Made by a program: the position numbers and the translations under genes. The notes below the pieces were generated by a model that was given only the letters and a program-made list of their open reading frames with translations, made no database searches and had not been told where the DNA came from. 64,000 nt of DNA from Bacteroidaceae bacterium (GTDB lineage: Bacteria > Bacteroidota > Bacteroidia > Bacteroidales > Bacteroidaceae), in contig JAKSLJ010000005.1 in NCBI GenBank assembly GCA_024401275.1, positions 1 to 64,000 on the forward strand, written 5' to 3'. Positions 1 through 64,000 of this stretch are shown piece by piece. The first letter of the stretch is position 1, and every line of letters starts with the position of its first letter.

Positions 1-50
1 CTACCCAAGAGGGCAATGTTCTTAATCTCGTTTGTTTGGAAAGTTTTCAT
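1..50 (-). CDS. Elongation factor G-like protein, N-terminal fragment
   Basis: The complement of 1-50 opens with ATG at 50 and reads MKTFQTNEIKNIALLG before leaving the window. This matches the start of the Bacteroidales EF-G paralogue, in which this stretch leads directly into the P-loop of the translational GTPase domain. Only 16 codons are visible, so no catalytic motif can be checked. It diverges from hemW across a roughly 220-bp AT-rich intergenic region. The family call rests on similarity to remembered Bacteroidales EF-G N-termini. Confidence 0.65.
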   Translation of the reverse strand, partial: MKTFQTNEIKNIALLG

Positions 51-181
51 AGTATTTGTTTTAGAAGTTTTTTGTTTTTCGCAGTACGAATTTTGACATA
101 CGGCAAATACAAAATTGCCATAAATCAGCGGTAAAATTAAAACTTTTTATTGTAACAGCAAAATATTTCAGCAAAAATCTT

Positions 182-189
182 TATATTTG
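182..189 (+). promoter_or_regulatory. Bacteroidales-type -7 element for hemW
   Basis: TATATTTG fits the Bacteroidales -7 consensus TAnnTTTG and lies 86 bp before the hemW start. I do not see a clear -33 TTTG at the expected 19-20 bp, so it is weaker than the other promoters listed here. Confidence 0.4.
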
Positions 190-274
190 CAGCGATTTTT
201 AAGGAATTTTACAAGGATTTCGGCATAATTTATATCAAATCAACGCCGTTTTCCCAAAATTTGAATCGCAAAAA

Positions 275-1411
275 ATGCTCTACATCCACATACCGTTTTG
301 CAAGTCTCGTTGCATCTATTGCAACTTCTTCTCATCGACACAGCTGAACAAGCGCAAGGAATATGTAAAAGCATTGTTGAGGCAACTGCCAGAGAAGAAA
401 TACAGCACCATCTATCTTGGTGGTGGAACGCCTTCAATGATTGAGCAGGAAGATTTGGCGAAACTGCTGACGGAATGTCATAAGCGTCTGAGAGACGAGG
501 GCGAATTTACCATAGAATGCAACCCTGACGACATGACAGATGAGCTCGCTACCCTACTCCACAGCTGCGGTGTAAACCGAGTTTCACTTGGCATACAGAC
601 TTTCAACGACGCAAGACTCAGGCTCATAAATCGCAGACATTCTGCGACAAAAGCTCGAGAGGCAGTTGCCATACTTCGCGCGCATGATATAAATAATGTG
701 TCAATAGATTTGATGTTCGGATTTCCCAACGAGAAAATCGAGGATTGGAAGAGTGACATCATTGAGGCAATTGCCCTGAAGCCGACTCACATCTCCGCCT
801 ATTGCCTGAGCGTGGAAGATGGCACGCAGCTCCATAAGATGCTGCAAGACGGAAAACTGCCAGCATTACCTTCTGACGAAGAACTGGAAGAACAGTATTA
901 CTCGCTATGCCGTATGCTGAAAGAAGCCGGATATGAGCACTACGAGATCTCAAACTTCTGTCTGCCAGGCTACCCTTCGCGTCATAATTCGGGCTATTGG
1001 AAAGACAAGACCTACGACGCTGTCGGTGCCGGTGCATACGGTTACGACAAGGAAAACGGCAGAAGATACTGGAACATTGCCGACATAGAAGAATACATCG
1101 CAAGGGCAAATGCAGGTAAATCCACAATCGAAGATGAGGAACAAATAGACGAAAACACCCACTACAACGACCTTATCACCACTACCATGCGCACTTCGCA
1201 AGGGCTAAAAGTCGGTTACATTAAAGAAAATTGCTCAACAAAACTTGCCGATTACTTTGCAAAAACAGCCAAAAGGCTTGAAGAACAAGGGCTTGTAGTA
1301 ATAAAGAGAACAAAAAATGAAGAGGGTAAAGACGAAATAAATGTAAGTCTTTCGCCAAATAAGCTCTTCGTTTCAGACGATATTCTATCAGAATTCATCG
1401 TTTTGGCATAG
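275..1411 (+). CDS. hemW: Radical SAM heme chaperone HemW
   Basis: 378 residues, the usual HemW length. The radical-SAM cluster motif Cx3Cx2C is at Cys9, Cys13 and Cys16, followed by Phe as in HemW/HemN proteins. GGGTPS (SAM binding) and the ECNPDD and GIQTF segments follow in the normal order. The C-terminal half carries the HemN-type winged-helix region. HemW-type proteins bind heme and pass it to respiratory enzymes; older annotations call them coproporphyrinogen oxidase-like. Starting at the ATG at 275 gives the typical MLYIHIPFCKSRC opening. groES follows after 73 bp on the same strand. Confidence 0.9.
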   Translation: MLYIHIPFCKSRCIYCNFFSSTQLNKRKEYVKALLRQLPEKKYSTIYLGGGTPSMIEQEDLAKLLTECHKRLRDEGEFTIECNPDDMTDELATLLHSCGVNRVSLGIQTFNDARLRLINRRHSATKAREAVAILRAHDINNVSIDLMFGFPNEKIEDWKSDIIEAIALKPTHISAYCLSVEDGTQLHKMLQDGKLPALPSDEELEEQYYSLCRMLKEAGYEHYEISNFCLPGYPSRHNSGYWKDKTYDAVGAGAYGYDKENGRRYWNIADIEEYIARANAGKSTIEDEEQIDENTHYNDLITTTMRTSQGLKVGYIKENCSTKLADYFAKTAKRLEEQGLVVIKRTKNEEGKDEINVSLSPNKLFVSDDILSEFIVLA

Positions 1412-1484
1412 CGTTTGTATATAAAGAAAGCGTGCAGACAAGCACATAAACATAAGAAAAAAGAACAAATAAAAAAATACAACT

Positions 1485-1754
1485 ATGAACATTAAACCAT
1501 TAGCAGACCGCGTGCTCATTCTCCCAGCACCGGCAGAACAGAAAGTTGGCGGTATCATCATCCCTGATACAGCAAAGGAAAAGCCTCTCCACGGCAAGGT
1601 AGTTGCAGTAGGCAACGGCACAAAGGACGAAGAGATGATTCTCAAGGAAGGCGACGAAGTGCTCTACGGCAAGTATGCAGGTACAGAACTCGAGTTCGAA
1701 GGAACCAAGTACATGATCATGCGTCAGTCAGACGTGCTCGCTGTTTTGGGATAA
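1485..1754 (+). CDS. groES: Co-chaperonin GroES
   Basis: 89 residues, full length for GroES. It opens [16 protein letters not shown] and contains the mobile loop (about residues 17-33, [13 protein letters not shown]) that docks on GroEL, plus the VVAVGNG and [13 protein letters not shown] core strands. Seven copies cap GroEL and close the folding chamber in the cytoplasm. It lies just upstream of groEL, separated by an unusual C-rich repeat element. I found no CIRCE operator upstream. Confidence 0.97.
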
Positions 1755-3508
<1,754 letters not shown>

Positions 3509-3531
3509 TAAAACATTTCTAAAACGCATAA

Positions 3532-3558
3532 TGGTGGCAGCAGAAATGCTGTCACCAC
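3532..3558 (+). terminator. Stem-loop after groEL
   Basis: GTGGCAGCA-GAAA-TGCTGTCAC forms a nine-pair stem (one G-U) with a GAAA loop 26 bp after the groEL stop. No T-tract follows, so it may protect the 3' end or attenuate rather than act as a simple intrinsic terminator. Confidence 0.4.
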
Positions 3559-3573
3559 TAATCATTTATACAC

Positions 3574-4200
3574 ATGCACGAATTAGCACTTTGGATATTT
3601 GACAACCTGAACTACTGGACTGTCGCGCTCGGCATGACACTTGAAAGCAGCATTATCCCTTTTCCATCAGAGTTGGTCGTAACACCTGCTGCCTACCATG
3701 CTGCTGCCGGAAACCTTAATGTATTCCTCGTTGTGCTTTTTGCCACACTCGGTGCAGACATAGGCGCAATAATCAACTATGTTGCCAGCTATTATCTCGG
3801 ACGACCTGTTGTATATGCTTTCGCAAACAGCAAATTCGGGCATTGGTGTATGCTTAATGAGGAGAAAGTACACAAGAGCGAAGACTATTTCAACGAACAC
3901 GGAGTTCTCGCTACTCTCACCGGCAGACTCATTCCGGTAATCCGTCAGCTTATCTCCGTTCCTGCCGGTCTGTCGAAGATGAACTTCTTTGTTTTCCTCG
4001 GCTACACGACTCTTGGTGCCGGAATTTGGAACTGCGTTCTTGCGGCTATCGGTTGGTATCTGCATTCTGTCGTTAAGGAAGAAGAGCTCATCGATGCTAT
4101 CCACCAGTACGATTCGCAACTTAAGATTGCCGTATTCGGAATTCTCGCTGTAGTCATCGTATTCTTCATCATCAAGAAAAAATTCTTCGGAAAGAAATAA
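3574..4200 (+). CDS. DedA-family membrane protein
   Basis: 208 residues with several hydrophobic segments. The DedA/SNARE-associated signature is clear: acidic and Ser residues in the first re-entrant loop (LESSIIPFPSE, residues 23-33) and the GRLIPVIRQLISVPAG block (117-132) with its conserved Arg and Pro. DedA proteins are inner-membrane proteins involved in membrane homeostasis, with roles proposed in undecaprenyl-phosphate or phospholipid flipping and proton-dependent transport. The tail ends in Lys-rich KKKFFGKK. It lies 65 bp after groEL and 34 bp before the next gene. Confidence 0.9.
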   Translation: MHELALWIFDNLNYWTVALGMTLESSIIPFPSELVVTPAAYHAAAGNLNVFLVVLFATLGADIGAIINYVASYYLGRPVVYAFANSKFGHWCMLNEEKVHKSEDYFNEHGVLATLTGRLIPVIRQLISVPAGLSKMNFFVFLGYTTLGAGIWNCVLAAIGWYLHSVVKEEELIDAIHQYDSQLKIAVFGILAVVIVFFIIKKKFFGKK

Positions 4201-4234
4201 TAAAATCGGAAAATTAAAACTCACAATATAAAAT

Positions 4235-4750
4235 ATGAGAGCAAAAACATCTACATGGTTTGACTGCAAGGCTTCCGTAGCAAAGATGCAGGAAGACGGA
4301 ACAGCCAAGCCTATCACGGAGCAATATCTCGTGGAAGCATTCAGCTGCACAGAGGCTGAAGACACTCTCGCTGAGGAGCTTGCCACACTTTATCCAGGCG
4401 GATTTGAAATAACAAGCCTCAAGAAAATCAACTATAGCGAAATATTCTTCTCTGACAAGGACACCGACGATTATTGGTACAAGGCTAAGCTCATGTACAT
4501 CACTATTGATGAGAAAACTGAGAAGGAAAAGAAGAGTGCCGTGAACCACCTCGTTCAAGCTCACTCTCTTTCTCAGGCTGTTGGCTACATCCAGGATGCA
4601 ATGAGCGGTGGAATGATTGACTTCACCATCCATACTCTCCAGGAGACAAGCTACGTTGATGTCATCGAGCACACAAAACCTTCCGGCAAGAAGAACGAGA
4701 AGGACGACAAGCCTGAATACGAACAGGCAGAGGCTGCTCCTGCAGAATAA
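4235..4750 (+). CDS. DUF4494 family protein
   Basis: 171 residues. The opening TSTWFDCKASVAKMQEDG, the central TEKEKKSAVNHLVQAHSLSQA and the SGGMIDFTIHTLQETSYVDV segment match DUF4494, a family largely restricted to Bacteroidetes with no assigned function. It has no signal peptide or membrane segment and ends in a charged low-complexity tail rich in Lys, Glu and Ala. It sits between the DedA gene and the PLP protein in a co-directional run that is probably one transcription unit. Confidence 0.8.
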   Translation: MRAKTSTWFDCKASVAKMQEDGTAKPITEQYLVEAFSCTEAEDTLAEELATLYPGGFEITSLKKINYSEIFFSDKDTDDYWYKAKLMYITIDEKTEKEKKSAVNHLVQAHSLSQAVGYIQDAMSGGMIDFTIHTLQETSYVDVIEHTKPSGKKNEKDDKPEYEQAEAAPAE

Positions 4751-4808
4751 AACAAACGGAAGTCAAAAGTAAAGGAAAGTTTACTTAAACATTTTCACCA
4801 CTTACTTA

Positions 4809-5543
4809 ATGGCAACTATTTCAGATAATCTTAATCGCATAAAGGCTACGCTCCGTGAGGGTGTAGCCCTTTGTGCTGTTAGCAAATACCATCCGGAGCC
4901 AGAACTTCAGGAGGCATACGATGCTGGACAGCGAATCTTCGGTGAGAGCCATGTTCAGGAACTCGTGCGCAAGGAAGCTGCTCTTCCAAAGGACATTGAG
5001 TGGCATTTCATCGGTCATCTTCAGACAAACAAGGTGAAGTACATCGCTCCTTTCGTAAGCCTCATCCATTCTGCTGACAGTCCACGACTCATAGCCGAGA
5101 TAAACAAGCAAGGCGAAAAGTGCGGCCGTCGCATTCCTGTTCTCCTTCAACTCCACATGGCACAAGAAGAAACAAAGTTCGGTTTCACAATTGACGAGTG
5201 CCGCGAGTATCTCGCTTCCGGCATCTGGAAGGAAATGAAGGGCATAGAGTTTCGCGGCATAATGACCATGGCGACAAATTGCGACGACGAGGAGCAATGG
5301 CGTCAGGAATTCCATCAAGCAAAGCAGTTCTTTGAAGAAGTTAAACAAAATGCAGAATGCAGAATGCTGGATGCAGAATCAACTTCCGCACAGCCTAATT
5401 CTGAATTCTGCATTCAGAATTCTGCATTCAGTCAATGGTCAACATTATCCATGGGAATGAGCCACGACTATCAGATTGCGATGGAAGAAGGCTCCACTAT
5501 GGTTCGTGTAGGCACAGCAATCTTCGGCTCGCGAGGCTACTAA
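4809..5543 (+). CDS. YggS/PROSC-type pyridoxal-phosphate homeostasis protein with translated repeat insertion
   Basis: 244 residues. The PLP-binding Lys is in LCAVSKYHP (Lys26). FGESHVQE, WHFIGHLQTNK and the C-terminal LSMGMSHDYQ and GSTMVRVGTAIFG blocks are the family hallmarks. These single-domain alanine-racemase-fold proteins buffer free PLP and affect amino-acid pools; no enzymatic reaction is established. Between helix QAKQFFEEVK and the LSMGMSHDY block, residues about 181-208 (Cys-, Asn- and Ser-rich) are encoded by an inverted repeat and are absent from typical homologues, which have a short loop there. The reading frame stays open. Confidence 0.9.
   Translation: MATISDNLNRIKATLREGVALCAVSKYHPEPELQEAYDAGQRIFGESHVQELVRKEAALPKDIEWHFIGHLQTNKVKYIAPFVSLIHSADSPRLIAEINKQGEKCGRRIPVLLQLHMAQEETKFGFTIDECREYLASGIWKEMKGIEFRGIMTMATNCDDEEQWRQEFHQAKQFFEEVKQNAECRMLDAESTSAQPNSEFCIQNSAFSQWSTLSMGMSHDYQIAMEEGSTMVRVGTAIFGSRGY
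5350..5432 (+). repeat. Inverted repeat translated inside yggS
   Basis: TGCAGAATGCAGAATGCTGG with a nearby further copy (5350-5380) is matched in opposite orientation by GAATTCTGCATTCAGAATTC (from 5403, ending near 5431). The arms are about 30 bp with a roughly 20-bp spacer. The insertion is a multiple of three and free of stops in the yggS frame. Confidence 0.75.
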
Positions 5544-5563
5544 AAGTATAAACCACATAGATC

Positions 5564-6199
5564 ATGGAAAACTCAGTTTCTTTAGACTTGATGTCTTTCA
5601 TTGAGAGTCAGATACTTCCACGCTATCAGGCTTTCGATGCGGCACACCGTTCAGAGCACGTTCAGCACGTCATAAAAGAATCGCTTGAACTTGCTCGCCG
5701 TCTCGGTTCCGACATCAATATGTGCTACACCATCGCAGCCTATCACGATCTCGGTCTTGAAGGTCCGCGTGCTGTCCACCATATCACTTCCGGAAAGATT
5801 CTCCTTGCCGACAAGCGTCTGCATAAATGGTTCTCGCCTTCACAGATCAATATCATGAAGGAGGCTGTTGAGGATCATCGTGCATCAGCAGCAAAAGCTC
5901 CACGCAGCATGTACGGCAAGATTGTTGCTGAAGCAGACCGCGAACTGGACCCGGAAACAGTCATGCGCCGCACCATTCAGTATGGACTTGACAACTACCC
6001 TGAACTCAATAAAGACGCGCAATTCAAGCGCTTTGCCGAACATCTAGAAAACAAATACTCGCAGAGCGGCTATATCAAACTGTGGATTCCTGGCTCAAAG
6101 AACGAGCAGCGACTTAGCGAACTGCGTAACATCATAGCCAATCCGACAAGAATAAAAGACGAATTTGAGAGAATCTTCGAAACACTTCAGAAAAAATAA
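5564..6199 (+). CDS. HD-domain phosphohydrolase-like protein
   Basis: 211 residues. HRSEHVQHV (His32) followed by AAYHDLG (His61-Asp62) and a later EADRELD Asp give the H...HD...D metal-binding pattern of the HD superfamily. HxxxH variants of this family hydrolyse phosphate esters of nucleotides or related compounds; the substrate cannot be told from the sequence. No regulatory domain is attached. It starts 20 bp after the PLP protein and ends 27 bp before priA, so it is likely co-transcribed with them. Confidence 0.75.
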   Translation: MENSVSLDLMSFIESQILPRYQAFDAAHRSEHVQHVIKESLELARRLGSDINMCYTIAAYHDLGLEGPRAVHHITSGKILLADKRLHKWFSPSQINIMKEAVEDHRASAAKAPRSMYGKIVAEADRELDPETVMRRTIQYGLDNYPELNKDAQFKRFAEHLENKYSQSGYIKLWIPGSKNEQRLSELRNIIANPTRIKDEFERIFETLQKK

Positions 6200-6226
6200 A
6201 AGAGAAGAATAAATAATGAAAAGGCC

Positions 6227-8578
6227 ATGACTGCCAGCGTAATACTTCCACTCCCACTAGAAGGCACATTTACCTACTCCGTTCCAGCTTCGCTTTCTGA
6301 TAAAGTGAAGCCAGGTTGCCGCGTTCTTGTGCCATGGGGTAAGACAAAGAAGTACATCGCAGTCATTGACAGCGTTCAAACAAATCAACCTATAGAATCT
6401 GTTCCGTCTGACGGAAAGCAGTTTACGGTTAAAGAGATAGAGCAACTCATAGATACAGTTCCTATAGTTACGGAAGCACAGCTCAAGCTATGGCATTGGA
6501 TTTCAGACTATTACCTTTCCCCTATCGGTGAAGTAATGAATGCTGCCTTGCCAGCTGGATTGAAACAGGAAGATCGCTATAAACCAAAGACTGAAACTTG
6601 CATCAAGCTCAATCCGAAACTTGCTGGCGAACGTAATCTCCACATCGCTCTTAACGTACTCAAGCGCGCACAAAAGCAAGCGGAGATGTTCTGCTGTTTC
6701 CTTGAACTCAGCGGCTGGGACAAGCTATCCAGCAACGAAGTCACTGTGCCAGAAACGTCAGCATCTGATTCTGCCACCGTTCCCGAAGCATCTCCTTCGG
6801 ACATCTTCGAAGTTACTCGCGACGAGCTTCTCAACTCCTCCCACGGCAACACCGCCACACTCCACCAGCTAATAAAGCGCGACTTCATTATTGAGTATGA
6901 GCGTGAAATCGGTCGTCTCAACAACCTGTCTCTCCAGCCATACAAGAAGTTCAACACCCTGAACGAAACGCAGCAGGAAGCCTACAACAAGATTCTCCTT
7001 CAGTTAATGAAGAAGAACACCGTATTGCTCCATGGCGTAACCTCATCGGGTAAGACAGAAATCTACATTCATCTCATACAGCGTGCCATTGAGCGTCATG
7101 AGCAGGTACTTTATCTCATGCCAGAAATCGCTCTCACTTTCCAAATGCGACAGCGACTACAAGCAGTCTTCGGCAACAAGCTCGGCATCTATCATTCCAA
7201 GTATAGTGACGAAGAGCGCGTGGAAATCTGGCAGAAGCAGCTCTCTCCCACTCCATACAGCGTTATTCTAGGAGCACGCTCAGCAGCGTTCTTACCATTC
7301 CAGAATCTCGGCCTTGTCATTATCGACGAGGAGCATGAAACTTCTTTCAAACAAGCAGACCCAGCACCTCGTTACCATGCCCGTTCAGTAGCTATCATGC
7401 TCGCACATTGGGCAGGTGCAAAGACTCTCCTCGGCACAGCTACTCCTTCTGCCGAAACCTACTTCAACGCAGCCCAAGATAACCCTAAATACGGTCTCGT
7501 AGAGCTTACACAACGCTACAAAGGCATTGAGATGCCTGAGATAAAAGTCATTGACATTCAGGACTATCGCCGTCGTAAGATGATGTCAGCTTCTTTCTCT
7601 CCCGATCTTCTAGATGCCATGAAGACTGCCTTGGCAAATGGCGAACAAGTAATACTCTTCCAGAACCGCCGTGGCTTCTCTCAGATGGTAGAGTGCAAGA
7701 CTTGCGGATGGACGCCACGCTGCGAACGCTGCGACGTCAGTCTTTCTTACCACAAGACCACCAACCAGCTTACCTGCCACTACTGCGGCTACACCTTCCA
7801 GTTGCCAACCCGCTGTCCAAATTGCCAAGGCAACGATTTCGGTCATAAGGGACAAGGAACGGAAAAGATTGAAGAGCAGATTTTGCAGTACATACCTGAT
7901 GCAAAAGTGTCACGTATGGACCTTGACACTACTCGCACAAGAACAGCCCATGAGCGCATCATTGACGATTTCGCAAAAGGTCATACCAACATACTCATCG
8001 GCACACAGATGATTACCAAGGGACTCGATTTCAAGAACGTATCTGTTGTCGGAATAATCAATGCCGACACGCTCTTGAATTTCCCTGACTTCCGCGCCTA
8101 CGAGCACGCCTTCATGATGCTCTCTCAGGTTGCAGGTCGTGCCGGTCGCCATGGCAAGCGCGGTACAGTCTATCTGCAAACCACGCAGAAGCAGTTGCCA
8201 GTCATTCGCCAGATTGTAGAGAACGACTTCAGCGGCTTCTTCCACGACCTTATGATAGAGCGCCAGATGTTCAAGTATCCGCCGTTCTCTCACGTCATCT
8301 ACGTCTTCATCAAGCACAAGAATATCTCCGTAGTAGAGACAGCTTCCATTGAAATGACCTACCGTCTAAAAAGCAAGCTTCAGAACCGCGTTCTCGGCCC
8401 TGAAACTCCGTTCGTGTCAATGGTAAAATCCATGAACATCCGTCGCATAATGATAAAGATAGAAAACGGACTGAACATGCAGAGCGTGCGCCAGTTCCTT
8501 CGCTATTGCCAGACGGAACTAATGAAAGACAAGCGCTACACATCGCTCATGATGTACTACGACGTAGATCCGTTGTAA
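6227..8578 (+). CDS. priA: Primosomal replication-restart helicase PriA
   Basis: 783 residues. An N-terminal 3'-DNA-binding domain opens MTASVILPLPLEGTFTYSVP. The superfamily 2 helicase core has Walker A GVTSSGKTE, Walker B DEEH, motif III LGTATPS and motif VI QVAGRAGR. Eight Cys between the helicase lobes (CKTCG, CERCD, CHYCG, CPNCQ) form the paired zinc sites typical of PriA. It reloads the replisome at stalled forks. Residues about 170-195, between the DNA-binding and helicase domains, are a Ser/Pro/Glu-rich linker with a repeated TVPE-S-S-SD pattern, which looks like an expanded low-complexity stretch. Confidence 0.96.
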   Translation: MTASVILPLPLEGTFTYSVPASLSDKVKPGCRVLVPWGKTKKYIAVIDSVQTNQPIESVPSDGKQFTVKEIEQLIDTVPIVTEAQLKLWHWISDYYLSPIGEVMNAALPAGLKQEDRYKPKTETCIKLNPKLAGERNLHIALNVLKRAQKQAEMFCCFLELSGWDKLSSNEVTVPETSASDSATVPEASPSDIFEVTRDELLNSSHGNTATLHQLIKRDFIIEYEREIGRLNNLSLQPYKKFNTLNETQQEAYNKILLQLMKKNTVLLHGVTSSGKTEIYIHLIQRAIERHEQVLYLMPEIALTFQMRQRLQAVFGNKLGIYHSKYSDEERVEIWQKQLSPTPYSVILGARSAAFLPFQNLGLVIIDEEHETSFKQADPAPRYHARSVAIMLAHWAGAKTLLGTATPSAETYFNAAQDNPKYGLVELTQRYKGIEMPEIKVIDIQDYRRRKMMSASFSPDLLDAMKTALANGEQVILFQNRRGFSQMVECKTCGWTPRCERCDVSLSYHKTTNQLTCHYCGYTFQLPTRCPNCQGNDFGHKGQGTEKIEEQILQYIPDAKVSRMDLDTTRTRTAHERIIDDFAKGHTNILIGTQMITKGLDFKNVSVVGIINADTLLNFPDFRAYEHAFMMLSQVAGRAGRHGKRGTVYLQTTQKQLPVIRQIVENDFSGFFHDLMIERQMFKYPPFSHVIYVFIKHKNISVVETASIEMTYRLKSKLQNRVLGPETPFVSMVKSMNIRRIMIKIENGLNMQSVRQFLRYCQTELMKDKRYTSLMMYYDVDPL

Positions 8579-8598
8579 AAAATAAAGTTAATTGAAAA

Positions 8599-10692
8599 TT
8601 ATCTTTCCCTAGTAAGTTCTTCGCGTGACGGACTTCTGTACAGTCCTACATGAATCTTGTTGTTCTTGCACTCCTCAAGCGTATGCACAGGAGGGTCAAC
8701 ATAGTCAGGCATAGGCATCTTGCACAGGCTTTGGAAGTAAAGCAGACAACCGTCTTTCCACCATTCCGCATCTTGTGTCTGCGTCATCAGTCTCACTTGA
8801 ATGTCACGGAACAGTTCCGCATCGACAGCCCCCTCAAGCGAGTTCCACTGACGCTGCATCTGGCGAGCCTCGTTCACACCGTTCTGATAGCGGTAGCATA
8901 GCTCCTCCCATACGGTGCGACCTGTCTGGCAGCGGTGATTCCATGAAACATGGTGGAACCACAGCAGGTACTTGTCCGGACAAGTTTCCAGTTTCTCCAT
9001 CATACCGCCGTATGCCGGATCGTATTGCGAAGTATTGTCAGTGCCGGTAGCCTTCGTTCTGTCGAAGCCGATACCGTTCTCATCAGCTTGATTGTAGAAT
9101 ACGGGAAGCCAGTCGCGACGAATTGGACGATTGTCCCAGACCCCAGGAGAGTAGTGTGAGTTTCCGAACTGATGAGCAAGACCTATCGGCATCTCATAGT
9201 CCACTACAGCTTCGCGGCTTCGCATCAGCATTGAAACCACTGTGGCGTGTTGCTCAGCACTGAGCGCAGAGAAAGTCAGCGCAGTCCATTCGTTGGCAAT
9301 TTCCTCTGCCGTAAGGTCTGGATTCCATGCCAATCTGCCGAAGGCGTACCAGTTAGACTGTGCCAGCGGATGACCAGTAAAGTTGGCATCAGTGCCCGTA
9401 TTTGCTACGCCGGCAATGGCATTATAGCGAGAACAAAGCTGATTCTTCTTATAGTTGGCATATTTCTTCACCTCGTCAAAGAACTCTTCCCACATTGTAC
9501 CCAGATAAGCCAGATGATTAGCCTGTCCCAGATACTCCTGCGTAATCTGCAGTTCAGGCATTTCGGCAGTCTCTTTCAGCGCATTGAACAGAGCATTGAA
9601 AGGCTCTCGTGGTTGGAAGTCAATAGGTCCGTTCTTCACTTGTATAATAACATTGTCGAGAAACTGTCCGTCGAGGTCTTCAAACTCCAATCGTGCCTGC
9701 TTTGCGCGATCAGGGTCGGTAGGATTGTTTATGAAAGCTCGCCACATCACGATGCCGCCGTAAGGACGGATGGCAGCAGCAAGCAGGTTTGCACCGTCAG
9801 TATGAGTGCGACCGTAATCCTTCGGACCTGGCTGACCTTCGCTGTTAGCCTTCACCAAGAAACCGCCGAAGTCTGGCACCAGCGAGTATATCTCCTTCGC
9901 CTTGTCTTTCCACCAGCGCTGCACAGCCTTGTCAGCCGGATCGGCAGTTGGCAGACCACCAATTACCGCAGGACTTGCAAAGTTCACAGCCAGATACGTC
10001 TTTATGCCGTATGGACGCAGCACATCGGCGTACTTCTTAACCATCTGCAGCACCTCGCTTGTGAGCATCTTAGGCGACGCATTGACATTGTTGAGCACAG
10101 CACCGTTAATGCCGACCGAGGCACAGGCGCGGGCATACGTGTCGCTGTTGAGCGGACAATTCTTCAGGTTTGCCATGTCGTTGTTGCCAAGCGATTCTGG
10201 GAAGCCTTGCACATTCCAGAAGATGCTCTTTCCGGCATATCCGCGCTCACTGTTGCCGTCGAGATTATCCCAGTGGTTTAGCAGACGGATGTCGTGAAAC
10301 GGACTCTCGCTAACCACCTTGTTCTCTTTTGCACATCCCATTGTCTGGAGTTGTAGCAAGCGGTAAGAGCCGTAGAGCAGACCGATGTCCGAAGGTGAAG
10401 TGATGCAGACATTGCCGTCGCTTATCTCTATGCGATAGGCATCGCGCTTCATGTTCTTTACCTTCTTCATCTGCAAGCTTACCTTGCCTCCTGTCCAAGC
10501 AGAAGCCAGTTCTTTCTTGGCGATCTCAATCGTAGCAGAACTTTTTGCAGACACAGTAATCTCAGCATTACTCTTGCCCGCTTTTCCAAGCCACAGCCCT
10601 GAGCCGTCGTCAGCATAAGAATTCAGAAGAAGACAGAACGACATCGCTGCCATCGCGATAGTTCTCTTAAAAGGAAAGTGCAGTAGTTTCAT
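8599..10692 (-). CDS. GH67 alpha-glucuronidase, secreted
   Basis: 697 residues with a signal peptide ending near residue 27 (LLLNSYADD). An N-terminal GH67N-like beta domain is followed by the TIM barrel and C-terminal helical domain of family 67. The block VKANSEGQPGP contains the predicted general acid Glu285, and later FLDNVIIQVKNGPIDFQPREP and MWEEFFD are family signatures. GH67 enzymes release 4-O-methyl-glucuronic acid from the non-reducing end of glucuronoxylo-oligosaccharides, so the organism probably uses plant xylan. It stands alone and faces priA tail to tail. Confidence 0.95.
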   Translation of the reverse strand: MKLLHFPFKRTIAMAAMSFCLLLNSYADDGSGLWLGKAGKSNAEITVSAKSSATIEIAKKELASAWTGGKVSLQMKKVKNMKRDAYRIEISDGNVCITSPSDIGLLYGSYRLLQLQTMGCAKENKVVSESPFHDIRLLNHWDNLDGNSERGYAGKSIFWNVQGFPESLGNNDMANLKNCPLNSDTYARACASVGINGAVLNNVNASPKMLTSEVLQMVKKYADVLRPYGIKTYLAVNFASPAVIGGLPTADPADKAVQRWWKDKAKEIYSLVPDFGGFLVKANSEGQPGPKDYGRTHTDGANLLAAAIRPYGGIVMWRAFINNPTDPDRAKQARLEFEDLDGQFLDNVIIQVKNGPIDFQPREPFNALFNALKETAEMPELQITQEYLGQANHLAYLGTMWEEFFDEVKKYANYKKNQLCSRYNAIAGVANTGTDANFTGHPLAQSNWYAFGRLAWNPDLTAEEIANEWTALTFSALSAEQHATVVSMLMRSREAVVDYEMPIGLAHQFGNSHYSPGVWDNRPIRRDWLPVFYNQADENGIGFDRTKATGTDNTSQYDPAYGGMMEKLETCPDKYLLWFHHVSWNHRCQTGRTVWEELCYRYQNGVNEARQMQRQWNSLEGAVDAELFRDIQVRLMTQTQDAEWWKDGCLLYFQSLCKMPMPDYVDPPVHTLEECKNNKIHVGLYRSPSREELTRER

Positions 10693-10714
10693 GGTTTTTC
10701 AATTAATATTTTTG

Positions 10715-10722
10715 CAAAATTA
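10715..10722 (-). promoter_or_regulatory. -7 element of the alpha-glucuronidase gene
   Basis: The complement reads TAATTTTG, an exact TAnnTTTG match 22 bp before the ATG. A -33 TTTG at the expected spacing is not clear. Confidence 0.5.
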
Positions 10723-10802
10723 CAAATAAATCTGAAAAAAATGAAACTTTTAATCGCTTTTTTGTACGAAAAGAAGAAAATTGCCAAACCATATAGTATA
10801 AC

Positions 10803-10839
10803 AAAAAAACTCTCCCACAATTGATTTGCAGGAGAGTTT
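10803..10839 (-). terminator. Intrinsic terminator of rpsA
   Basis: On the complement AAACTCTCC and GGAGAGTTT pair around a 15-nt loop and run into a seven-base T-tract. It lies 30 bp beyond the rpsA stop. Confidence 0.85.
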
Positions 10840-10868
10840 CGATATTTTGGAGTATGTAAATCCGAGGA

Positions 10869-12635
10869 TTACTTGCCTTCCATCTGAGCCTTGAGAGCTG
10901 CGAGAGCGTCAAGATCACCGAGGCTTGTACCACCAGATACGTTCTGGATAGCTGGAGCAGCTTCCTTCTGTGCACGTGGCTTACGAGCTGGCTTCTCAGC
11001 TTCCTTCTCTGGCTCGAATGTACGAGAGTGAGAGAGGATGATACGCTTAGTTTCCTTAACGAACTCGATTACCTTGAAGTCGAGCTCCTCGCCCTTCTGA
11101 GCCTGTGAGCCGTCTTCCTTAACGAGGTGCTTTGGAGTAGCGAAACCTTCACCACCTTCGTTGAGAGTAACTACTGCACCACGCTCCATGATCTCAGCGA
11201 TAACGCCCTTGTGTACAGAACCTGGAGTGTAGATTGTCTCGTAAGTATCCCATGGGTTGTCCTCAAGCTGCTTGTGGCCGAGAGAGAGACGACGGTTCTC
11301 CTTGTCGATTTCGAGTACCATTACGTCGATTGGCTCGCCAACCTTTGTGAACTCTGATGGGTGCTTTACCTTCTTTGTCCAAGAGAGGTCAGAGATGTGG
11401 ATGAGACCATCAACACCTTCCTCGAGCTCTACGAAGATACCGAAGTTAGTGAAGTTGCGAACCTTAGCAGTGTGCTTGCTTGCAACTGGGTACTTAACCT
11501 CGATTGCCTCCCATGGATCTTCCTTAAGCTGCTTGATGCCGAGAGACATCTTGCGCTCCTCGCGGTCGAGAGTGAGGATAACAGCCTCTACCTCGTCGCC
11601 TACCTTGAGGAAGTCCTGAGCTGAACGGAGGTGCTGGCTCCATGACATCTCTGAAACGTGGATAAGACCTTCTACGCCTGGTGCAACCTCAACGAATGCA
11701 CCGTAATCAGCGATAACAACAACCTTACCCTTAACCTTGTCGCCCTTCTGGAGGTTAGCGTCAAGAGCATCCCATGGATGTGGAGTGAGCTGCTTGAGAC
11801 CGAGAGCGATACGCTTCTTCTCGTTGTCGAAGTCGATGATAACAACGTTGATCTTCTGGTCGAGAGAAACAACCTCGTGTGGATCGCTTACGCGGCCCCA
11901 AGAGAGGTCTGTGATGTGGATGAGTCCGTCAACACCACCGAGGTCAACGAATACACCGTAAGAAGTGATGTTCTTAACAGTACCTTCGAGAATCTGACCC
12001 TTCTCGAGCTTAGAGATGATTTCCTTCTTCTGCTGCTCGAGCTCTGCCTCGATGAGAGACTTATGAGAAACGACAACGTTCTTGAACTCCTGGTTGATCT
12101 TAACAACCTTGAATTCCATTGTCTTGCCTACATACTGATCGTAGTCGCGGATTGGATGAACGTCAATCTGTGAACCTGGCAAGAATGCCTCGATTCCGAA
12201 TACGTCAACGATCATACCACCCTTAGTGCGGCACTTGATGTAACCGTTGATAACCTGATCCTCGTCGAGAGCCTTGTTAACAAGATCCCAAGACTTAGAG
12301 AGGCGTGCCTTCTTGTGAGAAAGCTGGAGCTGACCCTTCTTATCTTCTGGGTTTTCAACCAAAACTTCTACCTTGTCGCCTGACTTGAGTTCTGGATTGT
12401 AGCGGAATTCAGACGCTGGGATGATACCGTCTGACTTGTAACCGATGTTGACAACAACTTCCTTCTTGTCCACATGGATTACTGTACCTTCAACCACCTG
12501 GTTTTCTGATACCTTGTTGAGTGTCTCTGAGTAAGCCTTCTCGAGTTCCTCGTGGCTTACACCTGCTGTTGAGCCGTTCTCAAATTCTTCCCAGTTGAAG
12601 TCTTCAAGTGGCTGAATGTTTTTAAGGTTTGACAT
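10869..12635 (-). CDS. rpsA: Ribosomal protein S1
   Basis: 588 residues made of successive S1 RNA-binding domains, visible as repeats of the pattern G-x-V-K-x-I-x-x-Y-G-x-F-V-D/E-x-x-x-G-V-x-G-L-I-H-x-S-D/E-x-S-W. The best copies are GVDGLIHITDLSWGRV, GVEGLIHVSEMSWSQ and GVDGLIHISDLSWTKK. There are six domains in all, the first two degenerate as in other S1 proteins, then a Lys/Ala/Glu tail ending LAALKAQMEGK. It binds mRNA on the 30S subunit; since most genes here lack strong Shine-Dalgarno sequences, S1 is probably important for initiation. It has its own promoter and terminator. Confidence 0.96.
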   Translation of the reverse strand: MSNLKNIQPLEDFNWEEFENGSTAGVSHEELEKAYSETLNKVSENQVVEGTVIHVDKKEVVVNIGYKSDGIIPASEFRYNPELKSGDKVEVLVENPEDKKGQLQLSHKKARLSKSWDLVNKALDEDQVINGYIKCRTKGGMIVDVFGIEAFLPGSQIDVHPIRDYDQYVGKTMEFKVVKINQEFKNVVVSHKSLIEAELEQQKKEIISKLEKGQILEGTVKNITSYGVFVDLGGVDGLIHITDLSWGRVSDPHEVVSLDQKINVVIIDFDNEKKRIALGLKQLTPHPWDALDANLQKGDKVKGKVVVIADYGAFVEVAPGVEGLIHVSEMSWSQHLRSAQDFLKVGDEVEAVILTLDREERKMSLGIKQLKEDPWEAIEVKYPVASKHTAKVRNFTNFGIFVELEEGVDGLIHISDLSWTKKVKHPSEFTKVGEPIDVMVLEIDKENRRLSLGHKQLEDNPWDTYETIYTPGSVHKGVIAEIMERGAVVTLNEGGEGFATPKHLVKEDGSQAQKGEELDFKVIEFVKETKRIILSHSRTFEPEKEAEKPARKPRAQKEAAPAIQNVSGGTSLGDLDALAALKAQMEGK

Positions 12636-12736
12636 AGAGTTTAAATAAATTCCTGAGGACTCGGGCGCCCAGCTTTTCAGCCTTCTGCCTTTACCTCTTT
12701 AGAGAGTTAATAAATTAAGTTAATAAAAATCGGGCG

Positions 12737-12768
12737 CAAAATTACATATTTTCAGCAATTTACGCAAA
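12737..12768 (-). promoter_or_regulatory. rpsA promoter
   Basis: On the complement TTTG (12768-12765) is followed after exactly 20 bp by TAATTTTG (12744-12737). The -33 element lies inside the last codons of the glycosyltransferase gene. The predicted leader is about 95 nt and contains a GC-rich segment near 12660-12685 (GGGCGCCC and flanks) that could fold. Confidence 0.75.
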
Positions 12769-13779
12769 TATTTCAGAGAATTTCTTCTTCCCAAGGGCAA
12801 AATATTGCCAAAGAATTGACTTGTTCGTAAGGTCTTGGCTGCCATGCAGTTTGCGTTTCAACTGAATATCGGCTCTATCTTTCTCAAAATCAGCCTTCCA
12901 TTCCTCGAAATCTTTCCTCGCCTTCATGATGGCTTTCACATCGGCAATGTTGCCTTTCGCGAGACTTTGGAGCATGGCAACGCGGTCAAGCCAATAGCGT
13001 GCGCGCATCACTTTTTTCAAGTCTTTCTCCGGAAGGTTCTTGAAGAGCATGGTGAGGTTGTTGCGGAAATTGAGGTGAGTCTTTCGCGGATTGCCCTGCG
13101 GAAGCGTGCCACCTCCGACATGATAGACCTTGCTGTCCGTAACGCAGTAGATTTTCTTGCCGAGAATACGGAGTCGCCAGCAGAGGTCTATTTCCTCGTT
13201 ATGAGCGAAGAATCTGCCGTCAAGACCGCCGTAGTCAAGATAGTCTTTCATACGAACCATCATGCAAGCGCCTGTAGCCCAATGGATTTCAAGCGTTTTG
13301 TCATATTGACCTTCGTCTTTCTCTACTGTGGAGAAGATTCGTCCACGGCAGTAAGGATAGCCGAATTTATCCACAAAACCGCCAGCAGCTCCTGCATACT
13401 CGAACATCTGCTTATCGTGGTAGGCAAGGAGTTTCGGTTGGCACGCGGCGCAGTCGGGATGTTCGTCCATAAAGGCGACAAGCGGCGAGAGCCAATCCTC
13501 AGTAACCTCAACATCGGAGTTCAATAGGACAACATACTCGTACTTGCCTTCCACTTGCTTTATGGCACGATTATAACCTTCGGCAAAACCATAGTTCTTG
13601 TCGAGAGCAATGGTCTTTACCGTAGGAAATACACGCTCAAGCATGGAAAGCGAATCGTCTGTAGAGCCGTTGTCTGCAACGATTACATCAGCTTCCGGAG
13701 AGTGTTCAACGACAGAAGGCAGAAACCTTCGCATCATTTCCACGCCATTCCAGTTAAGAATTATGACAGCGCTGTTCAT
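12760..13779 (-). CDS. Family 2 glycosyltransferase
   Basis: 339 residues. A GT-A fold is indicated by VIILNWNG at the start, VADNGSTDDS, the LLNSDVEV metal-binding motif and the acceptor/base region FFAHNEEIDLCWR. The segment KVYHVGGGTLP is typical of rhamnosyltransferase-like GT2 enzymes. There is no transmembrane segment, so it is probably a cytoplasmic enzyme transferring a sugar to a lipid-linked or surface glycan. Donor and acceptor cannot be assigned. It is upstream of rpsA and followed by the rpsA promoter. Confidence 0.88.
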   Translation of the reverse strand: MNSAVIILNWNGVEMMRRFLPSVVEHSPEADVIVADNGSTDDSLSMLERVFPTVKTIALDKNYGFAEGYNRAIKQVEGKYEYVVLLNSDVEVTEDWLSPLVAFMDEHPDCAACQPKLLAYHDKQMFEYAGAAGGFVDKFGYPYCRGRIFSTVEKDEGQYDKTLEIHWATGACMMVRMKDYLDYGGLDGRFFAHNEEIDLCWRLRILGKKIYCVTDSKVYHVGGGTLPQGNPRKTHLNFRNNLTMLFKNLPEKDLKKVMRARYWLDRVAMLQSLAKGNIADVKAIMKARKDFEEWKADFEKDRADIQLKRKLHGSQDLTNKSILWQYFALGKKKFSEIFA

Positions 13780-13814
13780 GTATCATTTACGAATTTAAAA
13801 TATATTAGGCGATT

Positions 13815-13924
13815 TGTAGGGCGAGGATTTCCGAGCCGTTTCCATTGGTTGTTTCCATCTGCTAGTAGGGCGAACATTTGTGAGCCGCAATATCGCAAAA
13901 CGGCTCGGAAATCCTCGCCCTACA
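13815..13924. repeat. REP cluster next to the RAYT gene
   Basis: Three copies of the REP TGTAGGGCGAGGATTTCCGA(GCCG) are present: an intact + copy at 13815-13838, a degenerate + copy at 13865-13887 (GTAGGGCGAACATTTGTGAG) and an intact - copy at 13901-13924. The outer copies form an inverted pair, the REPIN arrangement. The cluster begins 13 bp downstream (on the - strand) of the RAYT stop codon. Confidence 0.9.
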
Positions 13925-13937
13925 TCGTAGCAGCCAA

Positions 13938-14459
13938 TTACTGTTTCGGATGTGTTGGAACATGATGATTTTCGTTGAAACAATCATCATTCCACCTTTC
14001 CGGATTCTTAACTATGTAATCAGCAATATTCTGATAATCTTCATACCCCCGGACTATATGGTCATGAAAATTTTGTTGCCATATTCGTCCATCTTTATCA
14101 CAACCTTCCACTTTCAGATTTCTCTTATTGCATTCTTGGGTTACTTTCGCTTTGAAAGAACGGACAAACTGTTGGACAGACACGACATGGTGTTCTGTAA
14201 ACAAGACCAGACAATGGAAATGATTCGGCATTACGACATGACAGATGTCATCAATGGAACAATATGAAGCCACATGTTGTTTATAGACATCTTCAACGAT
14301 TTTTCCAATATCGCTCATTTTCATTTCCACACCTACTACGTCTCCAAAATAGCGTTTCATATTCTTCGTGCAAACTGTCAAGAAATACATCCCTGCCAAT
14401 GAATAGTCGTAATTTATCAAACGAGGATTCTTGCGTATAGGGTATTGATGAGATTGCAT
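13938..14459 (-). CDS. REP-associated tyrosine transposase (RAYT, Y1/HUH family)
   Basis: 173 residues from the ATG at 14459. The HUH motif is VVMPNHFHCLV (His80, His82) and the catalytic Tyr is in IADYIVKNPERW (Tyr148). IWQQNFHDHIVRGYEDY is the typical segment between them. RAYTs are domesticated relatives of IS200/IS605 transposases that act on REP hairpins by single-strand cleavage. The gene is bracketed by REP pairs on both sides, which points to those repeats as its substrate. An upstream in-frame ATG at 14528 would add 23 residues encoded by the REP itself; I prefer the inner start because MQSHQYPIRKNPRL begins the conserved region. Confidence 0.9.
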   Translation of the reverse strand: MQSHQYPIRKNPRLINYDYSLAGMYFLTVCTKNMKRYFGDVVGVEMKMSDIGKIVEDVYKQHVASYCSIDDICHVVMPNHFHCLVLFTEHHVVSVQQFVRSFKAKVTQECNKRNLKVEGCDKDGRIWQQNFHDHIVRGYEDYQNIADYIVKNPERWNDDCFNENHHVPTHPKQ

Positions 14460-14497
14460 AATAAGGAACACTTCAAGAGGACATTGATGAGGATAAT

Positions 14498-14561
14498 TGT
14501 AGGGCGAGGATTTCCGAGCCGCCACCATCGCGCGAAACGGCTCGGAAATCCTCGCCCTACA
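14498..14561. repeat. REPIN upstream of the RAYT gene
   Basis: An intact + copy of the REP (14498-14521) and an intact - copy (14538-14561) surround a 16-bp spacer, giving a near-perfect 64-bp hairpin. It lies 38 bp upstream of the RAYT start and 21 bp past the gpmI stop. Confidence 0.92.
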
Positions 14562-14582
14562 TCATGATTGCCATAACAAATA

Positions 14583-16100
14583 TTAATCTACGATAAGGTT
14601 CTCACCTGTCATCTCTGCTGGCTGCTCGAGTCCGAGGATGTGGAGGATAGATGGAGCTACGTCGGCAAGACGACCGTCCTTCACTGTTGCAGAGTTGTTG
14701 TCTGTAACATAGATGAATGGAACTGGGTTGAGAGAGTGAGCTGTGTTTGGAGTGCCGTCTGGGTTGATGGCGTTGTCAGCATTACCGTGGTCAGCGATGA
14801 TTATTGCCTCGTAACCAGCTGCCTTAGCTGTTTCGATAACGTCGCGAACGCAGTTGTCAACAGCTGTAACTGCCTTAGCGATTGCGTTGTAGATACCAGT
14901 ATGACCAACCATATCACCGTTAGCAAAGTTCACAACCACAAACTGATACTGCTCAGTTTTGAGTGCTGCACAAAGCTTTTCCTTTACCTCGTAAGCAGAC
15001 ATCTCAGGCTTGAGGTCGTAAGTAGCAACCTTTGGAGAAGCTACGAGAATACGGTCTTCGCCTTCGTATGGAGTCTCGCGACCACCGTTGAAGAAGAATG
15101 TTACGTGAGCGTACTTCTCAGTCTCAGCAGTGTGGAGCTGCTTGATGCCGTTCTTTGAGAGATACTCGCCGAGAGTGTTCTCTACGTTCTCCTTAGGGAA
15201 GAGGATGTGAACGCCAGTGAATGAAGCATCGTATGGAGTCATGCAGTAGTACTGGATGTTAGGGATAGTCTTCATGCCCTGCTCTTCCATGTCTGTCTGT
15301 GAGAGAACCTGAGTAAGCTCCTTAGCGCGGTCGTTGCGATAGTTGAAGAATATAACAACATCACCTTCCTCTATCTTACCGTTTACTGTAGAGTTTACGA
15401 TAGGCTTGATGAACTCGTCTGTTACATCGTTAGCGTAAGAATCCTTTACTGCCTGAACCATGTCAGCAGCCTCAGCACCCTTGCCACATACGATGAGGTC
15501 GTAAGCTTCCTTTACGCGCTCCCAACGCTTGTCGCGGTCCATTGCATAGAAACGACCTACGATAGAAGCGATGTTTGCGTCGTTAGCAGCACAAACGTCT
15601 GTGATTTCCTGGATGAAACCTGCACCAGACTTAGGGTCTGTGTCACGACCGTCCATGAAACAGTGAACGAATGTCTGCTGAGAAAGACCATACTCCTTAC
15701 CGATTTCGATAAGCTTCTTGAGGTGGTCGAGTGAAGAGTGAACGCCACCGTTTGAAGTCAAGCCCATAAGGTGGAGCTTCTTGCCGTTTTCCTTTGCGTA
15801 AGTGTAAGCGCTCTTTACCTCTGGATTTTCAAGGATAGAACCGTCCTTGCAAGCGCGATTGATCTTAACGAGATCCTGATAAACAATACGTCCGGCACCA
15901 ATGTTAAGGTGACCTACCTCTGAGTTACCCATCTGACCGTCAGGAAGACCAACATCTTCGCCTGAAGCCTGAAGCTGAGAGACTGAACTAACTGCCTGGA
16001 GGTAGTCGAGATATGGGGTTGGTGTGTTGAAGATTACATCACCATTGTTGTGCTTTCCGATGCCCCAACCATCGAGAATCATCAATAATGCCTTTTTCAT
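14583..16100 (-). CDS. gpmI: 2,3-bisphosphoglycerate-independent phosphoglycerate mutase
   Basis: 505 residues from the ATG at 16100, which gives the family start [15 protein letters not shown]; a longer in-frame start at 16184 would run through the promoter. The alkaline-phosphatase-fold metal ligands are visible in LDGWG, the phosphorylated Ser in [16 protein letters not shown], and HGRDTDP-like [21 protein letters not shown] and IADHGNAD. It interconverts 3- and 2-phosphoglycerate in glycolysis using two Mn2+ ions. It has its own promoter and seems to be a single-gene unit. Confidence 0.97.
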
Positions 16101-16132
16101 TTTTTCTATAGTGAGTTTTAATATTTTCCGCG

Positions 16133-16164
16133 CAAAATTAAAAAATAAATGCGAAATGCGCAAA
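16133..16164 (-). promoter_or_regulatory. gpmI promoter
   Basis: The complement carries TTTG (16164-16161), a 20-bp spacer and TAATTTTG (16140-16133), a full Bacteroidales promoter. The predicted leader is about 26 nt. Confidence 0.8.
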
Positions 16165-16270
16165 ATAATTGCCACAAATCGCATTCATTATTAATATAAG
16201 TAAGCGAACATGATTATTTTTGTAATCAAGATTTTAACGAATTTAAGAATTTTCTTCGCTATTTATTTCA

Positions 16271-16392
16271 TGTAGGGCGAGGATTTCCGAGCCGCGATTC
16301 AGGTTTTATGCCGTCGCTTGTAGGGCGAGGATTTCCGAGCCGCGATTCAGGTTTTATGCCGCGAAAAACGGCTCAGAGATCTTCGCTCTACA
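16271..16392. repeat. Tandem REP cluster overlapping the end of the TonB receptor gene
   Basis: Two + copies (16271-16294 and 16319-16342) lie in a 48-bp direct tandem that includes the shared tail CGATTCAGGTTTTATGCCG. A diverged - copy (16369-16392) follows. The last copy contains the TAG stop of the adjacent receptor gene (complement of 16388-16390). Confidence 0.88.
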
Positions 16393-18535
16393 AACGGAAC
16401 TTCACGCCGGCTACAAACCATGCGCCAGGCTGCTTCACATTGCCGTAATCAACATACTGCTTGGCAAAAATGTTGTTGACGGAAAGGAAGATGCTGTAGT
16501 AGGAAGTGCGCCAGTCGAGACGAACATCTACGAGCGAATATGGCGAGTAGTCCTTCTTCTCCCCTTCCCCATCGGTATAACTGCCAATGCGGTCTTGGAA
16601 ACGGTAAGCGATGTTCATGTCAAGGGCATTCTTCTTGTCCTGATAGAGGTTGAGATCAAGCGATGCCACGAGCTTATGGCGGAGATACTCCAGAGTGTAG
16701 CGACTGAGCAGATTCCCCTTCTTCTCCTGCTCCTGCCAGATGTAGCTGTAGCCGAGAGTAAGGGTTCTAAGAACACGCTGATTCTTAACGACTTGCTGCA
16801 AGTTCCATCGGCTATTGAACTCAGCTCCGTAGCTATTCACTTCTGTATGATTTACGGAAGTCCAAACACGCTCTGCCTCAGGCTTGCTCATGTCGAGAAT
16901 CCAGTCTATCATGTTCGTGCCATGGTGCTTGAAAAGACTGACAGAGGCTGTGCCTAAGCGCGACGCATATTTTGTTCCGACCTCAAAGGCTGCCATCTCT
17001 TCCGGCAGAAGGTTCTTGTCGGCAAGATGACCATCAACCTTGTAGTAGAGTTCGGTGTAGGTAGGCATGCGCATTGATGTGTTGTACGAAGCATAGAGCT
17101 TCCAGTTTCTTGCCACCTGATAAGCAAGGTCAATGCCCGGATAGACATGATACGGCATCTCGTTCCATGTGTTGCGCAGAGCCATAAGGCCGGCAGAAGC
17201 GGTAAAGTTCTTGTAAACAACATTATGCTCCAGATGCCATGAGTGGTTTGTGCGGTTAAGGCCATGATCGTAGAAGCGGTCTGTGCCAGCTATTTCATGA
17301 GTGCTGCTGAGAGGTTCACCGAGATTGCCGCTGAGCAGGTCTTCATTCTTTATCTCGTAGCCGGCAGTCGTGCGACCTAAAGCCCAGTCAAACCAGACGT
17401 TGAGATTTGCGCCATAGACATCAGTCTTGTTGATGTTTGCCTTGCTCACACCGCGTGTCCACTGGTAGTAATCCCTGTTCTGCTGCCAATAAACGGCTGG
17501 CTTCAGATGGATGTTCTTGGCAATGGAGAAATCACCGGCAATGGTTGCGTACATCTTATTGGTTCGCTCATACTGCTCGTCGCTTCCGAGACCATAGGAA
17601 GTGCTTGAGCCCCAACGTTTCTGAGCTAAGCCAAGACCCCACCAAACCTCCCCACAAGGGAGGCTTTTTGTAGAATGACTTTGCGAGTCTTTTACAAATG
17701 AATAGCGTCCTCTATAATAAAGCTTACCGCCCTCGTAATCATTATTAAGGTTGTCAGCCTTAGAGCGATTGAAACCATCGGAACGGGTGTAAGAACCACT
17801 GACGGAATTGCTCCACTTCTCTGGAATAACATCTAAAGAAGCCGCACCGCCAGCATTCAGATAACCATAAGAACCACCTTCCAGGAACACGTCCGCAGAG
17901 TCATATCTTTGACTCCCTCCCACTGGGGGGAGGGCCGGGGTGGGGCGTGTCACAATATTCACAGCACCAAGAAGCGACTGCGCACCATAAACTCTGGCAG
18001 CAGGTCCTTCGAGAACTTCCACGCGTTCTATTTCCGAAAGTTGAATTGGTAGGTCTAGGGCATTATGTCCCGTTTGAGGGTCAGAAATACAGATACCGTC
18101 AAGCAAGATAGCGATATGCTCGCTCGTGCCCCCTCGTATGGTGATATCCGTCTGTGCGCCCATCGGCGCTCTTTGCCTCACATCCACTCCTACGCAGAGT
18201 TTCAGAAGGTCGTTGACACTTTGTACCGCCGCACCCTGAATGTCTTGTGCATGCAGTACAGTTACCATTCTCGCCGCTTGTCCCGCAGACAGCGGAGCGC
18301 GTGTGCCCGACACTTCCACCTCGCTAAGGTCAAACTCCTTGTCGGTCTGGAGAGTGTCGTTGTCAGCACGATTCACCTCGATGCTCACGCCAGAAGCTTT
18401 CGCATTCTGCAGCGTGGCAACAGAGAGTACGCCGACAAGCACCACTTTTCCGAGGCAGGCAAAGAGCGCATAGCCCTTGCGAGAGAAGTGCTTGAATTTC
18501 AGCACTTCACGCTTTTCAAAGTAATTGCTTTGCAT
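16388..18535 (-). CDS. TonB-dependent outer-membrane receptor, BtuB-like
   Basis: 715 residues. The signal region is long and ends near ATLQNAKA. The plug domain has the VNDLLKLCVGVDVRQR, TDITIRGG and ILLDGICISDPQTG motifs and ends with VYGAQSLLGAVNIVTRP; a 22-strand barrel follows and ends in an aromatic-Leu terminus (KFRL). It is closest in layout to BtuB/cobalamin-type and small-ligand receptors without a carboxypeptidase-like N-domain. I saw no cobalamin riboswitch upstream, so the ligand is open. Two stretches of the protein are translated C-rich repeats, and its stop codon lies in a REP. Confidence 0.9.
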   Translation of the reverse strand: MQSNYFEKREVLKFKHFSRKGYALFACLGKVVLVGVLSVATLQNAKASGVSIEVNRADNDTLQTDKEFDLSEVEVSGTRAPLSAGQAARMVTVLHAQDIQGAAVQSVNDLLKLCVGVDVRQRAPMGAQTDITIRGGTSEHIAILLDGICISDPQTGHNALDLPIQLSEIERVEVLEGPAARVYGAQSLLGAVNIVTRPTPALPPVGGSQRYDSADVFLEGGSYGYLNAGGAASLDVIPEKWSNSVSGSYTRSDGFNRSKADNLNNDYEGGKLYYRGRYSFVKDSQSHSTKSLPCGEVWWGLGLAQKRWGSSTSYGLGSDEQYERTNKMYATIAGDFSIAKNIHLKPAVYWQQNRDYYQWTRGVSKANINKTDVYGANLNVWFDWALGRTTAGYEIKNEDLLSGNLGEPLSSTHEIAGTDRFYDHGLNRTNHSWHLEHNVVYKNFTASAGLMALRNTWNEMPYHVYPGIDLAYQVARNWKLYASYNTSMRMPTYTELYYKVDGHLADKNLLPEEMAAFEVGTKYASRLGTASVSLFKHHGTNMIDWILDMSKPEAERVWTSVNHTEVNSYGAEFNSRWNLQQVVKNQRVLRTLTLGYSYIWQEQEKKGNLLSRYTLEYLRHKLVASLDLNLYQDKKNALDMNIAYRFQDRIGSYTDGEGEKKDYSPYSLVDVRLDWRTSYYSIFLSVNNIFAKQYVDYGNVKQPGAWFVAGVKFRL
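17633..17672. repeat. C-rich palindrome translated inside the TonB receptor
   Basis: AAGACCCCACCAAACCTCCC runs into CACAAGGGAGGC and a T-run. It encodes the receptor peptide SLPCGEVWWGLGLAQ, which does not look like beta-barrel sequence. It belongs to the same family as the groES-groEL element. Confidence 0.75.
17911..17948. repeat. Second C-rich palindrome translated inside the TonB receptor
   Basis: GACTCCCTCCCACTGGGGGG followed by AGGGCCGGGGTGGGGC encodes PTPALPPVGGSQ directly after the conserved NIVTR end of the plug domain. The frame is maintained. Confidence 0.75.
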
Positions 18536-18582
18536 TTAGTAAATAATTATAGATTTCCCAAACCATTATCAGTTTGGCTGTG

Positions 18583-18613
18583 CAAAGGTAAATATTTTCC
18601 ACGGATTTCCAAA
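18583..18613 (-). promoter_or_regulatory. Promoter of the TonB receptor gene
   Basis: The complement has TTTG (18613-18610), 19 bp, then TACCTTTG (18590-18583). The predicted leader is about 40 nt. The 22-bp repeat array begins 36 bp upstream. Confidence 0.8.
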
Positions 18614-18648
18614 CATTCCATCGTAAAAATCGTCCATTAAGAGTGATT

Positions 18649-18847
18649 TTTCCCCGCCTTACGATTCGTTTCCCCGAGCAAAGCAGTTCATTTTCTTATA
18701 AGAAAGCAAAATTTTTCTTATAAGAAAAGCATCTCATTTCTTACTAGAAAATTTTCTTTTTCTTATAAGAAAATTAATCGTCCGACGCGGCGATAGTTTT
18801 TGTCCGCCTTGGAGAGAGGTCATGTCCGCCTTGGAGAAAGATTCACA
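18649..18847. repeat. Array of nine 22-bp-phased palindromic units (array 1)
   Basis: Unit starts fall at 18649, 18671, 18693, 18715, 18737, 18760, 18782, 18804 and 18826, a spacing of 22 bp with one 23. Four central units begin with TTCTTATAAGAA or TTCTTACTAGAA, which are 12-bp palindromes. The last two begin CCGCCTTGGAGA. The remaining bases of each unit vary, ending near GTT, ATT or TGT. A second array of the same period and size is at 63601-63798. The array lies directly upstream of the TonB receptor promoter. Confidence 0.8.
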
Positions 18848-18875
18848 AGCCTTATTTGCTTGCCTTGTCCCTGAT
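18842..18875 (-). pseudogene. Remnant of the 3' end of a duplicated 63-residue gene
   Basis: TTCACAAGCCTTATTTGCTT and the bases after it match the 3' end of the intact small gene at 20727-20760 with few changes. The complement still reads RDKASK-stop. It marks the left boundary of a tandem duplication in this part of the island. Confidence 0.6.
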
Positions 18876-18919
18876 TGGAAATGATATACGTGTTGTCCCC
18901 GTTATTTTAAAATAAATAT

Positions 18920-18947
18920 CCCCTAACCATCAAGAAAATGGTTGGGG
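18920..18947. terminator. Stem-loop CCCCTAACCAT/ATGGTTGGGG
   Basis: A ten-pair stem with a short A-rich loop. The + side continues TAAATAAAAA rather than a T-run, while the - side continues into AT-rich sequence. It could end transcription from either side of this gene-poor region. Confidence 0.4.
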
Positions 18948-18953
18948 TAAATA

Positions 18954-18992
18954 AAAATCTCAGATTACTTTTTTGTAGTCTGAGATTTTTTT
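18954..18992 (+). terminator. Hairpin with T-tract, module copy 1
   Basis: AAAATCTCAGA (18954-18964) pairs perfectly with TCTGAGATTTT (18979-18989) and is followed by Ts. The -33 box of the promoter at 18994 lies in its loop, so terminator and promoter are interleaved. A near copy occurs at 19593-19628. Confidence 0.65.
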
Positions 18993-19001
18993 GTACCTTT
19001 G
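18972..19001 (+). promoter_or_regulatory. Promoter of small peptide gene, module copy 1
   Basis: TTTG (18972-18975), an 18-bp spacer and TACCTTTG (18994-19001). It would drive the 29-codon reading frame at 19069. Confidence 0.65.
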
Positions 19002-19068
19002 CCTGCGAATGAGAAATCATTCACTAAAATAAGGAACTTTATGTTCCACTCATAAAACATTAACTTTT

Positions 19069-19158
19069 ATGAATACTATTTTAGTTATAGCATTGGTATG
19101 GTTTTTAAATTTAAAAAATGTTGACTCTTATGGTCAATGTGAAACGTCTTCATCTTGA
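19069..19158 (+). CDS. Hydrophobic 29-residue peptide (candidate)
   Basis: The frame begins MNTILVIALVWFLNLKN and ends after a short polar tail. Residues 3-15 are a strongly hydrophobic stretch that could insert in the membrane. It lies between a promoter (18972-19001) and a terminator (19254-19290) and faces the LTE-tail gene tail to tail. Size, hydrophobicity and context would fit a type I toxin or a small membrane regulator, but I see no clear ribosome-binding site and no family match. It may not be translated. Confidence 0.4.
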   Translation: MNTILVIALVWFLNLKNVDSYGQCETSSS

Positions 19159-19253
19159 AGACAGTTTAGATTTAATAAATAGAATGAGAAGATTAGGGTT
19201 AATGCCTTAATCCTCATTTTAACCTACCATGCAGATTAAACATCATAGGTTCT

Positions 19254-19290
19254 GCCCACATTACTCACTACAGTAGTGTGGGTTCTTTTA
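19254..19290 (+). terminator. Intrinsic terminator, module copy 1
   Basis: CCCACA (19254-19259) and TGTGGG (19276-19281) close a stem extended by TACT/AGTA, followed by TTCTTTTA. It ends the + transcript against the convergent gene at 19288. Confidence 0.65.
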
Positions 19291-19539
19291 TATTACTTGT
19301 TTAAGAATCTTCTTTACACACTCTGAAATCAATGTGTGAAATTCAGATTCCGTCAGTCTTATTTTGTTTACTCTCTTTCGTGACTCAAACATATTAGATG
19401 GGTTCGCCAAACCGAAATATTCGAAATCAATACTTATTCTGTAAATGTTTATGTATGGTTGACCGTTAACGTCATGTTTCAAATTATAATGTACACTCAA
19501 ACCGAATTCGGAAGGCAACAATATCCTATTTGACCCCAT
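19288..19539 (-). CDS. Short LTE-tail protein, probably N-terminally truncated copy
   Basis: 83 residues. From about residue 30 it parallels the 154-residue protein at 19880-20344: both contain F-GL-(V/A)(D/N)PSNM(F/Y)ESRKR and end in KIRLTESEFHTLIS(E/K)CVKKILKQVI. The LTE...L...I...V...IL tail recalls a C-terminal segment seen in many unrelated Bacteroidales mobile-element and phage proteins. This copy lacks the N-terminal half of its neighbour and may be a decaying duplicate. Function unknown. Confidence 0.55.
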   Translation of the reverse strand: MGSNRILLPSEFGLSVHYNLKHDVNGQPYINIYRISIDFEYFGLANPSNMFESRKRVNKIRLTESEFHTLISECVKKILKQVI

Positions 19540-19592
19540 ATTATGAGTGACCTAAAAAACGAGGTTGCTCATTTTTTTTATTTCAAAAGTTA

Positions 19593-19628
19593 AAAATCTC
19601 ATATTACTCAATTGTAGTCTGAGATTTT
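19593..19628 (+). terminator. Hairpin with T-tract, module copy 2
   Basis: AAAATCTCA (19593-19601) pairs with TGAGATTTT (19620-19628) and is followed by TTT. It closely repeats the element at 18954. Confidence 0.65.
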
Positions 19629-19640
19629 TTTGTACCTTTG
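19612..19640 (+). promoter_or_regulatory. Promoter of small peptide gene, module copy 2
   Basis: TTG (19612-19614), an 18-bp spacer and TACCTTTG (19633-19640), the same architecture as copy 1. Confidence 0.65.
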
Positions 19641-19746
19641 CACCGTCATTTGAGGGAAACCTCTCTGTGATGTGATTTATCACAGTGTGATACAATAACA
19701 TGGTATCCCAAGAAATAAACTAATGACGGAAAGGAGTGGTTTCATT

Positions 19747-19824
19747 ATGAAAAATAATCATAATCAAGCAGAAGAACTTGCATACATTAAGTATCTTATG
19801 ACTTATAAAAGCAAGTTAGTCTAA
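19747..19824 (+). CDS. 25-residue peptide (candidate)
   Basis: The peptide begins MKNNHNQAEELAYIKYL and ends KSKLV. An AAAGGAG Shine-Dalgarno sequence sits 11 bp before the ATG, which is unusual for this genome and supports translation. It occupies the same position as the 29-residue peptide in module copy 1 but the sequence is different and not clearly hydrophobic. It is followed by an intrinsic terminator and faces the 154-residue LTE-tail gene. Confidence 0.5.
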   Translation: MKNNHNQAEELAYIKYLMTYKSKLV

Positions 19825-19843
19825 AACTCTAAAGTGAAATTAT

Positions 19844-19882
19844 TCCACCTCATCTATTGCAGAGTAGATGGGGTTCTTTTTA
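19844..19882 (+). terminator. Intrinsic terminator, module copy 2
   Basis: CCTCATCTA and TAGATGGGG pair around an 8-nt loop and are followed by TTCTTTTTAT. The T-run reaches the stop codon of the convergent gene. Confidence 0.65.
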
Positions 19883-20344
19883 TATTACTTGTTTAAGAAT
19901 CTTCTTTACACACTTTGAAATCAATGTGTGAAATTCGGATTCTGTAAGCCTTATTTTCTTTGTTCTCTTTCGTGACTCATACATATTAGATGGGTCAACT
20001 AAGCCAAAATCCTTAAGTTTGAAATCCATCCCAAAGATATATACATAGGCGTATTCATTAGTATTGTTTGATTTAGTAATGAATGAGACATCATAGTTCA
20101 TCTCTACTAAGTGGATAGCACCATTAGGATAATGAGCATATCTATTTGCATAATCAAATGCTATGGTAGGATTTGAAATATAACTTTTTATACTTTCTAT
20201 ATATCTAGCCCATTGACTAAGTGCCGTTGGATTATCTTGATTACATTTATAAATATCCGTGATACTCTTTTTGATTTTTGAAGAAATTGATACCGTAAGT
20301 CTTTGGGGTCTCATATCCTCCAATACCATATATCCATTTCTCAT
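19880..20344 (-). CDS. LTE-tail protein of unknown function
   Basis: 154 residues. I do not recognise the N-terminal region (mixed alpha/beta, no signal peptide). The C-terminus RKRTKKIRLTESEFHTLISK followed by CVKKILKQVI is shared with the shorter copy at 19288. The start ATG overlaps the TGA of the upstream gene (ATGA at 20344-20341), so the two are translationally coupled. The amphipathic tail could be an assembly or targeting helix; that is inference. Confidence 0.7.
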   Translation of the reverse strand: MRNGYMVLEDMRPQRLTVSISSKIKKSITDIYKCNQDNPTALSQWARYIESIKSYISNPTIAFDYANRYAHYPNGAIHLVEMNYDVSFITKSNNTNEYAYVYIFGMDFKLKDFGLVDPSNMYESRKRTKKIRLTESEFHTLISKCVKKILKQVI

Positions 20345-20601
20345 TTTATTCCATATCTTTTATTCAAATTATTTAGTAAATCTTCCATAAGTACCGTTCC
20401 GTTTCGTTCTATATCTTCTTCCAAAGTATAACCAACATTTACCGTGTGAACAGGTTCTGTTGATTCGTTGATTGGTGATTTTGAATAATATTCTTTTCGT
20501 TGTTCATTCGTAAAATTACCTACTTCTTTCATATAATCTTCAATCGGTAATTGGTTGATACGTTCTATATCCAAACTACCATCTTCCTTTAATAGTGCCA
20601 T
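20341..20601 (-). CDS. Small protein of unknown function coupled to the LTE-tail gene
   Basis: 86 residues starting at the ATG at 20601 (MALLKEDGSLDIERINQLP). An in-frame ATG at 20688 lies upstream of the predicted promoter and is therefore rejected. It is acidic and soluble with no recognised domain. It has a strong promoter (20643-20674), a leader of about 35 nt, and a four-base overlap with the next gene. Confidence 0.7.
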   Translation of the reverse strand: MALLKEDGSLDIERINQLPIEDYMKEVGNFTNEQRKEYYSKSPINESTEPVHTVNVGYTLEEDIERNGTVLMEDLLNNLNKRYGIK

Positions 20602-20642
20602 ATTTAGATTGATTTCCTTTGTTAATAAATATCTTCTCAATG

Positions 20643-20674
20643 CAAAAGTACACATTTTACTTGTAAAAAACAAA
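20643..20674 (-). promoter_or_regulatory. Promoter of the two-gene LTE unit
   Basis: The complement has TTTG (20674-20671), exactly 20 bp, then TACTTTTG (20650-20643). Confidence 0.8.
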
Positions 20675-20705
20675 AAAATGAGATACAAATTGCTCCGTAT
20701 CTCAA
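20672..20705 (-). terminator. Terminator of the 63-residue gene, overlapping the next promoter
   Basis: TGAGATAC (20679-20686) pairs with GTATCTCA (20697-20704). On the - strand the stem is followed by a seven-base T-tract that overlaps the -33 box of the downstream promoter. Confidence 0.7.
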
Positions 20706-20736
20706 ATATACTACGTTTTTGACAAATTCACAAGTC

Positions 20737-20928
20737 TTATTTGCTTGCTTTGTCTCTGTTTTCTTCTTCTCTCTTCAAATATGCTTGATATGCTTCATCT
20801 GTTTCTGAAACCTCTGTCCAAGCATGGTTTTTGCCATCTGTCACAAGCATTACTTGCTTTGTGTAGATTTTGCCATTTGTTAGTACCTTATCCTTGTCAG
20901 CACTAAGAATAATACCTTTCTGTGTCAT
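20737..20928 (-). CDS. 63-residue protein of unknown function
   Basis: The protein begins MTQKGIILSADKDKVLTNG and has a charged C-terminus rich in Glu, Lys and Arg. No domain is recognised. The beta-rich N-terminus (KIYTKQVMLVTDG) suggests a small barrel-like fold. A fragment of a second copy survives at 18842. It is followed by a terminator. Confidence 0.55.
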   Translation of the reverse strand: MTQKGIILSADKDKVLTNGKIYTKQVMLVTDGKNHAWTEVSETDEAYQAYLKREEENRDKASK

Positions 20929-20944
20929 TTTATTTTACAGCTTA

Positions 20945-21192
20945 AAATAGCTGTTTATTTACTGCTGATAAACAAAATAAGGCAATTTTGGCGCAGGTGA
21001 AAAGTTCCGTGGCAAGCAAGGGGCAGTCTAACCGAAGATGGTGCAGACGCGATACAAGAAGAACTGAATGTACGCAATTCCATGTAGCTGTGCCCTGAAA
21101 CCCTACATCTTCGAGTTGAGAGATTCTGCGGATGCATTAGTGGAGCGTTTGAAGAAGTAGTTCAGTACCACCTATGTTGAATATAGGGTGGC
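20945..21192 (+). pseudogene. Gene-free stretch with possible coding remnants
   Basis: No intact gene is visible. The + strand contains peptide-like fragments in different frames: LTEDGADAIQEELNVRN ending near 21090, and KPYIFELRDSADALVERLKK followed by TAG at 21158-21160. Their composition is protein-like, suggesting the frameshifted 3' end of a lost gene, but I cannot name it. 20957-20975 (TTTATTTACTGCTGATAAAC) resembles one arm of the inverted repeat at 23216. 21171-21193 holds a CCACC/GGTGG hairpin. Confidence 0.3.
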
Positions 21193-21927
21193 TTATCGTA
21201 TGGAAGTTTTTTGTAACCCTTCCTCTAGTTTTGAGCGGACAACCCCTGGAACTGACAACGGGGGTATTACATGGTGTGCCAGAATATGTTCGTGACCACC
21301 ATTGAAACCTTTTTCATTTGTTAGTATCAGATAGCTATCGTCCGACCAATCCATAATGGAGTATTTGGTGCCTGGCATGCCAGTCTCTTTTTCTATACGC
21401 TCATTGACATCCTTTATTTCTTCTTTAGTGATAGGGCTACCATACACTATACCCCAGTGTCCATCGTAGTTGTCTGCTACCATCACGATGTCTCCATGCT
21501 TGAATCTTACCATATCTTTAGGGCGACCAAGGAATGGATTCTCGTCCTCAGCATAGTTTCTAACGAGCGATTCATCATGCAATTGGCTGTATATATATGT
21601 CCACTCCTTGAGATAATCTCTTTGATTCATCAAGCAGTACATTGCCTTTTCGCGTATAAATGTGCAATAGAGGTCGCGGTCAGAATCCCAAGGATCTTCG
21701 CTTATCATGTTCAAGCAATCCAATGCTCGTTCTTTGGTCTCAAACAATCCGACCTTTTCTTTATGAAGTCCACAACTCATGCAGCCATCAGACTTGAGCT
21801 GTTCCAGATAATCTTCCTCAGAATATTCGTTGTCGTTTGCCAAAGACCATACTTCCATTTCGTAAATAGTGGTAGAGTATAGTCCTCGTCGTATCATTAC
21901 AGACTCTTTAGCATATTTATGTTTCAT
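21193..21927 (-). CDS. Protein of unknown function, island gene
   Basis: 244 residues, acidic, without signal peptide. A Cys pair CMSCG (about residue 49-53) and a FKHGDIVMVADNYDGHWGIV stretch near residue 142 (a small beta-barrel-like GDIV motif) are the most distinctive parts. It begins 5 bp after the upstream gene stop and is probably translated from the same mRNA. No family recognised; such proteins are common in Bacteroidales accessory regions. Confidence 0.65.
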   Translation of the reverse strand: MKHKYAKESVMIRRGLYSTTIYEMEVWSLANDNEYSEEDYLEQLKSDGCMSCGLHKEKVGLFETKERALDCLNMISEDPWDSDRDLYCTFIREKAMYCLMNQRDYLKEWTYIYSQLHDESLVRNYAEDENPFLGRPKDMVRFKHGDIVMVADNYDGHWGIVYGSPITKEEIKDVNERIEKETGMPGTKYSIMDWSDDSYLILTNEKGFNGGHEHILAHHVIPPLSVPGVVRSKLEEGLQKTSIR

Positions 21928-21932
21928 ATAAT

Positions 21933-22712
21933 CTATAGATATTCTCCTTGCGGTGTAACAATTCGTTGATGAGTAATGGTGGCATCTGCCCAGAACATTT
22001 CTATGCGCAGAATGTCTTGATGGCTATAAAGCGAATCAAAAAACAGATGATCAAAGGCAGCGCACATAGTGAAGTCGCCATAAGGATGAGATCCTCCTAG
22101 GCTGAACAGCCTGCCACCTTTTGCATTCCACGACAATTGATAGAAAGCGTCTGTTTTCTTGTTTGGATCTCCGGAGAACCCTATTTCGAGCAAATTCTTA
22201 TCTGTTGTTTCTTCAATGATGCTTAGCATCGTGTTATAGTCAGAACCTGTTTCATCGTATTCCATCTCTTTCCATCCTTCTGCAATAATGACGCCTTCCA
22301 CCTGACAATCGTTCTTCCAGTCTTCTTCCTCATTGTCAAGCCATGATTGATAGAGCGATAGGATTTTCTTATCCAGTTTTTTGCTAAGGTCAAGCAATGT
22401 ACTATTGATTGTTCGGAATTGATGGAAGGAGCTTTCGCTTTCCGTAAACATCTTGTTCATTACATAGCGTCGTGATTCTAGTAGAATCTGTATGCATCGC
22501 TTGTCCTTTTTGCTGGTTCTTGTGATGCCAGTTTCATCTGCTTTTGAGTATCTGTCATAGACATCCTTGATAGCAGCCTCAAGTTTCAGAAGCAACTCCT
22601 TACAGTTTACTATCTTCATTTGGTGGGATTCATAGACAATCTCCCGATACTTCTCTGGTATCAAAAGATAGTCTATACCTAAATACTCGTAGAGTTCCGT
22701 ATTATTGTTCAT
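21933..22712 (-). CDS. Protein of unknown function, island gene
   Basis: 259 residues, no signal peptide. The N-terminal half is largely helical; the C-terminal half contains GRLFSLGGSHPYGDFTMCAAFDHL-type segments (split here for length: GRLFSLGGSHPYGD, then FTMCAAFDHLFFDSLYSH). I do not recognise a domain. Adjacent to the 244-residue gene with a 5-bp gap, so the pair likely functions together. Confidence 0.65.
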   Translation of the reverse strand: MNNNTELYEYLGIDYLLIPEKYREIVYESHQMKIVNCKELLLKLEAAIKDVYDRYSKADETGITRTSKKDKRCIQILLESRRYVMNKMFTESESSFHQFRTINSTLLDLSKKLDKKILSLYQSWLDNEEEDWKNDCQVEGVIIAEGWKEMEYDETGSDYNTMLSIIEETTDKNLLEIGFSGDPNKKTDAFYQLSWNAKGGRLFSLGGSHPYGDFTMCAAFDHLFFDSLYSHQDILRIEMFWADATITHQRIVTPQGEYL

Positions 22713-22753
22713 TTTGGTAATCCTTTTTCCTACAAATTATTTTTGAAAGCCCG

Positions 22754-23146
22754 TTAATCTTGTTTTTGTTCAGATGAAACTTCCTTTAATTGAGAAACAA
22801 ACACCTCGTGAGATATTTTTGATTGTGCCATTGAGATTAGTAAACCCATATTGAGTTTTATGAAAGACTTTACAGCAAATATATCTTCAGATGAAATCTT
22901 GAGAACCTTTTCATCATCCATTATGTAGGGATTCTCGGATATACTAATTGGAATGAATTCCGATACAGATCTACCATGTCCATTTCTTACAAATAAAAGA
23001 AGCGTATGTTCGTTTCTTTCATATGAACCACCATCATCAACGAATATATCCACATTCAACTTACTTATCTGAGGCTTTATCCACATGTATTCCATCAGTT
23101 CATCCAAATCAGAAAGCTTATATCGTTCTTTATTTTCTATATTCAT
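22754..23146 (-). CDS. 130-residue protein of unknown function
   Basis: A small soluble protein with VDIFVDDGGSYERN followed by HTLLLFVRNGHGRS, a pattern reminiscent of small Bacteroidales island proteins of about this size. No catalytic motif. It is 41 bp upstream of the 259-residue gene. The inverted repeat at 23216-23271 precedes it. Confidence 0.6.
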   Translation of the reverse strand: MNIENKERYKLSDLDELMEYMWIKPQISKLNVDIFVDDGGSYERNEHTLLLFVRNGHGRSVSEFIPISISENPYIMDDEKVLKISSEDIFAVKSFIKLNMGLLISMAQSKISHEVFVSQLKEVSSEQKQD

Positions 23147-23215
23147 AGTTTAAGAAATATTGATAGTGTTATTTAAATATTGTTACTTTTGACATTTTTT
23201 GCTATAAAGCATAAT

Positions 23216-23271
23216 TTTATTTACTGCCAATAAATAAAAAGTTGCGTTTTTGTTTATTGGCAGTAAATAAA
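23216..23271. repeat. 19-bp perfect inverted repeat
   Basis: TTTATTTACTGCCAATAAA (23216-23234) and its exact reverse complement (23253-23271) surround an 18-nt loop. It lies just after the stop of the gene at 23279 and could end that transcript. A partial copy of one arm is at 20957. Confidence 0.8.
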
Positions 23272-23278
23272 TTAGACT

Positions 23279-23701
23279 TTATCGCTCGTATTTGATATCT
23301 AGGTAATCAAGAAAAGACTCTAGTTCGTTGTAAACTTCCTCCATACTTGCCTGAGGTAGTTCTTGGAAGCATTCAAATGTCTCCCAATCGTCAAATTCCA
23401 CTTCTTCTATTGGGATTTTGATGATTCTGCGCTCCACCAAGTATGTTGTTTTAATTCTATAGCTAATGTTATTATTCCGAGCCTTGTAATTGAAAGCTTC
23501 TTCAAGCATCCAGATATATTTCTTCTCTTGCTCTGTTATGTGATATTCTATAAACAGGGTAGGTTTCTTCTTGTCACGCCGTGCTTCTATCATTAAACGT
23601 TTGAGAAGCTTCCTCTTGACTTTTCGTTTGATCATCTTATATTTCATAGAAGTAGCTAAGCACCTGCACACACAATTTCGCCTTATATTGTCGTTTTCCA
23701 C
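23279..23701 (-). CDS. 140-residue protein of unknown function
   Basis: The N-terminal 45 residues are very basic (KRKVKRKLLKR region), followed by an alpha/beta part ending in acidic helices. No recognised domain. The basic start could bind nucleic acid, which is inference. An inner ATG (MKYKMIKRKV, codon 19) is an alternative start. Confidence 0.5.
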   Translation of the reverse strand: MENDNIRRNCVCRCLATSMKYKMIKRKVKRKLLKRLMIEARRDKKKPTLFIEYHITEQEKKYIWMLEEAFNYKARNNNISYRIKTTYLVERRIIKIPIEEVEFDDWETFECFQELPQASMEEVYNELESFLDYLDIKYER

Positions 23702-23737
23702 AGTGTGGCACTCTTATTAATCTCCGTGATTAGCACA

Positions 23738-24163
23738 TTATACAAAAGCAATATCTGTTATTACAAAACGGCTTCTTCCCATGTCGGTATCTATTGTTTC
23801 GGTATGTCCGTTCTTCTTGAACTCGATGTCCGAGAAATAGTGTTCATGGAAGAACTCAACTAAATATTCTTTCTTCTCTGAAACTGCTATGATACTACTG
23901 ACAGTACGATGAACAAGGTTGTCCATACAGATACGTTCCAGAACAAAGATATTTTTTCCTGCCGCCTCCATGTTACGACGTTTCTCCATTCCAGCTCTGA
24001 TCATAGCCTTTCGGTTTATCTCTGAGGAACAATTAACCGACATCAGCTCTTCTTCGGTAAGATTTTTATTCAAATACATAGAATTGTGTTTGTCTATTAC
24101 GTGAAACAGTCTCAATATCGAGAGGGGTATTCTTTTTCCTATCGTCCTATATCTATAAATCAA
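23738..24163 (-). CDS. 141-residue protein of unknown function
   Basis: Basic N-terminus (MIYRYRTIGKRIPLSILRLF) and a beta-rich C-terminus. No recognised family. It begins 6 bp after the nuclease-like gene, so it is probably the next gene of the same transcript. Confidence 0.5.
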   Translation of the reverse strand: MIYRYRTIGKRIPLSILRLFHVIDKHNSMYLNKNLTEEELMSVNCSSEINRKAMIRAGMEKRRNMEAAGKNIFVLERICMDNLVHRTVSSIIAVSEKKEYLVEFFHEHYFSDIEFKKNGHTETIDTDMGRSRFVITDIAFV

Positions 24164-24169
24164 AGTCGT

Positions 24170-25024
24170 TCATCCTTTTCGTAACGAACTAGGAAGCCAG
24201 AATTCTTTATTATTTGCACCTGGAGGTATTAATTTTGTGTAATCTTCTTTGCTTTTTAAAATCTTTTTAATTATGGGATGTTCGGGTTGAGTTCTACCAT
24301 ACATGTTTCCTTCATAGAAATAACCAACTCCGTTATTTCTTACCGCATTGAATCGCTCTGTCATTTTATTAATAATAGAGGGTGCTGATTGTAATGTGAA
24401 ATCACCAAAAAGAGCATTACTATTCCATAAAGAACCAAAACCGTTCTCCTTCTTATCAAAGATTACCTTAATGTTTTGTTTACATCTTTGTATCCAATAT
24501 GGCCACCGAACCACTTCTATTCCAGTCTCATCCTCTATTTGTTTTGAACGAACAAATGGGTCTTCTAATTCTATATTTGAAATGAAATGACCTGGTCCAT
24601 CGAATTCTAGATACACCTTTTTACCGTCATATTCTAAAAGGAAATCTGCATGTTTATTGCCAAGGACCTTAGGTTGTTGTTCAACTTTCATTTCAGGAAA
24701 TTCTTTTCGGATTATAGCCATTAAGACATATTCGTCCCAACTAACATTGTTTATGTGGGATTTTTGGGAGAATATGTTTTTTAAGACATCAAAATGTTTA
24801 TACAATAATGTCTCATCTACATACCCTTCTTTGAGAATCTTCAGTCTATTAAGATAAAGTCGGATATTTGGAACTTCCTGTTCTTTAATCTCCAATATTT
24901 CAAGTACATCTTCTACTTTAAACAAAGATCCAATGTTTATATCACTACTTGCTAATGAAAAATAACCAGTTGCTTTTCCTAAATATGACATACTTTTATT
25001 TTTTATGTACGAGTAACTATCCAT
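24170..25024 (-). CDS. PD-(D/E)XK nuclease-like protein (DUF559/Vsr-like motif)
   Basis: 284 residues. HADFLLEYDGKKVYLEFDG spans residues 125-143 and is followed by PGH, matching the D...ExD-G..H layout of DUF559 and Vsr-type endonuclease folds (Asp127, Glu140, Asp142, His146). A later VVRWPYWIQRCKQNI resembles the strand-helix that follows this motif. The N-terminal 100 residues are helical and may recognise DNA or a partner. No methylase is nearby, so it is not an obvious restriction enzyme. It comes after the Sel1 genes with a 120-bp gap. Confidence 0.6.
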   Translation of the reverse strand: MDSYSYIKNKSMSYLGKATGYFSLASSDINIGSLFKVEDVLEILEIKEQEVPNIRLYLNRLKILKEGYVDETLLYKHFDVLKNIFSQKSHINNVSWDEYVLMAIIRKEFPEMKVEQQPKVLGNKHADFLLEYDGKKVYLEFDGPGHFISNIELEDPFVRSKQIEDETGIEVVRWPYWIQRCKQNIKVIFDKKENGFGSLWNSNALFGDFTLQSAPSIINKMTERFNAVRNNGVGYFYEGNMYGRTQPEHPIIKKILKSKEDYTKLIPPGANNKEFWLPSSLRKG

Positions 25025-25144
25025 CCTTTGCTTTAGAACTCATGCATAAGAGGTCTTGGTGAAATACATTCTCAAGCAAGTCTGTTATTTGGTGATGGGA
25101 GGCTAAGTCGGTTTGCCTTTTGTTATTATAGAACAATCAGCCCC

Positions 25145-26809
25145 CTAAAGAGTATCATCGTATTTTTCATATAGTTCATTCAATATGTCTTGCGCTTTGT
25201 CATCGTCATCATCCGTCAATTCCAACCATTCGCGTGCTTCAGCTATATCAACTTCTGTTCCTATACCATTCATATAACAAATACCTAGGCAACGCATAGC
25301 ATCAGAATTACCTTCTTCCGCAGCATCAAGGTACACATTGAATGCCTTTTCTTTATCTTGATTGGTGCCATATCCTTTCTCAAAAACTTTGACAAGTTCA
25401 TAAACTGCATTGTCTTCTCCAGATTCAATGGCTTCAATCAGTAAATCATAGGCTTTCTGAAGATTTACAGGCACACCTCTACCTTCAATATAGCAGCCCG
25501 CGAGATGGCTCAACGCAGATAGATTTCCTTTGTTTACAGCTTTCTGAAGCCACTCATACGCTTTTCTGTCATCATTCTTAAAATCTTTAAAAATGCCTAA
25601 TGCAACCATTGCATCTGTATTATCTAATTCGGCTGCTTTACGGAACCATTTTTCTGCTTTTTCTTGATTGCTCTTAGAATTGTCCATTAATAGAGAGAGT
25701 CTTGCGACCATATACATTGCATCACTACGTCCTTCTTCTGCAGCTTTCTCAAACCACATCACAGCTTTTTCTTTATCGATTAATACCTTTTGATAATAAT
25801 CACCTAATTGACACATCGCGCCAACATGTCCTAATTCAGCAGCTTTTTTAAAACATTCAGCCGCATTTTCCATGTCAGACTTCACACCTATTCCATTTTT
25901 ATAGCAACAGCCAAGATCGTACATTCCGTTTTCATCTTCTTTTTGTGCGGCTTCATTGAACCAATAAAAGGCCTTTTGAGGATCAGTGTCAATACCTTTA
26001 CCAAATAGATAGATACGCCCAATTAGATTCATTGCTCTTATATCCCCCAATGCTGCTGCCATCTTGTAATTTTCTAATGAAAACAGAATGTTCTTGTCAA
26101 CACCCCAACCATTTTCATATAGCGCACCCAATATGCGGAAACCTCTTGTGTCGTCATCTTCAGCTGCAATTGTGGCATATTCAAACGCTTTAGCATAGTC
26201 ACGTTTTTCTTCATTAATCAAATAAAGTTCGGATAAATATCCTGCTGTTTTTGCATCATGAAACTCATCGTATGCTGCTAGCCATCTCTTTTCAGCTTCA
26301 TTATCATTTTTATCAACAATATCAGCCCCCCAATAGTATTCTATACCCATCAAGTAATAGGCTAATTTGTCTCCAGCTTCTTCCGCCTCTTTGAGTAGAC
26401 TAATGCCCTGGGATTCAATTTCTTGATCAGTATCCTTACAAAGAATGTTGCCCAAAAGCATCTTTGCCTCAGCAACATTCTGTTCTACGAAAGGTGTTAG
26501 TTCCTCAATAGCCACAGCACGCTCTTCCTGTGGAATTGTGCGTGGGTAACCTTTTTTGTCGTAATACTTGGAAAATCTAGGATCTTTCTCATTAAACTTT
26601 CGTTCAGATACCGACTGAGAATTTCCTACAACACCAGTTTGTTCTGTTAGTTTTGTTCCACATTCAGGACAAAACTTTCCGGATTTAGCCTTGTATCCAC
26701 ATGAAGGACACACCAATTCTGGCTGAATCTCTTGCAGTTTTCCTCCGCATTCAGGACAGAACTTACCTGAATCATATTGCTTTCCGCAATCAGGACATAT
26801 TAATTTCAT
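25145..26809 (-). CDS. Double zinc-ribbon Sel1-repeat protein
   Basis: 554 residues. Two CxxC...CxxC zinc ribbons occupy residues 5-21 and 34-50. After a linker come about ten Sel1-like (TPR-type) repeats with the A-x-x-G-x-x-x-A-M-x-x-L-G pattern, for example AAELGHVGAMCQLGDYYQK. Sel1 proteins are usually assembly scaffolds or adaptors. There is no signal peptide, so it acts in the cytoplasm. Its first 120 residues are almost identical to those of the next gene upstream, indicating a tandem duplication. Confidence 0.88.
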   Translation of the reverse strand: MKLICPDCGKQYDSGKFCPECGGKLQEIQPELVCPSCGYKAKSGKFCPECGTKLTEQTGVVGNSQSVSERKFNEKDPRFSKYYDKKGYPRTIPQEERAVAIEELTPFVEQNVAEAKMLLGNILCKDTDQEIESQGISLLKEAEEAGDKLAYYLMGIEYYWGADIVDKNDNEAEKRWLAAYDEFHDAKTAGYLSELYLINEEKRDYAKAFEYATIAAEDDDTRGFRILGALYENGWGVDKNILFSLENYKMAAALGDIRAMNLIGRIYLFGKGIDTDPQKAFYWFNEAAQKEDENGMYDLGCCYKNGIGVKSDMENAAECFKKAAELGHVGAMCQLGDYYQKVLIDKEKAVMWFEKAAEEGRSDAMYMVARLSLLMDNSKSNQEKAEKWFRKAAELDNTDAMVALGIFKDFKNDDRKAYEWLQKAVNKGNLSALSHLAGCYIEGRGVPVNLQKAYDLLIEAIESGEDNAVYELVKVFEKGYGTNQDKEKAFNVYLDAAEEGNSDAMRCLGICYMNGIGTEVDIAEAREWLELTDDDDDKAQDILNELYEKYDDTL

Positions 26810-26860
26810 AATCTAATATTTCAATTTAAATCGTGAGACTTAGAGTAAATCTGTCATCGG

Positions 26861-28972
26861 CTATTTCAAATAAAAGAAATACTCATTAGAACGGAATACA
26901 TGAGTTTTACATGAAATATGGTATGGTTGCTTAATTTGAAGAAGTTTTGTGTTCTTACGTCCTTCTTTGTGCCATACCACCATGTACAAACACTCATCAA
27001 GATCAGTTTGATAATTCAGGATTGCCTTGTAAGGGATGAAGAAACCATAGTTGTCCCAAATCGCAGACATGAAGGTTGGGGAAAATGATTCATTATATAT
27101 TAGTTCTATACATTTTCCTGGCTTGTTCAAGCAATGTTTATCCCCATGCTCATCAACGCAATATGCAGAAAACTCCATTTTTTCGTCTAATAAACCTTTA
27201 ATGAGAAGATTGCCCGTAACTTGGAAACCTAATTGTCCATTAAAAGTAACATTTGGCTCGATATGAATCTCTTTAAATTCTACAGATGGTGTCAAAAGAT
27301 CTTCTAAAGGCTTAATCTGATCATCGTTTGCTCCATATTCTTTTGCAAGCTTCAAATACTTTTTTGCGAGTTTAAGATTAGCCTTCATTGTTTTCCCTTT
27401 ATAATCAGTGCCAGTATAGACTTCCACTAAACGGCAGCATGCAAAAGGAAAGCCTGCTTCCGCTGCTTTTGTTAACCATTCTGTACCTAATTGCATATTT
27501 CGTTTAATGCCAGTACCTTCCAATAAGCGCAAACCGAGATTTGTCATGGCTCGCACATTACCTTCATTAGCATATTTCTTGTAAACAGCTACGGCTTCTT
27601 TGTACTTTCCGTTATTTAAATCTTCGTTAGCCTTATCTATTTCTTCATCAATATTACCACTTTGCATATCCTGGAGTTCCTTTTCTGCATTAGGACATCC
27701 CAGTTCTATCGCTTGTAGCATCAAGTCCATGGCTTTTTTCTTATTAGCCTTTATGCCTTCACCATTCCAAAGACACCAAGCATAGTTACGATATGCCCAA
27801 GGTTCGTCTTGCTCCATGGCTTTTTTATACCATTTTATTGCTTCTTTATATTCACCTAACGCATGACAAAGCACAGCCAATTTGTTCTGACCTTCAGAGT
27901 AGCCCATCTCAGCAGCTTTTAAATACCAAGTCTTAGCTTTTTCATTATCAACCAAAACATCTTGATAATAGGCACCTAATTCATACATAGCGTCAACATA
28001 TCCAGCCTCAGCTGCTTTTTTATACCATTCTGCAGCCTTCTCCATATCCCTTTCCACGCCAATGCCATTTGCATAACAATAGCCAAGGTTATTCATGCCT
28101 ACATCAGAACCTTTCTGGGCAGCTTCATTGAACCAAAAGAAAGCCTGTTTAGGATCTGCTTCAAAGTTCTCGCTTCCCATATAGATGAAGCCAATCTGAC
28201 TCATTGCTACTTCTTCGCCAAAAGCTGCAGCAATCTTATAATTCTCTAATGCCAATTCGATATTTTCCTCAACACCCCAACCATTCAGATACAATGTTCC
28301 TAAAACATTGTAACCCGTTTTGTCATCATCTTCCGCTGCAAATGTAGCATACTCAAACGCTTTAGCATAGTCGCATTTCTCAGCACTAAATGTATATAGT
28401 TCTGCTAATAATCCAGCAGTTTCTGCATCTTTGTACTCATCATAAGCTTCAAGCATTCTCTTTTCAGCTTCACTATGGTCTTGTTCAATTGTATCAAAAC
28501 CATAGAAATAGCAGATTCCCATCAAATAATATGCTAATTTATTACCATCTTCTTCCGCTTCTTTTATCAAGCGCATTCCCTGAAGCTCTTGATTATTGCA
28601 CATAATATTGCCTAAAAGCATCTTTGCTTCCGCAACATCCTGTTCCACGAAAGGAGTTAGTTCTTCTACAGCTACAGCATACTCTTCTAGAGGAATAGTA
28701 CGTGGGAAACCTTTTTTGTCATAGTACTTGGCAAATTCAGGAGCTTTCTCGTTAAACTTACTTTCTGCAGAAGGCTGCAGAGTTTCTCCTGATACAGCTA
28801 CTTGTTCTGTTAGTTTTGTTCCACATTCAGGACAAAACTTTCCGGTCTTAGCCTTGTATCCGCATGAAGGACATACCAATTCTGGTACAATCTCTTGCAG
28901 TTTTCCTCCACATTCAGGACAGAACTTTCCTGAATCATATTGTTTTCCGCAATCAGGACATATTAATTTCAT
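26861..28972 (-). CDS. Double zinc-ribbon Sel1-repeat protein with extra C-terminal domain
   Basis: 703 residues. Zinc ribbons at Cys5/8/18/21 and Cys34/37/47/50, then about ten Sel1 repeats, an interrupting helix around residue 440, two more repeats and a C-terminal beta-rich domain from about residue 570 (VEFKEIHIEPNVTFNGQLGF onwards) absent from its paralogue. That domain may bind a ligand or partner; I do not recognise it. It starts 11 bp after the upstream gene. Confidence 0.88.
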   Translation of the reverse strand: MKLICPDCGKQYDSGKFCPECGGKLQEIVPELVCPSCGYKAKTGKFCPECGTKLTEQVAVSGETLQPSAESKFNEKAPEFAKYYDKKGFPRTIPLEEYAVAVEELTPFVEQDVAEAKMLLGNIMCNNQELQGMRLIKEAEEDGNKLAYYLMGICYFYGFDTIEQDHSEAEKRMLEAYDEYKDAETAGLLAELYTFSAEKCDYAKAFEYATFAAEDDDKTGYNVLGTLYLNGWGVEENIELALENYKIAAAFGEEVAMSQIGFIYMGSENFEADPKQAFFWFNEAAQKGSDVGMNNLGYCYANGIGVERDMEKAAEWYKKAAEAGYVDAMYELGAYYQDVLVDNEKAKTWYLKAAEMGYSEGQNKLAVLCHALGEYKEAIKWYKKAMEQDEPWAYRNYAWCLWNGEGIKANKKKAMDLMLQAIELGCPNAEKELQDMQSGNIDEEIDKANEDLNNGKYKEAVAVYKKYANEGNVRAMTNLGLRLLEGTGIKRNMQLGTEWLTKAAEAGFPFACCRLVEVYTGTDYKGKTMKANLKLAKKYLKLAKEYGANDDQIKPLEDLLTPSVEFKEIHIEPNVTFNGQLGFQVTGNLLIKGLLDEKMEFSAYCVDEHGDKHCLNKPGKCIELIYNESFSPTFMSAIWDNYGFFIPYKAILNYQTDLDECLYMVVWHKEGRKNTKLLQIKQPYHISCKTHVFRSNEYFFYLK

Positions 28973-28983
28973 AGTTCGTTAGT

Positions 28984-30615
28984 TTATTCTGATTTCAATT
29001 TAGACAATTTAGTTTTCCAGACATCAGCCAACATTTCATTACCTTTTTGAGCGTACAAGTCAATCATCATTTGTATGAATATTGGATTCTTTTTGTAATC
29101 CTCGTCTATCTTGATGCGGCGTTCTGCTTCATCAAGATCTTGTTTTACCACCTTTCCGTACAAGTAAAAATAAGCCATGTATGCACCCGCTTCATACACT
29201 CCGTGCTCTGACGCTGATTTTATGGTATTGTAGGCTAACCTTTGATTAGCTGCAGATAGCTTCTCTTGTAGGTATAACTGACCAAGTGCGAACTGCGCTT
29301 CGTAATTATCCTTAGGTGCAGACAGAAGCATTTGCTTTAATTCTGATATTTCCGAAGCACTCAACTTTTTCAGATAACCGAATTTATTCTTATGCTTCGA
29401 TAATATATTCTCATCAAATATGCAAGATGTATTCTGTTGAGGATGCGGTTCTTCATACTTTGACTGTGGTTTATCATCAGCTTTGGTATTTGCTTTTTCC
29501 TCATTTTGAAGTTCCGTATCCTTCTCTGTATTGAGTTGAGGCTCTTCTTTGATTGATCTGCCTTCATCAGGATGATTGACCTCAACTTCTTTTGAAGAAT
29601 GCTTTCTTTCTGACATTTTATCAATAACACCATAGAAAAGATTGTCCATATAGAATGCACCATCTTTTTGCATCTGTTTCAATTGTTCAGAAGACAGCAT
29701 GTCGCTATAAAACAACGTATAGAGACACGATGCCAAACTTGAAAGATACAAAGAATGATCTCCATTGATATTATCGAAAAGAGATTTTGCGGTTTCGATA
29801 TCATGGTCAATAATCGCATTAACTGTTGCGAGGATAAAGACATTCTCTTGTGGGATAGTATCAAACCATTTGTCACCAATATCAGAAACCAAGAGTTCAG
29901 ATTGCATAATATTACCCATACGTCGATAAGCTATTGATGACCAGAAGGTTTGCCAATACTTATCTTCGGGTTGCTTCTCGTACTCTTCAATACATTTTTG
30001 AGGATGAAGAATAGCTTGTAGCATATAATATGTAAACTGGATTTCCTCTACAGAGTACCGCTGAACCATCGCCTTCATTTGTGCCATCAATCGATTCACT
30101 AAATCAAGACGGTTGTTGTTAATAGCCGTTTTGATATTGTTAAATGTAATCTGGTGGACAGGCGATAAAGATGAGGATTTACGCTCTGATCGTTTTGAGA
30201 CCTCTGATAGAATTCTTGAAGCGGAACTTCCGTCTAATCCCAAACGATATTGCATATCATCCAGTTTGCGCTTGTTCTCGGAAGTCAAGATGCCAGTACT
30301 ATATGCTTCTAAACAAGCTTCGCGAAAAGCAAGTTCCTTTTCATGTTTCAGTTCCTCTGGTGTCTTTCCCCTTTCAACTTGGGTTATGTTATTGGTGATA
30401 ACATTATGCGAATCAACATTACTCGTTGTATTTATTGAGTGATTGTCAGACAGATTGACTCCACCTGATATGGCATTTGCATCACCAAGATTCAGATTAA
30501 AACCACCATTAGATGGTTGTTGAGCGATTTCCTGCTCAACCAATGGGACACCACAATCCAAGCAGAATTTTCCTGCTTCATACGTTTTGTGGCATTGTGG
30601 GCATATTTTGGGCAT
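28984..30615 (-). CDS. Zinc-ribbon protein with Sel1-like C-terminus
   Basis: 543 residues from the ATG at 30615 (MPKICPQCHKTYEAGKFC); another ATG three codons upstream is possible. One zinc ribbon uses Cys5, 8, 18 and 21. Then come an Asn/Ser-rich linker, a charged helix, a helical-repeat domain, a Glu/Lys/Gln-rich disordered stretch near residues 330-390 and about three Sel1-like repeats at the end. Probably a cytoplasmic scaffold of the same system as its neighbours. Confidence 0.8.
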   Translation of the reverse strand: MPKICPQCHKTYEAGKFCLDCGVPLVEQEIAQQPSNGGFNLNLGDANAISGGVNLSDNHSINTTSNVDSHNVITNNITQVERGKTPEELKHEKELAFREACLEAYSTGILTSENKRKLDDMQYRLGLDGSSASRILSEVSKRSERKSSSLSPVHQITFNNIKTAINNNRLDLVNRLMAQMKAMVQRYSVEEIQFTYYMLQAILHPQKCIEEYEKQPEDKYWQTFWSSIAYRRMGNIMQSELLVSDIGDKWFDTIPQENVFILATVNAIIDHDIETAKSLFDNINGDHSLYLSSLASCLYTLFYSDMLSSEQLKQMQKDGAFYMDNLFYGVIDKMSERKHSSKEVEVNHPDEGRSIKEEPQLNTEKDTELQNEEKANTKADDKPQSKYEEPHPQQNTSCIFDENILSKHKNKFGYLKKLSASEISELKQMLLSAPKDNYEAQFALGQLYLQEKLSAANQRLAYNTIKSASEHGVYEAGAYMAYFYLYGKVVKQDLDEAERRIKIDEDYKKNPIFIQMMIDLYAQKGNEMLADVWKTKLSKLKSE

Positions 30616-30626
30616 ATAATACAATA

Positions 30627-30830
30627 TTACATTGAACGATGTACTTCTTCTATAATCTGCTCTATTGATAGCAGATATGTATTACCGACATTTCCTTCTA
30701 TATCACAGAACTGCCAACCAATACCCGTGTAAATAACTCGAACTTCTCCGTGTTCAAAATACGTTACATTGCCCCTTTTTACAAGGTGGAAACCAATGTC
30801 TGATAATGTGTCTGGTGTTATAGGCGTCAT
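30627..30830 (-). CDS. 67-residue protein between zinc-ribbon genes
   Basis: Short alpha/beta protein (ITPDTLSDIGFHLVKRGNVT at its start). No family recognised. It has 2-bp spacing to the protease gene upstream and 11 bp to the next gene, so it is embedded in the operon and may be an accessory or inhibitor; this is inference from position only. Confidence 0.6.
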   Translation of the reverse strand: MTPITPDTLSDIGFHLVKRGNVTYFEHGEVRVIYTGIGWQFCDIEGNVGNTYLLSIEQIIEEVHRSM

Positions 30831-30832
30831 AT

Positions 30833-32872
30833 TTATCTTGATTCGAATAGTTCTTTAATTTCCCCGTTTTTATCCGTTTGAACAACATAGAACTCTGGAT
30901 AGAGATTATTCTTCTTTACATAGGTCAGGTTATATGACTGCTGACCATTGTATTCAAGAGATTCTATGCGAGCTAAGTTGCCTTCGGATAATTCAAGAGT
31001 ACCATATAGTTGCTTGCGGATATATTCATCCATCTGTTTGAGATTACGATCTACCAACTGGCGAGCACGATTCAAAACACCATCAATGCCTTTTTCAAAT
31101 CGGTCAAATTCCGTCTTGCATTTCACATCAGGAAGTTCTTTTGATGACACGTTTATAGCTTTTATCGAGGTCCTCAACTGATGAGTAGCGTTCGGTGCAT
31201 AACATGTTAGAGTTGGACAACCAAACAAGTTGAATTGGTTCAAGGTCAAGAAAACCAAACTCTTGTTCTCGTATCTTGCTCTGTAGTTAAGGTAATCTAT
31301 CTTTGCACGCAGAAAAGCTTTTCCTGCAGATTCTCCCTGGAAGAGGTAACAAGCATAAAGTTTAAGCATAGCTTCTGCATAACCGGCAGGCATGAGCAGA
31401 TCTATAGCTGAATCAGAGCCGCTAAGATGGTCTTCAATAGTTCCATTTCCGATAACATTACTGCACATGCTGCTTGTACACGAACCAGTAAAGAGAAGTG
31501 TTTTACTACGATATAATGCTGTTAGAAGCATAGAATCGTCACGGTCGTACACCTGATTATCCGGCATGTTACCATCATTATTATCAAAGAAGTACTTTCC
31601 ATAACGAGCACCATAGCAAGGGAAGGCATTTATTATTGGTATATTCAATTGCTTCATCAGCTCTGTAGTCATACCCCAATAAGCTTGGAAACCTTCTGAA
31701 CCAAGATAACCAGACGCAGCCATGTTGGGTGAGCCATGGAGATTGATGAAGAGCATATCCGTATCTTTCAACTGCTCTTTGTAGTAAGTTACATTTTCGT
31801 TGCTAATATATTCTTCACCTTCCACGTCCAAAGAAGGGCAAAGGAACATGTTGTCACGAGTGAGAATGCCGTCATTTTCAAGTTGCTTTTGAGGCAACTT
31901 CGCCATAACGTCAGCAGATGTCCATGTCCAATCGTTATTGCCATTTTTTCCTGCATTGCAAGTCATCATTGCAGATTGAAGGGCAATGCCATCATTCTCC
32001 ATTACTTGCAAAGCACGCTCAAGGTAACCACCAATATCATCTACTACAGTACTATCAATATATCCGCGTTCTACATAGTCTAAAGGTAGTCTGGACACAT
32101 TGAAGATAGCATCTTTGATAGATACCCTTCTCCATTGGAAATCTACAGGAAAACAATATAGCCAATCAGAATCTTCTATAGTCTTAACATCATGACCTAT
32201 ACTGGCAGGGTATTCTGGCATCGGAATAACATCGCCACCTCCAATAATAAATAAAGGTGTATCAGCGGATTTCTCAATGCCCATGCCATCTGCAAAGTCT
32301 GACAAGAATTGAGCATACTCTTGCCATGTGGCATTCTTACTAATACTTCCACGCATGTCTTCCTCACCGAAATCTATAAGATTCCAGTGAAGACCGTCAT
32401 ACTCCTCTGCTGATAGCATGAAGTTTACAAGAATATCCCGCACATCTTCTGCACTTGTTCCTTTGTATTTGCGAGCGATGATTTCCGTATTAGTAAAGAT
32501 AATACCCTGCGAAGAAACACTTGATCGCGTTCCTGCATTGTAAACCTGTTCTCCTACATGGGAGTAATGAACTTCTTTATTATATGAAGGCTCTGGTGCG
32601 GATTGCTCTCCTCTAAGTCTTGACAAATATTCGTCAAGTTTGGATGATGGTTTATGTCCTCCAAAACTAGATCGAATACCATGAACAAGCTCCAGGTATC
32701 CAGTCATACATTGACTGCACTTAAAGCCTCCATTTCCATAAGGACCGCTATGTATGCCATGGCAGCTCATACAAATACGATAGCCGCATTCATCGCAGAC
32801 ATACCAAGACCACGACTCACCTACATACTGCTGTCCACAACATTGACAGGGTATAAATGTTCCTTTATCCAT
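30833..32872 (-). CDS. Intracellular clan-CD (C25/gingipain-like) cysteine protease with zinc-finger head
   Basis: 679 residues and no signal peptide. The head has four CxxC pairs (Cys9/12, 26/29, 34/37, 52/55), a RING- or double-ribbon-like zinc module. The body shows the C25/caspase-fold order: TPLFIIGGGDVIPMP near 205-219, SRLPLD near 260, the His of LFINLHGSPN (His379), the Cys of IINAFPCYGARYG (Cys419), then GESAGKAFLRAK and LNLFGCPTL-like NQFNLFGCPTL at the end, the usual closing motif of C25 and CHAT proteases. Known gingipains are secreted; this one appears cytoplasmic. The substrate may be a neighbour protein. Confidence 0.65.
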   Translation of the reverse strand: MDKGTFIPCQCCGQQYVGESWSWYVCDECGYRICMSCHGIHSGPYGNGGFKCSQCMTGYLELVHGIRSSFGGHKPSSKLDEYLSRLRGEQSAPEPSYNKEVHYSHVGEQVYNAGTRSSVSSQGIIFTNTEIIARKYKGTSAEDVRDILVNFMLSAEEYDGLHWNLIDFGEEDMRGSISKNATWQEYAQFLSDFADGMGIEKSADTPLFIIGGGDVIPMPEYPASIGHDVKTIEDSDWLYCFPVDFQWRRVSIKDAIFNVSRLPLDYVERGYIDSTVVDDIGGYLERALQVMENDGIALQSAMMTCNAGKNGNNDWTWTSADVMAKLPQKQLENDGILTRDNMFLCPSLDVEGEEYISNENVTYYKEQLKDTDMLFINLHGSPNMAASGYLGSEGFQAYWGMTTELMKQLNIPIINAFPCYGARYGKYFFDNNDGNMPDNQVYDRDDSMLLTALYRSKTLLFTGSCTSSMCSNVIGNGTIEDHLSGSDSAIDLLMPAGYAEAMLKLYACYLFQGESAGKAFLRAKIDYLNYRARYENKSLVFLTLNQFNLFGCPTLTCYAPNATHQLRTSIKAINVSSKELPDVKCKTEFDRFEKGIDGVLNRARQLVDRNLKQMDEYIRKQLYGTLELSEGNLARIESLEYNGQQSYNLTYVKKNNLYPEFYVVQTDKNGEIKELFESR

Positions 32873-32884
32873 TATTGCCTATTC

Positions 32885-35779
32885 TTATTCTTCGTATCCG
32901 CAATCTGTGCACATACCTAACTCTGACAAATATTTTTTGCCGCACTGAGGACATGCAACACCATACTTCTGCAAGCAGAACGAGAAGAACTCTTCCTGTT
33001 CATACACCTTGCCATTGATGCCATTAGCATCAATCTCGGTGTCAGGACGTACTACTCCTTGCATAATATAGTTCTCTATTTCTTGACGAGAATATGACTG
33101 TCCAAAGTCTGGCAGGTAATATTTCTTTTCCTCTGTCTTAGGGGTTGGAACTGCATTGGTTGACTGAGTAACCTTTGTTGTATAATTCAAGGCTGCGTCT
33201 TGGGTATGATCAACACGAGCTTGCTCATGCTGCATCTGCTTGCGATATTCATCTTTCATGGCATTAACTTCTGCTTGCCGACCTGCAGCGATGTTCTGCA
33301 TAGCATCAAGTTGTGCCTGCTGTGTTGCCTGTTGACCTGCGGCCATGTTTGCTGCCATCTGTGCATTGGTTTGCATTCCTGATTGAGCGAACTGCATCAT
33401 TTGTTGCATCATGGCTTGCATTTGTGCCATCTGAGCAGCATTCTGTGCAGAGGCTTCACCGGCATGTTGTTGCTGCATTTGCATCATGCGCTCGTACATC
33501 TCTTTTTGTTGGCCAGAAGCATTCTTGTTACCAAAGGACTCTGCAAATGCTTTCTGCGCCTCTGCTGACATTCCTGCCATACCAGCAGCCATGAGTTGAT
33601 CTGCTGTCATATTCTGCTTAGCGGCAATGTTGGCCATTTCTTCTTGATGTTTCTTTTCTGCAAGTTCAGTTTCATGACGCTGCATAGCCTCCATATTCTG
33701 ACGAGCAATTTCTGCTTTTTGGCGCAGAATGTCCATTTCGGTTTGAGCCTTCTGCTTGTCTATGTCAACAGCATTCTGTGCACGCTGTTTCTCAAAGTCA
33801 ATAATATCCTGAGCCTCTTGTTTATTTTGATTATAAGCATCTTGCTTCTGTCGTTGTTCGAAAGCATAGTCTGTATCACGACGACTATCAAAGTATTCAT
33901 CACGACGTTTTGCCTCTGATAACTCGGAATCAAGCATTTGACTGCTATGAGAAGCGTCCTTTAATTCTTGTTCACGACGATGTTCTTCTGCGATGTCATC
34001 AAGAGAGAAACCTTGCAATGTCTTCTTGCGTAAAGCTTCGAAATGAGCATCTTCTAGTTCTGCGTCTGCCAATATCTTGCTCTTGGCAAGCTGAGTTTCA
34101 AGTTGAAGACGAGTGTTATCTGTGCGATTAGCCGAAGCCAATTGGAATGCTTCAGACACTTGGTCGCGGTCAAACTTCTTGTTACGGATGCTACTTTCCA
34201 ATGCGTCAAAATCGTCCTCGGAAACGAGACGGTTACCCTTTAGTTCAAGAAGAGCGGCCAACTCCTCGTTCTCTGTACGTGCTTCACGAATACGCTTCTG
34301 ACTTTGGAGTAATTGAACAAACGCTTCCATTTCGTCCTCATGGACAAGTTGGTCATTGTTGATGCTGTCCAATTCCTTACGAAGGTCAAGTTCTGTGCGT
34401 GCTTCACGGAGTTTTTGTGCATTCTCCTCGCTTTGAAGACGATTCTTGAATTCGTTTGTTCGAGTCAAATAATCAATCTCTTTCTCAGTACAATAAAATT
34501 TTTCTTCTATTGCACGGAATCGATCAAATGCTTCATTTTCAGTGGTGATATCTAGAACCTGCGACACCTCAATGCCGTGCAGCAACTGACGACTCTGAAG
34601 AACAATCTCATAGCTAATTGCTGACATAAGTTCCGCAGGAATAAGTTGACCGTCAGCTTCGTAGTTCTGCATCTGTCGTTGGATAGCAGTACGCATCCAT
34701 GTGTTCAATGCGATACGAACGTCATTCACAGAATATGACATTTGATCCATAAGGTATGTAGTTCTGAACTCGCGGAAATCAGAAATACGTACCTCCAAAG
34801 CCACTGCCACGTCAACGGTCAATGTCTTAGTCCTAATTTTGTATGGAGCAAATTCCATCTGTGAGAGTCCATCTTCTGCTACGACAGGACGGATTCCCAT
34901 TGTGAGTTGCAAAGCACCATCGCGTTTCAACACTACAGAAACAACTGAATTTCCTGATAGTTTTTGCGCAATGCTTTTTACTCTTTCACGCTTCTTCCTT
35001 GCCTCTTCTTTATTGTATTTGTCGCGATTACCTGTAATCAAAGCCCATAAGCTACGTCCTGCACGTCCAATCTTTTTCACGAAGCTATCCTTAGAACGCT
35101 CATCTTCTTCTTTTTCAGCAGCTTCGCGCTGGATCTTTTCAGTTGTAAACTTATAAAGACCACCTTGTAATTCAGCAACTTGCTCGCCATCAACGAAGAT
35201 AATAGCAGTTACGCCTTCTTGTACATATACGCCATCAACTTTTTCCAACTCTTGGAATGCCTGAGCTGAAATGTTTCGTGCAATCTGTCCAGGAGCAATA
35301 GACCAAGAAATATAATTATGCTCTTTGTTACGGGAGCCTACTGCTACCACGTCTGACTCTGCCACTTTTGGTGTGTGTGCAGCCGTAGCTGCTGCAGTCT
35401 GTGCACCCTCAGCAGCTGCATTGTGCTGCTGAACAGGAGTAGATTCTTTCTGTGAAGCATTGGAAGATTTTGGCGCAGAATATGGACTGTAATTATTGAG
35501 CGCGGAAAGGTCTCGACCTTCACCAACCCATTTGTCCCACAATCGTTTACTGTCATTAGGATGTTTCTGACAGAACTTTGCAAATCCTGCTGGATCTGAT
35601 ACTGCTTTTTTGTAAGACATCATCAGCATACCAAGAATCTTTGTGTTTGGTTGCTCTATTGGTACTGTTACTTGTGACTTAGCTTCCTCATTTTCCTGCT
35701 TGTTAAGAGGAACTTTACATTTAGGACAAAATTTGTACATCGGGAGAATTTTGTCATAACCGCAAGAAGGACATTTCAT
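32885..35779 (-). CDS. SPFH/Band 7-domain protein with zinc ribbons at both ends
   Basis: 964 residues. A zinc ribbon at Cys3/6/18/21 is followed by a disordered linker, a split SPFH-type domain (about 140-420, including VKSIAQKLSGNSVVSVVLKR and LTVDVAVALEVRISDF), then about 300 residues of charged coiled coil (Glu/Arg/Lys/Gln), a Met/Gln/Ala-rich segment (about 700-850) and a final zinc ribbon CPQCGKKYLSELGMCTDC. The layout resembles the YdjI-type SPFH plus zinc-ribbon proteins found in stress operons. SPFH proteins form large rings on membranes, so this could be the scaffold of the system. Confidence 0.75.
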   Translation of the reverse strand: MKCPSCGYDKILPMYKFCPKCKVPLNKQENEEAKSQVTVPIEQPNTKILGMLMMSYKKAVSDPAGFAKFCQKHPNDSKRLWDKWVGEGRDLSALNNYSPYSAPKSSNASQKESTPVQQHNAAAEGAQTAAATAAHTPKVAESDVVAVGSRNKEHNYISWSIAPGQIARNISAQAFQELEKVDGVYVQEGVTAIIFVDGEQVAELQGGLYKFTTEKIQREAAEKEEDERSKDSFVKKIGRAGRSLWALITGNRDKYNKEEARKKRERVKSIAQKLSGNSVVSVVLKRDGALQLTMGIRPVVAEDGLSQMEFAPYKIRTKTLTVDVAVALEVRISDFREFRTTYLMDQMSYSVNDVRIALNTWMRTAIQRQMQNYEADGQLIPAELMSAISYEIVLQSRQLLHGIEVSQVLDITTENEAFDRFRAIEEKFYCTEKEIDYLTRTNEFKNRLQSEENAQKLREARTELDLRKELDSINNDQLVHEDEMEAFVQLLQSQKRIREARTENEELAALLELKGNRLVSEDDFDALESSIRNKKFDRDQVSEAFQLASANRTDNTRLQLETQLAKSKILADAELEDAHFEALRKKTLQGFSLDDIAEEHRREQELKDASHSSQMLDSELSEAKRRDEYFDSRRDTDYAFEQRQKQDAYNQNKQEAQDIIDFEKQRAQNAVDIDKQKAQTEMDILRQKAEIARQNMEAMQRHETELAEKKHQEEMANIAAKQNMTADQLMAAGMAGMSAEAQKAFAESFGNKNASGQQKEMYERMMQMQQQHAGEASAQNAAQMAQMQAMMQQMMQFAQSGMQTNAQMAANMAAGQQATQQAQLDAMQNIAAGRQAEVNAMKDEYRKQMQHEQARVDHTQDAALNYTTKVTQSTNAVPTPKTEEKKYYLPDFGQSYSRQEIENYIMQGVVRPDTEIDANGINGKVYEQEEFFSFCLQKYGVACPQCGKKYLSELGMCTDCGYEE

Positions 35780-35826
35780 TGGTATTTTTTTGTTTTGTAT
35801 GTTTTCTAATTGGTAATAATTAAAGG

Positions 35827-36111
35827 CTAGCTATTTGTGGATACAGAATAATTCATAAGGGCTATGCATGCTTCTTTAAGGTTTTCCATATCCTCATTAT
35901 TTCCTAAAGTTATTTCTGATTCTATGATATAACAACGATAAGTTGCTTCTCCATTTAACTTTATCCAAATACAGCTTTCTTTGAACATCTGCCCAAAGTC
36001 TGCATGACCCCAGATTGCCTGACCGTTTTCATCATCAATAATATATTTCTTTTCATATGTAGAACTAGAAAATTCGGCATCTGTCATATTATAATACTGG
36101 CGTATGTTCAT
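35827..36111 (-). CDS. 94-residue protein at the head of the zinc-ribbon operon
   Basis: A small acidic protein starting MNIRQYYNMTDAEFSSS, with no recognised domain. It is the first gene after the structured RNA and starts about 10 bp from its 3' portion, so the RNA may act as its leader. 47 bp separate it from the SPFH gene. Confidence 0.6.
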   Translation of the reverse strand: MNIRQYYNMTDAEFSSSTYEKKYIIDDENGQAIWGHADFGQMFKESCIWIKLNGEATYRCYIIESEITLGNNEDMENLKEACIALMNYSVSTNS

Positions 36112-36120
36112 GATGTTTAG

Positions 36121-36496
36121 GTTGTCTGCAGAAGCCTTATCAGACCTTTATGTCATGGTACTTATCCTACAAAAACGCGAAACGTAGGCTTCCACCTCTA
36201 CTCGTCCGTCGTTTGAGGTCCTAGGAAAACCCGTATAGTTAGACTTGTAGAGTGTCTGCCTACGCCGATATACAACAATACCGTAAAGTGTGCGTGAGGA
36301 TATTGCTACCCTCTGCACACACCTACGGATAGAATAAAGCATACCCGTAGCAGTCACTTCTGACATTGTCCATTGAACTATACTTTAGAATTTCCTAGGT
36401 TCCAAACGTCCAACAAGACAAAGCATCGATGACGCTTTTTGTTATGTAGTGTCCCTCCCAGCCGCACACCATTTCAGATGGCACGGCGTAGGTAAG
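36121..36496 (-). ncRNA. Candidate structured RNA with pseudoknot, class unknown
   Basis: Stems read on the - strand: A, 36408-36391 with 36229-36210 (CGTTTG and CCTAGGAAA both paired); B, 36383-36376 with 36240-36233 (GTATAGTT/AACTATAC, 8 of 8); C, 36320-36310 with 36299-36288 (GTGTGC/GCACAC plus GAGG/CCTC); D, 36350-36345 with 36328-36323 (CTACGG/CCGTAG); E, 36188-36184 with 36170-36166 (CCTAC/GTAGG). In addition 36492-36485 (CCTACGCC) pairs perfectly with 36266-36259 (GGCGTAGG) and crosses A and B, forming a pseudoknot. It has its own full promoter. It lacks the conserved signatures of RNase P, tmRNA and SRP RNA. The 3' end is not defined. Confidence 0.6.
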
Positions 36497-36502
36497 ACGC
36501 TG

Positions 36503-36534
36503 CAAAAGTAAGCAATTATTTTCTATCTCGCAAA
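36503..36534 (-). promoter_or_regulatory. Promoter of the structured RNA and probably the zinc-ribbon operon
   Basis: The complement has TTTG (36534-36531), exactly 20 bp, then TACTTTTG (36510-36503). The predicted start is near 36496, just before the first pairing segment of the RNA. Confidence 0.85.
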
Positions 36535-36583
36535 TAAATCAAGAAAAAAATAAAAACAAACAAAATGTTTGCGAGCACGGCAA

Positions 36584-36612
36584 TAAAAAAGCGGCAGAAT
36601 TCTGCCGCTTTT
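36584..36612 (-). terminator. Terminator of the M16 peptidase gene
   Basis: GCGGCAGAATTCTGCCGC (36591-36608) is a perfect palindrome. On the - strand it is followed by six Ts. It separates the core genes from the island. Confidence 0.85.
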
Positions 36613-36669
36613 CTAATGCTTTACACAAAGGGGATTTGTATATATTAACCCAAGTAAGTCCATTTGGGA

Positions 36670-39585
36670 TTAATAGTTGAACACTTCCTCTAGAGTAACT
36701 CGCTTCATAGGACCGATCTTCTCAAGTTCCTTCATGTTGAGTTCCTTCTCGTCGCCAAGGATGAGGTAACGATAAGGCTTGTTCGAGATGTGAGTGTTTG
36801 CGAAGTTCACGATGTCCTGAAGGGTAAGCTTCTGCGCGTGCTTGTAAACAATCTCACGAAGAGACTTGTCAAGTCCGAGACGCTCGGCTGAGAGCTGAGA
36901 TGTGAGCAAACCAGCCTTTATAGTGCGCTCTGTAGCAAGGTTCTTTAGAAGAGTCTGCTTTGCAACATCGAAAGCTTCCTGCTGCTGAGGAATTGTGTCG
37001 AGAATCTGCTTGAAGGTGTTCACGCAGTCGAGCATCTTATCGTTCTGAGTGATGATGCTTGTAACGAAGAATTCCTTCTCGTCCTTGTAGTTTGGCGTAT
37101 TGTAATAAGCATTTGCGCTATATGCAAGACCGCGAGTCTCACGAAGTTCCTGGAAGACGATTGCGTTCATGCTACCACCATAGTAAGTGTTAAAGAGATC
37201 GATAGTGGCAAGTTCCTCTGGATTGAGCATGCGATCCTCACAGTTGTACATACGCATATAGATGTTCTTTGCGTCATAAGGTGCGATGATGATTTCGTTC
37301 TGAGGAGTAGCTTCGCGCTGAACATGGGCAGGTTCAGAGGCAGATGCTGACTGGCGGCTCGGAAATCCTCGCCCTACATTGTGGTTCTTATTGATGGCAG
37401 CTACCACATCCTTCAGCTCCATAGGACCATAGTAAAGCACCTTATGGCTACGGGTGTTGAGGAGATTTGCTGTTGCGAGAATGGTCTCTGGCTTTGTCTC
37501 ACGAAGTGTCTTTACGGAAACCTGGCGATAGTAAGGTGACTTCTTGCCGTAATAGCCGTATGAAGAAAGCGCACGGAAGCAGCTTTCCTGGTTCTTCTTC
37601 GCGTCAAGACGGTTCTTCTCAACGAGGTCGATGAACGATTTATATTGGTCGTAGTCGGCAACGGCATTTGTGATGATATGCTCATAGAGCTTCATTGCCT
37701 CCACCATGTTCTCGCTGAGACCAGAGAGAGACACGCGCACTTCACGGTCACTTGCGCTTATGGTATAGCCACAAGCCATGGCGTAGAACATCTTCTGAAT
37801 CTCGTCGGCAGAATATTTCTTTGTGCCTACAAGTTCCAAATAATCGGAGAGATAGTCAATGAAAGGTTCTGTCTCTGTGCCGAAGTTGTAGCAGTAAACG
37901 AGTGTAAAGAGTCCGTTCACATTGTTCTTGACATAGCGAACAGGAAGGCCCTTCTTTGTTGTTGCCTTTGCGATTTCCTTGTCGTAGTCAGGGAATATAG
38001 GCGCAATCTCTGGGCTCTGTTCGTTGATGATGTCGCTCACGAACTGACTCTGATACTCACGGTTGGCTGGTATAGGCGTGATGGCAGGCTTTTCTATCTT
38101 CTTGAGGGTTGTATCTTCGCCCTGCTCCTTGTAAATTACGACATAGTTGTCCTTGAAGAAGCGGTTGGCAAAGTTCACGATGTCAGCCTTGGAAATCTTT
38201 GAGATGCGATCGAGCTGCTGCACTTCGTCTGCCCAATCCGTGCCATTGATGAAGTCGTCAGTCATAGTGCTGACACGACTCTCGTTGCTTTCAAGTGCAG
38301 CATATTCTCTTCGCTTCATATTGTTGACTATAGCCTTAAGCATGCTTTCGTCAAATTCACCTTTCTTGAGTTTCTCTATCTCGGCAAGGAGAATGTCCTT
38401 CACTTCCTTGTTTGTCTGGCCTTCCTTTGGCATACCCTGAAGAAGGAATCCAGAATATTCCTCAAGATCCTGAACGCCAGCGCCAGCGTAAGCACACTTC
38501 ATAGGTTGGTTGACATTAAGGTCAATAAGACCAGCCTTGCCGTTTGAGAGGAGTCTGTCAATAACAGCGAGCGTGTCAAGCTGATGGCTCTTGCCACCTT
38601 CAGCCTGCCAAGCGATATACATGAATGCTGCCTCCTGACCGAGAACGACAGTATCTGTTGGTTCGGTAATCTTCTTTACAGCTGGATATGTAGGGCGAGT
38701 GAGATTCTCGTTCTTCTTCCAAGAGCCGAAATACTTGTCAATGAGCGCGATAGTCTTGTCTGGGTCGAAATCACCAGCAAGGACAATTGCCACATTGTTT
38801 GGACAGTAGTAATTGTTGTAGTAGTTCTCAATGTTTACGATAGAAGGATTCTTCAGGTGCTGCTGAGTACCGATTGTGGTCTGAGTTCCGTATGGATGAC
38901 CAGGGAAGAGCTTAGCGGTAAGCGCAGGCCACATCTTGCGACTATCCTTAGCAATGCCCATGTTGTACTCTTCGTAAACGGCTTCAAGCTCCGTATGGAA
39001 GCCACGGATGACGAGGTTCTGGAAGCGGTCGGATTCTACCTTCAGCCATTTCTCAAGTTCATTTGACGGAATCTCGTTCACATAGACCGTCTGGTCGTTG
39101 CTTGTGTAGGCGTTTGTTGCGTCAGCACCGAGAGAAGCACATAGCTTGTCATACTCGTTAGGGATGTTGTACTGAGCAGCAAGCTGCGAGAGAGAGTCTA
39201 TCTCGTGGTAGCATTGCTTACGTTCTGCTTCGTCTGTCAAAGTGCGATAGACTTCATACTTTGCGCGAATCTGGTCGAGGAAAGGCTTTTCCTTCTCATA
39301 GTCGCGAGTGCCATACTGCTTTGTACCCTTGAACATGATGTGCTCAAGATAGTGTGCAAGACCTGTTGTCTCGGCAGGGTCGTTGCGAGAGCCGGTGTGT
39401 ACGGTGATGTTTGTGAAGATACGAGGCTTATCCTTATTCACAGAGAGATAAACCTTCAAGCCGTTGTCGAGGGTGTAGATGCGAGCCTGCATCGGATCGC
39501 CCGGAACGCTGGCGTACTTGTAGTCCTTGGCAGAGACGGAGAGTGTAGCCAGAAGGACTAAAACGAAAGAAAGGAACTTTTTCAT
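36670..39585 (-). CDS. M16-family zinc metallopeptidase (two-domain, pitrilysin type)
   Basis: 971 residues with a signal peptide (LLATLSVSAKD). The inverted zinc motif HxxEH is HYLEH (His78, Glu81, His82) and the distal Glu lies in the ELEAVYEEYNMG segment. Two M16 halves follow, giving the usual ~930-residue clamshell. Periplasmic members degrade peptides or process proteins. Around residues 735-755 the peptide NVGRGFPSRQSASASEP is encoded by a REP and is absent from the normal fold, but the frame continues to the end, so the enzyme is probably intact. Confidence 0.92.
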   Translation of the reverse strand: MKKFLSFVLVLLATLSVSAKDYKYASVPGDPMQARIYTLDNGLKVYLSVNKDKPRIFTNITVHTGSRNDPAETTGLAHYLEHIMFKGTKQYGTRDYEKEKPFLDQIRAKYEVYRTLTDEAERKQCYHEIDSLSQLAAQYNIPNEYDKLCASLGADATNAYTSNDQTVYVNEIPSNELEKWLKVESDRFQNLVIRGFHTELEAVYEEYNMGIAKDSRKMWPALTAKLFPGHPYGTQTTIGTQQHLKNPSIVNIENYYNNYYCPNNVAIVLAGDFDPDKTIALIDKYFGSWKKNENLTRPTYPAVKKITEPTDTVVLGQEAAFMYIAWQAEGGKSHQLDTLAVIDRLLSNGKAGLIDLNVNQPMKCAYAGAGVQDLEEYSGFLLQGMPKEGQTNKEVKDILLAEIEKLKKGEFDESMLKAIVNNMKRREYAALESNESRVSTMTDDFINGTDWADEVQQLDRISKISKADIVNFANRFFKDNYVVIYKEQGEDTTLKKIEKPAITPIPANREYQSQFVSDIINEQSPEIAPIFPDYDKEIAKATTKKGLPVRYVKNNVNGLFTLVYCYNFGTETEPFIDYLSDYLELVGTKKYSADEIQKMFYAMACGYTISASDREVRVSLSGLSENMVEAMKLYEHIITNAVADYDQYKSFIDLVEKNRLDAKKNQESCFRALSSYGYYGKKSPYYRQVSVKTLRETKPETILATANLLNTRSHKVLYYGPMELKDVVAAINKNHNVGRGFPSRQSASASEPAHVQREATPQNEIIIAPYDAKNIYMRMYNCEDRMLNPEELATIDLFNTYYGGSMNAIVFQELRETRGLAYSANAYYNTPNYKDEKEFFVTSIITQNDKMLDCVNTFKQILDTIPQQQEAFDVAKQTLLKNLATERTIKAGLLTSQLSAERLGLDKSLREIVYKHAQKLTLQDIVNFANTHISNKPYRYLILGDEKELNMKELEKIGPMKRVTLEEVFNY
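37355..37378 (-). repeat. REP copy translated in frame inside the M16 peptidase
   Basis: An intact single REP in the same orientation as the gene. It encodes the VGRGFPSR part of the protein. No partner copy is adjacent. Confidence 0.9.
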
Positions 39586-39589
39586 AAAA

Positions 39590-39812
39590 AGAGAAGCCCC
39601 CTAGCCCCCAAAGGGGGAACTTAAAATAGTTTTGAGGGGCTATTAATTTACCGTGTTAGCAATCAAATTTCAACAATAATAAATGTAGGGCGAAGATTTC
39701 TGAGCCGTTTGCGGGAATAAAACCTGAATCGCGGCTCGGAAATCCTCGCCCTACAATACTATTAAACATCCCTCCCCCTTCGGGAGGGCTTGGGTGGGCT
39801 CTTGGATGGGCT
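39590..39812. repeat. Nested repeat: RAYT-type REPIN inside a C-rich inverted pair
   Basis: C-rich arms lie at about 39592-39645 (GCCCCCTAGCCCCCAAAGGG and following) and 39768-39812 (CCCTCCCCCTTCGGGAGGGC and following). Between them is a REPIN with REPs at 39684-39707 (+, two changes) and 39732-39755 (-, intact) around GCGGGAATAAAACCTGAATC. The whole 228-bp gap between guaA and the M16 gene is repeat material apart from a short AT-rich stretch. Confidence 0.8.
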
Positions 39813-39813
39813 C

Positions 39814-41421
39814 TTACTCCCACTCAATAGTTGCAGGTGGTTTTGAGGAGATGTCGTAGCATACGCGGTTGACTCCCTTCACCTTATTGATGATGTCGTT
39901 GCTGACCTTTGCAAGGAACTCGTAAGGGAGCTTCGCCCAGTCGGCTGTCATGGCGTCTGATGATGTTACGGCACGGAGAGCTACAGGGTTTTCGTATGTA
40001 CGCTCATCACCCATTACGCCAACTGACTTAACGTCAGAGAGGAGGATGGCTCCTGCCTGCCAAATCTGGTCGTAGAGTGAAACCTCAATCTCACCGTCCT
40101 TCATGTCGGCTGGTACACCTGCCTGAAGAACGCGGCGTGCGTCTTCGCCAGAGAGCTTTGTCTTCCACTCACGGAGTCCGCGGATGTAGATGTCGTCAGC
40201 GTCCTGAAGTACGCGAACCTTCTCTGGAGTGATGTCGCCAAGAATACGAACGGCAAGACCTGGTCCTGGGAACGGATGGCGTGTGATGAGATGCTCTGGC
40301 ATACCCATAGAACGACCTACACGACGAACCTCATCCTTGAAAAGCCACTTGAGAGGTTCGCAGAGTGCGAGACCCATCTTCTCAGGAAGTCCTCCCACGT
40401 TGTGGTGAGACTTGATGACCTTACCAGTGATGTTGAGCGACTCAATGCGGTCAGGATAGATTGTGCCCTGAGCAAGCCACTTGGCGCCTTCAATCTTCTT
40501 AGCCTCAGCCTCGAAGACATCGATGAAGCCCTTGCCGATAATCTTACGCTTACGCTCTGGCTCATGAACGCCAGCAAGCTCTGAATAGAACTTCTCGGAA
40601 GCGTCAACGCCGATAACATTGAGTCCGAGACACTCGTAGTCCTTGAGCACATCCTCAAACTCGTTCTTGCGGAGAAGACCGTTGTTGACGAAGATACAAG
40701 TGAGGTTCTTGCCTATGGCCTTGTTGAGGAGAACGGCTGCTACGGAAGAATCAACACCGCCAGAGAGACCGAGGATGACCTTGTCGTCGCCAACCTGCTC
40801 CTTGAGTTCCTTGACGGTAGTCTCAACGAACATGTCCGGACTCCAATCCTGAACGCCACCGCAGATGTCAACGACGAAGTTCTTGAGGAGCTGGGTACCG
40901 TCAATAGAGTGGAACACCTCTGGGTGATACTGAACGCCCCAGATCTTCTCGTCGTTAGCCTGATAAGCGGCAAACTTCACGGTAGAAGTGGAAGCGATGC
41001 AGCGGAAGCCTTCCGGCAGCTGAGTGATAGTGTCACCGTGGCTCATCCACACCTGTGAGTTAGGAGCGAAGTCCTTGAGAAGGACATTGCCTTCCTCCAT
41101 GAAACCGAGGTTGGCGCGTCCGTACTCGCGAGTGCCTTCAGACTCCACCTTACCTCCGAAGGTGTGTGCCATAAGCTGTGCGCCATAGCAGATGCCGAGG
41201 ATAGGATACTTGCCACGGATCTCAGAGAAATCGATGTGGAAAGCATCATCCGCATACACGCTGAGTGGCGAACCCGAGAGGATGACACCGATGATGTCCG
41301 GATCATTCTTCGGGAACTTGTTGTAAGGCATGATTTCGCAGAATGTATTGAGCTCACGAACGCGACGTCCGATGAGCTGTGTTGTCTGCGAACCAAAGTC
41401 CAAAATAATGATTTTCTGCAT
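39814..41421 (-). CDS. guaA: GMP synthase (glutamine-hydrolysing)
   Basis: 535 residues from the ATG at 41421 ([20 protein letters not shown]); a longer in-frame start at 41577 would overlap the upstream permease gene. The class I amidotransferase Cys is in [11 protein letters not shown] (Cys78). The ATP-pyrophosphatase P-loop is [13 protein letters not shown] and the dimerisation tail ends [10 protein letters not shown]. It converts XMP to GMP. It is the last gene of a run with the ABC exporter and nitroreductase. Confidence 0.97.
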
Positions 41422-41464
41422 ATTATTTGATTTAGTATTTCTTTTATTTTCAAGATATTTCCGA

Positions 41465-42805
41465 TTAATATCGCAACCACTTGAGCATATCCTTGAACGA
41501 AGGTTTCTGACCGTACATAAGGATTCCGACGCGGTAGATCTTTGACGAAAGAAGTATAACTGCTGCCGCTGTAACATAGAGGATTACGATAGAGAGAAGC
41601 ACATTCCAGACAGGAATGTCGAACGGCATGCGAACCATCATGACGATAGGCGAAGTGAGCGGAATATATGAGCACCAGACTGCCAATGGACCGTTAGGAT
41701 TCTCCATAGAGAACATTGCGGCATAAAGGGCAAAGACGAAGATCATCATCACCGGCATCTGGAACTGACCTGCATCCTGCATCTCGTTGACAGCAGCTCC
41801 GAAAGCAGCGAAGAGTGAGGCAAAGAGCAGGTAACCGCCAATGAAGTAAAGCACGAAGAAGACGAAGATGCTTACGAAGTCCATGCCGCTGATTATCTGC
41901 ATCATCTCTATCATCGGATTGTCTGCCATCTGCTGCATCTGCTGTAGTTGCGCCATCTGCTCGGCAGAACCTGCAGCTGCCATCTCGGTAATCTCAGGCA
42001 TAGCCGTAATGCCGTAAGCCGTGCCGGCAACGGTTGACACGATAACGATCATTGTGCCCCAAATCATCATCTGCAAAAGACCTACCAATCCGCAGCCGAT
42101 AATCTTGCCTGCCATGAGCTGCCAAGGCTTTACGGAAGAGACAATGATCTCGACGATACGATTTGTCTTTTCCTCCATCACGCTGCTCATGACCATAGAG
42201 CCGTAAGAGATGATGAAGATATAGATGAAGAGCGAGAGCATGAGTCCTACGACGGCTGCAATCTCCGCACTAGATTCCTTGTCGCCATTCTCCGTCTTGC
42301 GAAGTGTCTTTACATTGAACTTCACATCGGCAGCTTTTACAATCTCCTCAACATTTGGCAGATTGAAGGAATTGAGACGGTCGGTACGAATCTTGCTGCG
42401 CAACACATCGTTCACTTCCGACTCCACGACATTCGGCGTTTCTTCTACGGAATAGATTATAGCCGAGCCGCTCTTTGCATTTGTCAGAGTATCAGAGATA
42501 TAGAGTATCTGCGTGTAGGGAGAGTCTTCCGACTTGAGGATGTTGCTTATAGTGTCTATCGGAGCATTGTCCTTTATGGTTACGAAGCTGACATTGTCTG
42601 TGTTCTTGAAAGAATCGGCATACAAGCCCGTCTTGTCTACAACGCCAACGGTAAAGCTCTCGTCGCTGTCAATGCTTCCCAACAGAGCTGGTATAGCCAC
42701 GATGGCTACCATGATAAACGGCATGAGAAGGGTGAGGAGAATAAACGACTTCTTCTTTACCTTGGTAACGAACTCACGCTGTATGATTATCCAAACTTTA
42801 TTCAT
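41465..42805 (-). CDS. ABC-2 type exporter permease (NatB-like)
   Basis: 446 residues. One N-terminal membrane helix ([20 protein letters not shown]) is followed by a periplasmic domain of about 150 residues and then a group of five to six membrane helices. This is the ABC-2/NatB permease topology. A Met/Gln-rich loop ([13 protein letters not shown] region) lies between helices. It pairs with the ATPase encoded 70 bp upstream. Substrate unknown; relatives export Na+ or peptides. Confidence 0.85.
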
Positions 42806-42850
42806 AAGGCCTAACCAAGCCTTCCCAAAGGGAAGGATGTTTAATAGTTT
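42806..42850. repeat. C-rich repeat between permease and ATPase genes
   Basis: GGCCTAACCAAGCCTTCCCA followed by AAGGGAAGGATGTTTAATAG, a member of the C-rich palindrome family (TTCCC/GGGAA core). It lies directly before the permease start. Confidence 0.55.
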
Positions 42851-42875
42851 TGCGGGGATTTTTTGATTTTAATGG

Positions 42876-43640
42876 TTATTCGGAGTTTTGGGAGCCTCCC
42901 ACTACCTTTAGGAAGATTTCGTTCATTGACGGGAATACTTCCTTCGTGATGATTTTCTTCTCCTCCTGGAAGCGCTCTTGTATCTCATCGACTGTGCCTT
43001 GAAGGACAATCTTTGAATTATTGACTAGGGCAATCTTGTCGCACACTTCCTCTACCGACGCCATGTTGTGGGTTGAGAAGATGATGGTGTGACCTTTATC
43101 GCGAAGTCCAAGAATCTCGTTCTTCAGGATTTCAGCATTTACAGGGTCAAAACCGGAGAACGGTTCGTCGAAGATGAGCAAAGGTGGCTCATGGAGTACG
43201 GTTGTAACAAACTGCACCTTCTGCTGCATACCTTTAGAAAGTTCCTCGAGCTTCTTGTTCCACCAAGGCATGATGTCGAGTTTCTCGAACCAAGCTTTCA
43301 GTCGCTCCTCTGCCTCGGCTGAGGTAAGTCCCTTAAGACGAGCAAGATAGATAGCCTGTTCGCCAACTTTCATCTTCTTGTAAAGTCCACGTTCCTCTGG
43401 AAGATAGCCAATGGAAAGCATGTCCTCCTCACAAAGTGGATGACCATCAAACATAACCTCACCGCTGTCGGGCAAAGTGATGTGGTTTATGATACGGATA
43501 AGAGTCGATTTTCCTGCGCCATTAGGTCCGAGGAGTCCGAATACTTTTCCGCGTGGCACTTCTATGCTCACGTCGTCAAGAACCTTGTGGTCGCCGTAAC
43601 TCTTATGAATATGTGTGGCTGTTAGAAAATTGTCTGCCAT
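42876..43640 (-). CDS. ABC transporter ATPase (NatA-like)
   Basis: 254 residues. Walker A GPNGAGKST, Q-loop YLPEERGLY, signature LSKGMQQKVQ, Walker B LLIFDEPFSGFDP and the switch His in FSTHNM are all present. It energises the adjacent permease. It starts 11 bp after the nitroreductase stop, so the three genes form an operon. Confidence 0.93.
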   Translation of the reverse strand: MADNFLTATHIHKSYGDHKVLDDVSIEVPRGKVFGLLGPNGAGKSTLIRIINHITLPDSGEVMFDGHPLCEEDMLSIGYLPEERGLYKKMKVGEQAIYLARLKGLTSAEAEERLKAWFEKLDIMPWWNKKLEELSKGMQQKVQFVTTVLHEPPLLIFDEPFSGFDPVNAEILKNEILGLRDKGHTIIFSTHNMASVEEVCDKIALVNNSKIVLQGTVDEIQERFQEEKKIITKEVFPSMNEIFLKVVGGSQNSE

Positions 43641-43651
43641 AGCAAAGCCTC

Positions 43652-44173
43652 CTAAAACTTATTCAAATGCACATTCTCCCACTTGAGCTTATCCTCATTC
43701 TGTGGCTTGCGTTCTGTCTCCTTATGTCCCAAGCCGACAATACAGAGAACATTCTGATTTTCAGGGATATCAAGAATACCGCGCACAACTTCCTCTGCGT
43801 TTGTTCCGTCAGGGAGAGCACGCTTATGAATCTGGCACCAGCAACCGCCAAGTCCGAGTTCTTCTGCCTGAAGAAGCATACCGTAAGCTGCAATAGAACC
43901 GTCTTCTATCCAGCAGTCGTTCTCCAAAGCATCGCCACAGACAACGACTCCAAGCTTACATCCCTTCAAGAACTCGCCACCCATTGCCTTGGAGTCAGCA
44001 AGTTTCTCGAGGTCGAGCTTATCTTCTACGACAACAAACTGCCAAGAGCGCTTGCTCTTAGATGAAGGTGAAAGCAAAGCAGCACGAAGAATGAGCTGCA
44101 CAGCATCTTGCGAGATATCGTCAGCAGTAAACTTTCTGTGACTGCGACGCTTAAGTAATAAGTCTTTAAGCAT
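43652..44173 (-). CDS. Nitroreductase-family flavoprotein
   Basis: 173 residues. RRSHRKF near the start (FMN phosphate binding), SPSSKSKRSWQFVVV, and GLGGCWCQIH are typical of the nitroreductase fold; members bind FMN and use NAD(P)H. The physiological substrate is unknown. First gene of the exporter operon, directly downstream of a C-rich REPIN. Confidence 0.88.
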   Translation of the reverse strand: MLKDLLLKRRSHRKFTADDISQDAVQLILRAALLSPSSKSKRSWQFVVVEDKLDLEKLADSKAMGGEFLKGCKLGVVVCGDALENDCWIEDGSIAAYGMLLQAEELGLGGCWCQIHKRALPDGTNAEEVVRGILDIPENQNVLCIVGLGHKETERKPQNEDKLKWENVHLNKF

Positions 44174-44353
44174 AAAAGCCTCTCCCCCCAGCCCCCTCCC
44201 CGATTATGGGGAGGGGGAGTGATATGATTTGTGGGAGGAATATATCACTAATTATGTTATATATTTCAAATTGCCTCTATCCCAGTAAATACATCCTACA
44301 AGTGTAATTACTCCCCCTCCCCATAATCGGGGAGGGGGTAAGGGGGGAGAGGC
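44174..44353. repeat. C-rich REPIN with 50-bp arms
   Basis: The left arm (about 44173-44222, GCCTCTCCCCCCAGCCCCCT, then CCCCGATTATGGGGAGGGGG) and the right arm (about 44308-44354) are nearly exact reverse complements. Each contains the palindrome CCCCGATTATGGGG. The spacer is about 85 bp and AT-rich. The right arm abuts the stop codon of the TonB receptor gene. Confidence 0.88.
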
Positions 44354-46765
44354 CTAAAACTCGAACGTTACCTTTGCATTGAGCATTCGGCCGGTAAGAT
44401 AATTCGGCACGGCGTACTGGTGGTTTGTGACATCCGTTACCCAGTAATAGCTGTTTACATTGTTGATTCCGAGGAGGTTCAAGCAATCTACGCCGAGCCA
44501 TATATTGCGGAACACGGAGCGATGGCCCTTGCGCTTGCTCTTCTGCGTAACTTCCCAATCCTTTATCTTCTGCTCGTTGTCAAGCAGACGATAAGACATT
44601 CCGGCATCGACTCGCTTATAGGCAGGAGCACGGAAAGGCATCTGCGAGAGATCGCGGTGAGGAGCTCCGAAAGGAAGTCCGTCGGCAAAGGCAAGCTTCA
44701 CGGACATCTTCCAACGGGTTGTGCCAGGGAAGTAATCAGTGAAGAAGAGGTTTACGGCATATCTTTGGTCGGAAGGCATCGGAATGCTCTTACCGTTGAG
44801 ATTCATGCGAGTATTCATCAGAGAGAAAGAAACCCAGGAGTCAGTTCCTTCTACAAACTCTCCGTAAAGCTTCATGTCCAAACCCATGGCATGACCGCCA
44901 ACCTGCTGCGAAGCGTCATAGACAATCTTCACATTGTTTACGCTGTAAGGAATAAGGTTGTTCAGAAGTTTGTAGTAAGCCTCAGCAGAGAACTTGAACT
45001 TACGCTCATTCAGTTTGAAGCGCTGGTCGTAGGCAGCAATGAAGTGTATTGACTGCTGCGACTTTATCTTATCGTTCAGTCGCGCGTATGTTATGCCATC
45101 CGTGGTTACGGTATCGCGAAGTTCCTTGTAGAAAGGCGCTTGATAATAGACACCGGTTGCAAAACGAAGCGTTACATCGTTGTTGAAAGCAGGCACTATG
45201 GCAAGGGAAATACGCGGAGAAAGTATGCTCTCCTTATTGAAGTTCCAATGAGCAAAGCGAAGACCGTAGTTGAGCGTGTAGAAAGTCTTCTCGCTTGCAG
45301 ACATCCATTTGTAGGTATCTTGCACGAAAGCTTCTACACGATTTGCTTTCAGTTCATTGCGAGCATTGAGAGAATAAATCATATCAAGGCGATCGCCTGT
45401 ATGCGGCATGGAATATCCGGCACTGTCTCTCATCTCGTATTCCTTGCTCTGCTCCTTGATATGCTCCATCTTATAGGTTAATCCGGCAAGCCAGTCATGG
45501 TGCTTTTCCTTATGCTGGAACTGGAGCTTTAGGCTCTTCACATCAGCCTTCAGGTAGTTTCTAGCATGCTCCGCGTATGTGCCGATGCCGAGATTCTCCG
45601 AAGTTTCAGTCTGCGTAAGCCAATACTGTCCTTGAATGTCATATTTCTCCTGTTCGTTTGTGTAGAAAGCAGAACCAAGAAGCTGCACTTTAGTCTTGTT
45701 AGAAACATTGTAAGTGACAGCTGCACTACCGAAATAAGTGCGGAAAACATCCTTCTCCCAACCATCAAAATAAACCTTGAAGCTCTTCACACTCTCCAGC
45801 GTTCCAAACTTTGTCTCACGGCTTTCCGGTGTGAAGTTGTAGTGGTTGTCAGAGATGTCGCCAAGGAGTTCAATCTTCCACTTCTTTGTTGGCTCGTAAG
45901 TCAGATATGTCTGATAATCAAAGAAATTCGGATCGTACTCTGCCTTATTGTCTCCACCGCCGAGAAGCATCTTGTTTGTCTTATAGCGAACACCGTTCTG
46001 CCAAGAGAAGTTCTTTGTGCCGAAGCCTACATAAGCCGAACCTCCAAGAAGACTTGCCGTAAGTGATGCCTCGAAAGGTTTCGGTTTCTTATAGGTAATG
46101 TTCAGGGCAGAAGACATCTTGTCGCCAAACTTCGCGTCAAATCCACCGGTAGAGAAATCAACACGCTCCACCATGTCGGCATTGATAATGGAAAGACCTT
46201 CCTGCTGACCGCTGCGAACAAGGAAAGGACGATAAATCTCCACATTATTTATATAGACAGAGTTCTCGTCGAACGAACCGCCGCGCACGTTATACTGCGA
46301 CGACATTTCGTTGTGAGTAGAAACGCCTGCCTGCTGCTGAATCATCTCCTCAACGGCATTTCCGGTTGTAGATGGTCCGCGCTTGACATCTTCTATATCC
46401 AGTTTCTGCGTCTGGTCAGTCTGGCGGCGTTCTTCGGTGATGGTTACTTCGCCAAGGTCGGTATTGTCATCTGCAAGTTGGATAAGCAATGTTTGCTTGC
46501 CTTTCGGATTACGCAGCAATCTTGTCTTTGACTTATAGCCGACAATAGAATAGCGCACCACGACGCTATCGGCTGAGCTGGCAGAAAGCACATACTCGCC
46601 GCTAAGGTTCGTGAAAGTAACCTTGCCCTGCGAAGGAATGGACACGGTGCAGAACTCTACTGGGCTTCCGTTGGTGTCAGTAACACGACCTTGCAGAGTA
46701 AATGTCTGTGCCTCTATGCCTAAGCAGGAGAGGAGAAGGGGCAATATTAATAATAGTTTCTTCAA
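44354..46765 (-). CDS. TonB-dependent receptor with carboxypeptidase-like N-domain
   Basis: 803 residues. Signal peptide (PLLLSCLGIEAQ), then a CarboxypepD_reg-like domain (about 22-105, FTLQGRVTDTNGSPVEFCTV), a plug with YNVRGGSFDENSVYINNVEI, and a barrel ending in Phe (KVTFEF). No SusD partner follows, so it is not a classic SusCD system. The ligand is unknown. The upstream neighbour is a response regulator. Confidence 0.9.
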   Translation of the reverse strand: MKKLLLILPLLLSCLGIEAQTFTLQGRVTDTNGSPVEFCTVSIPSQGKVTFTNLSGEYVLSASSADSVVVRYSIVGYKSKTRLLRNPKGKQTLLIQLADDNTDLGEVTITEERRQTDQTQKLDIEDVKRGPSTTGNAVEEMIQQQAGVSTHNEMSSQYNVRGGSFDENSVYINNVEIYRPFLVRSGQQEGLSIINADMVERVDFSTGGFDAKFGDKMSSALNITYKKPKPFEASLTASLLGGSAYVGFGTKNFSWQNGVRYKTNKMLLGGGDNKAEYDPNFFDYQTYLTYEPTKKWKIELLGDISDNHYNFTPESRETKFGTLESVKSFKVYFDGWEKDVFRTYFGSAAVTYNVSNKTKVQLLGSAFYTNEQEKYDIQGQYWLTQTETSENLGIGTYAEHARNYLKADVKSLKLQFQHKEKHHDWLAGLTYKMEHIKEQSKEYEMRDSAGYSMPHTGDRLDMIYSLNARNELKANRVEAFVQDTYKWMSASEKTFYTLNYGLRFAHWNFNKESILSPRISLAIVPAFNNDVTLRFATGVYYQAPFYKELRDTVTTDGITYARLNDKIKSQQSIHFIAAYDQRFKLNERKFKFSAEAYYKLLNNLIPYSVNNVKIVYDASQQVGGHAMGLDMKLYGEFVEGTDSWVSFSLMNTRMNLNGKSIPMPSDQRYAVNLFFTDYFPGTTRWKMSVKLAFADGLPFGAPHRDLSQMPFRAPAYKRVDAGMSYRLLDNEQKIKDWEVTQKSKRKGHRSVFRNIWLGVDCLNLLGINNVNSYYWVTDVTNHQYAVPNYLTGRMLNAKVTFEF

Positions 46766-46768
46766 GAG

Positions 46769-46806
46769 TTTAGAGACCCGAAGCGAACGCTTCGGGCACG
46801 GGGGCT
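46769..46806 (-). repeat. Hairpin leader element before the TonB receptor
   Basis: On the - strand AGCCCCCGTGCCCGAAGCGT is followed by TCGCTTCGGGTC, a stem GAAGCG/CGCTTC with extensions. It ends a few bases before the ATG. Related elements precede hisB. Confidence 0.65.
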
Positions 46807-46842
46807 TTTACTGCAAACCAAAGGCTCGCGGAACATGGGCTG

Positions 46843-47568
46843 TTAATCCTCGTCTGGCTGGAGATTGTCAATATCAATAATGCGAAGCTCGCAAGCACGA
46901 GTGACGAGGCGAGTGGCATTGATGCCTATGCCGAAATTGCCTGAAGGGAAGAGCTTGCGCACAAGTTCGTTCTGACGCTTCTCAAGGCTCTTCACACCGA
47001 AAGGCATGCCGCGAAGTCCAGTGATCTGTTCCTTTGTATAGCCGAGAGCAAGATGGCGGAGGAAACGCTCGTCGTATTCGTCGATATCGTAGTTGATGAG
47101 CGCATCTCCACGCATCATCTCCATATTTACGCTGCGCTTGTAACGAGCGACAATCTTATCCATGATAGGCTGATTGAAGACCATCTTCTTGCCCTTCATG
47201 ACGGAGATAACGTCGTTTCGGGTGAGAAGTTCACCACTCTTGAGCGAAATACCGTCGCAACCAGCGTCCATGACATCAACCCAGAGCTTCTCGTTGAGAA
47301 TCTCTCCAGTGAAAATGATGATTTTTACGTTTGGGTATTTCTGCTTGCACTCGCGGCAAATCTCTACTCCGACGGTTGTAGAACCACCAAGACCGAGGTC
47401 GAGAAGAACAAGGTCCGGTTGATTGGTGTTTATCAGTCGCCAGAAATCAAGCTCATTCTGAGCAGTTCCGACAATCTCTGCCTCAGGGATTTCCGTCTTT
47501 ACAAGACCTTCTGTGCCTTTGAGCTCGAGAGGCACGTCTTCTACGATTATGATTTTGAAATTATCCAT
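46843..47568 (-). CDS. Response regulator-like protein
   Basis: 241 residues. The receiver domain has acidic pocket Glu10/Asp11, phospho-acceptor Asp57 (LVLLDLGLGG), Thr87 and Lys110, so it can probably be phosphorylated. The C-terminal half is a LuxR/FixJ-like helical region (YTKEQITGLRGMPFGVKSLE), perhaps DNA-binding but diverged. No histidine kinase is adjacent. It could control the downstream receptor gene; that is inference from position. Confidence 0.8.
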   Translation of the reverse strand: MDNFKIIIVEDVPLELKGTEGLVKTEIPEAEIVGTAQNELDFWRLINTNQPDLVLLDLGLGGSTTVGVEICRECKQKYPNVKIIIFTGEILNEKLWVDVMDAGCDGISLKSGELLTRNDVISVMKGKKMVFNQPIMDKIVARYKRSVNMEMMRGDALINYDIDEYDERFLRHLALGYTKEQITGLRGMPFGVKSLEKRQNELVRKLFPSGNFGIGINATRLVTRACELRIIDIDNLQPDED

Positions 47569-47613
47569 GTTTGCTATTAATTTGGACCTCGCATGAATGC
47601 GAGGGAATGGTGG

Positions 47614-48681
47614 TTAGAGAGTTCCTTTTGTTGAAGGAAGATTGAAATTATAGATGTCGCGACGAACGGCGTTCTTGATAGCACGGGCAAGTGCCTTGAA
47701 AATGCCTTCAATCTTATGATGCTCATTCTCGCCGCGTGCCTTGATGTAAAGATTCATCTTAGCAGCATCAGAGAAGCTCTTGAAGAAGTGAAGGAACATC
47801 TCAGTAGGCATATCCCCTACCCTTTCGCGCTTGAACTCAGCGTCCCAAACGAGCCATGGCCTGCCGCCGAAGTCGAGTGCAACCTCACACTGGCAGTCGT
47901 CCATAGGAAGGAAATAGCCGTAGCGCTCAATGCCTCGCTTGTCGCCAAGAGCCGAAAGAATACACTCGCCAAGAGCGATACCTGTATCTTCTATTGTATG
48001 GTGCTCGTCAACATAGAGGTCGCCCTTTGTATGAACATAAAGGTCAAGGTTGCCGTGCTTTCCTATCTGCTCAAGCATGTGGTCGAAGAAACCAAGTCCG
48101 GTCTCAATGTCGCACTTGCCAGAACCGTTCAAATCAACAGACACCTTTATCTGAGTTTCCTTTGTATTGCGCTCTACGGTAGCCTTTCGCTCGCCGGCAA
48201 AGAGAATCTCTGCTATGCCGTCCCAAGAGAGGTCGTCAGAGAGAATGAGCGATTTGCAGCCAAGATTTACGGCAAGCTGCGCGTCTGTCTCACGGTCGCC
48301 GATGACGTAGCTGTTGGCCAAGTCGTACTCAGGATTATCGATATACTCTGTAAGCATACCAGTTCCAGGCTTGCGGCAAGGATGATTATCCTCTGGGAAA
48401 TGGCGGTCAATGTGAATCTTGTCAAACACAACACCTTCGCTTTCAAGTGTCTGAAGAACGAAATTGTGTGTTGGCCAGAAAGTATCTTCCGGATAAGAGT
48501 CAGTGCCAAGTCCGTCCTGATTGCTTACCATAACGAACATGAAGTCGGTCTTCTCGCGGATGAACGCAAGATTCTTGAACACACCTTTCTTGAACTTCAG
48601 TTTCTCCCAAGCATCAATCTGCTCGTCTTCCGGCTCTTCAATGAGAGTGCCGTCGCGATCTATGAATAGTATCTTTTTCAT
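47614..48681 (-). CDS. hisB: Bifunctional histidinol-phosphatase / imidazoleglycerol-phosphate dehydratase
   Basis: 355 residues from the ATG at 48681; the extra upstream codons come from a repeat. The N-terminal HAD phosphatase has [10 protein letters not shown] (Asp8, Asp10) and the C-terminal dehydratase has [15 protein letters not shown] and the second ENEHHKIEG metal site. It catalyses two steps of histidine synthesis. Other his genes are not in the window. Confidence 0.96.
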
Positions 48682-48689
48682 TTTCTTCT

Positions 48690-48762
48690 TTTTCCCAAAG
48701 CTCGCTTTGGGCACGGGGGCTATTTCTTTTTAGCCAACGGCAAAACCGTTGGGCACGAGGGG
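48690..48762 (-). repeat. Two hairpin leader elements before hisB
   Basis: On the - strand GCCCCTCGTGCCCAACGG with TTTTGCCGTTGGC, then AGCCCCCGTGCCCAAAGC with GAGCTTTGGG. Both share the (A)GCCCC-N-GTGCCC start and have different stem sequences, like the element at 46769. Confidence 0.65.
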
Positions 48763-48921
48763 CTATTTCAACTCAACACTTCCGCCTATCCATTCGGTAA
48801 ACGGCTGTTCCTCAGTGAATTCATACACGCGAAGAACATTGCCTTCATCGTCACGCTCAACAATCGCCTGACGATATTCGCGACCGTTATATACCACTCG
48901 GTTATAGGCTTGCTTTTTCAA
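48763..48921 (-). CDS. 52-residue protein, probable TTG start
   Basis: The frame from TTG at 48921 reads (M)KKQAYNRVVYNGREYRQ, then AIVERDDEGNVLRVYEFTEE and ends GGSVELK. The balanced, ordered composition, with beta-strand-like residues and a frame fully open between smpB and hisB, suggests a real small gene. No ATG is available; ATT or TTG must initiate. Function unknown. Confidence 0.5.
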   Translation of the reverse strand: MKKQAYNRVVYNGREYRQAIVERDDEGNVLRVYEFTEEQPFTEWIGGSVELK

Positions 48922-48944
48922 AATATATTTGAACTTAATTCAAT

Positions 48945-49424
48945 TTAATATCTTTTTACTGCACGATCCATCTCGCGGCGGTCTTCCTTTTCCTTCATTG
49001 TAGCTCGCTTGTCGTACTGCTTCTTGCCTCGGGCAAGTGCGATATCAACCTTCGCACGACCGTTCTGGTCGATGAAAACGAGCGTAGGAATAAGGGTAAG
49101 ACCTACCGCCTTCAGTTCTTCCTTCAAGCGATAGATTTCCCTTTTCTTGAGCAAAAGCTTACGGTCGCGCTTTGGAGCATGGTTCGAGAACGAGCCGTAG
49201 AAGTAAGTCGAGATATTCATGCCCTTGAGCCATACCTCGTTGTTATGGATGTAGCAATAAGTATCAACCAGCGAGGCCTTGCCGAGACGGATTGATTTGA
49301 TTTCCGTTCCGGTAAGCACGATGCCGGCAGTATATTCGTCAACGAAGAAGTAGTCGAAAGCAGCCTTCTTGTTCTTTATCTGCACAGGGCTCTTCTTGCG
49401 AAGTTCTTGCTGTTCTTTATTCAT
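48945..49424 (-). CDS. smpB: SsrA-binding protein SmpB
   Basis: 159 residues. [36 protein letters not shown] and the C-terminal [20 protein letters not shown] match SmpB. It binds tmRNA and positions it in stalled ribosomes for trans-translation. Its start overlaps the stop of the ABC exporter gene by 8 bp. Confidence 0.96.
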
Positions 49425-51054
49425 TTCTACTTAGATTCAAAATATTCTCAGAATACTTGCATACAGCCTTTCTATGAGTCACAAAGATGACTGTTCGCTG
49501 TTCTTCCGAGAGGACATTCTTTAGTAATTGTTCTTCTGTGTCGCCATCGAGAGCGGATGTTGCCTCGTCAAATACCATTATAGCGCCTTCCTTAAGCAAT
49601 GCTCGGGCAATCGCAATACGCTGCGCCTGACCTTCGGAAAGTCCGACACCATCTTCGGAGATTTCCGAGTCTATGCCTTCTGGAAGTTCAAATACGAAGT
49701 CTGCACAAGCCGTATTCAAGGCTTTTTCCATTTCCTCCGTCGTGGCATCCATTCTGCCAAGCATAAGGTTGTCGCGAATACTACCGCTCATCAGCGTATT
49801 GCCTTGTGGCACGAACACGATGTTTGTACGATGAAGTGGAGACAACTCCTCTTCGGTTTCGTCATTGTATATTCGCACACTGCCTTCCGTAGGATGGACA
49901 AGAGCAAGGATTAGTCGGAGCAATGTAGTCTTTCCCGAACCGGTTTCGCCAAGAATCACGTTGCATGTAGCTGGCTTGAAATCAAAAGAAAGATCCTCAA
50001 TGACCATTCTCTGCTGCTCGTCATCCTTGTACGCAAACGAGATATTCTCAGCCTTTATGCCAAGCTTTCCGTTGAGTTTTCGTGCCTCGCCCTGCTCTTC
50101 CAGAGGATTCTTCTCAAGCTGCATCAGTCGCTCAGCTGCCGTAAAGACCATCACGAACTGCGGAACAAGCTTTGTCAGATTGCGTGCCGGCTGCTGTACC
50201 TTTGCAACAAGCTGAAGGAAAGCCGTCATTCCACCAAATGAAAGTGTGCCAGCAGACATTCTTAATGCAGACCAAAGGAAGGCTACAATGTAGGTTAGGG
50301 AGAATCCGAAATTAAGGGTTAGCCTTGAAATCACAGAGAATTTGGTACGCTGCTTGACATTTCTTCTAAGCTTGCTTTGAGTACGCTCAAGCTTATCAAC
50401 CATAGCGTCCTCTTTCTCTTGCGTCTTTATCAACATTCGGTTCTGTACCGTCTCTTGGAGAATGCTCTGTACTTCAGAATCCGTATCACGCACTTCGCGG
50501 TTCAACTTGCGCATCTTGCGCATATAAATCTTGCTTGCAAGGATGAAGAGAGGCAACATCACAACAATGATACATGCCAATTTCCAATCCATTGAGGCAA
50601 GATATGCAAAGGCACAACAGAAGAGAGTCATCACGGAAAGTGTGCTTGGAAGAGTTTCCGTGAGGAATCCGACAACCTGCTGCACATCGGTTTCCAGTCG
50701 GTTTATGACATCACCGCTATGCATCTGTCCTTTGCCTTCCCATTCAGAACGGAGTATTCTGCTGAGCATTTTCTGCTGCATACGGTTCTGCGCCTTTACG
50801 CCGAGGAGGTTTCTAACCCACACGCTCGAAACGCTTACGGCATATGAGCAGCAGATAAGTCCTGCCATAATCATGACAGCCCATACAACAGAGCCATCAA
50901 TCTCATGAGAAGCCACATCAATAGCATGCTTCACTGCCCACACCTGCGCCATCTGAATGGCAACGTCGATGAGTCCAAGCGAAGCGTTTATGAATGCCTG
51001 TAGTCGGTTGCCCTTCCACGCATTCCAGAGCCATTTAATTTCTTCTTTATACAT
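49417..51054 (-). CDS. ABC exporter with fused permease and ATPase
   Basis: 545 residues. An N-terminal six-helix type I exporter membrane domain (about 1-310) is joined to an ATPase with Walker [11 protein letters not shown]-loop [11 protein letters not shown], signature [15 protein letters not shown], Walker [11 protein letters not shown] and switch His in VTHRK. It probably works as a homodimer in lipid, peptide or drug export. Substrate unknown. Confidence 0.92.
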
Positions 51055-51073
51055 TGCAAGACAAAATACGCTG

Positions 51074-51081
51074 CAAAATTA
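51074..51081 (-). promoter_or_regulatory. -7 element of the ABC exporter gene
   Basis: The complement reads TAATTTTG, 20 bp before the ATG. A TTTG (51108-51105) lies 23 bp upstream, longer than the usual spacing. Confidence 0.5.
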
Positions 51082-51213
51082 ATAATTATTTAGCTAAAAA
51101 CCAACAAATTGTATCAAAAAATCACTTTTATCCGACAGATGATAAGATATTATTGATAACAAAGTTATCATTATTGCCTTTTTGCAAGCAGAAGTACACC
51201 AAATAAAGCAAAA

Positions 51214-51246
51214 TAAAAAGCGGCTCCGTTATTCACGAAACCGCTC
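51214..51246 (-). terminator. Terminator of the small secreted protein gene
   Basis: AGCGG...CCGCT with inner CGT/ACG pairing, followed on the - strand by TTTTTA. It lies 26 bp after the stop codon. Confidence 0.65.
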
Positions 51247-51271
51247 TCATATTGCTTGGTAATCAAACCGA

Positions 51272-51577
51272 TTATTTCACAGAAATCTTTCTGACCACAT
51301 TGCCAACCTTAACGATGTAGCATCCTTTTGGAAGGTTTCCGAGCTCAACTTTCTGAGAAGGACTCTGAATCTTGATAGTCATTACAGAAACGCCAGTTAC
51401 GTCATAAACACGAAGAATCTCGCCCTGAGCATTCTCCACATGAATGGTTCTGCCGCTGTAATCAATAGAAACTTCGTTGGCTGTCATTTCTACGATATCA
51501 ATGGCTGCCATCACAGAAGTTGGAACTATTGTTGCTGTAAAAGCAAATAATGAGAGTGAGAGTATATATTTCTTCAT
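51272..51577 (-). CDS. Small secreted protein with a type IX sorting-like tail
   Basis: 101 residues from the ATG at 51577 (MKKYILSLSLFAF...). Signal peptide ends near VMAA. The remainder is a single beta domain, YDVTGVSVMTIKIQ to GNLPKGCYIVKVGNVVRKIS, which resembles the C-terminal secretion domain of type IX cargo. Here the tail stands almost alone without a cargo domain, which is unusual and may be a remnant. Confidence 0.7.
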   Translation of the reverse strand: MKKYILSLSLFAFTATIVPTSVMAAIDIVEMTANEVSIDYSGRTIHVENAQGEILRVYDVTGVSVMTIKIQSPSQKVELGNLPKGCYIVKVGNVVRKISVK

Positions 51578-51604
51578 AGGCGATAATCTGTCTTTATTCT
51601 GCTG

Positions 51605-51636
51605 CAAAGTTACGATTTATTGTATAAACTTGCAAA
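51605..51636 (-). promoter_or_regulatory. Promoter of the small secreted protein gene
   Basis: The complement has TTTG (51636-51633), 20 bp, then TAACTTTG (51612-51605). Confidence 0.75.
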
Positions 51637-51779
51637 AAAAGCATGGGAAAAAGCATGAAAAAGTGCAAAATTATTGCGATAAACAACGATTTTGGCAAAA
51701 AAAGTGTTTGTTTCAACACAAAACTCGTAAACTCATCATACTTATTACTTGTAACTTATTACATATTACTTGCCGTCAA

Positions 51780-51900
51780 ACCCTAATTTCCTGTCCTTCT
51801 TTCGCGAGTAAAGTGTCGGGAAAGACGCTTTTCGGCTACTGTGGTGAGGCGTGTGTAAGGGATTGGGGGTATAGAGCGTTTTCTGTTTAACATTTTTACC
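51780..51900 (-). pseudogene. Remnant of an RNase Z 3' end
   Basis: The - strand reads VFPDTLLAKEGQEIRV-stop, which aligns with the end of the intact rnz protein (VFPETYLTNENQEIRI). Just upstream in another frame is PYTRLTTVAEK, like the internal PYTRLTTPAKK of rnz, suggesting an internal deletion. The non-coding DNA beyond it (51615-51720) also resembles that beyond intact rnz (57050-57140). Confidence 0.6.
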
Positions 51901-52020
51901 GGACAGTAATAAATGGGAATAATCTCGATTGTTCCGAAATCATCCATAATCGTACACGACTTTTGAACCTGCAAATTTTTGTGCTTTTTTCTGCATCACG
52001 CATAACGTCTGGTTTACCAA

Positions 52021-52062
52021 CAAGGGCTGCCGGCAGCGTTGATTGCTGTGGGCAGCCCTTTC
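52021..52062. terminator. Strong GC hairpin after the surface-protein unit
   Basis: AGGGCTGCC and GGCAGCCCT form a nine-pair stem with inner pairing around CAGC/GCTG. There is only a short T-run on the + side. It probably ends the - strand unit that includes the 50-residue gene. 51901-52020 shows no gene. Confidence 0.5.
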
Positions 52063-52114
52063 ATGAGAGTTTATAACTAAGTATCTTTTAAGGTGGGAAT
52101 TAATAGAATCCGCC

Positions 52115-52267
52115 TTAATCTAATTCGTCGTCATACCAACTTGGTTGTGGATCCGGCTCCGGGTCTGGGTCGTTTGAGCCGCAAATAAATTCTGAGATTT
52201 CACTTTTTATAATCTCGATAGTAGGCATAAGGTATGCCTTCTTCTTATTGTCTTCTATCTGCTTCAT
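52115..52267 (-). CDS. 50-residue acidic tail-type protein coupled to the surface protein
   Basis: The protein starts MKQIEDNKKKAYLMPTIEII and ends with a Pro/Asp/Glu-rich tail (DPDPEPDPQPSW, then DDELD). Its ATG overlaps the TGA of the surface-protein gene (ATGA at 52267-52264). The pattern K-A-Y-x-x-P-T-I-E followed by Gly-Ser and an acidic/Pro tail is seen in many small Prevotella proteins near surface-protein genes; their role is unknown. A peptide precursor or small exported factor is possible. Confidence 0.65.
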   Translation of the reverse strand: MKQIEDNKKKAYLMPTIEIIKSEISEFICGSNDPDPEPDPQPSWYDDELD

Positions 52268-55200
52268 TTTACCAATACCTTTTTGTTGTTCTTAATATAT
52301 ATTCCACCCTTTGTTGGCTGATCAATCTTGCGTCCGTTGAGGTCGTACCACTGCACCGTTGAGAACTCGCCAGTCTCAGTGTTGAGCTCTGCGATACCCG
52401 TGGTCTCATCGTTAGCATTCACGAAACGCACCTTGATTGTTGCAGGGAGGTCTTCTGTTGCAGCAGCGCGGGCCATGCCCTTGGCGTTGGCTACAAGTTT
52501 GCCCTCTTTAACGAGGTAGCAGCGACCAGGCTTAGCGCTGGCACCGGCTGCAATCTTCACGAACTCGCCCTGTGCCACCTGCACACCGTTCACATCCTTA
52601 CTCTTGCCTGCAAAGCCGTAAGCCTTGCCAATCTCCTCATCGTTGGCAGCCCAGTTCTTTGCATCGTTCAGACCAATGAAGGTCCAGCCTGTCGCTGCGT
52701 CGGTTGTCGTCATATCCGACTGCTCTGGAGTGATAGGGAAGGTGATACTTTGCTCTGATGTGCCGAAGGTGATTCTCGCAGCATGTGTCTTCACCACGTA
52801 TGGTTTGTATGCCTCAACATCGCCTGCAACGTCTTGCAGAGTAGCAATCCACTCACTCTTCTCTTCGTCGTATGTCACGCCCTTGAACTCATAGAATTCG
52901 GCAGTTCCAATCTGACTTGCTGGCACTTTGAATGGCAACATCAGCGTAGCAGGTTTAGCGACTGTGAACGTTCGCTCCAGCTTAACCATATCGGCAGGGT
53001 AGGTTGTCGCCTTAGTGATGAGCATGTTCTTGCCATCCCTGATAGCTGCTGTGTTATCAACGAAATGTATGTAGTCTGGACTTGTGTTAACGAAAAGCCT
53101 GTCCTTAAGGTTTACGTCTGTCACACCATAAATCGTACATCCGCCGTCAACATCTTTGCCACAATTTATGAACATGTTATACTGGTCGTTTCCTGTATTC
53201 TGTATAAAGTCGTCACTTAATGTTAATGATTCAAGGTTTTTGCAAGAACGGAACATCAGAGCATACGAAGACACACTCTTCATGCTTAGTGAGCTGATAT
53301 CAAGAGACTTGAGAGAAGAACAATCAGCAAACATATAGTTCATAGAAGAAACCTTTTCTGTATTCCATCCGGTTAGGTCTATAGCCTGAAGTGAGCTACA
53401 TTCCCAGAACATTGCTTCCATATCAGTAACCTTTTCTGTATTTAGCCCGGTTAAGTCTATGTTTTCCATACGCCAACATCGATAGAACATGCCATAACAA
53501 GTCTGTGCTATAACCTCGCCTTTGAATCTGACATTTATAATTTCGGAATTAACGCCATTGTTAATCCATGGTGCATAATCTTTCCAGGTACCAAGTTCTC
53601 CCGACACACCGTTTATTGGCTCTATAATCAAATCACCGCTTTCATAGACGGACCATTTGCAAGTGCCGCTTGTGCCATGTCTATAATATCCTATCACTTC
53701 AGCTTCTTTACCGCAGAGTGTACATCGCATATCTTCCCATTGGTGTTGAGGACTAACGGTCTTTGTCTTTGTGCTTTGGTAGGTCTTGCCCTCAAAGGTG
53801 ACCGTGGCTGTATATACGCGCACACCACCTGTGGTGCATGTAGGAGCAGGGTCCCATGACTGGACGATGTCATTCTCTTCCACAACTAAAAACTTCTGTT
53901 CTTTGCAGTGCGTACAGCTCATCATTAATGAGGCGCGATAATAGTCTGCCCATGACCACCAATCACTGCCGTCATCTCTCTTTTCGGGCTGAAAGTTGTG
54001 TGGGATATGCGGAATGGTTTTTGTTTCTTTTGCATCGCAACCATCATAGGTGCAGACCCTGCACATCAAGCCGTCTTCATAGCATGTCGCTTCCTTTTCT
54101 ACAATCCAGTCGCCATACGGATGAGGAATGAATGTGGCTGTGTAGGCAGCGCTACCAGCTACTTATATTTCATGTATTCTGTCGGTTGAACCATCGCTCC
54201 ACTTCTGGAAGTGATAGCCAGGCTTAGGAAAAGCACTTAATGTTAAAGACGCCATATAATAAGACGTACGTTTTTGGTAATCTTTAGCAAGGCCTCCATC
54301 TATTAAGACTTGTCCATAGTTGGCATTGTTGGTAAATACTTCGGTTGTGTACTGTCTTCTATCAAAATAGGCTTTATCATAAATGCCAGCTGTTAATGGG
54401 AGAATGCGCGTCTGATCAGTAGAGCCAGACTTCCAATGCGAGAATTCAAATCCAAATTTAGGATTTACAACAGCCTTTAACTGAGTAGGCGTAGTGCTTG
54501 TTGGGTTGATGTAGCTTTGGGTGATGGTGCCACATACTAAATCCTCAAATGTTGCAACAGTCAAGGTGATGGTGATGTCTTTGTTAGATGTCGGAATAGA
54601 TGGGCCATCCGTATTGCAGGCGCGAGTTGCAGTGCCTGAGAGGTAGGTGTTGTTGATGGTGGTAGTAGCGTGGGCACGGATACGGCCTACGATGGCGTTT
54701 ACATAATTGGCGTTGCTGCCGCCATAGGTGAGCGTAGCGCAGCTGTAGCAGTCCTGCACACCGCCGAAGTTATTGCTCTCGTCATTGGTATAGCCCAGTA
54801 TACCGCCCATGACTGGAGTGGAAGCCGTAGTCTTGATAGTTCCCGAGCAGAAGCAGTACTGGATTTTGCCTGAGCAGTTGGCATTGGCAAAACCTACGAT
54901 ACCACCATTACTGTCTTTACTTTCGCCTACATCCAGCGTACCGGTATAGGTACAGCCCAACACGGATGTGGAATTCTCAATATTTCCGGCAATACCGCCA
55001 AGGTGACTCTTGACAGCTGTCATGGTGATGTTCACGCTGCTGACAATATCCTGAATGGTGGAACTGCCCTTGGCATATCCTACCACCGAACCTGTATTGT
55101 CGTAGCCGGAAGAGAGAGTGCCAGCAAGTGTGAAGTTCTTGATGGTAGCACCATTCACACAGCCAAAGAGACCTGCATTAGCCGCTGTGGCTGTGATGCT

Positions 55201-55506
55201 CAATCCCGAGATAGTCTTGCCGTTACCGTCGAATGTACCAGTGTATGCATTGCTACTGGTACCCATCGGTGTCCAGGCACCCGAGAGCGTGATGTTGGTC
55301 ATGAGCTTAGCACAGGCAGCCGTGTTGCGTTTCTCACCATTGGTGCCGTTGACGATGTTGGCAAACTTCTGCAAGTCTGCTTCACTACTGATGGTGTACG
55401 GAGAGTCGGCCGTGCCGTTTCCGCTAAGTGCCCACATCCTCTGCGGGCTCATCGCCATCATGACCACTGCCATGAGTAGCGTGAATAGGAATCGTTGTTT
55501 CATCAT
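52264..55506 (-). pseudogene. Large surface protein (GLUG-like and BspA/DUF285-like repeats) split by an in-frame stop
   Basis: Two frames, 55506-54163 (447 residues) and 54069-52264 (601 residues), lie in the same reading frame. Reading through the TAA at 54163-54165 continues VAGSAAYTATFIPHPYG directly, a normal continuation of the WSDGSTDRIHEI-type repeat. The full product would be about 1080 residues: signal peptide (MMKQRFLFTLLMAVVMMAMS), GLUG-like repeats, Cys-rich region, BspA-type DUF285 repeats (MFYRC, MFWECSSLQAIDL, MFADCSSLKSLDI) and a C-terminal type IX-like tail (WYDLNGRKIDQPTKGGIYIK). It is adhesin-like and probably inactive unless the stop is bypassed or is a sequence error. 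Confidence 0.8.
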
Positions 55507-55533
55507 TTTTTTTGATTCAAGGTATTTTGTTAG

Positions 55534-55680
55534 TTATTTGTTCGGTTGATTTCCGCTCCTTACTTTCCGGTCATGCCGCCTGTCGCTCCAGAGGAGGTAG
55601 CCGAAGATGGCGATGCCGATGAGAGGCGGAAGGATGAGCAGAGGTATCTGCCAGTTCATGAGGGATGTGATCATTTCCAT
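55534..55680 (-). CDS. 48-residue single-pass membrane protein
   Basis: The protein starts MEMITSLMNWQIPLLILPPL, has one membrane helix (about residues 11-30, Pro-rich then GIAIFGYLL) and a basic tail. It lies 27 bp upstream of the surface-protein gene and behind a promoter. No family recognised; similar short proteins often precede Bacteroidales surface operons. Confidence 0.55.
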   Translation of the reverse strand: MEMITSLMNWQIPLLILPPLIGIAIFGYLLWSDRRHDRKVRSGNQPNK

Positions 55681-55715
55681 TGAGATGTAATAATGAGAGG
55701 GTAATAAAGTTGGCG

Positions 55716-55723
55716 CAAAGATA
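55716..55723 (-). promoter_or_regulatory. -7 element of the surface-protein unit
   Basis: The complement reads TATCTTTG, a consensus match 36 bp before the 48-residue gene. The -33 region carries only TTG at 55742-55740. The repeats at 55743 lie directly upstream, consistent with activator-dependent initiation. Confidence 0.6.
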
Positions 55724-55742
55724 CAAAAAAAGAACCTAACAA

Positions 55743-55810
55743 GGTGTTAGATTCCTATACTTGGTGTTAGATTTCTATCATTTAGGTGTTAGATTCGTAA
55801 CAAATCTAAC
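55743..55810. promoter_or_regulatory. Candidate operator: three direct repeats and a palindrome
   Basis: GGTGTTAGATT occurs at 55743, 55763 and 55785 (spacing 20 and 22 bp, about two helical turns). The last one forms part of GTTAGATT-6 nt-AATCTAAC (55788-55810), a perfect palindrome. The AraC-type regulator gene lies just beyond, making it the likely binder. Confidence 0.6.
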
Positions 55811-55902
55811 AGTTTGCTGGGTTTGTTTTGATGATGGGCAAGAGATATGGGGATTAACAAAACCAATAGGGGATTATATCGTTTTTGTTTATTATTCACT
55901 GA

Positions 55903-57036
55903 TTATGTTTGCGTATGGGCTTCGCGCCAGTCGTTGGTGGTGAGGCCTGTCGATTCCTTGAACTTCACCTGCAGATGGCTGCGGGAGAAGCCGCATGCCT
56001 CGGCAATGGTTTCGTTGGAATATTCCGGATGGGCAATGATGAGCTGCTTGGCTTCCTCCAGGCGCAGGTCGGAGAGCCAGACGCGGAAGGTCTTTCCCTC
56101 CACCTCGCGGAGATATTGCACGAGCAGTCGCTTGGAAATGTTCAGTCGTGCGGCGAGCAAGGAGCTGTTGAGGTTCGCCGCACCGTAGCCCTGCTGCGCC
56201 TTCCAGTCGGCGATGAGAGTGCTGATGCTCTCTTTCTGATCGTTGGTCAGCGAAGGCTTCACCTCTTCCACAACAGTCTCCTTGCCAGCCTCAGTCACTT
56301 CGTCCATCTCTGTGCTGATAATCTGGTTCACGCTGCCTATGTTGAAGCCAAGGGCAATGAAGCTGACCACGAAGAAGAGCATGGCGATTAGGGTCATCGT
56401 GCCAACAAAGAGTAGCATAGGAGTGAAGTATATGCCTATAGCCATGAGTAGCGCAGTGGCATAAAGTATTCGGCTGCTTGTTTTGAGAAACAGGTTGTAC
56501 TGCACCTGCAGCTGATCAGACTCGTCGTCCGCCAGCTTGCGCATACGGTTGATTTCGTTTGTAGGATAGACAAAGCAGAACAGGATGCTCAGGAAGAAAC
56601 ACGCTCCCATGGCATAGAGTGCTGCCGGCATGTGGAGACTGCCGTAATGGACATATCCCACGATGAAGCAGGCTGCGATGAACAGCAGGGAAGCGGAGGT
56701 TACGACTATGTAGCGACGCTGGAACGAGCGGCGGCCGGCAAGTCGGATGAAGGAATAGGAAAAGACATAGATGGCGGGGGCGTAGAAGAGCATGTTTATC
56801 AATGCTCCCACATCAGCTCCCTGGGCACGGAAGCCGAAGACTATCTGAAGCACGTAGTGCAAGGCGAGAAGGAGCAGCGCAGCCATGATAAGCCATCGCA
56901 TCTGCTCGTATTCGCGACTGGTGTCAAGCTGGTGAAACCACGAGAAGAACAGAATAAGCGCCAGTCCTAATGTCATTGTGAGCGAACTGGCCTGCAGAAT
57001 GATGAGTATGATGTTGTGGTCGAGCATAGTGTCCAC
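55903..57036 (-). CDS. Membrane-embedded AraC-family regulator
   Basis: 377 residues. About seven hydrophobic segments fill residues 8-245, followed by a linker and an AraC-type double helix-turn-helix (about 285-377, with LAARLNISKRLLVQYLREVEG and IAEACGFSRSHLQVKFKEST, in two parts here). This is a sensor with a membrane domain that binds DNA directly. It probably controls the neighbouring surface-protein unit through the repeats at 55743-55810. Confidence 0.85.
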   Translation of the reverse strand: MDTMLDHNIILIILQASSLTMTLGLALILFFSWFHQLDTSREYEQMRWLIMAALLLLALHYVLQIVFGFRAQGADVGALINMLFYAPAIYVFSYSFIRLAGRRSFQRRYIVVTSASLLFIAACFIVGYVHYGSLHMPAALYAMGACFFLSILFCFVYPTNEINRMRKLADDESDQLQVQYNLFLKTSSRILYATALLMAIGIYFTPMLLFVGTMTLIAMLFFVVSFIALGFNIGSVNQIISTEMDEVTEAGKETVVEEVKPSLTNDQKESISTLIADWKAQQGYGAANLNSSLLAARLNISKRLLVQYLREVEGKTFRVWLSDLRLEEAKQLIIAHPEYSNETIAEACGFSRSHLQVKFKESTGLTTNDWREAHTQT

Positions 57037-57149
57037 AGTATATAGTTTCCACGATTTATTGTGTAAAGGAGCAAGAAAATACGGAAAAAGTGAAATAATC
57101 GTATTTTAAACAACGATTATTGCAAAAATAGTGTCTGTTTTGTTGCTGT

Positions 57150-58055
57150 CTAAATCCGGATTTCCTGGTTTTCGTTCGTGAGATAGGTCTCAGGGAATAC
57201 TGCTTTGGCTTCCTTCAGAAGGATGTCTTCGTCGTTGTATCTCTGCGAATAATGGCCTATATAAAGTCGTTCCACATCAGCATCACGAGCCACTTTTGCC
57301 GCCTCTTCCGCAGTAGAATGATAGTATTTTGCTGCCTGATCCTGGCGGTCATTGGCATAGGTTGCTTCGTGATAGAGAACATCCACTTCCTCCAGCTGCT
57401 TATACAGTTCCGGAATGTACTTCGTATCGGAGCAATAAGCATAAGTCCTCGGCTTCTTCGCTGGTGTTGTCAGTCGGGTGTAAGGCACCACCTCACCGTC
57501 TTCTGCCACGAAGTCAAGACCATGTTTTATGTCGTTTATCTTATAGTTCGGCACTTTATAGAAGTCAATCATCTCGCGCTTGATATGCGGAAGTTTCTGC
57601 TTTTCGCTGAAGATGAAGCCAGAACAAGGCATACGATGATTCAGCGGCAATGACTTTACCGTAACCTTTTCGTCCTCGAAAATCACCTGCTTCCGTGTTG
57701 TATCAACGGCATGGAAGATCACTTCATAACCCATGTCGCGACAGAACAACTTGATTTGGAGATTCAGGAAATCCTCAAGTTCTTTCGGAGCAAAGACATG
57801 AAGCGGCTTATCGCGATCTAGGAGATTGAAGGAAGAAATCAAGCCGATGAGACCGAAGACATGGTCGCCATGGATATGCGTGATAAAGATTGCTGCTATC
57901 CGAGAAAAGGCAAGCTTGGAGCGACGAAGCCACACCTGCGTGCCTTCGCCACAATCTATAAGGTAGAGATGGCCGTCAACTTCCACCACTTGCGCAGCAT
58001 TGTTATGGTGCATGGTTGGCAGAGCAGAGCCACATCCTATTACAGTTACTTTCAT
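57150..58055 (-). CDS. rnz: Ribonuclease Z
   Basis: 301 residues. Metal ligands lie in FITHIHGDHVFGL (His60, His62, Asp64, His65), then CSDT and the late HYSQRY. This is the tRNase Z metallo-beta-lactamase fold, which trims 3' ends of tRNA precursors. It starts 7 bp after the lipoprotein stop, so they are co-transcribed. A decayed copy of its 3' end lies at 51780. Confidence 0.95.
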   Translation of the reverse strand: MKVTVIGCGSALPTMHHNNAAQVVEVDGHLYLIDCGEGTQVWLRRSKLAFSRIAAIFITHIHGDHVFGLIGLISSFNLLDRDKPLHVFAPKELEDFLNLQIKLFCRDMGYEVIFHAVDTTRKQVIFEDEKVTVKSLPLNHRMPCSGFIFSEKQKLPHIKREMIDFYKVPNYKINDIKHGLDFVAEDGEVVPYTRLTTPAKKPRTYAYCSDTKYIPELYKQLEEVDVLYHEATYANDRQDQAAKYYHSTAEEAAKVARDADVERLYIGHYSQRYNDEDILLKEAKAVFPETYLTNENQEIRI

Positions 58056-58062
58056 CAGTACT

Positions 58063-58590
58063 TTATTTCTGTCTTATAAAGTCCAGAATACCCTCCTTAT
58101 ACTCCAGCGTAAGAGTGTCAGGAAGCAGATTATAAACATCAAAAGTATCACCTTCTGCAACGATATGACCATTCATTATCCAACTGCCATCCTCGTTGAG
58201 GTTCAAGGTCTTACCAGCTCCTTCATTAGCCCAAACGCCCATAAGTGTGCTGAGGTTTATAACCTTCTTTGCTATGTAATCCCACTCTCCGTCAACATCC
58301 TTCTCGCCGACTACTGCATAACGGCTACCGGCAACGATGTCGCCTACAATGATTCTTGAATATTCAAGAGTGTCATCAGGCAGATAGATGCGAACAGTAT
58401 CGCCAGCAGAATCTGCCGAAGCCACGGAAAGTTCTAGGGTGTGATTGGCAGCATCAAGGTATTCTCCGTAAATGGTAGAATCTTCAATTGTTATTTCCTT
58501 ATTGGTATCTGGCAGCAATGCCGTTTTCTTCTCCTGGCTACATCCACATACAAGAGCGAAGAGAACTGCCACAAAAACGAGTTTTTTCAT
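58063..58590 (-). CDS. Lipoprotein of unknown function
   Basis: 175 residues with a lipobox (VCGC, Cys17). The mature part is beta-rich with two lipocalin-like halves; MGVWANEGAGKTLNLNEDGSW resembles the opening strand of the second. Probably an outer-membrane-anchored periplasmic protein. Operon partner of rnz. Confidence 0.75.
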   Translation of the reverse strand: MKKLVFVAVLFALVCGCSQEKKTALLPDTNKEITIEDSTIYGEYLDAANHTLELSVASADSAGDTVRIYLPDDTLEYSRIIVGDIVAGSRYAVVGEKDVDGEWDYIAKKVINLSTLMGVWANEGAGKTLNLNEDGSWIMNGHIVAEGDTFDVYNLLPDTLTLEYKEGILDFIRQK

Positions 58591-58616
58591 TGTACTATTA
58601 TTTTAAGTTACGGTTG

Positions 58617-58647
58617 CAAAGTTACAAAGAAGAAATGTACTGACAAA
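58617..58647 (-). promoter_or_regulatory. Promoter of the lipoprotein-rnz operon
   Basis: The complement has TTTG (58647-58644), 19 bp, then TAACTTTG (58624-58617). Confidence 0.78.
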
Positions 58648-58689
58648 GAAATTCTGCAAAAACTTTCGTTTTCTTCAATCAATTAACAC

Positions 58690-58718
58690 AAAAAGAACTC
58701 CAAGCATGCGCCTGGAGT
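58690..58718 (-). terminator. Terminator of the upstream barrel/lipoprotein operon
   Basis: ACTCCA (58697-58702) pairs with TGGAGT (58713-58718), loop AGCATGCGCC, followed on the - strand by TTCTTTTTG. It is 50 bp after the 94-residue gene. Confidence 0.75.
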
Positions 58719-58767
58719 CCAAAAAAATGATAAAAACTTAACAAATAAATTATTTATTTACATAATG

Positions 58768-59052
58768 TCAACTCAGCGAAACGCCGATTACTATTGTGGC
58801 CATCATTATAACTATGATCAACAAGTAGAACAATTCAAGCCAAAACTTCTTGATGACAGCCTTAATGCTTCGAGCTATGATGATTTCACGGATTATGGAA
58901 TATATTCCACATGCTATAAACACAGGTGAAGAAATCAAAAGAAGGCTGTAAAATACACTTGAATCTGTTAGTTTATATCCGATGAAGCTTATTGCGCCAA
59001 CCCACATGGAAGCGTTACTTAATCGGAGAATCCATTTGTGTATCTGTTTCAT
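58768..59052 (-). CDS. Small membrane protein of unknown function
   Basis: 94 residues with three likely membrane helices (about 13-30, 33-53 and 70-92). No family recognised. It begins 5 bp after the DUF2807 gene and ends the operon. Confidence 0.65.
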   Translation of the reverse strand: MKQIHKWILRLSNASMWVGAISFIGYKLTDSSVFYSLLLISSPVFIACGIYSIIREIIIARSIKAVIKKFWLELFYLLIIVIMMATIVIGVSLS

Positions 59053-59057
59053 AGTTT

Positions 59058-59816
59058 TTACTTGTTTACAGCGTTCTCAACCTTCTTTGCATTCTTGTTG
59101 GCTACGTTGAGTTTGTCGATGTTGATGTCGCCTGCACCGTTGAGGTTGCAGATGAAGTCCTTGCAATGGCCAGAAGCTACGAGTTCGCTTGCTCCGCTGA
59201 GTTCAGACTTGATGGTATCTGCCGTGATTCTTTCCAGTTTGATGTCGCCCGCACCTGCTGTGCTCAGATTCAGATTGTGCATAAGAACAGACTTCACGCT
59301 GATGTCTCCAGCGCCAGATGTAGCAATTGAAATATCGCTGAAGCTTGAGCTCTTGATGTCAATATCGGCAGCTCCGGCAGTAGTGATGTCAAGATTGGCT
59401 GACTGCTGGAAATTTTCCGCATTGATATCGGATGCACCGGCAGTAAAGATGGACTTGATGGCAGGAACGGAGATGCTGTAAGAGCCACGGCTGAAGCGAT
59501 CTTCCTTGCTTGAAATGTAGAGAGTATCGCCGCTGACCTTGAGGATTGCGTTGTCGGCATACACTTTTCTGCCATTGAAGTTGATGGCGTTGTCGCCCTG
59601 TACGAGGTTTATGTCATAGCCACCTTCTGTGTGAATGTGAGAGAAAGTGCCTTTGAAAGCCATCTTCTTTTCTATGGTAACAGTGTCAGCAGGAGCCACA
59701 TTTGAAAGATCCTCTTTTTCTGTAACTGTATGAATGAGGAAGTTTGTAAACTTTGAGCATGAGGTGAATGCAGAAAGAGCGAGGATTGCGAGGGGGAGGA
59801 GGAGGGATTTGTTCAT
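59058..59816 (-). CDS. DUF2807 (head-GIN) lipoprotein
   Basis: 252 residues with a lipobox ending at Cys20 (AFTSC). The mature part is a right-handed beta-helix-like repeat domain rich in GASDI, GAADIDI, GAGDIS and GAGDIKL repeats, the signature of DUF2807/GIN-domain proteins. Probably an outer-membrane or periplasmic protein of unknown role. It lies between the barrel gene and the small membrane protein. Confidence 0.88.
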   Translation of the reverse strand: MNKSLLLPLAILALSAFTSCSKFTNFLIHTVTEKEDLSNVAPADTVTIEKKMAFKGTFSHIHTEGGYDINLVQGDNAINFNGRKVYADNAILKVSGDTLYISSKEDRFSRGSYSISVPAIKSIFTAGASDINAENFQQSANLDITTAGAADIDIKSSSFSDISIATSGAGDISVKSVLMHNLNLSTAGAGDIKLERITADTIKSELSGASELVASGHCKDFICNLNGAGDINIDKLNVANKNAKKVENAVNK

Positions 59817-59831
59817 AGTTGTTTGTTTTTT

Positions 59832-59858
59832 GGCGGCGCCGAACTCGGCGCCGAGTTT
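59832..59858. repeat. GC-rich hairpin upstream of the DUF2807 gene
   Basis: GGCGGCGCCGAACTCGGCGC CGAG forms a long stem (CTCGGCGCC/GGCGCCGA type) 15 bp before the start codon. It is another start-codon-proximal hairpin in this genome. Confidence 0.6.
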
Positions 59859-59881
59859 ATTTATTGCTTGTGGGTTGGGCT

Positions 59882-62152
59882 TTACTGTTGGTTGCTTTGA
59901 GCTTTGCTTATACCGCCAATCTGGTCATCGTTGTCAATCTTCTTGGCAGTCTTCTTTACTGAAGTGCGGAGTGAGCCGAAGCGGTATGAGAGGGAAAGTT
60001 CGACTCGGCTGTTGTGGTTCATGTAGGCATTAGCCCAACCGCGGGAGTCGCCTTGAACGGTTTCTGTGTTCTGGACAAGCTTCTTGTGGAGCGTACCTTG
60101 AAGAGCTACGGAGAGACGGTTTTCCTTGAGGAAGTCGCGACGAAGAGCTACTGAGCCTCCTGCGAAAGGAACCTTTGAGATTTCGTAAAGCGAATTGGCG
60201 CCGCCGTTAGTAAGCCATCCGGATGCTTCGGCAGTGAGTTTCCAAGGGAGTCGCTGACGTATCTGTGTCCATGCGTTGTAACCCCAGCGAGAGTTGCTGA
60301 GCGATAGAGACTTATGCTTGAACTGCTGCCATGAAGCACTGAGGTTTGCCATGATGCTCGTGGTGTTTGTAGCCTGCCACTGAACATAGAGCGAAGGACC
60401 TGCTGAGAGATGCTTTATGTTGTTGGCGAAGGTCATGTTCATCACGTCGATGACATTTCCTTCATATTCCAGTTGCTCTGCGAAACGCTCGTCTCCGATC
60501 TCGCCATTAGCCCAAGTGAGGTTGATGTTCGGCATGAACGTAAGCTTGTGAGTAGTAAGCTGATAAGAGAGGGTTGCCGAGTTGCTTCCTGCGCTTTTGA
60601 GGTTCGGATTGCCGTAGCTTTTCTGTGTGATACGGTTCTCGACGTAAGGATTCAGGAAACTGATGCCAGGACGCTGGATGCGACGAGAGTAATTGAACTT
60701 CAGCATGGAAAAATCCGTAAGGCGATAGCTTGCGCCGAAGGTTGGAACGAAGTCGTTGAGATCGGCAGAGAAATCGTTCTTTGATTCCTTCCTGTCCTCG
60801 CTCTTTAGGTGAGAATACTCATAGCGAAGACCGGCACGGAAGCCCCATTTCTGGAAGTTGTAGCGATACTCAGCATAGAGAGCCGCAATGTTTGTGGTGT
60901 GGCGGAAATCAGTAGCCTGCTGACCGAGGAAAGGAGCAAACTCAGGACTGACATTATAGTACGTCATCTTGGAGTCGGAGTCGTTGTTGCGGAGAATATA
61001 CTTTGCGCCGATATCCAGCGTATGACCTTTCCAAAGAGGGCGTGTCCAGTCGGCTTCGAAGGTGTGCTCGATGAAGTTGAGTTGTTCGTCCTTGTCGTAA
61101 GCATCAAACATCTGGACAGTCTGCAGAGAGTCGTAGGCAGCAATGTTGTCCACGCGGTGATGATCGGTTGTGGCGATGCGATATGCGAGGTTGAGCATTT
61201 CGCCCTGACGCTTCGTGGTATGCTGATAGTTGAGCGAACCGTTTACGTCCCAATAAGAGAAGTTCGGCAGAGAGAAGACGGAGCGCTGCGCCATAATCTT
61301 TTTGCCGTTCCTGTCCCACTGCCATACCTTGGAACCACCGTCAACATTCACGTTGTAGGTATAGCCACCAAACTCAGCTGTGATGAGGTCGTGAAGACCA
61401 AGGTCGAGCGAGCTTTCGAAATTGAAGTAGTGGACATTGACCGGATTCTTCTGGAAAGTCTCGTTGCGGGATTTGTTTCCGGTGAGAAGAGAATTGCTTT
61501 CTAACTCGTAGGTGATGTCGTTCTCCTTTTCCGACTGACGCTGATAGCCATAGACAAGAGACGCTGCAAACTTTCCTGTCTGACCGGAAAGCCAGATGTT
61601 GCCCGATGGCCATTCGCTGGTTGTTCTCTGCTTTACGCTGACAGAGCCCATGAGTCCGCTGGTGCTTACGCTTTTGTCGGTAACGATGTTGAGGATTGCA
61701 CCGATGCCTTCTGCGTCGTATTTTGCGCCAGGCTCTGTGATGACTTCTATCTTCTTGATGCTTGAAGCGGGAATGGCAGCGAGGACATCCTTTGAGTTTG
61801 TCTGCATGGTCTTGTTAGGCTTGCCATTCTTGAAGATTACGAAGTTTGTAGAGCCGTTGACCTTCACAGTTCCATCTGCTTCAACGGAGACCATCGGTAC
61901 CTTGCGAAGCATTTGCAGAATAGTGCTTGTCTTGCTTTCTTCATCAGCTTTCACATCGTAAGATACGCGATCCACCTGGTTGGAGATAAGCTTACGCTGC
62001 GACTGCACTACGACTTCGTTCATGTTGTAGCTGCGTTCTATGGAGTCTATACGCAGAGAGTCTGCATGAGAGAGTGTCACTTTCTGTGCATTGGCAGATA
62101 CGGAAAAGGCAAAGAGGAGTCCGATTGCTATGGTGGTAGCTATTGATTTCAT
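59882..62152 (-). CDS. TonB-dependent outer-membrane beta-barrel protein
   Basis: 756 residues from the ATG at 62152. Signal peptide (LLFAFSVSANAQ), a reduced plug (STILQMLRKVPMVSVEADGT, IKKIEVITEPGAKYDAEG, GAILNIVTD) and a long barrel. This is the OMP_b-brl_3 group of plug-barrel proteins in Bacteroidales. There is no carboxypeptidase-like domain. It may work with the DUF2807 lipoprotein downstream, which is an inference from their linkage. Confidence 0.88.
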   Translation of the reverse strand: MKSIATTIAIGLLFAFSVSANAQKVTLSHADSLRIDSIERSYNMNEVVVQSQRKLISNQVDRVSYDVKADEESKTSTILQMLRKVPMVSVEADGTVKVNGSTNFVIFKNGKPNKTMQTNSKDVLAAIPASSIKKIEVITEPGAKYDAEGIGAILNIVTDKSVSTSGLMGSVSVKQRTTSEWPSGNIWLSGQTGKFAASLVYGYQRQSEKENDITYELESNSLLTGNKSRNETFQKNPVNVHYFNFESSLDLGLHDLITAEFGGYTYNVNVDGGSKVWQWDRNGKKIMAQRSVFSLPNFSYWDVNGSLNYQHTTKRQGEMLNLAYRIATTDHHRVDNIAAYDSLQTVQMFDAYDKDEQLNFIEHTFEADWTRPLWKGHTLDIGAKYILRNNDSDSKMTYYNVSPEFAPFLGQQATDFRHTTNIAALYAEYRYNFQKWGFRAGLRYEYSHLKSEDRKESKNDFSADLNDFVPTFGASYRLTDFSMLKFNYSRRIQRPGISFLNPYVENRITQKSYGNPNLKSAGSNSATLSYQLTTHKLTFMPNINLTWANGEIGDERFAEQLEYEGNVIDVMNMTFANNIKHLSAGPSLYVQWQATNTTSIMANLSASWQQFKHKSLSLSNSRWGYNAWTQIRQRLPWKLTAEASGWLTNGGANSLYEISKVPFAGGSVALRRDFLKENRLSVALQGTLHKKLVQNTETVQGDSRGWANAYMNHNSRVELSLSYRFGSLRTSVKKTAKKIDNDDQIGGISKAQSNQQ

Positions 62153-62174
62153 ATAATAATAGAGGGATTGGAGC

Positions 62175-62228
62175 ACCGCAGAAAACTGCGGTGGATAATC
62201 TTTTCTTGTCGCAGAAAACTGCAGTGAA
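62175..62228 (-). repeat. Two related hairpins before the barrel gene
   Basis: ACCGCAGAAAACTGCGGT (62175-62192, perfect stem with AAAA loop) and TCGCAGAAAACTGCAGTGA (62210-62228) are direct repeats, each followed by (G)ATAATCTT. They sit about 20 bp upstream of the start codon. Confidence 0.65.
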
Positions 62229-62277
62229 TAATCTTTATTGTTGGTTTGTAATGTTTGACGCAGCGATTGCCTTTTTG

Positions 62278-62634
62278 CTACAAGTTTTCTGAGAAAAGTT
62301 TCAGGATTTCCTCTTTTTCTATTCCGAGGAGCTTTACTTCTGCAACAAGCGAAGGCAGGGTTTCGTTGAGGAGTTTCTTCTTGCGCTCATTGAGGATCTT
62401 CTTCTTTGCGCCTTGCATTACGAAGTAGCCTTTACCGCGCTGCATATAGATAAGCTCGGCAGCTGTGAGTCGCTCGAAGGCACGCATCGCTGTATTAGGA
62501 TTTACTCCGAGGCGGACGGCAAGCTCGCGAACAGACGGCACCTGCTCGTCAACCTTGAGGTTTTCCTGTAGTATTTCTTCCTTCAGATAATCTACTATCT
62601 GCATGAAGATTGGTTGTGATTCTTGGAATTTCAT
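62278..62634 (-). CDS. GntR-family regulator (YtrA-type)
   Basis: 118 residues from the ATG at 62634 (MKFQESQPIFMQIVDYLK); another ATG five codons upstream is possible. The winged helix includes VPSVRELAVRLGVNPNTAMR (about residues 40-60) and RGKGYFV. The short size without an effector domain is typical of YtrA regulators, which control ABC exporters. It follows the membrane protein gene and precedes the barrel gene, so it may repress both. Confidence 0.9.
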   Translation of the reverse strand: MKFQESQPIFMQIVDYLKEEILQENLKVDEQVPSVRELAVRLGVNPNTAMRAFERLTAAELIYMQRGKGYFVMQGAKKKILNERKKKLLNETLPSLVAEVKLLGIEKEEILKLFSENL

Positions 62635-62670
62635 AAATTCATTTACCATTTACCATTTACAATGTACAAT

Positions 62671-63549
62671 TTATCTAATCTCCTTATAGTGAAGGCGACG
62701 GAAGAACCAGTAGCCGAAGCCAAGGGCAATAGCAAACGACAGAATTACGATGAAGGCATCAAACACATAGAGATAACCGAGAGCTGTCTGCTCGTTCATA
62801 TTGTTGAAGAAGTCTTCCAAGAAGCTTAAATCAGCGAACTGTGCGATGGCAGAACCTACGATGAGGAATGCCCAAGAGATGACATTACTGATGACCTGGA
62901 GAACGACGAGTGCCTTTATCTGTGCTTTTGTCTTGAAATATGTAACGGCAACGAAATAGCAGAGTGTCTGACCAAATAAGCCAAGAGGTATCATGCAAAT
63001 GAAGAGCACGAGGCTGAAAAACACGCCGTTAGGAACTTCATGAGGGAACGACTTTACGAATTCGCTGATACCTTCACCTATTACGCAGAATGGTTGGAAA
63101 GTTACGTCTGCATTGAATACCAGGAAGTAGATGAAAGTGATGATGTAAGCCAGCAGGTAGTAGATCAAACTACCGATGATTACACAGCCGAAGAACATTG
63201 TCAGGATAGCCCAACCCTTTTCCTTGTAAGAGGCAGGAAGGAGATTATACTGCATTGCTTCGCGCTGGAGGCAATAGCGATTGACGAGTTCAAACTGAGT
63301 TATCACGAAAGTCATGACTGTTCCGAAGATGACAGTCGAAGTGATGCTCATTGCTTCAAGTTCTCCCTGCATGTCAGCACCTTCGTAATTGAGGAACAGA
63401 CCACCGCTAGGAAGGATGTTAAAGAAGAAAATACCGATGAGAGTATAGGCGAGAACACCGATGCCGAAAGCCATCATGTAGTTTCTCTTGTTCTCTACCA
63501 TTGAATATCTCAAGAGAGATTTATATTGACTGAAATTGAAAGTGTTCAT
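62671..63549 (-). CDS. Multi-spanning membrane protein, ABC-permease-like
   Basis: 292 residues from the ATG at 63549 (MNTFNFSQYKSLLRYSMVEN); an earlier in-frame ATG at 63594 is less typical. Six hydrophobic segments. This looks like the permease usually found beside YtrA-type regulators, but no ATPase gene is in the window. Function is tentative. Confidence 0.65.
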   Translation of the reverse strand: MNTFNFSQYKSLLRYSMVENKRNYMMAFGIGVLAYTLIGIFFFNILPSGGLFLNYEGADMQGELEAMSITSTVIFGTVMTFVITQFELVNRYCLQREAMQYNLLPASYKEKGWAILTMFFGCVIIGSLIYYLLAYIITFIYFLVFNADVTFQPFCVIGEGISEFVKSFPHEVPNGVFFSLVLFICMIPLGLFGQTLCYFVAVTYFKTKAQIKALVVLQVISNVISWAFLIVGSAIAQFADLSFLEDFFNNMNEQTALGYLYVFDAFIVILSFAIALGFGYWFFRRLHYKEIR

Positions 63550-63600
63550 ATTTGTAATTATTGGTGAAGTTAATGGTTTTCCAGGGAGTTTCATTTCGTT

Positions 63601-63798
63601 ATCCTTAGGGAAGCATATCGTTTTCTTATAAGAAACTAAGAATTTTCTAGTAAGAAAAAATAAATTTTCTTATAAGAAATTGACTCATAAGCCTAAGGAT
63701 TATCATTTGTTTCCCCAAGGATTTCGACTCGTTTTCCTAAGGATTACAACTCGTTTTCCTAAGGCTTTCGACTCGTTTCCCTATGGGTTTTGATGGTT
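63601..63798. repeat. Array of nine 22-bp-phased palindromic units (array 2)
   Basis: Unit starts fall at 63601, 63623, 63645, 63667, 63689, 63711, 63733, 63755 and 63777, exactly 22 bp apart. Units 2 to 4 begin TTCTTATAAGAA, TTCTAGTAAGAA and TTCTTATAAGAA; the others carry CC(T/C)(T/A)AGG-type cores and several end GACTCGT or AACTCGT. It ends inside the 3' end of the edge gene and begins 52 bp upstream of the membrane protein gene. It matches array 1 at 18649 in unit length and number. Confidence 0.85.
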
Positions 63799-64000
63799 TC
63801 CTTTAACGATTGCGGTGAAGAGGAGTTTGAGATCAACTGGAGATTCAATGCCGGTCTTGTTCTTTATTACGGAGATATTGCCGAGGATAGAAGGTTCTGT
63901 GTAGAGAATCTCGTCGCCTTCCTCTGCCTTTCCGAATGCGTATTTCTTGCCGATTTCCTCGATTGTGTCATTCAGGAGGACAGCAGTGTTGTCGAGAATG
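63781..64000 (-). CDS. C-terminal fragment of an unrecognised protein
   Basis: An open - strand frame enters from the right edge and ends at TAG (63783-63781). The visible 72 residues include LLNDTIEEIGKKYAFGKAEE and SVIKNKTGIESPVDLKLLFT. Composition and codon use are protein-like. I cannot assign a family. The last codons lie in the first (rightmost) unit of the 22-bp array. Confidence 0.65.
   Translation of the reverse strand, partial: ILDNTAVLLNDTIEEIGKKYAFGKAEEGDEILYTEPSILGNISVIKNKTGIESPVDLKLLFTAIVKGNHQNP

Follow-up and report, generated by a model that had tools for sequence, protein, structure and literature searches.

Organization of the locus

The window, i.e., the whole 64,000-nucleotide stretch of Bacteroidaceae DNA that was analyzed, carries seven consecutive open reading frames on the minus strand at positions 25145-36111. 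The initial annotation had described them as closely spaced, which is confirmed by gaps of 47, 12, 2, 2, 11 and 51 nt (range 2-51 nt). The features of the locus are the following:

18600..36400, no strand: AT-rich island containing the operon and further unassigned genes
36503..36534, minus strand: putative Bacteroidetes-type promoter match (TTTG-N17-23-TAnnTTTG), ~390 nt 5' of the first gene
35827..36111, minus strand: 94-aa protein, membership in the system uncertain
32885..35779, minus strand: 964-aa SPFH protein (N-terminal zinc ribbon, SPFH domain, long region, C-terminal ribbon)
34490..35311, minus strand: cryptic SPFH core, about residues 157-430
32894..32959, minus strand: second zinc ribbon of the SPFH protein (C-terminal, residues 941-962), a sub-threshold Pfam match
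30833..32872, minus strand: 679-aa C25-like cysteine peptidase with an N-terminal Cys-rich zinc finger
31736..31738, minus strand: predicted catalytic His379 (NLHGS), aligning with the C25 His-Gly motif; 25/25 loci
31616..31618, minus strand: predicted catalytic Cys419 (PCYGAR), aligning with the C25 Cys; 25/25 loci
30627..30830, minus strand: 67-aa slot occupant, between the protease and s546
28984..30624, minus strand: 546-aa adaptor s546 (zinc ribbon, Asn/Ser/His-rich stretch, weak C-terminal Sel1)
26861..28972, minus strand: 703-aa s703 (double zinc ribbon, Sel1 array, C-terminal extra region)
25145..26809, minus strand: 554-aa s554 (double zinc ribbon, Sel1 array)

The GC content of the island is 38.2%, compared with 47.4% and 46.8% on its two flanks. 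Matches to the Bacteroidetes-type promoter pattern number 13 over the two strands of the window, where 2.0 would be expected, and the one at 36503-36534 is the sole match that separates the operon from the M16 gene upstream of it. Scans for sigma-70 promoters and terminators gave counts not above those from shuffles, and Rfam at its gathering threshold returned nothing at 18500-37500. When seven M16 loci of the same genus were compared as possible empty sites, almost no synteny with the window was found (besides M16, one gene in one of the seven). Downstream, a 284-aa gene (24170-25024) starts 120 nt past the last operon gene and may be co-transcribed with it; its by-eye resemblance to Vsr/DUF559-type nucleases was discarded, as no credible match emerged from Pfam, NCBIfam or PADLOC or when it was compared with the Hhe tail. 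The 94-aa protein had no phmmer match in the relatives' loci that were scanned.

SPFH protein

Taken individually, the window proteins have no Pfam match to SPFH or C25, and SPFH/Band_7 does not occur among the matches listed for 11 SPFH-family proteins (25 of 28 Pfam families). At the level of the family profile, the 964-aa protein is nevertheless assigned an SPFH domain: hhalign comparison of the family with 17 YdjI-type proteins gave a probability of 84.6% (score 49.9) over the second half of the domain, against a best score of 19.8 in 40 column shuffles and 0.2% for a reversed decoy, which supports the SPFH call of the initial annotation. The first half, compared separately, reached 1.4%, which alone is not significant. 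(The 17-protein set replaced a first YdjI alignment that gave 30.2% and in which at least three ORFs, judged by eye, were not YdjI-type.) The long region is poor in Pro and Gly and presumably helical. The N-terminal membrane anchor common to most SPFH subfamilies was not found in the window protein (highest hydropathy 0.94); two of twelve SPFH subfamilies are reported as soluble (PMC2636767).

Zinc ribbons, Sel1 proteins and adaptor

Each of the five large operon proteins has N-terminal CxxC pairs, as had been noted initially, and two such pairs lie near the N-terminus in 23/25 proteases and 22/22 SPFH proteins of the wider family. Ribbons at both ends of the SPFH protein had also been proposed; the N-terminal CxxC pairs and the sub-threshold Pfam match at the C-terminus bear this out. 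The common docking tag that the initial annotation saw in the ribbons is a conjecture. The C-terminal ribbon is absent from the SPFH proteins of L011-L013 and occurs in 17 of the 18 from type-B and type-C loci (see below; the exception is L046). Among the three proteins annotated as Sel1 proteins, Pfam strongly supports s703 (2.8e-51) and s554 (2.2e-59), but s546 remains sub-threshold (0.11). The s554 gene is a tandem paralogue of the s703 gene, with four blocks of 72-90% DNA identity. The start of s546 is listed as TTG, with an in-frame ATG three codons further in. In one relative, L100, an s546-like part and the protease form a single fusion protein, matched by the s546 profile at 2e-22 and by the protease profile at 5e-119. 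PDB sequence searches returned weak matches only, mostly to zinc-binding proteins.

C25-like protease

The 679-aa protein belongs to a family that, by profile comparison, matches Peptidase C25 (clan CD), with a predicted His/Cys catalytic dyad. The whole protease family was aligned with 12 canonical C25 domains (those of 24 fetched loci in which the GHG motif allowed the domain to be excised) at a probability of 94.2 over 331 columns, with His and Cys in register. Pfam C25 (PF01364) matches three of ten family members at E-values up to 0.01 (best 1.1e-12); the window protein is not one of the three. Type-A proteases alone reached only 0.8% against C25, and types A and C together 6.4% (score 30.3, best of 30 shuffles 26.6), so that the C25 link runs through type B. 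The clan-CD assignment of the initial annotation holds at the level of the family profile; the clade of the window, taken alone, does not reach C25. Neither a CHAT nor a caspase domain is among the 18 Pfam families listed for ten protease members. C25 members are usually secreted and carry a signal sequence; none was found in the window protease, whose N-terminus is a zinc finger (top 19-residue hydropathy 1.16).

The low score of type A alone would suit a non-catalytic peptidase domain serving as a scaffold in a structural or storage assembly. We regard this as highly improbable, given that H379, G380 and C419 show no variation across 25/25 loci in three groups, as expected under catalytic constraint.

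Recurrence and three architectures

The recurrence of the gene set, which the initial annotation had proposed to check, was found: a same-strand SPFH gene is present in 22/25 protease loci, no more than 350 nt away in 19 of the 22, and the other three loci lie at contig ends, where the gene may be cut off. (L002, L013 and L038, being the same contig, were counted once; the near-identical L041 and L043 were both counted, as were the pairs L093/L094 and L038/L045, each from one genome.) SPFH and protease distances are correlated (Mantel r 0.893, a value inflated by close relatives; 0/2000 permutations as high; 21 of the 22 pairs, L046 omitted). The distribution is patchy, with 16/399 genomes of the family and 4/200 of the genus, the window's own in both counts. 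Relatives in plasmids, phages and viral contigs were searched for and not found. Matches through the zinc ribbon only were rejected as relatives (8 of the 11 matching genomes, two extra matches in the window's own genome, and L007), as was L048, a partial C25-like protein without a zinc ribbon.

Beyond the initial annotation, the comparison yields three architectures, one fusion and one variable slot. Type B is presumably membrane-tethered and has envelope genes in its fullest loci; types A (that of the window) and C are without them. A hydrophobic, presumably transmembrane, segment was found in 13/13 readable type-B adaptors and in none of the type-A operon proteins. The type-B locus L042 holds Pfam SLT, Mltc_N, DUF6175, LPP20 and sub-threshold LpoB matches, and L095-L098, also type B, hold the envelope genes in the same order by profile; profile searches of type-A and type-C loci did not find genes of this kind. 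Given the adaptor segment and the cell-wall and outer-membrane genes of the fullest loci, a role of the type-B module in surveillance or remodelling of the envelope is probable.

These loci also speak for reading the whole family as an envelope-stress or proteostasis module, in which SPFH protein and peptidase, like HflKC-FtsH and stomatin-NfeD, would remove damaged proteins in a regulated way or keep cell-wall enzymes in check, type A being a soluble variant and its slot gene incidental. The fullest type-B loci (L042, L095-L098) do hold lytic transglycosylase, LpoB-like, DUF6175 and LPP20 genes; SPFH-protease pairing is an old theme (PMC2636767), and in Bacillus subtilis a stress complex is reported in which YdjI connects PspA with the membrane (PMC8581546). 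For the operon of the window we nevertheless consider this reading rather unlikely: type-A and type-C loci lack envelope genes by profile, type-A operon proteins lack the hydrophobic segment, the locus is rare (16/399 family genomes), and slot swapping and defence-type neighbours are atypical of housekeeping.

Variable slot and neighbouring genes

The gene between the protease and s546 encodes mutually dissimilar proteins of 67, 170, 73 and 293 aa in the four type-A loci known, the only ones on which the notion of a swapped slot rests. Bacterial immune systems often exchange one gene for unrelated ones. The 67-aa (window) and 73-aa (L012) proteins have no credible family match, the sole match of the L011 protein is an EMC7 beta-sandwich (9e-07), and the 293-aa protein of L013, without a match in PADLOC, resembles a RES domain only marginally (0.024, sub-threshold). 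RES proteins are NAD-degrading toxins, and this match is what speaks for a toxin-antitoxin-like unit, in which the slot protein would be a toxin that the protease holds or cleaves and the SPFH and Sel1 parts would be the trigger. Such a unit appears quite improbable, since two of the occupants are small and without a credible family, the third matches EMC7 only and the L013 protein is not in PADLOC.

In L012 (type A, from Prevotella pectinovora) the Sel1 gene is followed by a UG26 reverse transcriptase (6.6e-167). An Hhe/PDC-S37 helicase-nuclease is encoded in a type-C genome, where it immediately follows the protease of L093 and lies two genes past that of L094; as both loci are from one genome, the Hhe link is hardly independent. 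A kinase and an AAA protein in L099 match PADLOC models, but of broad families. The neighbours scanned for defence genes were chosen by eye in a subset of the loci, without a baseline. PADLOC 2.0.0 gave no credible match to the operon (best 0.0099, 12.9 bits, the 94-aa protein to SduA) or to any of the seven unassigned genes scanned further downstream in the island. No description of an SPFH-C25 pair was found in the literature covered, which was thin for subscription papers and bioRxiv.

Proposed function

From sequence comparison, the SPFH protein and the C25-like peptidase very probably form a protease-scaffold unit. The SPFH protein would assemble into an oligomeric ring or cage to which s546 would tether the peptidase, the Sel1 arrays of s703 and s554 may sense a trigger or choose substrates, and the product of the swapped slot gene could be an effector or a cargo, or could inhibit the peptidase or be cleaved by it. 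Type A, with no hydrophobic segment, no envelope genes and a swapped slot, suggests redeployment of the unit in conflict, most likely phage defence, or in acute stress, where the released peptidase or slot protein would halt growth. Our tentative preference, held at a little under an even chance and ahead of the envelope-stress reading, is that type A is a scaffolded intracellular protease serving conflict or defence. A more specific version, in which a membrane-free, vault-like SPFH cage sequesters the gingipain-fold peptidase, releases it or the slot cargo on infection as a compartmentalized proteolytic immune system, and evolved from an envelope-surveillance complex that persists as type B, is unlikely as a whole.

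The partners and purpose of SPFH proteins have long been debated, and the operon would supply a hard-wired cysteine-protease partner; the natural fusion, the three architectures and the contrast of membrane-bound and soluble forms offer material for comparison. If type A is defensive, an intracellular gingipain-fold protease would join Bacteroidales immunity.

Comparison with known systems

With the YdjI/PspA phage-shock operon, to which the initial annotation had compared the locus, the operon shares a YdjI-family-related SPFH domain and the presence of a zinc ribbon, which is there found in a partner, YdjG (PMC9239133). It differs in having a protease and in carrying zinc ribbons within the SPFH protein. 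The comparison thus stands for the SPFH domain, but membership in that operon type was rejected: no PspA or YdjG/H-type partner and no Band_7_1 domain was recognized in the operon, and a separate YdjI-type gene lies on another contig of the genome; with an E-value limit of 0.001, contig C26 carries the only PF13421 (Band_7_1) match of this genome. HflKC-FtsH and stomatin-NfeD likewise combine an SPFH protein with a protease or encode it beside one (PMC2636767), whereas here the protease is a C25-like cysteine peptidase, type A is without a membrane segment and no FtsH or NfeD match was found. Caspase/CHAT-TPR conflict systems resemble the operon in their clan-CD peptidases, repeat proteins and variable parts (eLife 52696, PMC7159879); unlike them, the operon has no recognized NTPase or CHAT domain, and that paper mentions SPFH once, in a reference title. 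Canonical C25 proteins (gingipain/PorU-type, clan CD) found in 20 relatives are mostly encoded by ORFs of 1100-1300 aa. The operon protease differs from C25 in its N-terminal zinc finger, its SPFH partner and the lack of a hydrophobic signal segment, but shares the collinear domain, the His-Gly and Cys motifs and the C-terminal motif FxLxGxPxL, set against FTLLGDPSM.

Gene system and its recurrence

An SPFH-type scaffold, an intracellular protease resembling Peptidase family C25 (gingipain/PorU-type, clan CD) and a zinc-ribbon (ZnR)/Sel1 adaptor constitute a real, recurring gene system. It is apparently previously undescribed, and no description of an SPFH-C25 pair was found among the papers covered by the literature search. 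The seven minus-strand ORFs reported in the initial annotation are all present at the positions it gave, separated (in order) by 47, 12, 2, 2, 11 and 51 nt; the last two Sel1 genes, s703 and s554 (named, like s546, by protein length), are tandem paralogues. The main features are as follows.

18600-36400: AT-rich stretch holding the operon, 38.2% GC vs 47.4% and 46.8% in the flanks
25145-36111, minus strand: operon encoding a 94-aa protein, a 964-aa SPFH protein, a 679-aa protease, a 67-aa protein, s546, s703 and s554
36503-36534, minus strand: match to a Bacteroidetes-type promoter motif

Above Pfam cut-offs the operon proteins match only zinc-ribbon and Sel1/TPR families, and a PADLOC scan of them gave no credible match.

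The same island contains seven further minus-strand ORFs (19880-25024, 35.7% GC) with no credible family match, one of which resembles a Vsr/DUF559 nuclease by eye. Repeats in both direct and inverted orientation lie at its edge (18680-20010; 142 nt at 87%, 51 nt at 92%, 45-nt inverted arms at 80%), together with a promoter-like match at 18972; this is possibly a mobile or invertible element.

Full-length protease loci numbered 25 (the window, L011, L012, L038 (= L013), L039-L047 and L091-L102). A same-strand SPFH gene is present in 22 of them, at most 350 nt away in 19 of the 22 and 2.0-5.3 kb away, with other genes between, in L094, L099 and L101. The loci lacking it are L043, where the contig stops 42 nt after the protease, L093, where the contig end lies 277 nt before it, and L039, where the contig end lies 679 nt before it and the 7.1 kb on the other side are also without SPFH. 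Two CxxC pairs near the N-terminus were found in 22/22 SPFH proteins and 23/25 proteases, the exceptions being L102 (cut by the contig start) and L100 (a fusion). Protease and SPFH identity matrices are correlated over 21 loci (r = 0.893, none of 2000 permutations as high), a value inflated by close relatives. The locus turned up in 16 of the 399 family genomes sampled and in 4 of 200 from the genus (own genome counted in both). The order sample (n=295) yielded three full-length proteases, the own genome among them, and the phylum sample (n=395) the own genome plus one partial, ribbonless C25-like protein. No relatives were found in the plasmids, phages and viral contigs searched.

Gene architectures

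Three architectures were distinguished. Type A (the window, L011, L012 and L038, whose contig stops inside s546) reads SPFH - protease - slot - s546 - Sel1, the slot being the gene between protease and s546. In type B (14 loci) the protease comes before SPFH, and a small protein and a ZnR/hydrophobic/Sel1 adaptor usually come next; the most complete loci (L042, L095-L098) have a lytic transglycosylase upstream and LpoB-like, DUF6175 and LPP20 genes downstream. Type C (L092-L094, L099-L101) comprises SPFH, s546-like and protease genes in varying order, with other genes interspersed in L094, L099 and L101; the L093 contig holds only the protease end. In the tree, which has a midpoint root only and a long-branch warning for L044, L045 and L047, type A is one clade (support 100/100), types A and C together are one side of a branch (100/100), and type C is one side of a branch among labelled rows only, the unlabelled L039 falling inside. 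In L100 (5540-8482) an s546-like adaptor and a C25-like protease are fused in a single 980-aa ORF.

The C-terminal extension of the L045 protease (845-3289) is similar (1.3e-15) to a separate L044 gene (4557-5360) two genes after the L044 SPFH gene, a hint of a second fusion. In two type-C loci another SPFH-like protein, short and ending in a GYF_2 domain, is encoded near the protease, at 10260-11573 in L094 and 8532-9674 in L100; it was assigned by eye in L100 and by Pfam in L094 (GYF_2 5.5e-18; Band_7_1 0.014, below cut-off).

Hydrophobic segments were scored as a mean Kyte-Doolittle value of at least 2.2 over 19 residues, a hydropathy measure and not a trained predictor. They were found in 13/13 readable type-B adaptors and 2/5 type-C counterparts. 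No type-A operon protein that was measured had one, the maximum being 1.44.

The slot occupants of the four type-A loci (67, 170, 73 and 293 aa) show no mutual similarity at E < 0.05 (phmmer --max), although protease and SPFH of the other type-A loci share 54-68% identity with those of the window. A marginal RES match was obtained for the L013 occupant, and an EMC7-type beta-sandwich match for that of L011. At the corresponding place type B carries one conserved family (L040, L041, L042, L047, plus six loci by profile).

Neighbouring genes and proposed role

In the Prevotella pectinovora locus L012, a UG26 defence-type reverse transcriptase (16820-18064, PADLOC 6.6e-167) starts 158 nt past the Sel1 gene. 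An Hhe/PDC-S37-type helicase-nuclease follows the protease immediately in L093 and two genes later in L094, from the same genome, where a PDDEXK_4 nuclease is also present. L099 has a kinase and an AAA protein whose PADLOC matches are to several broad-family models. These neighbours were picked by eye and come from scans of some of the loci, so they are suggestive of a defence context and do not amount to a statistic. For the window's clade we tentatively place a conflict or defence role first, a reading that may well be wrong; envelope stress or proteostasis comes second, as a rather less probable role. Both are inferred.

Comparison with known families

The predicted catalytic dyad (His379/Cys419 in the window) is kept in 25/25 loci. 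Pfam Peptidase_C25 is matched by protease relatives at 25-31% identity: 3 of the 10 members of alignment A1 reach E 0.01 or lower (best 1.1e-12; the window protein is outside these three), and the L042 protease reaches 7e-08. In profile-profile comparison with 12 canonical C25 domains the whole family reached 94.2% probability (331 columns, score 65.6), and the His-Gly, Cys and final motifs line up. For type B by itself the value was 85.8%, for A and C together 6.4% (score 30.3; top score of 30 column shuffles, run with A and C, 26.6) and for type A by itself 0.8%. The window protein is thus linked to C25 transitively, by way of relatives that it retrieved at E 1e-19 to 2.5e-44.

On another contig (C26, L051:5937-12632) the window's own genome has a YdjI-type SPFH gene (PF13421, 7.9e-51) adjoining a 310-aa protein that is RES-like by eye and gave no Pfam match. 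That region also encodes several zinc-ribbon proteins, of which some have a hydrophobic stretch.

For the SPFH protein, the Pfam listing for 11 members, which shows 25 of 28 families, includes no SPFH family. Against one single YdjI protein the first half of the domain aligns in the expected place (1.4%, not significant alone), and an earlier comparison with a faulty YdjI alignment gave 30.2%. The match of the aligned SPFH core to 17 YdjI-type proteins covered the domain's second half and reached 84.6% (score 49.9), the best of 40 shuffles scoring 19.8 and a reversed decoy giving 0.2%.
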